Below are positions 1 to 37,788 of a DNA stretch of 37,788 nt, piece after piece. The notes beneath the pieces are model-generated. The model was not told where the DNA came from, did no database searches, and saw only the letters and a list, made by a program, of their open reading frames with translations. Source of the DNA: Nocardiopsis alkaliphila YIM 80379 (GTDB lineage: Bacteria > Actinomycetota > Actinomycetes > Streptosporangiales > Streptosporangiaceae); assembly GCF_000341005.1 (NCBI RefSeq), contig NZ_ANBD01000011.1, positions 1,759 through 39,546 on the forward strand. The letters run 5' to 3'. Position 1 is the stretch's first letter; each line of letters opens with the position of its first letter. Position numbers and translations under genes: made by a program.

Positions 1-27
1 GAGGAGGCGGACCGGGCCGGCGAATGA
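1..27 (+). CDS. C-terminal tail of an upstream gene (partial)
   Basis: Frame 1 reads EEADRAGE followed by TGA at 25-27. Only eight residues are inside the window, so no function can be given. The stop codon overlaps the ATG of the next reading frame in an ATGA arrangement, the usual sign of translational coupling. That overlap is the main reason to believe this frame is coding. The rest of the gene lies outside the window. Confidence 0.45.
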   Translation, partial: EEADRAGE

Positions 28-344
28 TCGGTTGCCCCGATGGTCGGTCCGGCCCCATCGTGGAACGCGTGTCCACGCCCCCTTCCAGGTCCACGCCCCC
101 TTCCAGGTCCGCGCACCTGGGCCACCGCTCCCCGCGACCAGGGTGGGCCGGACGGGCCTTGGGACTTCACGCCGATGAGTGGGCGGCCTCGATCACCGAT
201 CCGACCCCGCTCTTCCACCGGGTACACGCCCTGGTCCAGGCCGGCGACCTGAAAGGCGCGGCTCGACTATTGCCTGAGGAGCGTCCCTACCCCTTGGCCG
301 AACAGGCGTTGTCGCACCTGTGTCCCGTGGTGTCCACCGGTTGA
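24..344 (+). CDS. Small hypothetical protein with an internal 6-residue duplication
   Basis: A 106-aa frame starting at an ATG that overlaps the preceding stop codon (ATGA). I do not recognise it. The first half is rich in Pro, Ser and Arg and carries a duplicated STPPSR unit. The second half (about residues 48-106) looks like an ordinary folded protein, with helical, Leu/Ala-rich segments around DLKGAARLLPEERPYPLAEQ, and has high GC at third positions. No signal peptide or membrane segment is visible. The odd N-terminal half could be a recent low-complexity insertion, or the true protein could be the C-terminal half of a longer gene displaced by an old frameshift upstream. Confidence 0.4.
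   Translation: MIGCPDGRSGPIVERVSTPPSRSTPPSRSAHLGHRSPRPGWAGRALGLHADEWAASITDPTPLFHRVHALVQAGDLKGAARLLPEERPYPLAEQALSHLCPVVSTG
72..110 (+). repeat. Tandem 18-bp direct repeat, two copies plus 3 bp
   Basis: The unit TCCACGCCCCCTTCCAGG occurs at 72-89 and again, identically, at 90-107, followed by TCC. Because 18 is a multiple of three it duplicates six codons of the surrounding frame without shifting it. It is probably replication slippage. Confidence 0.85.
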
Positions 345-397
345 GGGGACCGTCCTTCTCCGGCACGATGTGCCCATCATCGGCCGGAAAGAGTCGT

Positions 398-1336
398 TCA
401 GGGGTGAGCCCGGGCCCGTATCCGCGCCCCCCGATCGTGTGTGGAGGCCCAGGCGATCCCACAGGTGAAGGGCACCTCCACGCACCCCTTGGACAGGCAC
501 GGTTCCCAGGAGTCACGGGGCGGGGGGACCAGCGGTTCACGGCTCACGCAACCCGGGTCCTCCTCGACCGGCCCCAGTGTCGCCAGCAACGCGTGAGCCT
601 GTCGCGGACCGAACGCCGCCACCGCCCGGCCACGTAGTCGTCGTTCCAGTTCCGGTGCCAGGCCGTCCCGGAACACCCGCTCCTGGGCCAACACCACCAA
701 GGCCAGGTCCAAGGCCCCGCGCTGGTCCCGGGTCAGGTCGGGGTGGGCCTGGTCGAATCGATGCAGGTGTTCCCACCACAAGTCCCGCCGCTGTTCGGGA
801 GAGAGTTCGGCGAAGATCAGCCTGCGTCGAACCAGCGGGTGGGCGGCGAACTCATCGTAGTCGGTGGGTAGCCGAAAGCGGTGGGCCTGCACCCATTCTC
901 GGGCCAGTGCCTGATCGGAGCGGGCCAGGGGAGGGGTCCGGCCCCCGAAGGTCAATTCCAGGACCGCTCGCAGCCCCGTGGCCAGTCGGCCCCGCCGGTG
1001 TCGATTCTTGTGGGGCGCGCTCCGTCGGCGGGCCAATTCGCCCAGAACCTGCACGACTCGCAGGGTGGAGCGGGCGCCCAACCCGCGCACCAATGGTGGG
1101 ACCATCGCGGGCCCACGCCAGCAGTGGACACGTTGTCCGTTCCTACGGATCAATGTGGGCACCCACGGCGCATCCGGGCCCCACTGGCGAACACGCCAGG
1201 CGCGCACGTCGGGATGGGTGAGTGGCAGGGTCTGCAACCTACCCGCCGAAGCCGCCACCACCGCCGCGGAGATTCTCGCGCACCGCTCGCACGAGGAGTC
1301 GAAAGCCAACACGTACCGAATCCGCGTGTCCCTCAT
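398..1336 (-). CDS. CxxC thioredoxin-fold-like protein with a Cys-containing C-terminal tail
   Basis: The ATG at 1336 is chosen (312 aa) because a purine-rich AAAAAGGGGCGAAG precedes it and because the N-terminus then begins like a DCC/thioredoxin-type domain: beta strand RYVLAF, then D-S-S-C-E-R-C (C16, C19) and a helix. This resembles small thiol-disulfide oxidoreductase domains that read a redox partner. Residues about 100-260 are Arg-rich, helical and unfamiliar. The last ~50 residues hold four cysteines (GCVS, EPCLSKGC, FTCG) and could bind metal or form disulfides. No signal peptide is visible, so it is probably cytoplasmic. It stands alone, transcribed away from the MntR-like gene. Function unknown; the CxxC reading is moderate and the tail is unassigned. 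Confidence 0.6.
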   Translation of the reverse strand: MRDTRIRYVLAFDSSCERCARISAAVVAASAGRLQTLPLTHPDVRAWRVRQWGPDAPWVPTLIRRNGQRVHCWRGPAMVPPLVRGLGARSTLRVVQVLGELARRRSAPHKNRHRRGRLATGLRAVLELTFGGRTPPLARSDQALAREWVQAHRFRLPTDYDEFAAHPLVRRRLIFAELSPEQRRDLWWEHLHRFDQAHPDLTRDQRGALDLALVVLAQERVFRDGLAPELERRLRGRAVAAFGPRQAHALLATLGPVEEDPGCVSREPLVPPPRDSWEPCLSKGCVEVPFTCGIAWASTHDRGARIRARAHP

Positions 1337-1961
1337 CTTCGCCCCTTTTTCAAAGACCGTTTCACAGTCTTGTTGCCAGAACCGCTGCGTGGGCCGCTTT
1401 TCGGAACTCGTCTCGCACAACCAACGGTGACTTGTGTCCAAAACAACGCGAACAGGGATCAATTCGCCTTGACGTAACCGTTTCGTGAACGACCTTCACG
1501 ATTTCCGGTCAGGCTCTGAAGGTTCGACCGACACCACACCAAATCCCGTGACGATACGCCGAGAACATGGACGGAGTGTGTGGCGCCCGAAAGCGAGCGA
1601 GGGGACAAGCCCAACGGCAAAAGACGGTGAAGACGATGAGGCCGAGAAAGTCCCTTCAGCGGAGCGATGGCCACGGGTGGTGACACCTCTTCGGTCGGGA
1701 CACTTTGACCCCGCCTGAAATCCGGTCAGGAGACCGATGTCGAATTCCTGACAATGAGAGCGGAATCACCTGAAAGAAGCAGGTCACAGCGTCTTTTCCG
1801 CTCTTTTCCCTACCCGGAGCCTCGCGCCGACTCCCTCGCACGAGTGCACGGCCAGGACTCATCAGAACCCACCCTGTGCCCCCGGCCGAGGATGCGACCT
1901 CGTCCACGGGCACGACCGCGAAGATCATGGTGCCGAGGCGCTCCGCGATACGGTTACGGGC
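1337..1961. other. Long divergent intergenic region, no supported gene
   Basis: About 625 bases separate the leftward CxxC protein from the rightward MntR-like gene. Frames that cross it are short, or antisense to the regulator, and do not resemble known proteins. A TTGACC lies near 1704-1710, but I could not pair it with a convincing -10 box. I see no DtxR-family palindrome here, so autoregulation of the MntR-like gene is not evident. Nothing else is supported. Confidence 0.6.
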
Positions 1962-2660
1962 ATGGGCAACACACCAGCGCGGCCGTCCACTTCGGTCGAG
2001 GACTACGTGAAGGTCATCTACGACATCCAGGAGCGCGGCACCGGACCGGTGACGATCTCCGGGATGGCCGAGCGGCTGGCGGTGTCCAACTCCTCGGTCT
2101 CGGGGATGCTCCGCAAACTCAATGAACTCGGGCTCGTCGAACACCGACGCTACGGCAACGTGAACCTCACCGAGACCGGAACCAAGGCGGCCTTGGCGGT
2201 GCTGCGACGTCACCGCCTGTTGGAGACCTACCTGGTGGCCGAGTTGGGTTATTCCTGGGACGAGGTACACGACGAGGCCGAAATCCTCGAACACGTGGTC
2301 TCGGACAAGTTCGTCGACCGTATCGCCGCCCACCTGGGCGATCCGGTGGTCGATCCGCACGGTGACCCCATCCCCACCAGGGAGGGCACCATCGTCGAGC
2401 GTGAGTCGGTGTTGTTGTCACAGGCCGAGGCCGCGACCCGCGGGGTGATCGTACGGGTCAACGACACCGATCCCGAACTGTTGCGCTACCTGGCCGACAT
2501 CGACATCGGTATCGGTATGCACGTCAGGGTCGTGGAGAGGCTGCCCTTCGCCGGTTCCATCCAGATCGCGGTGCGTCCGGACAAGGGCGGCGAGGAACGC
2601 GAACAGGACCTGGGCCTGATCGCCGCCGAGGCCCTGTGGGTGAGTCCGGAGAAGGGCTGA
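1962..2660 (+). CDS. mntR: MntR-like (DtxR-family) manganese-responsive regulator
   Basis: A 232-aa DtxR-family protein: N-terminal winged helix (about 10-75, recognition helix around SNSSVSGMLRKL), metal-binding and dimerisation helices (about 76-145), and a C-terminal SH3-like/FeoA domain (about 155-230). In this family, metal choice follows two positions. Iron-type IdeR/DtxR has Met10 and Cys102, whereas Bacillus MntR has Asp8 and Glu99. Here the equivalents are D14 and E107, with H84, E110 and H111 also present, so manganese is favoured. The MntR Glu11 position is K17, so the site is not identical to the Bacillus one. It would bind DNA when Mn(II) is high and repress Mn uptake. The likely target in this window is the ABC importer at 25.8 kb, which carries a DtxR-like palindrome at its start. 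The ribosome site before the ATG is weak. Confidence 0.85.
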   Translation: MGNTPARPSTSVEDYVKVIYDIQERGTGPVTISGMAERLAVSNSSVSGMLRKLNELGLVEHRRYGNVNLTETGTKAALAVLRRHRLLETYLVAELGYSWDEVHDEAEILEHVVSDKFVDRIAAHLGDPVVDPHGDPIPTREGTIVERESVLLSQAEAATRGVIVRVNDTDPELLRYLADIDIGIGMHVRVVERLPFAGSIQIAVRPDKGGEEREQDLGLIAAEALWVSPEKG

Positions 2661-2887
2661 AGCGGGCCAGAACACGCCGATCTCAGCCGAGTCCGCCGGC
2701 GTCGAGGACGAAACTCGCCCGGCCGCGGCCGCACGCATCCGCTCCGCCACCCGGTGAGTGCACCACCGACCAGGCCCCGCACACCCCGAGGGCCTGCCCG
2801 AAAGGTCGATGGGCCAGGCAGGCCATGGACTGAACCGTTCGGCTCCCTCGATCCGGGCCCAACCCCTGGCTCGGCCTCGCCTCCATC

Positions 2888-2922
2888 ACTTAACCTGCTG
2901 GTATGCGCGAGCGATGTTAAGT
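2888..2922. promoter_or_regulatory. Inverted repeat ACTTAAC / GTTAAGT upstream of an MFS gene
   Basis: Perfect 7-bp arms at 2888-2894 and 2916-2922 are separated by 21 bp, unusually AT-rich for this DNA. The element lies 93 bp ahead of the MFS start at 3015, so it could be an operator or the promoter region. It does not resemble the DtxR-like box at 25.8 kb. Confidence 0.35.
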
Positions 2923-3014
2923 CCCCGTTCGAGGCCGGTTCGCGGCGAACGTCCGAGGACCACCGGGTGCACCACGTATCCGGGGTCCCTTGTTCGTCCG
3001 ACCGAAAGTCCTCC

Positions 3015-4211
3015 ATGAGCACCCTGAATCCACGTGTGCGCGCCGCACGTGTTCCCAGGCTGACCGGTCCCGTCTACGCTTACGCCTTCTTCGAGGAGTT
3101 CATCCTCCTCTATCCGCTCTATGCCCTGTTGTTCACCGAAACCGGCCTGGGCGTCACCCGCCTCAGCGCCCTGTTCGTCCTGTGGTCGTCGACCTCGGTG
3201 GCACTGACCATCCCCGCCGGCGCGCTGGCCGACCTGGTGCCCCGCCGCTCCCTTTTGATCGCGGCTCCGGCATTGACCGGATCGGCGTTCGCGCTCTGGC
3301 TGCTCACCCCCTCCCCATGGACGTTCGCTCTGGGTTTCGCACTCTGGGGCGCGGCCGGCGCGCTGTCCTCGGGTGCCTTCGAGGCGTTGGTCCACAGCGA
3401 ACTGGACCATCGCGGCGCGGCCCACCGCTACGCCCGCGTCATGGGGGTGGTCCGAGCCCTGGGGGTGGTGGCGGTGGGCGCGGCCACCCTGCTGGCCGTC
3501 CCGGTCATGGCCCTTGGTGGCTACGTGCTCATCGGCTCGGCCAGTGTGGCCGCCTGCGCGCTGTGCGCCGTGTCCGCGCTGGCTCTGCCCGAGCACCGCT
3601 CCGCGCGCCCCGCGGGCACCTCCACCGAACCCGGCTATCGGCAGATGCTGCGTCTGGGGCCGGCACAGGCCCGTGACAACCGTGCGGTGCGCACGGCGGT
3701 GCTCCTGGTCGTCCTGGTCAGTGCCTTCTGGGGAGCGTTGGAGGAGTACGTGCCTTTGTTGGCCCAGGACTCCGGGGTATCCGTCGGGTCGGTGCCGCTG
3801 GTGATGTTGACGGTGTGGATCGGTGTCACTCTGGGCGGGCTGCTCGCCGGCCCCGCCTCCGCCCTGCCCGGCCGGACCTTGGCGGTGCTGTTGGCCCTGG
3901 CCTCGGTGGCGATCGCGGTGAGTGCCCTGGTCACGGGGCCGGTCGGCTGGGCACTGTTGGGCTTCGGTTTCGGAGTGTGTCAGATGATGATGGTGGTGGC
4001 CGACGCCCGCTTGCAGCACTCCATCACCGGTCCCGCTCGGGCCACGGTCACCTCACTGGCGGATCTGGGCACCGAGACGTTGGGCATCACCACGTTCCTG
4101 GTCTACGCCGGGGTGTTCACCGCTTTGGGGCACGGACCCGCCTTCGCCTTGTTCGCCTTGCCCCACCTGGCGGCCGCGATGCTCTTGGTCCGCCTCGATC
4201 GAACCGGCTGA
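3015..4211 (+). CDS. MFS transporter, 12 TM, probable drug or metabolite exporter
   Basis: The frame is open further upstream, but the ATG at 3015 (398 aa) is chosen because it directly precedes the first conserved element: a short cationic N-terminus (STLNPRVRAARVPRL), then TM1 beginning VYAYAFFEEFILLYPLY. About twelve hydrophobic segments follow. The motif-A-like loop after TM2 reads GALADLVPRRSLL (D and R conserved), as in the major facilitator superfamily. The acidic pair FFEEF in TM1 is typical of proton-coupled MFS members of this type. The substrate cannot be read from the sequence. It lies in the same direction as the MntR-like gene but 354 bp downstream, so it is probably transcribed separately. 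An inverted repeat sits upstream and a strong hairpin terminator downstream. Confidence 0.85.
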   Translation: MSTLNPRVRAARVPRLTGPVYAYAFFEEFILLYPLYALLFTETGLGVTRLSALFVLWSSTSVALTIPAGALADLVPRRSLLIAAPALTGSAFALWLLTPSPWTFALGFALWGAAGALSSGAFEALVHSELDHRGAAHRYARVMGVVRALGVVAVGAATLLAVPVMALGGYVLIGSASVAACALCAVSALALPEHRSARPAGTSTEPGYRQMLRLGPAQARDNRAVRTAVLLVVLVSAFWGALEEYVPLLAQDSGVSVGSVPLVMLTVWIGVTLGGLLAGPASALPGRTLAVLLALASVAIAVSALVTGPVGWALLGFGFGVCQMMMVVADARLQHSITGPARATVTSLADLGTETLGITTFLVYAGVFTALGHGPAFALFALPHLAAAMLLVRLDRTG

Positions 4212-4396
4212 GGCGCCGACTCGTTCGCGTCCCCGAGCCTTCCAGGAAGACTTCCCGTTGTTCGACCGGTCGGCCCGGACCCTGGCGTTGCTCCAAGCGT
4301 CTCCACCCGTGTCGGCACGTTCACGCTCCGACACGAGGGCGGGAGGTGGATCCCGTCAGGCCGCACCGTGCTCGGGAGCGGCGGGCTACGGTGCCC

Positions 4397-4439
4397 GGGC
4401 CGTAGGTGGGGAGGAACCACCTACGGCCCGCCCATTTTT
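4397..4439 (+). terminator. Rho-independent terminator after the MFS gene
   Basis: A perfect 13-bp stem (arms 4397-4409 and 4417-4429, GGGCCGTAGGTGG and its complement) encloses a 7-nt loop and is followed within six bases by a run of five T. The T-tract is on the plus strand, so it stops transcription from the MFS gene and insulates the hydrolase promoter just downstream. Confidence 0.85.
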
Positions 4440-4452
4440 CTTCTGTCCCCTG

Positions 4453-4480
4453 TTGACCCTTCCGTTGTCCCGAATAGCAT
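4453..4480 (+). promoter_or_regulatory. Promoter of the alpha/beta hydrolase, leaderless type
   Basis: TTGACC (4453-4458), a 16-bp spacer, and TAGCAT (4475-4480). Transcription would start near 4487-4489, at or next to the GTG at 4489, which has no Shine-Dalgarno sequence. This suggests a leaderless mRNA. Confidence 0.55.
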
Positions 4481-4488
4481 CGTTTGTT

Positions 4489-5358
4489 GTGACTTACCAG
4501 ACGACGAAAACCGCGAAGTACACCAACACGGACAGTGCGTCCGTGCGCGGGATCAACGTCGATTACACCGACCACGGAGCGGGCTGCCCCGTCCTGTTCA
4601 TCCACGGTCACCCCTTCGACCAGACCATGTGGCGACCCCAGGTCAAAGCACTGGCTGGACGCGGATATCGCACCATCGTCCCTGACCTGCGCGGATATGG
4701 GCGCAGCACCGTCGTGCCCGGCGTCACCCCCATGGATGCCTTCGCACGCGACCTGGCCGCACTCTTGGACCACCTGGGGTTGGACGTGGTCAACGTCGTG
4801 GGCCTGTCCATGGGCGGGCAGGTGGCACTGGAGATGTACCGGCTCTTCCCCGACCGGGTCGACTCCCTGACCCTGGTGGCCACCAACCCGATGCCCGAGA
4901 CCGCACAGGGTCGGCTCGCCCGTGAACGGTTGGCCGCCCGCCTACGCGAACAGGGAATGCGCGGCTACGCCGACGACATGCTCGTGGGCATGATGACCGC
5001 CGAGAACGTGCGCGCCCTGCCCTCCGTCGCCGACCACGTACGCACCATGATGTACGCCGCCCCACCCGAGGGTGCGGCCGCCGCCCAGCTGGGCCGAGCC
5101 AGACGCCCCGACCACACCCTGCTACTCAAACGCATCTGTGCGCCCACCCTGCTGCTGGTGGGTCAACACGACCGGTTCACCCCGCCCGAAGGCGCCGAGC
5201 TCATGCACGTCCAAGTGCCCGACTCCATCGTTGAGATCATCGAGGGAGCGGGCCACCTGCCCAACCTCGAACGCCCCGAGCGGTTCAACGAGGTGCTGCG
5301 CCGCTTCCTCGATCAGGCCCGCGACCGAACCCGGGCGCTGTCGAACACCCGAAGCTGA
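4489..5358 (+). CDS. Alpha/beta-fold hydrolase
   Basis: A 289-aa cytoplasmic alpha/beta hydrolase. The GTG at 4489 is chosen because the longer open frame would read through the upstream terminator and because a promoter ends just before this codon. The oxyanion region is FIHGHPFDQTMW. The nucleophile elbow is G-L-S-M-G-G (S107), the acid is D228 in GQHDRF, and the catalytic histidine is H256 in GAGHLPNLERP, so the triad is complete and in the usual order. The cap domain lies at about residues 135-205. The overall pattern resembles 3-oxoadipate enol-lactonase, haloperoxidase and esterase relatives, but these cannot be told apart by sequence alone. It is monocistronic and convergent with the broken AraC-GyrI gene, which ends 5 bp away. 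Confidence 0.88.
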   Translation: MTYQTTKTAKYTNTDSASVRGINVDYTDHGAGCPVLFIHGHPFDQTMWRPQVKALAGRGYRTIVPDLRGYGRSTVVPGVTPMDAFARDLAALLDHLGLDVVNVVGLSMGGQVALEMYRLFPDRVDSLTLVATNPMPETAQGRLARERLAARLREQGMRGYADDMLVGMMTAENVRALPSVADHVRTMMYAAPPEGAAAAQLGRARRPDHTLLLKRICAPTLLLVGQHDRFTPPEGAELMHVQVPDSIVEIIEGAGHLPNLERPERFNEVLRRFLDQARDRTRALSNTRS

Positions 5359-5363
5359 AAGAG

Positions 5364-6235
5364 TCAGGTCTTTTCCACCGGTAGCCAAAGTTCACCGGAG
5401 GCGAGGTCGGCCTCCTTGTCCTCGAACCCCACCCTCAACATCTCCGAGCCGTGCTTGTGCCGGTAGGCGGGGTTGGAGGGGAACCACTCCGAGAAGGCGT
5501 ACGACCAGATCCGCTGGATCGCTTCGGGGAAGGGGAGCCGCTCGAACGAAAAGGCGACCCAGGTGCCCGCCGACACTTCCAATGGCTCCATCCCTCGGGG
5601 ACTTCGGTGGTGGACGTGGCCGCCGCCTGGTAGTAGTCGACGTCGCTTCCCTCACCGCGACCAGGCTCAAGGGTGAGGGTCACCCCCAAGGTGCCGTGCG
5701 GCTCTTGATCGGACAGCTCACGGATCCTCTCACGGGTGACCTCGTCGACGCCCTTGACGAACTCGACCATGGGCTCATTGACGCCCTCGTGGATCAGCGG
5801 TACCCGCGCTTTGGGACCCACGATACAGAACGCGTTCTTTTCCACGATCCGGTAACGCATGGTGGTGTTCCCTTCGATCATGAGGTGAAAGGTCAGTCGT
5901 GACTAGGAGTTGAGCGCGGCACCCGATCTACGGGCCTGGCCCGGACCGATACCGTGCATGGCCCGAAACGCCCGCCCGAAGGCCTCGGCCGACCCGTAGC
6001 CATAGCGCACCGCGATGTCGAGCAAGGTGTCCTTGCCTTCGATCACCTCGGCCGCGGCCAGGGTGAGGCGGCGCCGACGCACGTACTCCGAGAGCGGCAT
6101 CCCGGCCAACGCCGAGAACATCCTGCGCAAGTGGTGCTCACTCACGAGCGCGGTGCGCGCCATCGCGGCCACGTCCACCGGATCGCCCGGCTTCTGTTCC
6201 ATCCGCTCCAACGCCTCGTTCAACCGCTCCAGCAT
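5364..6235 (-). pseudogene. AraC-GyrI regulator broken by an amber codon and a frameshift
   Basis: Read on the minus strand from ATG 6235 (good AGAGGGAGG site upstream), the gene gives an AraC-type double helix-turn-helix domain (about 1-110, ending at TAG 5903-5905). In the same frame it continues SRLTFHLMIEGNTTMRYRI, the start of a GyrI-like effector-binding domain. Known members of this AraC-GyrI family (about 290 aa) have both domains in one chain, with Gln commonly at the linker, so the TAG looks like a CAG-to-TAG change. A second lesion lies at about 5592-5594: the frame shifts by one in a G run inside PEG-MEPLEVSAGTW, and the rest (FSEWFPSNPAYRH to ELWLPVEKT) is in another frame. Restoring one base would give 291 codons including the stop. 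A shortened HTH-only protein could still be made and bind DNA without ligand sensing. Confidence 0.85.
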
Positions 6236-6418
6236 CTGTTCCTCCCTCTTTCAGCCGCCACGTTACGGAGGAGGTACTCCTGTCGACCCGACTGTCGCCG
6301 TTCACCTCCGATCAGGTCCGCCTGCCTGAAGCCACTCTTGTGCCCACCGGAGAAGGAACTGTCCCACTCGCCCACTACCGTGCCGGGTCGGTCCATCACC
6401 ACACCCCCGGAAGGCCCC

Positions 6419-7708
6419 ATGTCGCGCAGCACACCTCGAACCGACACCGAACACTCTCGGCGTGAACCCCTGGGCCGCCGCTTCCACACACTCTTGGGCG
6501 CCATGGGGTCGGGCAACCTGGGTGACGGAATCGCGGTGGTGGCCTTGCCCTGGTACGCGGCCACCCTCACCGGCGACCCCTTCCAGGTGGCTCTGGTGGG
6601 CGCCGCCACCCGCCTGCCCTGGCTGCTGTTCGCCCTGATCGCCGGGGTGGTGGGGGACCGCGTCGACCGGCGCCGGTTGATGGTGGCCGCAGCGGGGGTC
6701 AAGGGCGTGCTGCTGATGGCCCTGACCGCCGTGATCGCCTTGGGCGCGGGGTCGATTCCGCTACTGGTGACCATCACCCTGCTGGTGGGCACCTGCGAAG
6801 TGTTCTTCGACAACACCGCCCAGGCGATGGTGCCCACATTGGTGCCGCGCTCACGGTTGGAACGGGCCAACGGATACCTGCAGGGGGTGGAGCGGGTACT
6901 CGACAAGTTCCTGGGCGCCCCGCTGGCCGGAATGCTGCTGGCCCTGTCCACCGCCTGGGCCTTCGGCGCGCAGGCCGCGCTCATCCTGTCGGCCATGGTC
7001 TGCCTGCTGGGTTTGAGGGGCGACCACCGTCCGGCCATGGCGGGAGAGCGGGGTCCCGGGATCCTCCTCATGCTGCGCGAAGGACTGGCGTGGTTGTGGC
7101 ACCACCCGGTGCTGCGTTCCACGGCCCTGCTCAGCGGGGCCTCCAACCTGGCCGCGGCGATGATGGCGGCGGTACTGGTGCTCTTCGCCCAGGACGTGCT
7201 CGGGGTGGGGCCCCAGGGCTATGGACTGCTGATGACCGTCACCGCAGCGGGCGCCGTTCTGGGTGCCCTGGTGGTGCCCTCCTTCTCGGGCCGTATCCAC
7301 CCGGCCACCGCCCTGATCGTGATCCTGGTGATCCTGGGCACCACCGCTCTGACCGTGGGGCTCACCCGCGACGTTGCGATGTTCGTGGTCTGCTATCTGA
7401 TCACCGGGTTCGCCTCCATGTGGTGGAACATCACCTTGATCTCCCTCTTTCAGCGTTCGACCCCCGACCGGCTGCGCTCACGTGCCTTCAGCGCCCATCG
7501 GACCCTGTCCTGGGGGATGCTCTCGGTGGGCATGGCCTTGGGTGGCGTCCTCGCCTCCGCCCTGGAAACAACGGTGGGGCGCGAGTGGGCCCTGGCCGCG
7601 CCCTTCCTGGCGGCGGGAACGATGGGTCTGGCCCTGTCCGTCGTCGCCACCCTGGTGCTCACTCGGAAGGTGGTCGACCAGGCCTTGGTCGAAGCCGAAT
7701 CGGCCTGA
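6419..7708 (+). CDS. MFS exporter (EntS/MFS_3-like), divergent from the broken regulator
   Basis: The ATG at 6419 (429 aa) has GGAAGG five bases upstream, and the preceding ORF extension lacks conserved character. The protein starts with a hydrophilic Arg-rich stretch, then LLGAMGSGNLGDGIAVVALPWYA, a TM1 typical of the enterobactin-exporter-like MFS_3 group. The loop 2-3 motif is GVVGDRVDRRRLMV. A conserved FFDNTAQAMVPTLV segment follows TM4, again a hallmark of this group. About twelve membrane segments are visible. Likely role: proton-driven export of a drug, siderophore or other small molecule. The start lies 183 bp from that of the divergent AraC-GyrI gene, the classic arrangement of a multidrug regulator and its pump. 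Since that regulator is broken, expression may be constitutive or lost. Confidence 0.87.
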   Translation: MSRSTPRTDTEHSRREPLGRRFHTLLGAMGSGNLGDGIAVVALPWYAATLTGDPFQVALVGAATRLPWLLFALIAGVVGDRVDRRRLMVAAAGVKGVLLMALTAVIALGAGSIPLLVTITLLVGTCEVFFDNTAQAMVPTLVPRSRLERANGYLQGVERVLDKFLGAPLAGMLLALSTAWAFGAQAALILSAMVCLLGLRGDHRPAMAGERGPGILLMLREGLAWLWHHPVLRSTALLSGASNLAAAMMAAVLVLFAQDVLGVGPQGYGLLMTVTAAGAVLGALVVPSFSGRIHPATALIVILVILGTTALTVGLTRDVAMFVVCYLITGFASMWWNITLISLFQRSTPDRLRSRAFSAHRTLSWGMLSVGMALGGVLASALETTVGREWALAAPFLAAGTMGLALSVVATLVLTRKVVDQALVEAESA

Positions 7709-7830
7709 CCCAAGGATCGTCGGATCGGGAAAAGACTGGAAATCTTCGGGCAACATCCGTGTCTGGTTCGACGTGGCGCCCCTACGGAAAGCACCATGGC
7801 CGTTCAGGATCGTCGGCAAGGCCGACCCCG

Positions 7831-7868
7831 AAAAGGAGGTGGGCGGGGCGGGGGTAGACACGCCCCGC
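7831..7868 (+). promoter_or_regulatory. Shine-Dalgarno and 8-bp hairpin in the baeRF leader
   Basis: AAAAGGAGGTG (7831-7841), nearly a perfect anti-16S match, lies 35 nt before the ATG at 7875. In between, arms 7843-7850 and 7861-7868 (GCGGGGCG and complement) form an 8-bp stem with a 10-nt loop. Folding would bring the site close to the start codon, or could gate initiation. An in-frame GTG at 7839 is an alternative start but then has no proper ribosome site. Confidence 0.4.
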
Positions 7869-7874
7869 AAATCT

Positions 7875-9005
7875 ATGGACCTTGGTTTTCTGCGACCCCT
7901 GTACGAAAGCGACGGCCCGGTGGCCTCGGTACACCTGGACACCAGTCGCGACACCACGGACGCCGCCAAGAGGATCGAACTGCGCTGGCGCCACCTGCGC
8001 GAGGAGCTGGCCGCACTGGGCACCGACGAGGCCACCCTCGACGTCCTGGAGGAGGCCGTGGGCGAAGGCAGTTCCCGTTCCTATGGCGACCACGGTCAGG
8101 CACTCTACGCCTCCCAGGGCCGACTGTTGGGGGCCCACACGCTCTCCGAACCACCTCGGCAGGACCGGGCCTCCTTCCTGCCCATTCCCGACGCCCTCCC
8201 ACTGGCCATCGACCGCGGCCGCCGTCTTCCCTACGTCTTGGTGGCCCTGGACCGGATCCACGCCAAGATCTTCGCCTACCCCGACCATCCCACCGAAAAG
8301 CCCGTTGTGGAACGGTCCACCGAGGGCTACGACCTACAGGACCTGCAGGCCCAAGGGCGCATCTATCCGGGTCAGCGCGGCGACGCGGGGGGCCGGCGCG
8401 CCGACACCCACACCGCCCAGGAACTGTGGAAGGAGAACACCGGCCGGGTCGCCGACCTGGTCCGCGAGGCGGTGCACAAGGTGAACGCGGCCGTCATCAT
8501 CGTCGGGGGCGACGACGAGGCCATCTCCTACCTGCGCGACAACCTGGGTCCGCGCCGGTTGACCATCCCGATCAAGGTGGTCGCCGGCGGTCGCGGTGGC
8601 CCCGACGCCGAGGAGCGCCTGCACGAGGCCGCAGAGGAGTGCCTGCGCGAGGTCGTGCGGGACGAACTCCACGAGGCTTTGGAGGACTACCACAGCAAGC
8701 TCGCCCATGACCAGGCCGTCCAGGGCACCGAACCGACTCTGCCGATGCTCTCCGAGGCCCGGGTGGACACCCTGCTCTTGGGTGCCGAGCGAGAGAACGA
8801 ACCCCACCTGTGGGGATCCCCCACCTCTCCGGTGCTGGTGGACACCTCACCTCAGGGCCTGGACGATCCCGACTCGGCTTTCCAGGCACCGGCCAGTGCC
8901 CTGATGTTGCGTTCGGCGGTGATGTCGGGGTCCCACTTCAGCGAGCTGCTCGATCAGGACCAGGCCGGTACCGAGGCGGGCGCCACGTTGCGTTTCCCGA
9001 AGTAG
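7875..9005 (+). CDS. baeRF-family (Rv2629-like) release-factor-fold protein
   Basis: A 376-aa protein starting MDLGFLRPLYESDGPVAS. It resembles the mycobacterial Rv2629 type: an N-terminal alpha/beta region with ASVHLDTSRDT, a central domain with a PYVLVALDRIHAKIFAY strand, and a C-terminal half with NAAVIIVGGDDEAI and ARVDTLLLG, the pattern of the bacterial archaeo-eukaryotic release factor (baeRF) families that share the eRF1/Vms1 fold. By family knowledge such proteins are proposed to hydrolyse peptidyl-tRNA or act on stalled or hibernating ribosomes. A central stretch, residues about 163-180, is Gly/Arg-rich (YPGQRGDAGGRRAD) and sits where the catalytic GGQ-like loop would be. Only a GQ is visible, so catalysis is uncertain. 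The gene is monocistronic and ends at a shared bidirectional terminator. Function within the family is inferred. Confidence 0.75.
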   Translation: MDLGFLRPLYESDGPVASVHLDTSRDTTDAAKRIELRWRHLREELAALGTDEATLDVLEEAVGEGSSRSYGDHGQALYASQGRLLGAHTLSEPPRQDRASFLPIPDALPLAIDRGRRLPYVLVALDRIHAKIFAYPDHPTEKPVVERSTEGYDLQDLQAQGRIYPGQRGDAGGRRADTHTAQELWKENTGRVADLVREAVHKVNAAVIIVGGDDEAISYLRDNLGPRRLTIPIKVVAGGRGGPDAEERLHEAAEECLREVVRDELHEALEDYHSKLAHDQAVQGTEPTLPMLSEARVDTLLLGAERENEPHLWGSPTSPVLVDTSPQGLDDPDSAFQAPASALMLRSAVMSGSHFSELLDQDQAGTEAGATLRFPK

Positions 9006-9092
9006 TCGTCCCCGATGCCCCGTTCCCGGCCCCAAGGGGCGGAGCATCTTCCATGTCCGACGCGCTCGGCACGGCGACTCCAGCAAAGGAAA

Positions 9093-9125
9093 GGCCCGGG
9101 CCAGGGGCGTCCCCTGGCCCGGGCC
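9093..9125. terminator. Bidirectional hairpin terminator between convergent genes
   Basis: A perfect 15-bp stem (arms 9093-9107 and 9111-9125, GGCCCGGGCCAGGGG and complement) with a 3-nt loop lies between the rightward baeRF gene and the leftward solute-binding protein gene. There is no strong T-tract on either side, as is common for actinobacterial terminators. Confidence 0.8.
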
Positions 9126-9149
9126 ACGGCGTGTGACCCACCCGCTTCC

Positions 9150-10463
9150 TCAGGAGGAACCGGTGGCCGCCTCCACCTCGGAGATGAACTGCTCGGCCGC
9201 CTCCTGGGGGGTGAGGTTGCCAAAGGCCAACTCGTCACTGATCCGCTTGGTGATCTCCACCACCTCACCGGCGCCGATCGGCGGTGGCGGGTTGCCGTCG
9301 ACGATGTCGCCCTCCACGTCCGCGAGGAAGATCGCACTGCGCTCGTCGGCCTTGGGAAGCGAGCTCAGGATGTGGGCACGCACGTCGACATTGGCCGGCA
9401 GACCCAGGTCGGCCAGGATCAGCTCGGCCGCCTCGGTGCTGTTGAGCATGAAGTCGACGAACCGGGCCGCCTCCTCGGGGTGATCGGTGCCCGAGGAGAC
9501 CGCATAGAACATGGCCGGCTTGAAGTACATACCGGTGCGCTCGTGCTCGCTCTCACCGGGGTAACGCAGCAGTTCCAGTTCACGGCCTGAGGACTCGGTC
9601 AGCCCGCCCAGCTGGTTGCTCCAAAAGTGCGCCATCGCACCGGTATTGGTGGCCAGCACCGACTGATCGGGGCCACCCGCCTCGATCTCCACGCTCTGGG
9701 AGGCCCCGGGCTGGCCGCCCGTGTCCAGCAGGTCCCGGGTGACCTGGAACCATTCGGCGAGGGTCTCAGCGGAAAAGCCCAGTTCGCCGTCCTCGTCGTA
9801 GAGGTTCTCCCCGTGCTGGCGAGCGAAGATCTGAAATCCACTCTCGTTGTAGGACATGCTCTGGGCACCCACGATCTCGCCGTCGGTGGCCTCGCTGATC
9901 TGCTCGGCGATCTCGACGTAGTCGTCCCAGGTCCAAGTGGTGTCGTCGGGCATGTCCACACCCGCGTCCTCGAAGGCCTGCGGGTCGGCCAGGATGGCGT
10001 AGACGTTCACGCCGGTGGCCATACCGAAGGTCTGGCCGTCCAGTTCGCCGTTCTCGGCGATGAGCGGGTCGATCTTGGACAGGTCCAGCTCGTCCTCGAA
10101 TTCGCCGAGGTCCGCCAGAGCGCCCCGGTCCCCGTACTCACGCAGGTAACGCTCCTCCTGCATCATGATGTCGGGGGCGTCGTCGGCTGCGGTGCTGGTG
10201 GCCAGACGGTCCCAGTAGGACCCCCAGTCGGTGTAGTCCCCGGCGATCCGGATGTCGGGGTTTTGGGCTTCGAAGACCTCGATGACCTGCTGCATGGTGG
10301 AGTGGCGATCATCGGCCCCCCACCAGGAAAAGCGCAACTCCACCACACCGTCGTCAGTGGAGGAGCCGCCGCCGCAGGCGGAGGCCAAGAGCGCGAAGGC
10401 GGCGCCCAGCGCCACCGGGGCGACCAGACGACGCGGTACGGCGCCGGTGAAAGGGAGGTTCAT
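9150..10463 (-). CDS. Sugar ABC transporter solute-binding lipoprotein
   Basis: A 437-aa family-1 extracellular solute-binding protein. A signal sequence (RRLVAPVALGAAFALLASAC) ends in a lipobox LASAC, so the mature protein is a lipoprotein starting at the cysteine and followed by GGGSS. The first lobe contains VELRFSWWGADDRHSTMQQ and a hinge typical of carbohydrate binders. Aromatic residues (W in DWGSYWDRL, TWTWDDYVEIA, and FWSNQLGG) fit sugar stacking. AGGA just before the ATG serves as ribosome site. It is the last gene of a minus-strand operon behind two MalF/MalG-like permeases and ends at the bidirectional hairpin. No ATPase is encoded nearby. Actinomycete sugar importers of this class often share an MsiK ATPase encoded elsewhere. 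Substrate is inferred from the neighbours: a sugar, glycoside or uronate. Confidence 0.93.
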   Translation of the reverse strand: MNLPFTGAVPRRLVAPVALGAAFALLASACGGGSSTDDGVVELRFSWWGADDRHSTMQQVIEVFEAQNPDIRIAGDYTDWGSYWDRLATSTAADDAPDIMMQEERYLREYGDRGALADLGEFEDELDLSKIDPLIAENGELDGQTFGMATGVNVYAILADPQAFEDAGVDMPDDTTWTWDDYVEIAEQISEATDGEIVGAQSMSYNESGFQIFARQHGENLYDEDGELGFSAETLAEWFQVTRDLLDTGGQPGASQSVEIEAGGPDQSVLATNTGAMAHFWSNQLGGLTESSGRELELLRYPGESEHERTGMYFKPAMFYAVSSGTDHPEEAARFVDFMLNSTEAAELILADLGLPANVDVRAHILSSLPKADERSAIFLADVEGDIVDGNPPPPIGAGEVVEITKRISDELAFGNLTPQEAAEQFISEVEAATGSS

Positions 10464-10472
10464 GGGGGGTCC

Positions 10473-10628
10473 TTAGGGTTCGTTCTTTGTCATGGGGGAT
10501 GTGCGGCCATGGCCGCGTCGATGGATCGGTCGGAACCAGGTGTCCGAGTCGATCGTTTTCTGCGGTCCGCCGACGAACTGCTCGGTCGCCTCATGCGGGG
10601 TGAGGTCGCCGAAGATCATCTCCAGGTG
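10473..10628 (-). pseudogene. Relic of a second solute-binding protein C-terminus
   Basis: Between the MalG-like permease and the binding-protein gene, the minus strand reads LEMIFGDLTPHEATEQFVG and then unrelated residues up to TAA at 10473-10475. The C-terminus of the adjacent binding protein reads ELAFGNLTPQEAAEQFIS. The DNA behind the core match (about 45 bases) is also nearly the same. There is no start codon or ribosome site of its own, and the frame runs straight on from the permease stop codon. This is best read as the remnant of a duplicated or replaced binding-protein gene, left in the 261-bp spacer. Confidence 0.65.
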
Positions 10629-10724
10629 GGCAGGCCGGCCGGTGTTGCGACCCGGCCCCAGGGGTGGGTGCGGGCGAGCTCGTGGGGCACGAAAAGGTCC
10701 TTTCTGTCCTGCGCCTACGTCCGG

Positions 10725-11600
10725 TTACTTGATGCCGGTGGTGGCGATGCCCTTGACGAGGTAGCGCTGACCGGCCAAGAAGAACCCGAACACCGGCCCC
10801 AGGGCCACCACGGACATCGCGAACAGCGGCCCCCAAGAGGTCTGGGAGCTGGAGTCGACGAAGGTGCGCAGCGCCACCGGCACCGTGTACATGTCGGGAC
10901 TGGTCAAGAAGATCAACTGGCTGAAGAAGTCGTTCCAGGTCCAGATGAAGGTGAAGATCGCCGTGGTGGCCAGGGCCGGCATCGACAACGGCAGGGGGAT
11001 GCGACAGAAGATGCGCACGTGCCCGCACCCGTCGATGCGTGCCGCCTCGTCCAGGTCGCGGGGCAGCCCTCGGATGAACTGCACCATCAAGAAGATGAAG
11101 AACCCGTCGGTGGCCAACAACTTGGGGATGATCAGTGGGTAGAAGGTGTTGATCCAGTCCAGCTGCGCGAACAGGATGTACTGGGGCACGATCACCACGT
11201 GGATGGGCAGCATGATCGTGGCGAGCATGATGGCGAAGAACAGTCTCTTGCCGCGAAACTCCAGCCGGGCGAAGGCGTAGGCCGCCATCGAACACCCGAT
11301 GAGGTTGCCGATGATGGCGCCGGCCACCACGATCGCCGAGTTGAGCAGGTAGTGGTGGAAGGGATACTGCAGCGCGTTCCAGCCCTCGGTGTAGTTGCCG
11401 GGGGTGAAGCTCCAGGGGATCAGCCCGGGTTCACGGAAGATCTCCGCGGTGGGTTTGAAGGAGCTGGAGAGCATCCACAGCAACGGGTAGAGCATGATCA
11501 GGCCGAAGCCGATCAGGCCGACGTGGATGAGCAGTCGTCGCGTGCGTTCGGACCGGGTCCGCTCAGTGGTGGAGGCCGGTGCCTTGGTCTCAGTCGCCAT
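10725..11600 (-). CDS. Carbohydrate ABC transporter permease (MalG-like)
   Basis: A 291-aa inner-membrane permease with six predicted TM helices. After a hydrophilic Thr/Arg-rich N-terminus come VGLIGFGLIMLYPLLWML (TM1) and the typical NSAIVVAGAIIGNLIGCSMAAYAFARLEF. The EAA loop, which docks the ATPase, is DEAARIDGCGHVRIFCRIPLPLSMPALA, matching the EAAxxDGA-8x-IxLP pattern with C for A at one position. The C-terminus ends GQRYLVKGIATTGIK, the usual ending in this family. Its ATG overlaps the last 11 bp of the upstream permease gene, so the two are translationally coupled. Confidence 0.95.
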   Translation of the reverse strand: MATETKAPASTTERTRSERTRRLLIHVGLIGFGLIMLYPLLWMLSSSFKPTAEIFREPGLIPWSFTPGNYTEGWNALQYPFHHYLLNSAIVVAGAIIGNLIGCSMAAYAFARLEFRGKRLFFAIMLATIMLPIHVVIVPQYILFAQLDWINTFYPLIIPKLLATDGFFIFLMVQFIRGLPRDLDEAARIDGCGHVRIFCRIPLPLSMPALATTAIFTFIWTWNDFFSQLIFLTSPDMYTVPVALRTFVDSSSQTSWGPLFAMSVVALGPVFGFFLAGQRYLVKGIATTGIK

Positions 11601-12558
11601 AGAAGACCCAGTACTTGGAGGCGAGGAAGTTCACCGCGGTGAATCCCCCGATGATCATCAGGAGCAGCCAGGCCATCGCCGAGGCGTAGCCCATGTCGAA
11701 CGCGCCGAAACCGCGTTGGTAGAGGTAGAGCGTGTAGAAGAGGGTGGAGTCGGAGGGCCCGCCGGTGCCACCGCTGACGATGAACGCCTGAGTGAAGGTC
11801 TGGAAGGCGTTGATGATCTGCAGCACCAGGTTGAAGAAGATGATGGGCGTGAGCATGGGCACCGTGATGTGCCAGAACCGGTGCATCGGACCGGCACCGT
11901 CCACGGCGGCCGCTTCGTAGTACATCCGCGGGATCTGGCGTAGCCCGGCCAGGAAGATGACCATGGGCGCACCGAAGGTCCATACGTTGAGCACGATCAG
12001 GGTGCTCAGGGCGTAGTCGGGGTGGGAGACCCAGCCTGGACCTTGGACCCCGAAGAAGGCCAGGAGCTGGTTGATCAGCCCTTCGGCTCCAAAGACCTGA
12101 CGCCACAGGATGGCGATGGCCACGCTGCCGCCCAGCAGGGAGGGCAGGTAGTACACCGACCTGTACAGCGCCAGGCCCCGCACTCCCCGGTCCAAGACCA
12201 TGGCCAGGGCCAGGGCCAGCGCCAGTTGGAGGGGGACCGAGACGAACACGTAGACGAAGGTGACGCTCAACGCGCTGTGCAAACGGGAGTCGTCGAGCAT
12301 GCGCTCGTAGTTCTCCAGGCCCACCCATTGGTGGTCACCGATGAGGTTGTAGTCGGTGAAGGAGAAGTACAACGAGGCCAGCAGGGGGCCGGCGGTGATG
12401 AAGACCAGGCCCAGGAACCAGGGTGCCAAGAAGCCGTAGGCGGCCAGGTTCTCGCGGCGAGGCCGTCCGTTGCCGCCACCACGGCTCGTGCGGGGCTTGG
12501 GCGGGTCGGTGGGGGAGGAGGCCTTCTGGGGGGCGCGTTGTTGGAGCAGGGCGCTCAC
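11590..12558 (-). CDS. Carbohydrate ABC transporter permease (MalF-like)
   Basis: The GTG at 12558 (322 aa) is chosen because the open frame further upstream begins before the mapped-looking promoter, and because a GGGAG lies upstream. After a charged N-terminus (QQRAPQKASSPTDPPKPRTS), TM1 is AAYGFLAPWFLGLVFITAGP. Six TM helices and the EAA loop YYEAAAVDGAGPMHRFWHITVPMLTP follow, which is a close fit to the MalF/UgpA family. It pairs with the MalG-like subunit to form the membrane channel of a sugar importer. It is the first gene of the operon, preceded by about 190 nt of untranslated leader that contains a LacI-type operator. Confidence 0.95.
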   Translation of the reverse strand: MSALLQQRAPQKASSPTDPPKPRTSRGGGNGRPRRENLAAYGFLAPWFLGLVFITAGPLLASLYFSFTDYNLIGDHQWVGLENYERMLDDSRLHSALSVTFVYVFVSVPLQLALALALAMVLDRGVRGLALYRSVYYLPSLLGGSVAIAILWRQVFGAEGLINQLLAFFGVQGPGWVSHPDYALSTLIVLNVWTFGAPMVIFLAGLRQIPRMYYEAAAVDGAGPMHRFWHITVPMLTPIIFFNLVLQIINAFQTFTQAFIVSGGTGGPSDSTLFYTLYLYQRGFGAFDMGYASAMAWLLLMIIGGFTAVNFLASKYWVFYGD

Positions 12559-12723
12559 GGCGCACCACTCCCGGGACACGCCTCGGTCCGTGTCGGGCAC
12601 GGTCGGGGGCTGATGGGGGTCATGATCGCGGACCACCAATCTGGTCAGGGCGGATGCGGGGAACGTGCCGCCATCCCCGCTGAAGTGGCCGAGAACACTG
12701 GACGAATTCGCAGGTGATGGCTT

Positions 12724-12737
12724 GGTAAGCGCTATCC
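12724..12737. promoter_or_regulatory. LacI-type operator O1 (importer promoter)
   Basis: GGTAAGCGCTATCC is a 14-bp near-palindrome around AGCGCT, with two mismatched symmetric pairs relative to the palindrome. It lies about 12-25 nt downstream of the predicted start site of the importer operon, a roadblock position. Confidence 0.6.
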
Positions 12738-12755
12738 ATAGTTTAAGATGTTCAG

Positions 12756-12784
12756 TTTCTAGCATCGCGCTTCATGGGTGTCAA
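12756..12784 (-). promoter_or_regulatory. Promoter of the sugar importer operon
   Basis: On the minus strand TTGACA (12784-12779), exactly 17 bp, then TAGAAA (12761-12756). Transcription would start near 12749. The -35 box is perfect and this is one of the most consensus-like promoters in the window. Operator O1 lies immediately downstream. Confidence 0.65.
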
Positions 12785-12938
12785 CAGGCCGACACCCTTC
12801 GGGAAACCCCTCTCTGGATCGTTATCTTCGGCCGAACCGGGTGCCCCAACCCGGAAAAACCACCTCCGGAATCCACGTTCGGGCCGGTCCGGACCCCTTC
12901 TTCGACTCCGTGGGGCCACCGGGATCACCGAGACATCG

Positions 12939-12968
12939 TTGTGGTTTGCCTTGGAAAGCGTTTACCCT
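12939..12968 (+). promoter_or_regulatory. Promoter and LacI-type operator O2 of the Gfo/Idh operon
   Basis: TTGTGG (12939-12944), an 18-bp spacer, and TACCCT (12963-12968). The predicted start coincides with the GTG at 12975, so the message is probably leaderless. Operator O2, GGAAAGCGTTTACC at 12953-12966, sits between and over the -35/-10 boxes, so bound repressor would exclude polymerase. Confidence 0.6.
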
Positions 12969-12974
12969 AGCCGC

Positions 12975-14288
12975 GTGAACGACACCTCCCCACGCAGGTT
13001 CGCCATCGTCGGCACCGGGTCCAGGGCACGGATGTACACACGCGCCCTCACCGACACCCATCGGGACCTGGGCCGACTGGTGGCCCTGTGCGACACCAAC
13101 ACCACCCGCATGGCCGTACACAACCGAATCATCACCGAGGCGGGCCTGGACCCCGTCCCCACCTACCCGGCCGAATCCTTCGGTCGCATGCTCCAGGAGC
13201 AAAAGGTGGACGAGGTGATCGTGTGCACCATCGACCACACCCACGCCGACTACGTCGTGGCCGCCTTGGAGGCCGGCGTCGACGCCATCACCGAAAAACC
13301 CCTCACCGCCGACCTGGACGGCCTGCGACGCATCAACGAGGCCCAGACCCGTACCGGCGGCCACGTCACCGTCGGCTTCAACTACCGCTACAACCCCGTC
13401 CACCGCAGGCTGCGCGAACTCATCGCCTCCGGAGCCATCGGCGAAGTCGGCTCGGTCCACTTCGAATGGCTACTGGACCTACGCCATGGCGCCGACTACT
13501 TCCGCCGTTGGCACCGCGACAAGACCCGCTCGGGCGGTCTACTGGTCCACAAGGCGAGCCACCACTTCGACCTGGTCAACTGGTGGATCAACGCCCGCCC
13601 CGAAGAGGTCTACGCCTCGGGGAGACTGTTCTTCTACGGTGCCCAGAACGGACTTCGCCACGGGTCGGCCCGCCCGTACACGCGCGGACACCACTCGCCG
13701 GAGGCCGCCGAGGACCCCTTCGCCCTGCACATGGCCGACAGCCCCGACCTGACCGCCCTATACCTGGAGGCCGAACACGAGGACGGATACCGTCGCGACC
13801 TCAACGTCTTCGGCGAAGGCATCACGATCGAGGACGACATGTCGGTGCTGGTGCGCTATGACACCGGCGCCCGCCTGACCTACCACCTGGTCGCCTACGC
13901 CCCCTGGGAGGGCTACCGGATCTCCATCACCGGAAGCCGAGGGCGACTGGAACTGGACATGACCGAGTTCGAACACACCTCGCCCGCAAAGGACGAGAAG
14001 CACCCGGTACGCGGCATGCCCGCCCCCAAGGAGAACACCACCGCCCGCCTGTGGCTGCGCCGCCACTGGCAACCACCCGAGGAAATCCCCGTCACCGTCG
14101 GCGAGGGCGGACACGGTGGCGGCGACGACGCCATGCTCTGGGCCCTGTTCAGCCGAACCGACGACGGTATCCGCCCCGACCACTCAGATGGCGGCAACGC
14201 CCTGATCACCGGCCTGTGCGCCAACGCCTCGATCGCCTCCGGACGCCCCGTCCGGGTCGCCGAACTACTGGGGGAGGAGCCGCGGTGA
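12975..14288 (+). CDS. Gfo/Idh/MocA-family oxidoreductase (first of three)
   Basis: A 437-aa NAD(P)-dependent oxidoreductase. The GTG at 12975 is chosen because it places the Rossmann motif IVGTGSRAR (residues 11-19) close to the N-terminus and because a promoter ends just upstream. The family signature EKPLT is at 107-111, and the substrate-domain motif ASHHFDLVNWW around residues 193-203 carries the conserved His and Asp. By family knowledge these enzymes oxidise a sugar or cyclitol hydroxyl, often at C3, or reduce the ketone. The protein is longer than the usual 330-390 aa. It is the first gene of an operon coupled to the next Gfo/Idh by a GTGA overlap, and operator O2 covers the promoter. 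The substrate is unknown. Confidence 0.9.
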   Translation: MNDTSPRRFAIVGTGSRARMYTRALTDTHRDLGRLVALCDTNTTRMAVHNRIITEAGLDPVPTYPAESFGRMLQEQKVDEVIVCTIDHTHADYVVAALEAGVDAITEKPLTADLDGLRRINEAQTRTGGHVTVGFNYRYNPVHRRLRELIASGAIGEVGSVHFEWLLDLRHGADYFRRWHRDKTRSGGLLVHKASHHFDLVNWWINARPEEVYASGRLFFYGAQNGLRHGSARPYTRGHHSPEAAEDPFALHMADSPDLTALYLEAEHEDGYRRDLNVFGEGITIEDDMSVLVRYDTGARLTYHLVAYAPWEGYRISITGSRGRLELDMTEFEHTSPAKDEKHPVRGMPAPKENTTARLWLRRHWQPPEEIPVTVGEGGHGGGDDAMLWALFSRTDDGIRPDHSDGGNALITGLCANASIASGRPVRVAELLGEEPR

Positions 14289-15463
14289 ACCCTCGCCCGC
14301 TACCCGAAGGGCCCGTGCCCCTCCTCCTGGTGGGCCTGCACGGGCACGGGCGCTCCCACCTGCGCGCCCTGCTCCCCATGGCCGAACGAGGGCTGGTGCG
14401 CCTGGTCGGGGTATGCGATCCCCGCCCTCCCGGCCCCGACGACGACCTGGAGGGCCACGGCCCCCTGCCCTATTTCGACGACCTCGACCGAGCCCTCCAA
14501 CGGACCGGGGCACACATCACCCTCCTGGTCACCCCCATCCACACCCACCTTCCTTTGGCTCGCACGGTGCTCGAGCACGGTTCCCACCTGCTCCTGGAAA
14601 AACCCACCACCGCCACCCTGGCCGAACTCGACGAACTCACCAACGCCGTGCGGGACTCCGGCCTGGCCTGCCAGGTGGGTTTCCAGAGCCTGGGCTCGAG
14701 CGCCATCGAACACATCCGAAAGCTGTTGGCGCACAAGACGATAGGCGCCCTGCGCGGCATCGGCGGCACCGGAACGTGGAAACGCACCCTCGCCTACTAC
14801 GAGCGCGCCCCCTGGGCCGGGCGACGCCGTCTGGCCGGCCGCGACGTGGTCGACGGCGCCCTGACCAACCCCTTCGCGCACATGGTCGCCACCGCCCTGG
14901 CCATCGCCGACGGAGGTCGCCACGCCCCACACCGGATCGAACCGGAACTGTTCCACGCCCACCCCATCGAAGCCGACGACACCTCCTGTCTACGCCTGCA
15001 CACCCACCAGGGCGTCCCCGTGTGCTCGGCGGTGACCCTGTGCGCCCCCCGGAGCCTGCCGCCCACCCTGCACCTGCACTGCGAACACGCACGCATCACC
15101 TTCGACTACACCCTGGACCGTGTCACCGTGCACCGCCCCGGCCAGGCCCCGCACACCACCACCCACCAGCGCACCCACCTGCTGGACGACCTCATCGCCC
15201 ATTTGCGCCACGGCCGGCCGCTGCTCGTTCCCCCAGCCGCCACCTTGGGCTTCACCCACGTGCTGGAAGCCGTGCGCACCGCACCCGACCCCAAACCCAT
15301 CCCCGCCGAACACCAGGACGTGTGGCGCGAGGCCGGCACCACCCACCGCACCGTCCACGGCATCGTCCCCCTCATCCGACGCAGCGCCGAACAGATGGCC
15401 ACGTTCACCGAACTGGGCGCGCCCTGGGCCACGCCCACCCGCCCATTGGAGGCCCGCCCATGA
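14285..15463 (+). CDS. Gfo/Idh/MocA-family oxidoreductase (second of three)
   Basis: A 392-aa protein beginning GTG at 14285, overlapping the previous stop (GTGA). The Rossmann region is degenerate: LLLVGLHGHGRSHL (13-26) keeps G17, G20 and G22. EKPTT at 105-109 is intact. The downstream domain has FAHMVATALAIAD where other members have HxxD, and it is rich in Thr, Pro and His. This may be a cofactor-binding variant or a divergent partner of the first enzyme. It overlaps the DUF6807 gene by ATGA, so the three are tightly coupled. The pairing of a Gfo/Idh enzyme with a DUF6807 protein is often seen in bacterial sugar loci. Substrate unknown. Confidence 0.88.
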   Translation: MNPRPLPEGPVPLLLVGLHGHGRSHLRALLPMAERGLVRLVGVCDPRPPGPDDDLEGHGPLPYFDDLDRALQRTGAHITLLVTPIHTHLPLARTVLEHGSHLLLEKPTTATLAELDELTNAVRDSGLACQVGFQSLGSSAIEHIRKLLAHKTIGALRGIGGTGTWKRTLAYYERAPWAGRRRLAGRDVVDGALTNPFAHMVATALAIADGGRHAPHRIEPELFHAHPIEADDTSCLRLHTHQGVPVCSAVTLCAPRSLPPTLHLHCEHARITFDYTLDRVTVHRPGQAPHTTTHQRTHLLDDLIAHLRHGRPLLVPPAATLGFTHVLEAVRTAPDPKPIPAEHQDVWREAGTTHRTVHGIVPLIRRSAEQMATFTELGAPWATPTRPLEARP

Positions 15464-16299
15464 ACCTGTCCCTGTCCGGCACCGTCGTGGCCACGCACCA
15501 GGACGGCACCGACCTGGACCCCTTGTGGTCCCCCCGCCCCTTCCTGCACCCGGTGACCACCCTGGCCGGCACCACCGTCACCGAACTCGCCCCCGCCGAC
15601 CACCGCCACCACCTGGGCTTCGGTGTGGCACTACCCGACGTGTCGGGCACCAGCTTCTGGGGTGGACGCACCTTCACCCGTGAGCACGGATCGGTACTGC
15701 TGGACAACCACGGACGCCAACGACACCTGCGCACCCTGGCGCAGGGGCCCGACCACCACACCGCACTACTGTCGTGGACCGACCCCCGAGAACGAGAACT
15801 CATCGTCGAGGAACGCGCCCTGCGCGCCCTGCCCCTGGATCACCGCACCTGGGTCCTGGACGTGCGCATCACCCTGCGCAACACCTCGGACCAGGATCTG
15901 AGCATCGGCAGCCCCGCCACCAACGGTCGCCCCGGCGCGGGCTATGGCGGACTGTTCTGGCGTGCCCCGCTGGGCCCACGCCCACCGGCCGTCACCGGAC
16001 CCGACGGGCTACGAGGAGAACAGGTCCTGCACGGAGCGTCGGTGCCCTGGTTGTCCCTGGCCGGCACCACCGACCAAGACGCCCCCTGGACCCTGCTGCT
16101 GCACCAACTCACCCCCGACCCCGACCCCTGGTTCCTGCGCGCGGCTCAATACCCCGGCACGGGGCCGGCCCTGGCCTGGGACCGGCGCCGCCCCCTGCCC
16201 AGGCAGACGACCCTTCGACGCCGCCTTCGGATCGCCATCGCCGACGGGCACCAAGATGATCACCCCGCGCTGGCCGACGCGGTGGCCGCCTTGACCTGA
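15460..16299 (+). CDS. DUF6807 family protein (annotated elsewhere as 'PmoA')
   Basis: A 279-aa protein starting MNLSLSGTVVATHQDG. Recognisable family marks are the PRPFLHPVTTLAGTTVTEL strand region, DHRHHLGFGVALPDVSGTSFWGGRTF (several His that could bind metal or substrate), and a C-terminal beta-rich part with NGRPGAGYGGLFWRAP. It is predicted cytoplasmic and beta-sandwich-like. The common database name 'methane oxygenase PmoA' is misleading, as there is no link to methane monooxygenase. Function is unknown. DUF6807 genes typically sit beside Gfo/Idh oxidoreductases, as here (ATGA overlap), so a role with an oxidised sugar is likely. Confidence 0.82.
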   Translation: MNLSLSGTVVATHQDGTDLDPLWSPRPFLHPVTTLAGTTVTELAPADHRHHLGFGVALPDVSGTSFWGGRTFTREHGSVLLDNHGRQRHLRTLAQGPDHHTALLSWTDPRERELIVEERALRALPLDHRTWVLDVRITLRNTSDQDLSIGSPATNGRPGAGYGGLFWRAPLGPRPPAVTGPDGLRGEQVLHGASVPWLSLAGTTDQDAPWTLLLHQLTPDPDPWFLRAAQYPGTGPALAWDRRRPLPRQTTLRRRLRIAIADGHQDDHPALADAVAALT

Positions 16300-16412
16300 G
16301 GACCCGCCCCGGCCCGCCCCCGAAGACACGCCCCCACCTTCCACGGTGTGGCTCCACCCGCCTGCTTCGACAACGCCCCGGGACCACCCGGAGACCGGAA
16401 AGGAAACCCGCC

Positions 16413-17303
16413 ATGCGCGTGCTCGTCACCGGAGGCTCGGGACGCCTGGGACGCAGTGTGCTCTCGATCCTGGCCGACCGCGGGCACCAGGTCACCTCGG
16501 TCGACATCGCCCCCACCACCCCACCCGCAGGGGTCAGCGCGCTCACCGCCGATCTGCTGGACTCCACCGCCCTCCAAGAGGCCTTCGCCCACGCCGCACC
16601 CGAGGCCGTCATCCACCTGGCCGGGATCGCCGTACCCTTCGCCCGCCCCGACGTGGAGACCCTCCAGGTCAACACCGGCCTGGCCTGGGCGGTGCTCGCA
16701 GCCGCCATCGAACACCGGGCCCACTCGGCCGTGGCCGCCTCCAGCCCCACCGTCTACGGCTACAACACCCCCTCTTGGGTCCCCGACTACCTGCCCCTGG
16801 ACGAAGAACACCCGATCCGACCCTGGCACGCCTACGGGCTCAGCAAAGCCATCATCGAACAGACCGTCCAAGCATTGGCCCGCACCACCGATACCTGCGT
16901 ACTCTCGGCCCTGCGCCCCGGATACGTCGTGGCCCCCGAGGAATGGGCTGGCGCCCCCACCCAACAGGGCCACACCCTGGCCGAGCGCCTGGCCGACCCC
17001 GCCCTGGCCGCGACCTCCCTGTTCAACTACGTCGACGCGCGCGACGCCGCCGAACTGTTCGCCCTGGTGATCGAACACCCCGAACGGGTCCACCACGGAG
17101 GGATCTACAACGCCGTGGCCGACGACCCCCTGGCCCACGGACCGGTCGACGCCACCATGGCACGCCTACACCCGACCACCGCCCCGCACAGTACGGCCTT
17201 GGCCGACGGCCGCGCGGTCTTCTCCAACGAACGCGCCCGCACCGAACTGGGCTGGACCCCCACCCGAACCTGGCGTACCCAGCTCGAAGGCCGGATCGGT
17301 TAG
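16413..17303 (+). CDS. NAD-dependent epimerase/dehydratase-type SDR, possible uronate dehydrogenase
   Basis: A 296-aa extended short-chain dehydrogenase. The ATG at 16413 has a strong AAAGGAAA upstream. TGGSGRLG (6-13) is the GxxGxxG nucleotide loop, VDIAP (30-34) the NAD-preferring acidic turn, HLAGIAVP (68-75) the third conserved segment, SSPTVYG (110-116) the catalytic Ser/Thr strand, and Y141-G-L-S-K145 the catalytic pair. Extended SDRs of this size include UDP-sugar epimerases and hexuronate dehydrogenase. A uronate dehydrogenase would fit the aldarate dehydratase and KdgD in the convergent operon, but this is inference from context. It lies 113 bp after the DUF6807 gene with its own ribosome site and is probably in the same transcript. 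Confidence 0.85.
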   Translation: MRVLVTGGSGRLGRSVLSILADRGHQVTSVDIAPTTPPAGVSALTADLLDSTALQEAFAHAAPEAVIHLAGIAVPFARPDVETLQVNTGLAWAVLAAAIEHRAHSAVAASSPTVYGYNTPSWVPDYLPLDEEHPIRPWHAYGLSKAIIEQTVQALARTTDTCVLSALRPGYVVAPEEWAGAPTQQGHTLAERLADPALAATSLFNYVDARDAAELFALVIEHPERVHHGGIYNAVADDPLAHGPVDATMARLHPTTAPHSTALADGRAVFSNERARTELGWTPTRTWRTQLEGRIG

Positions 17304-17362
17304 TGCCCTTCCAACGACCGAACCCACAAAGCACCGGCCACCCCAACCGGTCCGCTAACCTG

Positions 17363-17376
17363 GGAAAGAGTTTTCC
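17363..17376. promoter_or_regulatory. LacI-type operator O3 (autoregulation)
   Basis: GGAAAGAGTTTTCC lies 28 bp before the GTG of the LacI-family gene. It matches the other sites except at the centre. Its place suggests that the regulator controls its own synthesis. Confidence 0.55.
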
Positions 17377-17404
17377 AAGACAGAGCGGCAGAAGGGCCCC
17401 AGGG

Positions 17405-18436
17405 GTGAGTTCGGCTTACGTGACACTGGAACAGGTGGCCCAACACGCGGGCGTCTCCCTGGCCACCGCCTCCCGGGTGATCAACGGCAGTACACGCCAG
17501 GTCAGCCAACGCCTGAGCGACAAGGTCAAGGCCAGCGCCCAAGAACTGGGCTACCTGGCCAACGCCTCCGCCCAGACCCTGGCTCGCAACAGCAGTTCCC
17601 TGGTGGGACTCCTCGTCCACGACATCGCCGACCCCTACTTCTCCTCCATCGCCCGAGGTATCACCCGCCACACCGAGGAACAAGGTCTGGTCACCGTCCT
17701 GGGCACCACCTACCGCTCCGCCCAAAAGGAGAGCACCATCCTGGCGGCCCTGCGCGCCCACCGTGCCAAGGCCATCGTCTTGGTCGGCTCCCGTTCCACC
17801 GACGAGGACAGCAACACCACTCTGGTCCGTGAGATCGAAGCCTTCCAACAGCAGGGCGGACGCGTGGCGTGCGTGTCCCAACCCGGCCTGCCCGCCGACA
17901 CCGTCAGCCCCGACAACCACGCCGGGGCCACCGAACTGGCCCGCCACCTCATCGCCCAAGGGCACCGCAGGTTCGCCATCCTGGCCGGCCCCACCAACCT
18001 GAGCACCGCCCGCGAACGCCTGGACGGTTTCCACTCGGCGCTCTCGGCCGCCGGTCTGGAACTGCAACACCACAACATCGTGCACGGCGACTTCACCCGT
18101 GACGGCGGATACGAGTCGACCCAGCGCCTCCTACGCCTGGGCAGCGACGCCACCTGCCTGTTCGCGGTCAACGACGTCATGGCCACCGGGGCCATGGCCG
18201 CCCTGCGTGAAGCCGGCATCCGGGTACCCGAGGAGCTATCGGTGGCCGGATTCGACGACATCCCCACCCTGCGCGACCTCACCCCCTCCCTGACCACCGT
18301 GCGCCTGCCCCTGGAACAGATGGGCGAACACGCCGCACAAATGGCCCTGGACCACGAACACGAAGGCGAGTTCCGTACCGTCCACGTCCAAGGCGAGATC
18401 CTGATACGCGAAAGCACCCGCCCGCCCGCTCTCTGA
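17405..18436 (+). CDS. LacI-family transcriptional regulator of the sugar locus
   Basis: A 343-aa LacI-type repressor. The GTG at 17405 follows GAAGGGCCCC. A second in-frame GTG at 17420 is a possible start. The HTH is VTLEQVAQHAGVSLATASRV (6-25), followed by the hinge segment QVSQRLSDKVKASAQELGYL with ANASAQTLA. The effector domain has LVGLLVHDIADPYFSSI, GHRRFAILAGP, ATCLFAVNDVMATGAM and VAGFDDIP, all typical of LacI/GalR members that bind a sugar or sugar derivative in the periplasmic-binding fold. It most likely represses the importer and both catabolic operons through GGAAAGCGCTTTCC-like sites until an intermediate is bound. The gene ends at a bidirectional terminator. Confidence 0.95.
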   Translation: MSSAYVTLEQVAQHAGVSLATASRVINGSTRQVSQRLSDKVKASAQELGYLANASAQTLARNSSSLVGLLVHDIADPYFSSIARGITRHTEEQGLVTVLGTTYRSAQKESTILAALRAHRAKAIVLVGSRSTDEDSNTTLVREIEAFQQQGGRVACVSQPGLPADTVSPDNHAGATELARHLIAQGHRRFAILAGPTNLSTARERLDGFHSALSAAGLELQHHNIVHGDFTRDGGYESTQRLLRLGSDATCLFAVNDVMATGAMAALREAGIRVPEELSVAGFDDIPTLRDLTPSLTTVRLPLEQMGEHAAQMALDHEHEGEFRTVHVQGEILIRESTRPPAL

Positions 18437-18445
18437 AGCGGCCAA

Positions 18446-18483
18446 GGGGCGGCGGCGAGGTTGTGACACCCCGCCGCCGCCCC
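18446..18483. terminator. Bidirectional hairpin terminator
   Basis: Perfect 12-bp GC stem (arms 18446-18457 and 18472-18483, GGGGCGGCGGCG and complement) with a 14-nt loop, placed between the convergent LacI and enolase-superfamily genes. There is no T-tract. Confidence 0.8.
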
Positions 18484-18488
18484 GTTCC

Positions 18489-19577
18489 CTATCTCCCGTG
18501 CCAGGGGAGTGGGGTCAGATCATCGGCGAAGGAGAGCCCGTGCCCGGGACCGGTTCCGGCCCGCAGCCACCCTCGCTCGATCCGCACCCCGCTGGGGTCG
18601 GCCAAGGCCCCCAGCGCTTCGAAGGAGGCGTGGTCGATGTCCTCGACCATCGCCACCCGGGGCAGGCACAACGCCAACTGCCCCGACAACTCCGGCAACA
18701 GGTGCGGAGCCACCGGCACCCCACGCCGCGCCATCACCTCGGCGATCCGCAAGAACGGAGTGATCCCGCCGACCCGCACCACGTTGGGCTGGGCCACGTC
18801 GCACACCCCGGCCTCGACGAACCTTTCGAACTCCTCCACGGTGCGCAGGTTCTCACCCAACGCGAAGGGCAGGCGGGTGCGGCCTCGCAGCCGCTCGTGC
18901 GCGGCCAGGTCCTGGGCCGGCAACGGCTCCTCCACCGAGTGCACCCCGTACTCGTCCAACCGATCCAGGGCCTCAGCGGCGGTGGGGACGTCCCAACGCT
19001 GGTTGGCGTCCACCATCAACGAACGCTCCTCACCCAGCACACGGCGTACCGCACCGACTCGTTCGACGTCACGGCCCACCTCGGCCGAACCCACCTTGAT
19101 CTTGACGGTCCGGTGCCCGGCCTCGACCCACGAGCTCACCTGCTCGGTCAGGTCCTCCACCGGGTAGTCGAGGTTGACCCCGCTACCGTAGGCGGCGACC
19201 CGATCCCGGCGCCGTCCCAGCAGATCCACCAAAGGCAGCCCCGCGGCCTTGGCCCGCACGTCCCACAAGGCGATGTCCACACCGGCCAAAGCCATCAGGG
19301 TCAACCCGGTGGTGCCCGCCTCACGCAGATACCAACGCAGCTCCTCCCACCGGGACGGGTGGGCCGCACCGCCCACCAACACCGGGGCCAGGTCGGCGTT
19401 GACCAGTGACTCCACCGCGCCCGCCCCGATCAATGGGGTCCAGGAGAATCCGGTCCCCACCACACCGGCGTCGGTGCGAAGGCGCACCACCACGATGTCG
19501 TTGCGGTCCACCCCGCCGTCCCAGGCCCGTCGCAACGGCAATCGGAAGGCGCGGGCCACCACCTCGACCACACGCAC
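18489..19577 (-). CDS. Enolase-superfamily (mandelate racemase/muconate lactonising) sugar-acid dehydratase
   Basis: A 362-aa enolase-superfamily enzyme. The capping domain comes first (1-125), then the barrel: K159-I-K161 (the KxK catalytic lysines), metal ligands D190 (VDAN), E216 (EEP) and E242 (GEN), D260 (CDVAQPN) and H292 (PHLLPE). All magnesium ligands and both acid/base groups are present, so it should be active. Dehydration of an acid sugar or racemisation fits best. Next to KdgD, an aldarate (glucarate/galactarate-type) dehydratase is the simplest inference. Exact substrate is unclear: this group is not assignable by motif alone. It is the last gene of the five-gene operon, 4 bp after KdgD. 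Confidence 0.9.
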   Translation of the reverse strand: MRVVEVVARAFRLPLRRAWDGGVDRNDIVVVRLRTDAGVVGTGFSWTPLIGAGAVESLVNADLAPVLVGGAAHPSRWEELRWYLREAGTTGLTLMALAGVDIALWDVRAKAAGLPLVDLLGRRRDRVAAYGSGVNLDYPVEDLTEQVSSWVEAGHRTVKIKVGSAEVGRDVERVGAVRRVLGEERSLMVDANQRWDVPTAAEALDRLDEYGVHSVEEPLPAQDLAAHERLRGRTRLPFALGENLRTVEEFERFVEAGVCDVAQPNVVRVGGITPFLRIAEVMARRGVPVAPHLLPELSGQLALCLPRVAMVEDIDHASFEALGALADPSGVRIERGWLRAGTGPGHGLSFADDLTPLPWHGR

Positions 19578-19581
19578 CGCC

Positions 19582-20487
19582 TCAGCCCTTCCCCGCCAGG
19601 GACAACCCCGCCTCGATCAACGACGCCAGCTCGGCCTCCTCCGCCGAGGTCAGGTCGACGAAGGGAGCACGCACCGGCCCCACCTCCACCCCTCGCGACC
19701 GGGCACCGGCCTTGACCAACGCCACCGCGTACCCGGGGGAGCGATCCCGCAACCGCACCAGCGGATCGTAGAACTCGGCCAGGAGCCGTCCGGCCAACGG
19801 ATCGCAGGTGTGGAAGGCCTTGTAGAAGGCGTCGGCCACCTCGGGAACGAACGCGAAGGCCGCCGAGGAGTACAACGGCACCCCGATCCCGGTGTAGGCC
19901 GCAGCGGTCAACTCGGCCGTGGGCAGCCCGTTGAAGAAGGTGAAGTCCTCACCCCGCACCGCCCGCACCGCCAACACGATCTGCTGCATCAACCCCAGAT
20001 CGCCGACCCCGTCCTTGATCCCCACCACCTGCGGCAGTGCCGCCAAGGCGGCGGCCGATTCGGGGGAGAGCACCATGGTGCCGCGCTGATAGACGATGAT
20101 GGGGATCTCCACCGCCGCGGCCACCGCCCTGACGTAGGCCACCAGGCCCCGCTGGGGCGCGGAGACCAGATAGGGCGGCAACAACAAGATGGCGTCCGCG
20201 CCCAACTCACGCGCGGCCCGAGCCTGCTCGATGGCCGTGCCCACACTGCCACCGGCACCCGCCACCACGGGGACCGCACCGTCGACCACCTCGACCGAAC
20301 GGCGCACCACCGCGGCGTGCTCGACCGCCGACAGGGCGTGGATCTCCCCGGTACCGCAGGCGGCGAACACCCCGCCCGCCCCGTGGGCCACACCCGAGGC
20401 CACATGCGCGGCCAAAGCCTCCTCGTTCACCGCTCCGTTCTCACCGAAGGGTGTGAGGGGAAAGAAGAGGATCCCGTCGAACTGCAT
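19582..20487 (-). CDS. kdgD: 5-dehydro-4-deoxyglucarate dehydratase
   Basis: The ATG at 20487 (301 aa) is used, not the earlier one at 20517, because AAGGAGAAGG lies directly upstream and because family members begin MxFDGxLFFPLTPF. It is a DapA-family aldolase fold. CGTGEIH (44-50) is the GTGE segment specific to KdgD-type enzymes, Y133 (VYQRG) is the conserved tyrosine, and K158 (GIKDGVGD) is the Schiff-base lysine. The C-terminal RAPFVDLTSAEEAELASLI is characteristic. The enzyme decarboxylates and dehydrates 5-dehydro-4-deoxy-D-glucarate to 2-oxoglutarate semialdehyde, a step of the oxidative uronate/aldarate pathway in the cytoplasm. The product's dehydrogenase is not in this window. Confidence 0.9.
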   Translation of the reverse strand: MQFDGILFFPLTPFGENGAVNEEALAAHVASGVAHGAGGVFAACGTGEIHALSAVEHAAVVRRSVEVVDGAVPVVAGAGGSVGTAIEQARAARELGADAILLLPPYLVSAPQRGLVAYVRAVAAAVEIPIIVYQRGTMVLSPESAAALAALPQVVGIKDGVGDLGLMQQIVLAVRAVRGEDFTFFNGLPTAELTAAAYTGIGVPLYSSAAFAFVPEVADAFYKAFHTCDPLAGRLLAEFYDPLVRLRDRSPGYAVALVKAGARSRGVEVGPVRAPFVDLTSAEEAELASLIEAGLSLAGKG

Positions 20488-20510
20488 CTGCCTTCTCCTT
20501 GTCTCAGGGG

Positions 20511-20541
20511 ACGCCACGGGTCATGGGGTTCCGCGTGGCGT
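20511..20541. promoter_or_regulatory. Intercistronic hairpin before kdgD
   Basis: Arms ACGCCACG (20511-20518) and CGTGGCGT (20534-20541), 8 bp, 15-nt loop, in the 89-bp gap between the isomerase and kdgD. It could stabilise the downstream mRNA or set expression levels within the operon. This gap is the only sizeable one in the operon. Confidence 0.4.
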
Positions 20542-20576
20542 GGGGCCGCCGAGGCGACCGGATGGATCCGAAGGAT

Positions 20577-21470
20577 TCAAAGGACGTGTTGGAGGTGCCG
20601 GCGGACCATGGTGGCGATGACGTCGTCACCGTCTGAGGCCCACACCCGGGCGTTGAACACCTCCCACTCGACGTCGCCCTGGTAACCGGCCTCGCGCACC
20701 GCCCGGTACAGGGAACGCACGTCGATGTGGCCATCACCGACCATGCCCCGGCCCAGCAGGGAGTCCTCGGGCAACGGCAGGACCCAGTCACAGACCTGAA
20801 AGGAGGCGATGCGCCCGCGCGGCCCCGCCCAAGCGATGTGCTCGTACACCGCCGGGTCCCACCACACGTGGTAGGTGTCCACCACCACCCCCACCTGAGC
20901 GGCGGGGAAGGGATCGGCCCATTCCAGGGCCTGACCCAGGGTCGCCAACACCGCACGGTCGGCGCAGAACATCGGATGGAGCGGTTCCAGGCCCAGTCGG
21001 ACTCCACGCTCGGCGGCGTAGGGCACCAGTTCATGGAGGGCCTCGGCCACCCGCTCACGGGCACCGACCAGGTCACGGTCCCCCTCGGGTAGACCGCCCA
21101 CCACCATGACCAGGACCGGAGCGCCCAACTCGGCGGCCTCGTCCAGGGCGCGACGGTTGTCCTCCAAGGACGCGGCCCGATCGGTGCCGGTGAGGAATCC
21201 GCCCCGACAGTAGGTGGAGACCCGCAAACCCGAGTCCCGCAGCAACCTGGCCGAAGCGGCGAGCCCGGCCTCGGCCACGTGTTCACGCCAGGGCCCGATG
21301 GCGGGCACACCGGCCCGCAGGCAGCCCTCCACCGCCTGGCGCAGGCTCCAGTACTTGGTGGTGGCCTGGTTCAGCGACAGCCTGGACAAGACCGGATCCC
21401 CTGGGGCGGGGGTGGGTACGGTGGCCCGCAGACCGGAGGGCACGTCCACGTCGATGGGTGGCGTGGTCAC
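20577..21470 (-). CDS. Sugar phosphate isomerase/epimerase-family TIM-barrel protein
   Basis: A 297-aa protein of the AP-endonuclease-2/xylose-isomerase-like TIM barrel. Likely metal ligands are E162 (LGLEPLHP), D198 and H201 (VVDTYHVWW), Q225 (ASFQVCDW), and E270 (VEWEVFNA), which match the usual E/D/H(Q)/E set. Family members isomerise ketoses, and several act as metal-dependent lyases on 3-keto-glycosides produced by Gfo/Idh enzymes. In this setting, with Gfo/Idh two genes upstream, a beta-elimination or epimerisation step is an attractive inference, but no substrate can be stated. It overlaps the DUF993 gene by ATGA, so the two proteins are probably made together. Confidence 0.87.
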   Translation of the reverse strand: MTTPPIDVDVPSGLRATVPTPAPGDPVLSRLSLNQATTKYWSLRQAVEGCLRAGVPAIGPWREHVAEAGLAASARLLRDSGLRVSTYCRGGFLTGTDRAASLEDNRRALDEAAELGAPVLVMVVGGLPEGDRDLVGARERVAEALHELVPYAAERGVRLGLEPLHPMFCADRAVLATLGQALEWADPFPAAQVGVVVDTYHVWWDPAVYEHIAWAGPRGRIASFQVCDWVLPLPEDSLLGRGMVGDGHIDVRSLYRAVREAGYQGDVEWEVFNARVWASDGDDVIATMVRRHLQHVL

Positions 21471-22627
21471 TGCCGCACCCCCGAAACACGCAACAGGGAG
21501 CGCATACGCTCGGCGGCCAGATCGGGCTCGCTCAACGCTCCGGCGGCGTCGGCCGAACGCAGGACCTGAGCCAGGTGCGGCAGGGAACGCGCGCTGTGCA
21601 GACCACCGACCATGTGGAAACCCTTCTGGTGACCGTTGAGCCAGGCCAGGAAGGTGATACCCGTCTTGTAGTAGAAGGTGGGCGCCGAGAACAGGTGCCG
21701 GGCCAGCGGCACGGTGGCGTCCATCAGCCTCCGGTAACGGGCGATGTCTTTCTCGTCCAAGGCCGCCAGGGCGCGTGCGGCCACCGGGGCGATGGCGGCG
21801 AAGATCCCGAGCAGTGCGTCGGAGTGTCCGTGTGCGTCGCCTTGAATGAGCTCGGGGTAGTGGAAGTCGTCACCGGTGTACAGACGTACCCCGTCCGGAA
21901 GCAGGCGGCGCAGACGCACCTCCAAGGCGGCGTCCAACAGCGATACCTTGATACCCTCCACCCGGTCGGCGTGATCGGTGATCAACGCGGCCACCGGTTC
22001 GATCGCCTCGGCCGGGTCAGCGTACCCCCAGTAACCGGCCAGGGCGGGATCGAAGGCCGCGCCCAACCAGTGCAGGATCACCGGACGCTCGGCCCGTTCC
22101 AACAGGGTCGAGTAGACCTTGACGTAGTCCTCGGGACCTTGGGCCAGGGAGGCCAGGACACGCGAGGCCATCAGGACGGGGGTGGCCCCGGCGCCCTGGA
22201 CGGTGTCGAGTTGTTCCACGTAGGCATGGACAACGCTTTCCAAAGTGGCCTGCGCGGGTTCCAGCTGATCGGTGCCCACACCGCAGGCCAGAGCCGCCCC
22301 GCGACCGGTGGCCTCGGCACCCGAGCGACGGATCAGTTCGGCGGTGGCCGGCCAATCCAACCCCATGCCGCGCTGGGCGGTGTCCATGGCGTCGGCCACA
22401 CCCAATCCTTGGTCCCACAGGTGGTGGCGAAAGGCCAGAGTGGCCTCCCAGTCCAGCCGGGCCGGTTCACCGGGGGCGTTGGTCGCGGTGGGGTCGGCGA
22501 CCACGTGAGCGGCGGCGTAGGCCACCCGGTCGCGCGCAGGAGGCGAAGGAGCCACCTGAGCACGAGGGCCGGTGAGAGTGAAGGGGGCCAGGTCGCCCTC
22601 GGGGGTGGGCAGCAGCAAGGGCTTCAT
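21467..22627 (-). CDS. DUF993 protein (dihydrodipicolinate-synthase-like barrel)
   Basis: A 386-aa DUF993 family member. Visible features: an N-terminal segment with VAYAAAHVVAD, a barrel with HLWDQGLGVADAMDTAQRG, ERPVILHWLG (His), and VEGIKVSLLD, whose lysine sits where DapA-family aldolases form the Schiff base. The C-terminal FHMVGGLHSARSLPHL is conserved in the family. Databases often call it dihydrodipicolinate synthase family protein, but the biochemical role is unknown to me. The Gfo/Idh - DUF993 - isomerase order recurs in actinobacteria (family knowledge), so an aldol cleavage of a keto-sugar is a reasonable guess. ATGA overlaps on both sides make it part of a tightly coupled trio. 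It contains a LacI-like site inside the gene at 22228-22241. Confidence 0.83.
   Translation of the reverse strand: MKPLLLPTPEGDLAPFTLTGPRAQVAPSPPARDRVAYAAAHVVADPTATNAPGEPARLDWEATLAFRHHLWDQGLGVADAMDTAQRGMGLDWPATAELIRRSGAEATGRGAALACGVGTDQLEPAQATLESVVHAYVEQLDTVQGAGATPVLMASRVLASLAQGPEDYVKVYSTLLERAERPVILHWLGAAFDPALAGYWGYADPAEAIEPVAALITDHADRVEGIKVSLLDAALEVRLRRLLPDGVRLYTGDDFHYPELIQGDAHGHSDALLGIFAAIAPVAARALAALDEKDIARYRRLMDATVPLARHLFSAPTFYYKTGITFLAWLNGHQKGFHMVGGLHSARSLPHLAQVLRSADAAGALSEPDLAAERMRSLLRVSGVRQ
22228..22241. promoter_or_regulatory. Intragenic LacI-like site
   Basis: On the minus strand GGAAAGCGTTGTCC differs from GGAAAGCGCTTTCC at two positions. It lies inside the DUF993 coding sequence, where a bound repressor could act as a roadblock or as an auxiliary looping site. 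It may also be chance. Confidence 0.3.
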
Positions 22628-23778
22628 CGGGCCGCCACCTCACCCAGCTCGATGGTGCGGCCGGTACGGGCCGAGTCCAGGCCGGCCTCGGCCATCTGGA
22701 TACCGCGCGCCCCTGAGAACAGGTCGTGGGGAAAGTCGGTGCCCAGCACCACGTGACGCAAGAACGCCTCCCACTGGGAGCGGAAACCGTTGGGGAAGTC
22801 GGTGTTGTCCGGGACGCTCTGCCACTGGCCGCGGTAGCCGACCGTATCGACGGTGTCGGGGTCCCAGGCCGCTTTGGGGGTGGTGGTCCGGTGCTGGACA
22901 CGGCAATGGCGCAGGCCCGCCACGGCACTGCCGTGGGTGCCGTCCACCTGGAACTCCACCAGTTCGTCGCGGTCCACGCGCACGCTCCAAGAGGAGTTGA
23001 TCTGCGCGATGGTGCCGTCGGCCAATTCGAAGATGCCGTAGGCGGCGTCGTCGGCGGTGGCCTCGTAGCGTTCACCCCTTTCGTCCCAGCGCCGAGGGAT
23101 GTGGGTGGCGGTACGAGCGGTGACGGTGCGCACCGGGCCGAACAGATGCTCCAGGACGTAGTGCCAGTGCGGGAACATGTCCAGCACGATGCCGCCGCCC
23201 TCTTCGGCTCGGTAGTTCCAGCTGGGCCGCTGGGCGCTCTGCCAGTCGCCCTCGAAGACCCAGTAACCGAACTCCCCGCGCACAGAAAGGATCTTTCCGA
23301 AGAAGCCACTGTCCACGAGCCTGCGGAGTTTGAGCAGGCCGGGCAGGAAGAGCTTGTCCTGGACCACACCATGGCGCACCCCCGCCTGTTCGGCGAGCTT
23401 GGCCAACTCCAGCGCGGCCTCCAGGGTGTCCGCGGTGGGCTTTTCGACGTAGACGTGCTTGCCCGCGGCGATGGCCGAGCGCACGGCCGCTTCACGTGCG
23501 TGGGTGATCTGGGCGTCGAAGTAGATGGAGACGCTCTCATCGCCGAGCACCGAATCCAGGTCGGTGGACCAGCGTTCGATGTCGTGACGCCGGGCGATCT
23601 CACGCAACTTGTGTTCGGAGCGTCCCACCAGGACGGGTTCGGGAATGAGGCGGGCACCGTCGGCCAGTTCCAGGCCACCGGCGTCGCGGATCGCCAGGAT
23701 CGAGCGGGTCAGGTGTTGCCGGTATCCCATCCGGCCGGTGACGCCGTTCATTGCGACGCCCAGAACGTGCTCTGTCAT
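22624..23778 (-). CDS. Gfo/Idh/MocA-family oxidoreductase (third of three), operon leader
   Basis: The ATG at 23778 (384 aa) is preceded by GGAGAGG and then by operator O4; the longer frame would start within the promoter region. The N-terminus is unusual: GVAMNGVTGRMGYRQHL (7-23) has a dihydrodipicolinate-reductase-like GVTGRMG loop instead of the usual GxGxxG. EKPTAD is at 112-117, and the substrate domain has GGGIVLDMFPHWHYVLEHLFG with the DxxxH pair. The C-terminus is ordinary for the family. It should oxidise or reduce a sugar derivative with NAD(P). It overlaps DUF993 by ATGA and is the first gene of the five-gene operon. Probably it supplies a keto-sugar for the next two proteins. Confidence 0.9.
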   Translation of the reverse strand: MTEHVLGVAMNGVTGRMGYRQHLTRSILAIRDAGGLELADGARLIPEPVLVGRSEHKLREIARRHDIERWSTDLDSVLGDESVSIYFDAQITHAREAAVRSAIAAGKHVYVEKPTADTLEAALELAKLAEQAGVRHGVVQDKLFLPGLLKLRRLVDSGFFGKILSVRGEFGYWVFEGDWQSAQRPSWNYRAEEGGGIVLDMFPHWHYVLEHLFGPVRTVTARTATHIPRRWDERGERYEATADDAAYGIFELADGTIAQINSSWSVRVDRDELVEFQVDGTHGSAVAGLRHCRVQHRTTTPKAAWDPDTVDTVGYRGQWQSVPDNTDFPNGFRSQWEAFLRHVVLGTDFPHDLFSGARGIQMAEAGLDSARTGRTIELGEVAAR

Positions 23779-23799
23779 GGGTTGTTGCCACCTCTCCTG

Positions 23800-23823
23800 T
23801 GAAAGCGCTTTCCAGAGCGTACG
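23800..23823 (-). promoter_or_regulatory. LacI-type operator O4 with the five-gene operon's -10 region
   Basis: TGAAAGCGCTTTCC (23800-23813) contains the perfect 12-bp palindrome GAAAGCGCTTTC and is the best site of the set. On the minus strand TACGCT (23823-23818) just upstream could be the -10 box, putting the transcription start inside the operator. The -35 region (TGGTGC, 17 bp further) is poor. It lies 22 bp before the Gfo/Idh start. Confidence 0.7.
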
Positions 23824-24337
23824 CCAAACACGACGATCGCACCAGACCCATCCCGTGTTCGGTCGCCCCGAAGGCGGGGCCACACCGCGTCGAGCGGCGA
23901 GAACGCGCACCCGAAGGCAGACCCTCGAGCCCCCGAGCGAGGTCTACGCACCCGAGGCCGAGCAAACGATTGCCGAAGTTCCTCGAGCTCGTTCAGCTCC
24001 CACGCCTTGAAGCGACCACCGCCCCAGAGCTCGGAGGTTCTTCCTGTGGACCCTTCCCCAACTGCGAGAACAGGGCGCTTCCGACCATTCGGGGGTTCTT
24101 CTCGGCGCCGGGTCGATGTGGACACGAGGGGGGGCACGACCTCATGCGAATGGAAAGCGTTTGCATGAACAGGAGGCGCCCCACCGCACGGTTGAGGCCT
24201 CCCTGTTGGCACACCTACCGCACCCGCGCGCCGAACGAGTGTGATCGAGTCGTTGTGGTCGCGCCTGGTCCGACCTTGGAGTGCATCGCTCCAAGATCAG
24301 GACACCACCGGCCCTTACCCATCGCCCCCGGTCGAGG
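23824..24337. other. Long leader-side intergenic region, no supported gene
   Basis: About 510 bases between the start of the five-gene operon and the end of the exonuclease gene. Frames crossing it are short or unlike known proteins. Apart from operator-like site O5 at 24152-24165 and its flanking arms, I see no clear promoter, terminator or RNA gene. Confidence 0.6.
24142..24168. promoter_or_regulatory. Distal LacI-type operator O5 within a larger palindrome
   Basis: GGAAAGCGTTTGCA (24152-24165) matches the local operator type and is flanked by TCATGC (24142-24147) and GCATGA (24163-24168). It lies about 340-350 bp upstream of O4, a spacing that would allow DNA looping between two repressor dimers. 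No gene start is close by on either strand. Confidence 0.5.
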
Positions 24338-25303
24338 TCAGGCCGAAGCCATGCCCAGGCGGGCCATCAGTTCGGCCTCGGTGATGATGTCGATGCGCTG
24401 GCCCTTGGCGATGTAGGTCTCGGCCTGCCTGTGCTTGGAGGTCTTGCCTCCGTGATCACTGGCACCCACCACCAACACGTCGGTCTTCTTGGTGACGTTC
24501 TTGGCCGGCCGGCCACCGGCTTCGGCGATGCGCTTCCACGCCTCGGGTTTGTCCATGGCGGCCAGGTCGCCCGACAGGCACACCGTGCGTTCGAACAAGG
24601 GGCCGGCGGGGTCGGCGTCGGGGGAGGGCTCGGGCAAGGGTGCCTGAGCCGCCCGCTGCCAGCGGCTGAAGCGGTCCTGGCCAGCCGGACTCGTCGGTGT
24701 CGAAGCGACCGGAACGGAGACCATCGAGGCCGAGAGCGCCTCGGAACGGTGCAAGGGCAAACGCGCGGCCCTGGCCAGGTCGGGCAGGGAGGTGGTGCCG
24801 TAGCCGCGCATGGCGGCGATCATGATGTGGGCGGCCGCCTCAGCGTCGGCGTCGGCTCGGTGATGCTGGGCGAGCCGATGCCCGATGTGCTCGCACACCG
24901 TGGGCAGACGATGGTCGGGCAATCGCCAGGTGCGTCGGGACAGAGCCAGGGTGCAGGCGTAGGACAGCTCGGGGAGGTCTTGGCCGGTATGGGCACAGGC
25001 CTGGCGCAGTGCCCCCATGTCGAAGGCGGCGTTGTGCGCCACCAGCGCTCCGCCCTGGGCGAAGTCCAACACCTGGGCGTGCACGGTCTCCCAGGTGGGT
25101 GCCCGGGTCACGTCGGCCGCGGTGATGCCGTGCACGGCGGTGTTGTGCCGGGAGAAGTAGGACACCGGCTCGGGCGGGCGGATCAGGGTACTGAAGCGCT
25201 CCACCACCCGTCCCTCACTCACCCGCACCAGACCCACGGCGCACACGCTGCCGCGGTCGGCGTTGGCGGTCTCGAAGTCGATCGCGGTCCAGGTGTGGGA
25301 CAC
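24338..25303 (-). CDS. DnaQ-like 3'-5' exonuclease fused to a BRCT domain
   Basis: A 321-aa protein from GTG 25303, chosen because AGGAAGGGG lies about nine bases upstream; the GTG at 25312 would have it too close. DEDDh exonuclease: TAIDFETANADR (motif I, D and E), HNAAFDMG (motif II), and HRADADAEAAAHI (motif III with His and Asp), within about residues 5-165. After a Ser/Pro-rich linker, the C-terminal 85 residues form a BRCT domain (ERTVCLSGDLAAM, KRIAEAGGRPAKNVTKKTDVLVVG). This architecture is common in actinobacteria, in which it is annotated as exonuclease or DNA polymerase III epsilon-like, with a role in DNA repair or end processing. It stands alone on the minus strand, independent of the sugar operon. 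Confidence 0.9.
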   Translation of the reverse strand: MSHTWTAIDFETANADRGSVCAVGLVRVSEGRVVERFSTLIRPPEPVSYFSRHNTAVHGITAADVTRAPTWETVHAQVLDFAQGGALVAHNAAFDMGALRQACAHTGQDLPELSYACTLALSRRTWRLPDHRLPTVCEHIGHRLAQHHRADADAEAAAHIMIAAMRGYGTTSLPDLARAARLPLHRSEALSASMVSVPVASTPTSPAGQDRFSRWQRAAQAPLPEPSPDADPAGPLFERTVCLSGDLAAMDKPEAWKRIAEAGGRPAKNVTKKTDVLVVGASDHGGKTSKHRQAETYIAKGQRIDIITEAELMARLGMASA

Positions 25304-25835
25304 CCCCGCCACCCCTTCCTACGCTGCCGGTAGCTCGCATCGAGCGTACCGGGACCTGGAGAGCAGGGTGGCCAGGGCGGTCGAACGCGCTCGTCCGCAT
25401 TCCTGGAGGGCGATCCCTTGGAGGAGCTCCCTGAGAGCAGGGTGCGGTCGAGGTGGATGTTGTGGGCCCTCCCACCCCACCACGCCCGAGCTCGACCCGG
25501 AGTCGGTAGCGCCCGCACGGCGTGCGCCGAGGTGCGACCTCCATGGGACTCCTTGAAAACCAGAGCCGCATCGACCCGTGCGACGGCGATGTCGGTCACG
25601 TGCGCGGGCGCGGGTCCCCGCACCCATCGGCCCGTCCATTCCAGTGCGGTGGCGGGTCCACCCCAGGACGACGCCTGGGGCGGCACCGAAGGTTCGGGAG
25701 CCGGGGTGCCGGTAGCAGGTCACGAACCGGTCGGTCGGGGAGGCGCGCGGAGGCTTCGATCAGGGTGGGAGCGCGGGGAACATCGTTGCCTCTTTCACGA
25801 GCACCGGGATGTGTGGATTCGCCCTGACCGTGGTA
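25304..25835. other. Divergent intergenic region, no supported gene
   Basis: About 530 bases between the exonuclease and the metal importer. Several frames of 90-150 codons cross it on both strands, but none has a ribosome site plus recognisable protein character, and they overlap each other. No hairpin terminator or operator stood out before the metal box at 25836. Confidence 0.55.
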
Positions 25836-25857
25836 AAAGTTAGGCGTGCCGAACTTT
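25834..25857 (+). promoter_or_regulatory. DtxR-family-like operator spanning the start codon of the metal importer
   Basis: At 25836-25857 the sequence is palindromic at 18 of 22 positions: AAAGTT, one base, GGC, two bases, GCC, one base, AACTTT. The core TTAGGC-GCCGAA is the kind of box bound by DtxR/MntR regulators. TAAAAG at 25834-25839 is a likely -10, which puts the transcript start at the GTG (25846) in the middle of the palindrome. Bound regulator would cover promoter and start codon together. Confidence 0.7.
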
Positions 25858-26787
25858 GAAGATCGGAAGCCCTTAAAAACCTGGTTGGTGGCGTTAGGTG
25901 CCGTTATGTCCACCCTAGTTTTCGGTGCCTGCACCACCTCGACCGGAACAACCGGCTCCGAGGAGCGCCCCCTGGTACTGACCACCTTCACCGTCCTGGC
26001 CGACATGACCGAGAACGTCGCCGCAGAGCGTGTCCGAGTCGTCTCCCTGACCCGACCCGGAGCCGAGATCCACGGCTACGAGCCCACCCCCGACGACCTG
26101 GTCCGCGGCCAGGACGCCGACCTGATCCTGGAGAACGGCCTGGGCCTGGAGGCATGGTTCACCCAGTTCACCGACCGCGTCGACGCCCCCACCACCGTCC
26201 TGTCCGAAGGCATCGAGACCATCCCCATCTCCTCGGGCGGCCATGAGGGAGAACCCAACCCCCATGCCTGGATGTCCCCCGACAACGCCCTGATCTACGT
26301 CGACAACATCCAGGCCGCCCTGACCGAACTCGCCCCCCAGGGCGCCCAGGACTTCGCCCGGGCCGCCGACGCCTACAAGGAACAGATCAACGAGGTCGCC
26401 GACTACCTGGACACCGAACTGGCCCGGGTCCCCGACGCCTCCCGGGCCCTGGTCACCTGCGAAGGCGCCTTCTCCTACCTGGCACGCGACGCCGATCTGA
26501 CCGAACGCTACCTGTGGCCGGTCAACGCCGAACGCGAGGGCACCCCCGGGCAGATCGCCGCCGTCACCGAGTTCGTCCGTGACAACGACGTACCCACCGT
26601 GTTCTGTGAGAGCACCGTCAACGACGGGGCCCAACAGGCGGTGGTCCGCGAAACCGGAGCACGCATGGGCCAGACCCTCTACGTCGACTCCCTCTCCGAA
26701 GCCGACGGTCCCGTCCCCACCTACCTGGACCTGCTCCGCCACGACGCCCAGGCCATCGTCGAAGGTCTGACCACCCACACCGGGTAA
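25846..26787 (+). CDS. Manganese-type ABC transporter solute-binding lipoprotein
   Basis: A 313-aa cluster A-I binding protein. The start is GTG 25846: the N-terminus MPNFEDRKPLKTWLVALGAV leads to a lipobox FGAC with C29, and no later start leaves a charged region. Metal ligands can be lined up with pneumococcal PsaA (H67, H139, E205, D280): here H76 (IHGYEPTP), H140 (PNPHAWMSP), E206 (TCEGAFS) and D281 (LYVDSLSEAD). A zinc binder would usually have a third His and a His-rich loop, which are absent, so Mn(II) (or Fe(II)) is favoured. There is no Shine-Dalgarno; the mRNA is probably leaderless. It is the first gene of a three-gene operon. Confidence 0.92.
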   Translation: MPNFEDRKPLKTWLVALGAVMSTLVFGACTTSTGTTGSEERPLVLTTFTVLADMTENVAAERVRVVSLTRPGAEIHGYEPTPDDLVRGQDADLILENGLGLEAWFTQFTDRVDAPTTVLSEGIETIPISSGGHEGEPNPHAWMSPDNALIYVDNIQAALTELAPQGAQDFARAADAYKEQINEVADYLDTELARVPDASRALVTCEGAFSYLARDADLTERYLWPVNAEREGTPGQIAAVTEFVRDNDVPTVFCESTVNDGAQQAVVRETGARMGQTLYVDSLSEADGPVPTYLDLLRHDAQAIVEGLTTHTG

Positions 26788-26798
26788 GGAGGAACACC

Positions 26799-27542
26799 GT
26801 GACAGCGGCCATCGAACTCAACGGGATCACCGTGCGCTATGGCGATGTCCTGGCCTTGGACGACGTGCACCTGTCCGTGGCCCCGGGCCGCGTCTGCGGA
26901 CTACTCGGCATGAACGGCTCCGGCAAGTCCACCCTGTTCAAGGCCCTCCTCGGCCTGGTCCCCACCGACCACGGCCGCATACGCATCCTGGGCAGGTCCA
27001 GCGCCACCGCCCGCCGCAAGGGCCTGCTCGGCTACGTCCCCCAGTCCGAACAGGTCGACTGGGCCTTTCCCGTCCAAGTCCACGACGTGGTCATGATGGG
27101 CCGCTACGCACACATGGGCCCCAGACGCCGACCTCGCGCGGCCGACCGCGAGGCCGTCGACCACGCCCTGCGACGCACCGGCCTGACCGAGCTGGCCGGC
27201 CGTCAGATCGGAGCCCTGTCCGGCGGCCAACGCAAACGCGCCTTCGTGGCCCGAGCCCTCGCCCAAGGCCCCGACGTGCTCCTCTTGGACGAACCCTTCA
27301 CCGGTGTGGACAAACGCTCCGAGAAGACCATCACCGAACTGCTGCTTCAACTACGCCTGGCCGGACACACCCTCTTGGTCTCCACCCATGACCTGGCCCA
27401 GGTGCCCACCCTGTGCGACGAGGCCGTACTCCTACAGAACCGCGTCATCGCCCATGGCCCACCCGAGCAGGTACTCGAACCGGACGTGCTGTTGGAGTCG
27501 TTCGGCATCAACCCCGACCAGGAGGAGACATGGACGCGCTGA
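26799..27542 (+). CDS. Metal ABC transporter ATP-binding protein
   Basis: A 247-aa ATPase starting at GTG 26799 with a strong AAGGAGGAA eight bases upstream, 11 bp after the binding-protein stop codon. Walker A is GMNGSGKST (37-45), Q-loop PQSEQVDWAFPV (81-92; the DW-FP is typical of Mn/Zn importers), the signature LSGGQRKR (140-147) and Walker B LLLDEP (161-166), followed by the D-loop and an H-loop STHDLAQV. All motifs are intact. It powers uptake with the neighbouring permease and binding protein. Confidence 0.95.
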   Translation: MTAAIELNGITVRYGDVLALDDVHLSVAPGRVCGLLGMNGSGKSTLFKALLGLVPTDHGRIRILGRSSATARRKGLLGYVPQSEQVDWAFPVQVHDVVMMGRYAHMGPRRRPRAADREAVDHALRRTGLTELAGRQIGALSGGQRKRAFVARALAQGPDVLLLDEPFTGVDKRSEKTITELLLQLRLAGHTLLVSTHDLAQVPTLCDEAVLLQNRVIAHGPPEQVLEPDVLLESFGINPDQEETWTR

Positions 27543-28429
27543 TCGCCCTGGGGGAGTGGTTCGCCGTCCCACTGCGCTTCGAGTTCGTCCAACGCGCCCT
27601 GGTGGTGAGCGTGGTCGCCGGAGTGGTGTGCGCCGTCCTATCCTGCTGGATGACCCTGGTGGGCTGGTCGCTCATGGGGGACGCCGTCTCCCACGCGGTC
27701 CTGCCCGGGGTGGTGCTGTCCTACGTGTTCGGACTGCCCTTCGCCTTGGGAGCCCTGGTCTTCGGCGCCGGATCGGTCGCACTGATCGGGGTGGTCAACC
27801 GCACCTCCCGGGTCAAGGAGGACGCGGTCATCGGCGTGGTCTTCACCGCCATGTTCGCCCTGGGCCTGGTCCTGATCTCGCGGGTACCCAGCCAGACCGA
27901 CCTGGGCCACATCCTGTTCGGCAACGTCTTGGGGGTCTCCGACGCAGACATCCTCCAAGTGTTGCTCCTGGCCGCCGTGGTGCTCGCGGTGACCTGGTAC
28001 AAACACCGTGACCTGACCATGTACGCCTTCGACCCGGTCCACGCCCACGCCATCGGCCTCAACCCACGCCTGCTGGAGACCCTGCTGCTGGGATTGCTCT
28101 CGGTGACCGTGGTGGTCGCGCTGCAGGCGGTGGGCATCATCTTGGTCGTGGCCATGGTGATCATCCCCGGAGCCACCGCCTACCTGCTCACCGACCGTTT
28201 CGAACGTATGCTGGTCATCTCCACCGGTGTGGCCGTGATGGCCGCCGTGGTGGGGGTTCTGGCCAGCTTCCACCTCAACGCCTCCACCGGCGGATGCATC
28301 GTGTTGGCCCAGGCCGGTGCTTTCACCTTGGCCTACCTGTTCTCTCCCCGCCAGGGCGTGCTGTTCAAAGGGCGCGCCGCCCGCACCCTGCGCACCCGCC
28401 TCGTCCGGCACCCCGACCACACGCGGTGA
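27530..28429 (+). CDS. Metal ABC transporter permease
   Basis: A 299-aa ABC-3 family permease, ATG 27530, with GGAGGAGAC upstream and a 13-bp overlap with the ATPase gene. It has about eight hydrophobic segments. The family signature DAVSHAVLPGVVLSY follows TM2 and the cytoplasmic coupling region is AFDPVHAHAIGLNPRLLETLL. GIILVVAMVIIPGATAYLL is another conserved helix. The product makes the channel for Mn(II)-type uptake with the two preceding genes. A long perfect hairpin terminator follows at 28602. Confidence 0.95.
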   Translation: MDALIALGEWFAVPLRFEFVQRALVVSVVAGVVCAVLSCWMTLVGWSLMGDAVSHAVLPGVVLSYVFGLPFALGALVFGAGSVALIGVVNRTSRVKEDAVIGVVFTAMFALGLVLISRVPSQTDLGHILFGNVLGVSDADILQVLLLAAVVLAVTWYKHRDLTMYAFDPVHAHAIGLNPRLLETLLLGLLSVTVVVALQAVGIILVVAMVIIPGATAYLLTDRFERMLVISTGVAVMAAVVGVLASFHLNASTGGCIVLAQAGAFTLAYLFSPRQGVLFKGRAARTLRTRLVRHPDHTR

Positions 28430-28601
28430 ACGAGCCGTTCACAACCCGTTGACAACGCCTCGAAGCGACACATGCTCCGAGCATGGGCACCGTGCCCCCC
28501 TACCCGACCCCGCACGGGCCCGACGAAAGCGCGCCCACCAGGCCCTGTCCCACCTCAACGAGCGCCTACGGTCACGCACCGAGGACCAGCACCCCTGAGA
28601 C

Positions 28602-28643
28602 ACCTCGAAGGTCCTCGCCCAGGTGGGCGAGGACCTTCGAGGT
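28602..28643. terminator. Long perfect palindromic terminator (42 nt)
   Basis: Two 20-base arms (28602-28621 and 28624-28643) are exactly complementary with only GG between them. It lies between the rightward permease gene and the leftward thioesterase gene and would stop transcription from both sides. Perfect stems this long are uncommon and tend to block polymerase firmly. Confidence 0.8.
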
Positions 28644-28659
28644 CGGTCTCGAACGGTCT

Positions 28660-29469
28660 TCAGACCAACATCGCCAACTGGCGGGCCTGGGCGACCAGGA
28701 CGCCCTGGCTGTCCCAGATCTCCATGTCCTCCTCGTGTAGGCCGTGGGAAACGTGCTTGGTGAAGACCCGGCAGGCCAGCCAGCCGGGAGCGGGCCGGGC
28801 ACGAACGTGGGTGGTCAACTCCACGGTGACGGTGGCGAACTCACCGATCTCCAGCACCGCGGGCACCGCGAAGTCGACCATGGCCGGCAGGGAGTGCACG
28901 TCGGCTTCACGACCGTCGGCGAAACGCATCCAGAACTCGACGTGGGGAGGACCGTCCTTCCTGCCCTCCAACCACCCGGGGCGTTCGGGGTAGCGGTAGT
29001 CGATACGGCGGGCGATGGTCACGCCCTCGACCTCACCCGAGAACTCGGCCAAAACCGGACAGTCCTGGGGATCGGGCATCTGCGGGGCTTGCTCAAGGTG
29101 CAGTTCACGGCCTTGCACACTCAGATCACCGTAGGTGGCGGTGGCGCGCACGACCTCCTTGCCCGCTTGCTCGACCACGACGGAACCGGTGGCGGTTCGA
29201 CGCCCCTCACGGATGGTCTCGGTGCGCAGGGTGGCCGGTCCGGGAACGGCGGGGCGCAGGTAGAAGGCGGAGACCACCAACGGATCGGGCTGGGAGAGGG
29301 TCTGTCCCAGGGCGTTGAGGGCCGCACCCAAGACGTATCCGCCGTTGGGGTGAGTGGTGAAGGTGGTCCACCCATCGGTGAAGGTCGCGGTGAACTCGCC
29401 GTCGGCGTGTTTGTCGACCCGGGTGTCGCGATCGAACTCATAGCCTTCGGTGGGGTGGTCTTGGCTCAT
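28660..29469 (-). CDS. Acyl-CoA thioesterase II family (TesB-like double hotdog)
   Basis: A 269-aa protein with two hotdog halves. The N-terminal half has DGWTTFTTHPNGGYVLGAALNAL, the long helix around which the fold wraps, and AFYLRPAVPGPATLRTETIREGRRTATGSVVVEQ. The C-terminal half has LPAMVDFAVPAVLEIGEFATVTVELTTHVRARP and HGLHEEDMEIWDSQGVLVAQARQL. Family knowledge: these hydrolyse acyl-CoA thioesters; the active-site Asp/Gln/Thr of TesB is partly recognisable (D in MVDFA, Q in VAQARQ). Some close relatives are only thioesterase-like. It starts right behind a promoter and appears leaderless. Confidence 0.85.
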   Translation of the reverse strand: MSQDHPTEGYEFDRDTRVDKHADGEFTATFTDGWTTFTTHPNGGYVLGAALNALGQTLSQPDPLVVSAFYLRPAVPGPATLRTETIREGRRTATGSVVVEQAGKEVVRATATYGDLSVQGRELHLEQAPQMPDPQDCPVLAEFSGEVEGVTIARRIDYRYPERPGWLEGRKDGPPHVEFWMRFADGREADVHSLPAMVDFAVPAVLEIGEFATVTVELTTHVRARPAPGWLACRVFTKHVSHGLHEEDMEIWDSQGVLVAQARQLAMLV

Positions 29470-29475
29470 ACACCT

Positions 29476-29504
29476 ATGTTACCGACGGGTAGGGCACGTG
29501 ACCA
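29476..29504 (-). promoter_or_regulatory. Promoter of the thioesterase gene, leaderless type
   Basis: On the minus strand TGGTCA (29504-29499), 17 bp, TAACAT (29481-29476). The predicted transcript begins at or next to the ATG at 29469. Confidence 0.5.
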
Positions 29505-29621
29505 CATCCAGCCCGAAGCTGATGCGGACCGGCGGGTTCGGCCCCTCGAGCACCTACCCCTTCCCCTCCGGCCCACCGTGGTCGAGGGCTGACCCGAACC
29601 CGACCTCGACCACCTGCGCCC

Positions 29622-30170
29622 TCACTCCGACGATGCGCTGCCCGGATAAGTGACGCTCAGGTCCTCCTGGAGGACGGCGCCCTCGCTCAGCCGCGCGAGA
29701 TCGGTGCGGCCGGGCCCCAGGATGTGGACCACCTTCTCGCGATGAGCCAAGAGATGGTCGGCGATGATGCGTCGATGACACCTCCACCACACCGCCTCCG
29801 CGCACATCACCGCGACCCGGTGTTGCTCACCCCACCGACGCAACTCCCTCAGCGCCCAAGAGAACTCCTCGGAGAGCGCGTGGTCGGCGTAGTTGTGGAA
29901 ACCACGGTTCTTCCACCAGGCGTTGACCTCCAAGGGCACCTCCGCACTGACCGGTCGACGCCCGGTCAGCCCTTGGGCACGCCGGAACCCGACCCCGACC
30001 TCGGCCAAGGCCGGGCGGAGCACCTCCTGGTCGAACCACGGATACCTCGACGAACCCGCCAGTCTTCGAACATCGACGACCATCTCGACGCCGTTGTCGA
30101 TGAGCAGGTCGGTGAACTCCACCAACGTGCGATTGGAGTGCCCCACCGTGAAGAAGACCTCGTGCCTCAC
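29622..30170 (-). CDS. DUF488 family protein
   Basis: A 182-aa protein with the DUF488 marks: FFTVGHSNRTLVEFTDLL at the N-terminus, VDVRRLAGSSRYPWFDQE, and VAVMCAEAVWWRCHRRIIADHLL near residues 115-140, where Cys, Glu and the CHR triad form a probable active or metal site. The biochemical function of DUF488 is not known to me; the Cys-containing loop suggests hydrolase or phosphatase-like chemistry. It overlaps the upstream DUF2945 gene (ATGA), so the two are coupled and should work together or at least in equal amounts. Confidence 0.85.
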   Translation of the reverse strand: MRHEVFFTVGHSNRTLVEFTDLLIDNGVEMVVDVRRLAGSSRYPWFDQEVLRPALAEVGVGFRRAQGLTGRRPVSAEVPLEVNAWWKNRGFHNYADHALSEEFSWALRELRRWGEQHRVAVMCAEAVWWRCHRRIIADHLLAHREKVVHILGPGRTDLARLSEGAVLQEDLSVTYPGSASSE

Positions 30171-30385
30171 CCCTCATCGAAAGGCCGCAGAGCACTCTCC
30201 TTGTGCGCGGCCACGTGGTCGGTCTTGTCGCTCTTGATCTCGTACTGGGGTTCATCGACACAGGCCCGACGGGTGTGCCCCTTGTAGTCGAAGTCCTCGG
30301 TGTGCACCTTGATGATCCTGCCCGAGACCCGACCCGCCTCCGAGTTCCAGGACACATGATCACCAACGGCGAAACGATGCGACAT
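30167..30385 (-). CDS. DUF2945 / HVA1 TUDOR-like small protein
   Basis: A 72-aa protein from ATG 30385 (GAGGGAG upstream; the longer frame has no site). It reads like the hypervirulence-associated HVA1/DUF2945 family: FAVGDHVSWNSEAGRVSGRIIKVHT then a conserved KGHTRRACVDEPQYEIKSDK and HVAAHKESALRPF. The fold is a small Tudor/SH3-like barrel. The role is unknown; in bacteria these genes often sit beside DUF488, as here with a 4-bp overlap. Confidence 0.88.
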   Translation of the reverse strand: MSHRFAVGDHVSWNSEAGRVSGRIIKVHTEDFDYKGHTRRACVDEPQYEIKSDKTDHVAAHKESALRPFDEG

Positions 30386-30612
30386 CCCCACTCCCTCGGT
30401 CCACTTCACCAAAGCCCCCGCTCGGGCGCACGCCTTGCGCCACAAGCCCTACCCGCTCGCAGGGAGTTCTCTCCCCCAGCGGGGCCATCGACCCCTTTTC
30501 TCCTGCGGGCGCTGAACCGAACACACCACAGTGCCCGCGCACAGGCGGCCGGAACCCCACCACCGCCGATAACGTCGAACGACGGTAGAACACACCACAA
30601 GGGGAGAGGTCC

Positions 30613-30768
30613 TTGAACGCGAAACACGACCAAAGCATGAACCTGGGGCTGGGAGTGGGCCTTGGCCTCGTCTTCGGGCTCCTCTTCGACAACCTGGCCA
30701 TGGGCCTGGCCTTCGGCGTGCTCTTGGCACTGCTCCTCGACGCCCACCAAGCCAAGAAAACGCGCTGA
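30613..30768 (+). CDS. Small glycine-zipper membrane protein (51 aa)
   Basis: A short gene starting TTG at 30613 behind GGGGAGAGG with a 4-nt spacing; the ATG at 30637 is a weaker alternative. It encodes a hydrophilic eight-residue start, then LGLGVGLGLVFGLLFDNLA and MGLAFGVLLALLLD, two short hydrophobic runs with G-x-G-x-G repeats and a DNLA turn, ending in a basic HQAKKTR tail. This pattern, with small residues every other position, recurs in unannotated actinobacterial peptides. It is probably an inner-membrane protein that oligomerises. Function unknown. It is divergent from the DUF2945 gene and convergent with the GNAT gene, 12 bp away. Confidence 0.65.
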   Translation: MNAKHDQSMNLGLGVGLGLVFGLLFDNLAMGLAFGVLLALLLDAHQAKKTR

Positions 30769-30780
30769 CCGCCCCCTCGC

Positions 30781-31770
30781 TCAGCCCAGGGTCTCCTCCA
30801 CCAACAACCGCTCGCCCACCCGCTCGTAGAGCAAGCATCGATTCACCGCCAGCATCGCCGCGTTCTCCACATTGATGGTCGCCGCCAAAGCCCGCACGTG
30901 CGGAAACAGGTCGTGTATCCGCAACGCCTGAGTGGCCTTGCTCCTGATGGCCAACCCCTTACGCCGATGCCTTGGCATCACCGCGGTGTCGTGCTGATCG
31001 GCCACCGAACCGCCGGCCACCGTGGCCACGGTGGCGGCCACCACCTCCTCAGAAGTGCTCTCCAAGGCCGCCCCCACCACCAATCGAGACCCGTCCTCGG
31101 TGATCTGGCGCTCCCACTCACGTACCTGCGCCACACCCCAGGCCCGCGGCACCATCTGCAACACCGCTCCGGGCGCGTCCAACAGGTGCGCCATCACCCG
31201 ACCAAAGGAACCCACCCGTTCCTCGGGCGCGGGCCCCTCCCAGTGAGTGAGCCGATAACCCCGTGCGGGGGTGGCCGCCAGACTCCAACACCGCCGCAGG
31301 GTGGGCTCGTCCAAATACTGCTTTTGCAACTCCAACCGCAACAGGGTGCGCAGATAGGGACTCGTGCGCGCGAAAGACTCACCCGGACCCCCTGCCGGCA
31401 CGGTGCTCTGCAACCGATCCATGCCCAAGCTCCGAGCCCGACGAACCACGCTCTCCCGCAACCCACGCCCCACACCCTGACGCCGCGCCTGCGGCACCAC
31501 GAACAAACGCAAGAACCCGATACCCGCGTCGTGGGGACGCCCACGCAGTTCGGCCACCCCCACCACCGGCTCACCCCGGGCCACCCGAGCCGCCCACCTC
31601 CAGGCCCGCCCCGCACGCCCGCTACGCAATCGCGTCGCCAACTCCTCGGCCACGGGCCCACCACCCGACGACTCGCTGTGCCCGGCGACGTAGATCACAC
31701 TCCAAGCGTCCACGTCGACCGGGTCGGCCACGAGGGGATCGAAGGGCTCCACAACAGGGCTCACACCCAC
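30781..31770 (-). CDS. Tandem-GNAT acetyltransferase family protein
   Basis: A 329-aa protein with two GNAT-like halves. The first has FLRLFVVPQARRQGVGRGL (about 87-105), the acetyl-CoA pyrophosphate loop with QxxGxG/A. The second has DQHDTAVMPRHRRKGLAIRSK (about 258-278), a second such loop, followed by NVENAAMLAVNRCLLY, the usual beta-5/alpha-4 end. Actinobacterial members of this type acetylate small molecules (some act on drugs or peptides), but the substrate is unknown. The start at GTG 31770 lacks a clear ribosome site; GTG 31764 is also possible. Confidence 0.8.
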   Translation of the reverse strand: MGVSPVVEPFDPLVADPVDVDAWSVIYVAGHSESSGGGPVAEELATRLRSGRAGRAWRWAARVARGEPVVGVAELRGRPHDAGIGFLRLFVVPQARRQGVGRGLRESVVRRARSLGMDRLQSTVPAGGPGESFARTSPYLRTLLRLELQKQYLDEPTLRRCWSLAATPARGYRLTHWEGPAPEERVGSFGRVMAHLLDAPGAVLQMVPRAWGVAQVREWERQITEDGSRLVVGAALESTSEEVVAATVATVAGGSVADQHDTAVMPRHRRKGLAIRSKATQALRIHDLFPHVRALAATINVENAAMLAVNRCLLYERVGERLLVEETLG

Positions 31771-31862
31771 ACCGTTTCACAACGAACCCCGACCTGTCCC
31801 CTCCCACATGGGGCGCGTTCTCACCACCGCCCCACCCACAAAGTGAACCCACCGTTCCTTGC

Positions 31863-31879
31863 GTGTCACGAACCGACAC
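31863..31879. promoter_or_regulatory. Candidate operator in the narK / GNAT divergent region
   Basis: GTGTC, seven bases, GACAC. The 175-bp region between the two divergent genes also has TACCGT (31901-31906), a possible -10 for narK. It could bind a nitrogen or nitrate regulator, but the site does not clearly match the GlnR box. Confidence 0.3.
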
Positions 31880-31945
31880 ATTCCGGCAACGACCGCTCCC
31901 TACCGTCGAAAAGGCCAACACCCCTTTGAGTAGGAAGGCCTGGTC

Positions 31946-33316
31946 GTGACCCATCGAACCGGCGCCCGCACCGGCCCCGGCCGCCTCCACCACTGGGACC
32001 CCGAGGACCGAGCGTTCTGGGACCGCACCGGACGCACCGTGGCCCGCAAAAACCTGTGGGCCTCCATCGCCTCCGAACACATCGGCTTTTCGGTGTGGTC
32101 CTTGTGGTCGGTCCTGGTGCTCTTCATGACCCCCCAACACGGCTTCTCCACCACCCCCGAACAGAAATTCCTACTGCTGTCGGTGGTCACCCTGGTCGGC
32201 GCCCTGCTACGCGTGCCCTACACCCTGGCCGTGCCCCTGTTCGGTGGCCGCACCTGGACCCTGGTCTCCACCGCACTGCTCCTGGTCCCCACCATCGCCG
32301 CCCTCTACTTGATCCAAAACCCAGCCACCCCCTTCTGGCTGATGCTCACCCTGGCCGCCACCGCAGGCCTGGGCGGCGCCAACTTCTCCTCCTCCATGGC
32401 CAACATCAACTCCTTCTTCCCCGAACGGGAGAAGGGGTGGGCCCTGGGCCTGAACGCCGGAGGCGGCAACATCGGCGTGGCCACCGTTCAACTGGTGGGC
32501 CTTGCCGTCATCGCCCTGTTCACCACCTCGGCCGCACCCCTGGTACCGCTGTTCTACGCACCCCTGATCGTGACGGTCACCTGCTGGGCACTACGAGTGA
32601 TGAACGACCTTCCTCGCACACCCGGCGCCCTTCCCACCCCCTTCGCCGCCCTCAAGGACCGCCACTTCTGGATCATGTCGATGCTCTACATCGGCACCTT
32701 CGGCTCCTTCATCGGCACCGGATTCGCCTTCGGGCTCCTCCTACAGGCCCAGTTCGGACTCACACCCCTGCACGCCGCCGGCATCGCCGTACTGGGCCCC
32801 CTGATCGGCTCCCTGATCCGCCCGGTAGGCGGCAAGATGGCCGACACCCTGGGCGGGGCCCGGGTGACCCTGGGCGTCTTCTTGGCCATGGCCGCCTGCG
32901 CCGGCGTACTGCTGCTGGCGGTCCAAGCCCAGCAACCGACGGTGTTCATCAGCGCCTTCGCGGTGATGTTCACCCTCACCGGCCTGGGCAACGGCTCCAC
33001 CTACAAAATGATCCCCTCCATCCACACCGCACGGGCCCAAGACGCCATCACCTCCGGAGCACCCCCCGAACAAGCCCTGGCCCAGGCCCGAAGCACCGCC
33101 TCCTCCATGCTCGGCCTCATCGGCGCGGTCGGCGCCCTGGGCGGAGTGGGCGTCAACATCGCCTTCCGGGAATCCTTCACCGCCACCGGCTCCACCGCCC
33201 CGGCCTTCGCCACCTTCACCGTGTTCTACCTGGTGTGCGCGGCCCTGACCCACCTGGTCTACCTCCGTCACCCCACCAAAGCGACCCCTCGACCCACCAA
33301 GGTGACCACACCATGA
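31946..33316 (+). CDS. narK: Nitrate/nitrite transporter (NarK/NasK family)
   Basis: A 456-aa MFS protein, GTG 31946 with AGGAAGG upstream. The nitrate signature is intact: GGANFSSSMANINSFFPEREKGWALGLNAGGGNIG (residues ~147-181), the first of the two glycine-rich nitrate-binding helices, and TLTGLGNGSTYKMIPSI in TM11. Twelve TM helices are visible. The long N-terminus (HHWDPEDRAFWDRTGRTVARKNLWASI) is typical. It probably imports nitrate in exchange for proton or nitrite. The stop codon overlaps the ATG of the nitrate reductase gene (ATGA), so this is a nitrate assimilation operon. The C-terminal tail is Thr/Pro-rich. Confidence 0.95.
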   Translation: MTHRTGARTGPGRLHHWDPEDRAFWDRTGRTVARKNLWASIASEHIGFSVWSLWSVLVLFMTPQHGFSTTPEQKFLLLSVVTLVGALLRVPYTLAVPLFGGRTWTLVSTALLLVPTIAALYLIQNPATPFWLMLTLAATAGLGGANFSSSMANINSFFPEREKGWALGLNAGGGNIGVATVQLVGLAVIALFTTSAAPLVPLFYAPLIVTVTCWALRVMNDLPRTPGALPTPFAALKDRHFWIMSMLYIGTFGSFIGTGFAFGLLLQAQFGLTPLHAAGIAVLGPLIGSLIRPVGGKMADTLGGARVTLGVFLAMAACAGVLLLAVQAQQPTVFISAFAVMFTLTGLGNGSTYKMIPSIHTARAQDAITSGAPPEQALAQARSTASSMLGLIGAVGALGGVGVNIAFRESFTATGSTAPAFATFTVFYLVCAALTHLVYLRHPTKATPRPTKVTTP

Positions 33317-35394
33317 CCACCCGCACCCACTGCCCCTACTGCGCCCTGCAATGCGCCATGGACCTGACCCCCACACCCCAGGGACGCCTGACCGTTTCAC
33401 CCGCCCCCTTTCCCACCAACCGGGGCGGCCTGTGCCGCAAAGGCTGGACCTCCACCGAAGTCCTCACCACCCCCGACCGCCTCACCCGCCCCCTACTACG
33501 TCAGCACCGTGACGCACCCCTGACCGAAGTGGACTGGGACACCGCCCTGGACCACATCGCCGAACAGCTACTGAAGCTGCGCACCCACCTTGGGCCCGAC
33601 AGCGTCGCGGTCTTCGGCAGCGGCGCCCTGACCAACGAAAAGGCCTACCTCCTGGGCAAGTTCGCACGCCTGGCCCTGGGCACCTCCCAGATCGACTACA
33701 ATGGCCGCTTTTGCATGTCCTCGGCGGCCGCTGCCCGCAACCGTGCCTTCGGCCTGGACCGCGGCCTGCCCTTCCCCCTGACCGACCTGGCCTGCGCCCA
33801 GGTCGTCCTACTGGCCGGTGCCAACCCGGCCGAGACCATGCCCCCGATGATGGGGCACCTGTCCGCACCCCGCCTGATCGTCATCGACCCCCGCCGCACC
33901 GCCACCGCCCAGACCGCCCTGGACCAAGGAGGCCTCCACCTGGCCCCACGCCCGGGCACCGACCTGGTCCTGGCCCTGTCCCTGCTGCACACCGTCGGCA
34001 CCCAAGGCCACCTGGACCAGGACTACATCGACCAACGAACCCACGGCTTCGAACCCGCGTGGGAACAGGCCACCGCCTGGTGGCCCGAACACGCCGAGCT
34101 CCTCACCGGGGTGCCCGCCGCCCAGATCCATGCCGCCGCCGACCTGTTGGGCCAGGCCGCCCGCGACCATTCGGCCTACATCCTCACCGGGCGCGGCACA
34201 GAACAACACACCACCGGCACCGACACCGTCTCAGCCTGGATCAATCTGGCCCTGGCCCTGGGCCTGCCCGGACGTCCCGGCTCCGGTTACGGCTGCATCA
34301 CCGGCCAAGGAAACGGCCAAGGAGGGCGCGAACACGGACAAAAAGCCGACCAGTTGCCCGGTTACCGCCGTATCGACGACCCCGACGCTCGCGCCCACAT
34401 CGCCCGCGTGTGGGACACCGACCCCCAAGACCTACCCGGCCCAGGCCGCAGCGCCGTCGAACTCCTCAACGCCCTGGGCACCCCCAATGGCCCACGTGCC
34501 CTACTGACGTTCGGTTCCAACCCGGCCGTCTCCGCCCCCCACACCTTTCGCACACACCAACGCCTGGCCGCCCTGGACCTACTGGTGGTCGCCGACTTCG
34601 TCCTGTCCCAAACCGCGGCCATGGCCCACGTGGTACTGCCCGTCGCCCAGTGGGCGGAGGAGTCGGGCACCATGACCAACCTCGAAGGACGCGTCCTACG
34701 CCGCCGCCGCGCCACCACACCCCCACCCGGGGTACGCACCGACCTGGAAGTACTCCAAGGCCTGGCCACCCGACTGGGCCAACCCGCCCACCGTTTCCCC
34801 ACCGACCCCGACACCGCCCTGACCGAGCTTGGGGCCGCCTCCGCCGGGGGAATGGCCGACTACTCCGGCATCACCCCCCAACGTCTGGCCTGTGACCAGC
34901 CCCTGTACTGGCCAATGCCCCAAAACGACCCGCCCACCCCACGCCTGTTCTTGGAGTCCTTCGCCCACCCCGACCAACGTGCGCGCTTCATCGCCGTATC
35001 CCACCGTCCACCGGCCGAGGCACCCGACCCCCACCACCCGCTCATCGCCACCACCGGCCGCATCATGGGCCACTACCAAACCGGTGCCCAGACCCACCGG
35101 GTCGACCAACTCCGAACCGCCGAACCGGTCGCCCACCTCGAAGTACACCCCGACACCGCCGCACGCGCCGGACTCACCGACGAAGGCTGGGCACACCTGA
35201 CCTCCCCACGCGGCACCACCCTGGCCCGAGTACGTCTGGACCCCACCGCACGCCTGGACACGGTGTTCGTGCCCTTCCACTACGCCCACGCCCAGGCCGC
35301 CAACAACCTCACCTCCTCGGCGCTGGACCCCACCAGCCACATGCCCGAATTCAAGCTCAGCGCCGTGCGCTTGGAACCGGCACCGCCACCCTGA
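33313..35394 (+). CDS. nasA: Assimilatory nitrate reductase, catalytic molybdopterin subunit
   Basis: The ATG at 33313 (693 aa) overlaps the narK stop; the longer frame is an artefact. The [4Fe-4S] ligands are C7, C10, C14 and C41 (CPYCALQC, GGLCRKG). Molybdopterin-binding regions follow: VAVFGSGALTNEKAYLLGKFAR, YNGRFCMSSAAAARNRAFG, LAGANPAETMPP, GQGNGQGGREHGQKADQLPGYR, and the C-terminal dinucleotide-binding domain with TTGRIMGHYQTGAQT and FVPFHYAHAQAANNLTSSALDP. It reduces nitrate to nitrite in the cytoplasm. NasA-type enzymes of other bacteria carry a C-terminal BFD-like [2Fe-2S] domain; here it is absent and is found instead on the next protein, which probably delivers electrons. Length is normal for a NasA lacking that domain. 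Confidence 0.93.
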   Translation: MTTRTHCPYCALQCAMDLTPTPQGRLTVSPAPFPTNRGGLCRKGWTSTEVLTTPDRLTRPLLRQHRDAPLTEVDWDTALDHIAEQLLKLRTHLGPDSVAVFGSGALTNEKAYLLGKFARLALGTSQIDYNGRFCMSSAAAARNRAFGLDRGLPFPLTDLACAQVVLLAGANPAETMPPMMGHLSAPRLIVIDPRRTATAQTALDQGGLHLAPRPGTDLVLALSLLHTVGTQGHLDQDYIDQRTHGFEPAWEQATAWWPEHAELLTGVPAAQIHAAADLLGQAARDHSAYILTGRGTEQHTTGTDTVSAWINLALALGLPGRPGSGYGCITGQGNGQGGREHGQKADQLPGYRRIDDPDARAHIARVWDTDPQDLPGPGRSAVELLNALGTPNGPRALLTFGSNPAVSAPHTFRTHQRLAALDLLVVADFVLSQTAAMAHVVLPVAQWAEESGTMTNLEGRVLRRRRATTPPPGVRTDLEVLQGLATRLGQPAHRFPTDPDTALTELGAASAGGMADYSGITPQRLACDQPLYWPMPQNDPPTPRLFLESFAHPDQRARFIAVSHRPPAEAPDPHHPLIATTGRIMGHYQTGAQTHRVDQLRTAEPVAHLEVHPDTAARAGLTDEGWAHLTSPRGTTLARVRLDPTARLDTVFVPFHYAHAQAANNLTSSALDPTSHMPEFKLSAVRLEPAPPP

Positions 35395-35439
35395 CCACAC
35401 CCGGCACCACCCACCAACACCACCGCCAGGAGACCCACC

Positions 35440-36888
35440 TTGAACACCTCCCCCTCCCCGCGTCGGATCGTCGTCATCGGCAACGGCATGGTCGGTGCTC
35501 GTATGGCCCAGGAGACCGCCCGCTTGGACCCCCAAGGCACCCGTGTTCACCTGGACCTGGTCGGCACCGAACACCACCCCTCCTACAACCGTGTCCTGCT
35601 CCCCTCGGTCCTGGCCGGCACCCACACCCCCGAACAAATCCGTCTGCCGGTACCCGACACCCCCACGATCAACGTGCGCACCGGGGTGAGCGCCACCCAC
35701 ATCGACACCACCCAACGCGAAGTAGACCTGGACGACGGCACCCACCTGCGCTTCGACGAACTGGTCCTGGCCACCGGAGCCCGCGCCGTACTCCCACCCC
35801 TTGCCGGAGTCACCACCCCCGACGGCCGCCCCGCCCAAGGAGTGAGCACCCTACGCGACCTGGCCGACTGCCAACGCGTACTGTCCCTGGTCCGCCCCGG
35901 CGCCCCGGTGGTGATCCTGGGCGGAGGCGTCCTGGGCCTGGAGACCGCCCGTGGACTCATCGAACGCGGCGCCAGGGTGAGCGTGGTGGAATCCTCACCC
36001 TGGATCATGCGTCGCCAGATCGACCAAGAAGCCGCGCACATCCTGGCCCGACGCTACGAAGAACTGGGCGTGAGCGTGCACACCTGGCGCGTGGCCACCC
36101 GCTGGATCCCCGACACCGGCCTGGAACTGGACGACGCCCGCCTGGTGCCCGGCGAGGCCCTGGTGGTGACCGCCGGCGTGCGCGCCAACACCGAATTGGC
36201 CCAGCAAGCCGGTATCGAGGTCGACCACGGCATCGTGATCGATGACCACCTGACCACCTCCCACAGCCGCGTACACGCCATCGGTGACTGCGCCCAACAC
36301 CCCGGGGGAGGGGCCGGCCTCGTCCACCCCGGTTGGGAACAAGCCTCCGTCCTGGCCCGCCGCCTGAGCGGAACCGAACCGGGCGCCCGCTACCGTGGGG
36401 CCCGCCCCCTGACCCGGCTCAAGGCCCAAGGCATCGAACTGACCGCCTTCGGTCACGTCCACGACCCTCAAGGCGACCAGGACCCACACCTGGAAACACT
36501 CACCATCAGCGACCCGGCCCAAGGCCGCTACCTCAGGCTGTCGGTACGCGACCAACGCCTGGTGGGCGCGACCCTGTTGGGCTTTCCCCAGGCCGCGGCC
36601 ACCCTCTCCCAGCTCTACGACACCGGCGCCCCGGTACCCGCCGACCGGCTCGCCCTGGCCCAAGGGCCACCCACCGCCCCACCCGAACAGAACACCACCA
36701 CCCTGGTGTGCCGGTGCAACGCGGTGGACCGCGAGGACATCGAACAGGCCTGGCTGGACGGGGCCCGCACACGCCAGGCCATCGCCGACCGTACCCGGGC
36801 CACCACCGGCTGCGGCGGATGCGTACCAGACCTGGACGCCCTCCTGGAACAGATGAGCCACACCCCCACAGCCCCCACCACCGGCTGA
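35440..36888 (+). CDS. FAD-dependent electron-transfer subunit of nitrate reductase with BFD-like [2Fe-2S] domain
   Basis: A 482-aa protein from TTG 35440, supported by AGGAG eight bases upstream. FAD domain: IVVIGNGMVGARMAQET (11-27) and TSHSRVHAIGDCAQH; NAD domain: PVVILGGGVLGLETARGL. This matches the pyridine-nucleotide-disulfide oxidoreductase half of NirB-type proteins. The C-terminal BFD-like domain holds four cysteines (C424, C426, C458, C461; CRCN and CGGC) for a [2Fe-2S] cluster. No siroheme reductase domain is present, so it is not NirB itself. It most likely passes electrons from NADH to NasA, as NasB-type subunits do in other bacteria (family knowledge). It lies 45 bp after nasA. 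Confidence 0.87.
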   Translation: MNTSPSPRRIVVIGNGMVGARMAQETARLDPQGTRVHLDLVGTEHHPSYNRVLLPSVLAGTHTPEQIRLPVPDTPTINVRTGVSATHIDTTQREVDLDDGTHLRFDELVLATGARAVLPPLAGVTTPDGRPAQGVSTLRDLADCQRVLSLVRPGAPVVILGGGVLGLETARGLIERGARVSVVESSPWIMRRQIDQEAAHILARRYEELGVSVHTWRVATRWIPDTGLELDDARLVPGEALVVTAGVRANTELAQQAGIEVDHGIVIDDHLTTSHSRVHAIGDCAQHPGGGAGLVHPGWEQASVLARRLSGTEPGARYRGARPLTRLKAQGIELTAFGHVHDPQGDQDPHLETLTISDPAQGRYLRLSVRDQRLVGATLLGFPQAAATLSQLYDTGAPVPADRLALAQGPPTAPPEQNTTTLVCRCNAVDREDIEQAWLDGARTRQAIADRTRATTGCGGCVPDLDALLEQMSHTPTAPTTG

Positions 36889-36940
36889 GGCCACCACACC
36901 AGGACCGACAACGAAACCACTACGTCCGCCCCACACCCCC

Positions 36941-36969
36941 TGTCGCCATCCGCTGCGTCGCTCTACCGT
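36941..36969 (+). promoter_or_regulatory. Possible promoter of the AAA regulator gene
   Basis: TGTCGC (36941-36946), 17 bp, TACCGT (36964-36969), seven bases before the GTG at 36976. The -35 box is weak, but no ribosome site is visible, so a leaderless start is a reasonable reading. Confidence 0.35.
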
Positions 36970-36975
36970 GACCGC

Positions 36976-37788
36976 GTGTGCCTACCCCCGCTCATCGGGC
37001 GTGACACGCAACGACGGCAGATACGCACGGCCACCACACCCGGAACCCTCCTCCTGCTCTCCGGCCCGGCCGGAACCGGCAAAACCCGCCTGGTCCAAGA
37101 ACTCCACCAGGCCGAACACGGCACCGTACTGACCGGACATTGCCCGCCCCACACCGAACCCGCCCCCTACGCCCCCCTCATCGAGGCCCTACACCACGCC
37201 ACCATCCCCACCGACCTGACCCCCCTGTGCGGCGCCCTGAGCGACCTCATGCCCGAACACGCCCCGCACCTGCCCCCACCCCCCTCACAAACCGCACACC
37301 ACCACATCCACCGGGCCTTCACCGAACTCCTCCACGCCCTAGGACCGACCCTGCTCGTCCTGGAAGACGTGCAGTGGATCGACCCGCACACCCGCGACCT
37401 CCTGCACCACCTCACCCCCCAACTGCCCCCCACCCTGTCCCTGACCCTGACCTACCGTCCCGAAGAACTGCCCTCCGCCTTTCCCGTGGCCGCCCTGGCC
37501 ACCCGCATCCCACCCACGGCCACCCACCACCACATCACCCTGGACCACCTGAGCCCCGAACACGTCCACACCCTGGCCCGCCACCACCTGGGCCCCCACA
37601 TCACCCACCAGGACACCCACCACCTGCACACCTGGACCGGCGGACACCCCCTCTCGGTGGTCCAAACCCTCCACCACCTGGCCCATCACCCCACCGACCC
37701 CCTCATCGGCCCCACCCCACCCGTCCCCGCACCCCTACGCGACTGGATCCTGACCCGACTCCACCGGCTACACCCCGACACCCGCCGC
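36976..37788 (+). CDS. AAA ATPase / LuxR-type (LAL) transcriptional regulator, N-terminal part
   Basis: Open from GTG 36976 to the window edge (271 codons, no stop, in frame to the last base). The N-terminus has LIGRDTQRRQI, then Walker A GPAGTGKT (30-37), a Walker B LLVLEDVQWID (126-136) with the QW-D pattern typical of large ATP-binding LuxR family and similar STAND-type regulators, then YRPEEL and GGHPLSVVQ, a sensor-like motif. The missing C-terminus would usually carry TPR-like repeats and a LuxR HTH. About 36 of the 271 residues are His, many in HH or HHH runs; this is exceptional. Its role next to the nitrate operon is unknown. Confidence 0.85.
   Translation, partial: MCLPPLIGRDTQRRQIRTATTPGTLLLLSGPAGTGKTRLVQELHQAEHGTVLTGHCPPHTEPAPYAPLIEALHHATIPTDLTPLCGALSDLMPEHAPHLPPPPSQTAHHHIHRAFTELLHALGPTLLVLEDVQWIDPHTRDLLHHLTPQLPPTLSLTLTYRPEELPSAFPVAALATRIPPTATHHHITLDHLSPEHVHTLARHHLGPHITHQDTHHLHTWTGGHPLSVVQTLHHLAHHPTDPLIGPTPPVPAPLRDWILTRLHRLHPDTRR

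Follow-up and report, generated by a model that had tools for sequence, protein, structure and literature searches.

A candidate LacI-controlled uronate locus in Nocardiopsis alkaliphila that includes a conserved Gfo/Idh, DUF993, and AP endonuclease-like barrel trio

Introduction

Two described pathways resemble the locus analyzed here. In the sections of PMC6353982 that describe it, the oxidative uronate pathway of Agrobacterium and Pseudomonas leads from Udh through Gci (or galactarate dehydratase) and KdgD to KGSA dehydrogenase. The locus likewise has an SDR, an enolase-superfamily enzyme, and a KdgD, and a KGSA-type aldehyde dehydrogenase (ALDH) lies on another contig of the host genome (55% identical to the operon-borne ALDH of the related locus L094). 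It differs in adding three Gfo/Idh proteins, a DUF993 protein, an AP_endonuc_2 barrel, and a DUF6807 protein as a putative feed into this route, in having an SDR that is not clearly a Udh, and in lacking a recognizable lactonase or isomerase.

The levoglucosan pathway of Bacillus smithii and Paenarthrobacter (LgdA/LgdB1/LgdB2/LgdC) follows a logic of oxidation, elimination, hydration, and reduction, as outlined in the pathway sections of PMC7676230 and PMC10066097, and shares with the locus the combination of Gfo/Idh enzymes, PF01261 barrels, and an ABC importer. The locus has one barrel rather than two, carries DUF993 and DUF6807 genes besides, and has a uronate rather than a glucose context. 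Pathways of the levoglucosan type are marked by a 3-keto intermediate and a 2-hydroxy-3-keto-glycal. A preliminary description of this DNA had invoked metal-dependent elimination by such barrels, which does not match the levoglucosan enzymes: in the assays given in PMC7676230, product formation by the eliminase LgdB1 is unchanged with or without Mn2+, and it is the hydration reaction of LgdB2 that is markedly enhanced by Mn2+. Neither Gfo/Idh protein of the locus that was scanned reached the 650-bit cut-off of the levoglucosan dehydrogenase model NF052479 (Gfo1, 54 bits; Gfo3, 62.1 bits).

Results

Two convergent operons beside an ABC importer

The window is a 37,788-nucleotide stretch of the genome of the soil actinobacterium N. 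alkaliphila YIM 80379. On its reverse strand are the genes for an ABC importer solute-binding protein (9150..10463; SBP_bac_8, Pfam E 8.4e-27), permease A (10725..11600; BPD_transp_1, E 1.6e-21), and permease B (PermB, 11590..12765 as called, wherein the true start may lie later; BPD_transp_1, E 8.4e-14). The forward-strand operon begins with Gfo1 (12975..14288; 437 aa, GTG start) and Gfo2 (14285..15463; 392 aa), whose longer ORFs match GFO_IDH_MocA with E 3e-18 and 9.4e-13, respectively. These are followed by the DUF6807 gene (15460..16299; PF14100, E 3.5e-59), an SDR that is a weak candidate for a uronate dehydrogenase (16413..17303; Epimerase, E 2.8e-31), and a LacI-family regulator starting at 17405 or 17420 and ending at 18436 (Peripla_BP_3, E 1.2e-34, and LacI HTH, E 5.3e-12, for ORF 16346-18436). 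Convergent with this operon, on the reverse strand, are Gfo3 (22624..23778; GFO_IDH_MocA_C3, E 1.9e-26 for the longer ORF), DUF993 (21467..22627; PF06187, E 9.7e-180), the AP_endonuc_2, or xylose-isomerase-like, barrel APe (20577..21470; PF01261, E 6.2e-35), a KdgD-like 5-dehydro-4-deoxyglucarate dehydratase/decarboxylase (19582..20517), and an MLE protein, which may be an enolase-superfamily acid-sugar dehydratase or a galactarolactone cycloisomerase (18489..19577; MR_MLE_C, E 5.2e-57). Positions 12975 and 23778 are likely the starts of Gfo1 and Gfo3.

These Pfam matches and coordinates bear out the preliminary description of three Gfo/Idh proteins, a DUF6807 protein, a DUF993 protein, and an AP barrel beside an importer. 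Its statement that no kinase or glycoside hydrolase is present agrees with the lack of any such Pfam match among the 30 window ORFs scanned, which are a subset of the window ORFs. Four genes between 12975 and 23778 are additions to that account, namely those for the SDR, the LacI regulator, MLE, and KdgD.

Predicted operators precede both operons

A predicted LacI-type operator, GGAAAGCGTTTACC, lies before Gfo1 (12953..12966, forward strand) with no mismatches. Another, with one mismatch, lies on the PermB side (12724..12737, reverse strand), where it falls within the opening codons of the called PermB gene. Two more forward-strand sites are found upstream of Gfo3, one just before it (TGAAAGCGCTTTCC, 23800..23813) and the other farther upstream (24151..24164), and a variant that fits a looser pattern (GGAAAGAGTTTTCC, 17363..17376, forward strand) precedes the LacI regulator gene. 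With at most one mismatch, the pattern TGGAAAGCGYTTNC, which was picked after sites had been viewed, occurs five times in the window against 0.03 expected. These sites fall at Gfo1/PermB, before Gfo3, and once within DUF993, such that both operons are preceded.

Operator sites were found in 20 of 23 relatives' loci, and in 19 of the 23 scanned a site lies within 450 bp ahead of Gfo3. The 12724..12737 sequence is identical in L061, L063, L198, and L189, as is GGAAAGCGTTTACC at Gfo1/PermB in L061, L063, and L198, and GGAAAGAGTTTTCC in L061, L063, L064, L182, L184, and L198. No operator within one mismatch was found in L094, L168, or L188, nor before Gfo3 in L170. From these sequence patterns, the two operons are very probably under shared LacI regulation.

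An SDR-MLE-KdgD module points to uronates

The KdgD protein scores above the cut-off of PRK03620 (395.5 bits) and below that of TIGR03249 (298.1 versus 373.95 bits), and its closest structure is 4ur7 (E 1.4e-60). It has both a Schiff-base lysine and a TGE motif, which are presumably the roles of K168 and T56-G57-E58; these residues and Y143 are kept in at least 95% of 18 sequences. MLE matches 2og9 (E 7.8e-52) and the L-talarate/galactarate dehydratase 2pp0 (E 1.1e-50), and its best NCBIfam match is talarate/galactarate dehydratase (229.5 bits; cut-off, 500). Of the catalytic residues of MLE, K159, K161, D190, E216, and E242 are present in 14 of 14 sequences and H292 in 12 of 14. The SDR keeps Y141 and K145 in at least 95% of 16 sequences; its best structural match is 4id9, an SDR without a named function, and uronate dehydrogenases match more weakly (E 8e-9 to 8e-7).

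The host genome also contains two PL1 (pectate lyase) matches. Of the oligogalacturonide enzymes searched for in the genome, GH88/105, KduI, GH28, and PL22, none had a match.

A conserved trio of Gfo3, DUF993, and the AP barrel

The preliminary description had suggested searching for this trio, which indeed recurs. Among 140 DUF993 loci from several phyla, each ending about 10 kb out or at a contig end, the three genes are mutually adjacent in 117. In many loci the trio is found without the remaining genes of the set. No published function for the trio, and no mention of the term DUF993, was found in the literature searched. The proposed pairing of Gfo with DUF6807 recurs as well: with a threshold of 38% identity, a Gfo2 gene lies no farther than 10 kb from DUF993 in 10 of 140 loci and a DUF6807 gene in 13.

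Solved structures exist for relatives of all three trio members, under generic names only. Gfo3 matches 3oqb (E 1.1e-147), and the GVTGRMG loop (MNGVTGRMG in the window) pointed out previously is a trait of its ortholog group, wherein G12, T14, G15, R16, M17, and G18 are each shared by 95% or more of 122 sequences. The loop of Gfo2, GLHGHGRSH, is unusual, as its earlier designation as degenerate implied, and Gfo1 has conserved EKP and HK..HHFD motifs (n = 14). The DUF6807 protein has a predicted galactose-mutarotase-like fold, the supersandwich of the galactose mutarotase superfamily, whose characteristic activity is that of aldose 1-epimerase.

The AP barrel exceeds the PF01261 cut-off (121.5 versus 31.1 bits) and matches 7vpf (E 3e-95) as well as 3qc0 and 3ju2 (SMc04130; both 2e-70). 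The full metal-ligand set attributed to it holds in part. Of the positions that we take to be metal ligands, E162, D198, and E270 are kept in 128 of 128 sequences, but the fourth, Q225 in the window, is Q in 96 and H in 32.

DUF993 shares with the DHDPS/NAL superfamily (KdgD, DapA, NAL) a (beta/alpha)8 DHDPS fold. Its lysine K227, located on strand E223-229, which is strand 6 by strand order, may correspond to the Schiff-base lysine of that superfamily. K227 is invariant in a 17-sequence alignment and is kept in at least 95% of 131 sequences. Unlike those proteins, DUF993 is 386 aa long, forms a separate Pfam family, and is 13-18% identical to the members compared. TGE is the carboxylate-binding motif of the superfamily, and it is not conserved in the DUF993 alignment, unlike in KdgD; comparing the DUF993 and KdgD profiles also found nothing. 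Among solved structures, 4dnh (SMc04132) is a DUF993 relative, and in a comparison limited to the 3ju2 and 4dnh chains the locus resembles S. meliloti SMc04130/SMc04132. In the entries given in PMC12542648, SMc04132 is labeled uncharacterized, SMc04133 is annotated as an oxidoreductase, SMc04135 as a solute-binding protein, and SMc04138/39 as oxidoreductases.

Neighborhoods in relatives

Uronate genes (KdgD/MLE at 45% identity or more, UxaA at 35% or more, UxaC at 25% or more) lie within 10 kb of DUF993 in 21 of 140 loci, and none was seen within this distance in the other 119. The trio of L067 neighbors an NMT1-type importer. Together these observations indicate that the trio may act on something other than a galacturonide.

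The KdgD/MLE set occurs mostly in Nocardiopsis and its family. Genes of the two convergent operons are also found together, in rearranged order, in other genera (L086, L088, L094, L170, and L188). L170 carries a single run of importer, Gfo1, Gfo3, DUF993, APe, SDR, KdgD, MLE, and ALDH, with DUF6807-Gfo2-LacI on the other side (tblastn), and L173 and L188 resemble it. In L080, L086, L088, L100, L170, and L189, a counterpart of the importer solute-binding protein with 40% identity or more lies no farther than 10 kb from DUF993, and in 5 of 140 loci an ALDH at 45% or more lies within that distance. Two loci have a uronate context without the SDR-MLE-KdgD module: in L102, Gfo3-DUF993-APe-Gfo-Gfo is followed by UxaA-, UxaB- (two overlapping ORFs), and UxaC-family genes, and L168 has weak matches (UxaC, 26%; SDR, 32%).

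In L094, L186, and L195, a pectate lyase with a signal sequence, as judged by eye, lies within the cluster or closes it. In L060 such a pectate lyase is divergent from Gfo3, with an operator-like site between them like that at 24151..24164. Of the 17 loci that have KdgD/MLE, 4 also have a PL1 gene within 10 kb, versus 1 of 123 others (Fisher p 7e-4, ignoring relatedness). Across genomes, DUF993 co-occurs with PL1 (odds ratio 7.3) and also with GH10 xylanase (4.9), such that the genome-level link partly reflects a plant-polymer lifestyle.

Discussion

The substrate, given as unknown in the preliminary description, can be narrowed to uronates and pectin: the SDR-MLE-KdgD module, together with the pectate lyase, UxaA/B/C, and KGSA-type dehydrogenase genes of some relatives, indicates galacturonate or glucuronate. 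We favor, with a probability of about 0.6, a reading in which the whole locus forms a single regulon under LacI control that serves the catabolism of plant sugars containing uronates, with pectin-derived oligogalacturonides or galacturonate as the most likely ones. The ABC importer would take up the uronide, and the three Gfo/Idh proteins, DUF993, the AP barrel, and DUF6807 would turn it into free galacturonate or glucuronate. The first steps of pectin-fragment use are probably carried out by the trio. Their chemistry can be sketched only tentatively: a ring hydroxyl would be oxidized to a ketone, the molecule cleaved beside this ketone through a Schiff base on the conserved lysine of DUF993, and the product hydrated or isomerized by the barrel and then reduced. 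In the downstream half, where the enzyme families are those of the known route, the SDR would probably oxidize the uronate to an aldarolactone, which MLE would open or dehydrate, KdgD would form 2-ketoglutarate semialdehyde, and the unlinked ALDH would yield 2-ketoglutarate. The earlier term 'undescribed pathway' holds in part: there is a conserved multi-gene pathway with uncharacterized steps, and the trio is its core. The SDR, MLE, and KdgD resemble the known oxidative route.

The trio could instead take the place of KduI/KduD/KdgK and process what pectate lyase leaves behind, an unsaturated or 4-deoxy-5-keto uronate, wherein the AP barrel would isomerize, Gfo3 would reduce or oxidize, and DUF993 would act as an aldolase or dehydratase, with saturated galacturonate passing to SDR-MLE-KdgD. 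The pectate lyases found within or next to the cluster, the lack of a KduI match in the host genome, and the fold that DUF993 shares with pyruvate aldolases and 2-keto-3-deoxy dehydratases are consistent with this proposal. We nevertheless consider it unlikely, given the near absence of PL1 beside loci without KdgD/MLE and the lack in DUF993 of the TGE motif kept in KdgD. Moreover, the KduI family, which also contains IolB, is matched in 7 of 31 Nocardiopsis genomes, and thus the DUF993 and KduI families are not strictly exclusive.

Two other proposals separate the trio from uronates. It may degrade a cyclitol or another non-uronate sugar, with Gfo3 as an inositol-type dehydrogenase, an IolE/IolO-like barrel, and a C-C-cleaving DUF993, and be co-regulated with uronate genes only as plant matter supplies both. 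Among NCBIfam models, the barrel indeed matches the 5-keto-L-gluconate epimerase IolO best (38.5 of 300 bits, far under the cut-off), IolG (55.8 of 355 bits) follows levoglucosan dehydrogenase among the weak matches of Gfo3, and most DUF993 loci showed no uronate genes. But the operators common to the trio and the uronate module and full-set runs such as L170 make this improbable, and no scanned neighbor protein was named as an inositol gene, though the Gfo and AP-barrel families could include some. That the locus consists of two unrelated neighbors, Gfo1-Gfo2-DUF6807-SDR as a sugar cluster and Gfo3-DUF993-APe-KdgD-MLE as a cluster of its own, would suit their convergent transcription and the many loci with the trio alone; it is very improbable in light of the operators ahead of both operons, which are kept in relatives, and of their rearranged joint presence in other genera.

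For the favored regulon, the substrate class is now narrowed from any sugar to uronates and pectin, and some loci that carry the full gene set are available. The trio core is kept across several phyla and has solved relatives for all three members, which makes it directly testable. It is a speculative suggestion that DUF993 represents a new mechanistic class, a Schiff-base lysine enzyme acting on products of the Gfo/Idh proteins, which would cleave keto-glycosides or, by retro-aldol reaction, keto-uronides. Under this suggestion, DUF993 and its barrel partner would take over from glycoside hydrolases and Kdu enzymes, and Actinomycetota, Bacillota, Chloroflexota, and rhizobia would use pectin fragments and related plant sugars by a route free of phosphorylation. 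If true, oxidation-elimination would provide a hydrolase-free way of breaking uronide linkages and would give functions to DUF993 and DUF6807.

Gene content of the locus

Ten genes lie within positions 12975 to 23778 of the window, six of which had been named in the preliminary description, which missed the other four. Gfo1 and Gfo2 (both Gfo/Idh proteins), DUF6807, SDR (a candidate uronate dehydrogenase, Udh) and the regulator LacI are arranged left to right on the plus strand. In the right half, MLE (an enolase-superfamily dehydratase/cycloisomerase), KdgD (a KdgD-like dehydratase/decarboxylase), APe (an AP_endonuc_2 barrel), DUF993 and Gfo3, the third Gfo/Idh protein, are arranged left to right on the minus strand. 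An ABC importer is located to the left of this stretch. The coordinates indicate 4-base overlaps for Gfo1/Gfo2, Gfo2/DUF6807, APe/DUF993 and DUF993/Gfo3. The host genome comprises 5.2 Mb in 212 contigs, and among named DUF993 proteins those of Nocardiopsis are the closest. A Zn/Mn-type ABC importer (ZnuA, ATPase, ABC-3 permease; 25846-28429) adjoins the locus, and an ORF at 7482-9005 carries a bacterial archaeo-eukaryotic release factor family 2 domain.

Conservation of the Gfo3-DUF993-APe trio

The association of DUF993 with Gfo3 and APe is conserved. Among the 140 loci counted (138 distinct, since L102/L167 and L106/L152 are identical places), both partners reside within 600 bases of DUF993 in 117. 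Counts were taken from tblastn because simple ORF calling was noisy in GC-rich loci. A 17-sequence DUF993 alignment (A1, from which L047 was excluded because its range holds stops) was used to scan one genome per species, and both partners were present at this distance in 74 of the best 80 of at least 590 confirmed loci, these 80 being skewed toward close relatives of the query. The corresponding fractions in hand-chosen samples were 18 of 20 loci from the same family as the window (20 of 133 matching genomes), 11 of 12 elsewhere in the phylum (12 of 28 other matching genomes) and 14 of 28 for the order of R. nepotum (27 places from 26 of 54 matching genomes) plus one Geomicrobium place. A second alignment (A2) combined the window with 24 of the 120 matches listed. 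Elsewhere, a filter removed matches whose coverage of the reference did not exceed 60%, as well as frames containing stops.

Hosts of the trio include Streptomyces, Arthrobacter, Paenibacillus, Thermosporothrix, a Gemmatimonadetes MAG and Rhizobium. DUF993 was present in 133 of 200 family genomes, 29 of 396 phylum genomes and 54 of 199 genomes of the rhizobial order, and no match was found in 14 control genomes. Plasmids also carry relatives of DUF993, with matches in 147 of 72,556 records, including 65 from Sinorhizobium. Recurring neighbors of the trio include DUF2264 and a 2-hydroxyacid dehydrogenase (L136, L139, L148 and L190).

Structures have been solved for relatives of DUF993 (4dnh), APe (3ju2, 3qc0 and 7vpf) and Gfo3 (3oqb), with entry names that are either generic (oxidoreductase, sugar isomerase, xylose isomerase) or "uncharacterized". 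The name "Xylose isomerase" for 7vpf is taken from its entry alone, and 7VPF is not mentioned in the literature searched, which mostly lay outside subscription papers. The term DUF993 is likewise absent from this literature, whose restriction mostly to papers free of subscription means that a function may have been published, and in the same body of papers DUF6807 appears merely as a number. According to a published study (PMC5342196), an ORF of family PF14100 may belong to the same operon as two genes for beta-galactosidases and one of the enolase superfamily.

Folds were predicted in this analysis. Comparison of the DUF993 and KdgD profiles gave no significant alignment, so the relation between them rests on predicted fold, and DUF6807 had no PDB sequence match up to an E value of 1. 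Levoglucosan dehydrogenase was rejected as the identity of Gfo1 and Gfo3, whose scores fell far under the cut-off. A conservation run for Gfo2 (n = 11) yielded few columns.

DUF993 may not be confined to a single role, because in a Mesorhizobium locus that lacks the trio (L106) it is found with a CoA-transferase, an enoyl-CoA hydratase, an aldehyde dehydrogenase and a Gfo, as assigned by Pfam. This further rhizobial context (2497-9008 of L106, lacking adjacent Gfo3 and APe) also includes an ABC importer and a LacI. Seven other loci (L150, L158, L160-L163 and L166) resemble it by tblastn, the Pfam domains being from L106 only.

Operator-like sites at both operons

Sites matching TGGAAAGCGYTTNC with at most one mismatch number five in the window versus 0.03 expected, a count that is descriptive because the motif was seen in the sequence before the test. 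Two are at the divergent region between Gfo1 and the importer permease gene PermB (one at 12953, the other inside PermB as called), two precede Gfo3 (23800 and 24151), and one, with one mismatch, lies inside the DUF993 coding region (22229-22242) and also occurs in L060 and L061. With a looser pattern, GGAAAGAGTTTTCC is also picked up before LacI (17363), for a total of 11 matches versus 3.58 expected, several of the 11 being a single palindrome scored on both strands.

Independent support for the motif comes from 23 chosen relative loci, each scanned alongside ten mononucleotide shuffles that supplied the expected count. Sites were found in 20 of these and before Gfo3 in 19; L094, L168 and L188 had none, and in L170 sites are at Gfo2/PermB only.

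Uronate and pectin genes as neighbors

MLE aligns with talarate/galactarate dehydratases and retains the residues that we take to serve acid/base and metal roles, and KdgD aligns with the 2-keto-3-deoxygalactarate dehydratase 4ur7. Gci is also a member of the enolase superfamily. These alignments can be set beside the oxidative pathway. As outlined in part of a published account (PMC6353982), Udh forms galactarolactone, Gci or a dehydratase leads to 2-keto-3-deoxygalactarate, a dehydratase/decarboxylase yields 2-ketoglutarate semialdehyde, and a dehydrogenase performs the last step.

Within 10 kb of DUF993, KdgD or MLE (at least 45% identity) was found in 17 of the 140 loci, SDR (at least 44%) in 15 and ALDH, an aldehyde dehydrogenase (at least 45%), in five, with the whole set at one place in L170. 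In Geomicrobium (L102), genes of the UxaA, UxaB and UxaC families follow the trio in place of SDR-MLE-KdgD, and these families make up the isomerase route, which handles the same uronates as the oxidative pathway. In this locus the UxaB family is split between two ORFs that overlap, and the ORF for UxaC spans positions 3-313 of 464 in the profile, which may reflect breaks or errors in the sequence. Weak matches were seen to UxaA in L100 (37%) and UxaC in L168 (26%). Two findings count against a uronate substrate: 119 of the 140 loci have no uronate gene within 10 kb at the thresholds used, and SDR is only weakly Udh-like.

In L094, L186 and L195, a pectate lyase gene whose product has a signal sequence, as assessed by eye, lies within the cluster or at its end; in L186 the gene comes after KdgD, with no MLE found between. 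Pectate lyase family PL1 occurs within 10 kb in five of the 140 loci, four of which are among the 17 with KdgD or MLE. An operator-like site at 24151-24164 of the window has no recognized regulated gene on its far side, and in L060 (a N. listeri MAG) a similar site lies between Gfo3 and a divergent pectate lyase gene. The window retains the site at 24151 and has no pectate lyase at the equivalent place. Two short matching stretches are left there in L061 (N. listeri NBRC 13360), where the gene has decayed. Uronate and pectin genes are therefore neighbors of the trio in some relatives; the substrate, the order of steps and the mechanism we infer.

Across 200 family genomes, DUF993 and PL1 are associated with an odds ratio of 7.3 (4.2 within GH10-positive and 7.8 within GH10-negative genomes), phylogeny being ignored. 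The GH10 control is likewise associated with DUF993 (4.9), which counts against a link to pectin, and we treat the genome-level association as weak evidence.

Two matches to PL1 were found in the host genome and none to GH88/105, KduI, GH28 or PL22, which leaves pectate lyase products without a recognized route via those four families. We propose the Gfo/DUF993/APe/DUF6807 set as one candidate for this gap, which GH4, KduD and KdgK, outside the families searched, could also fill.
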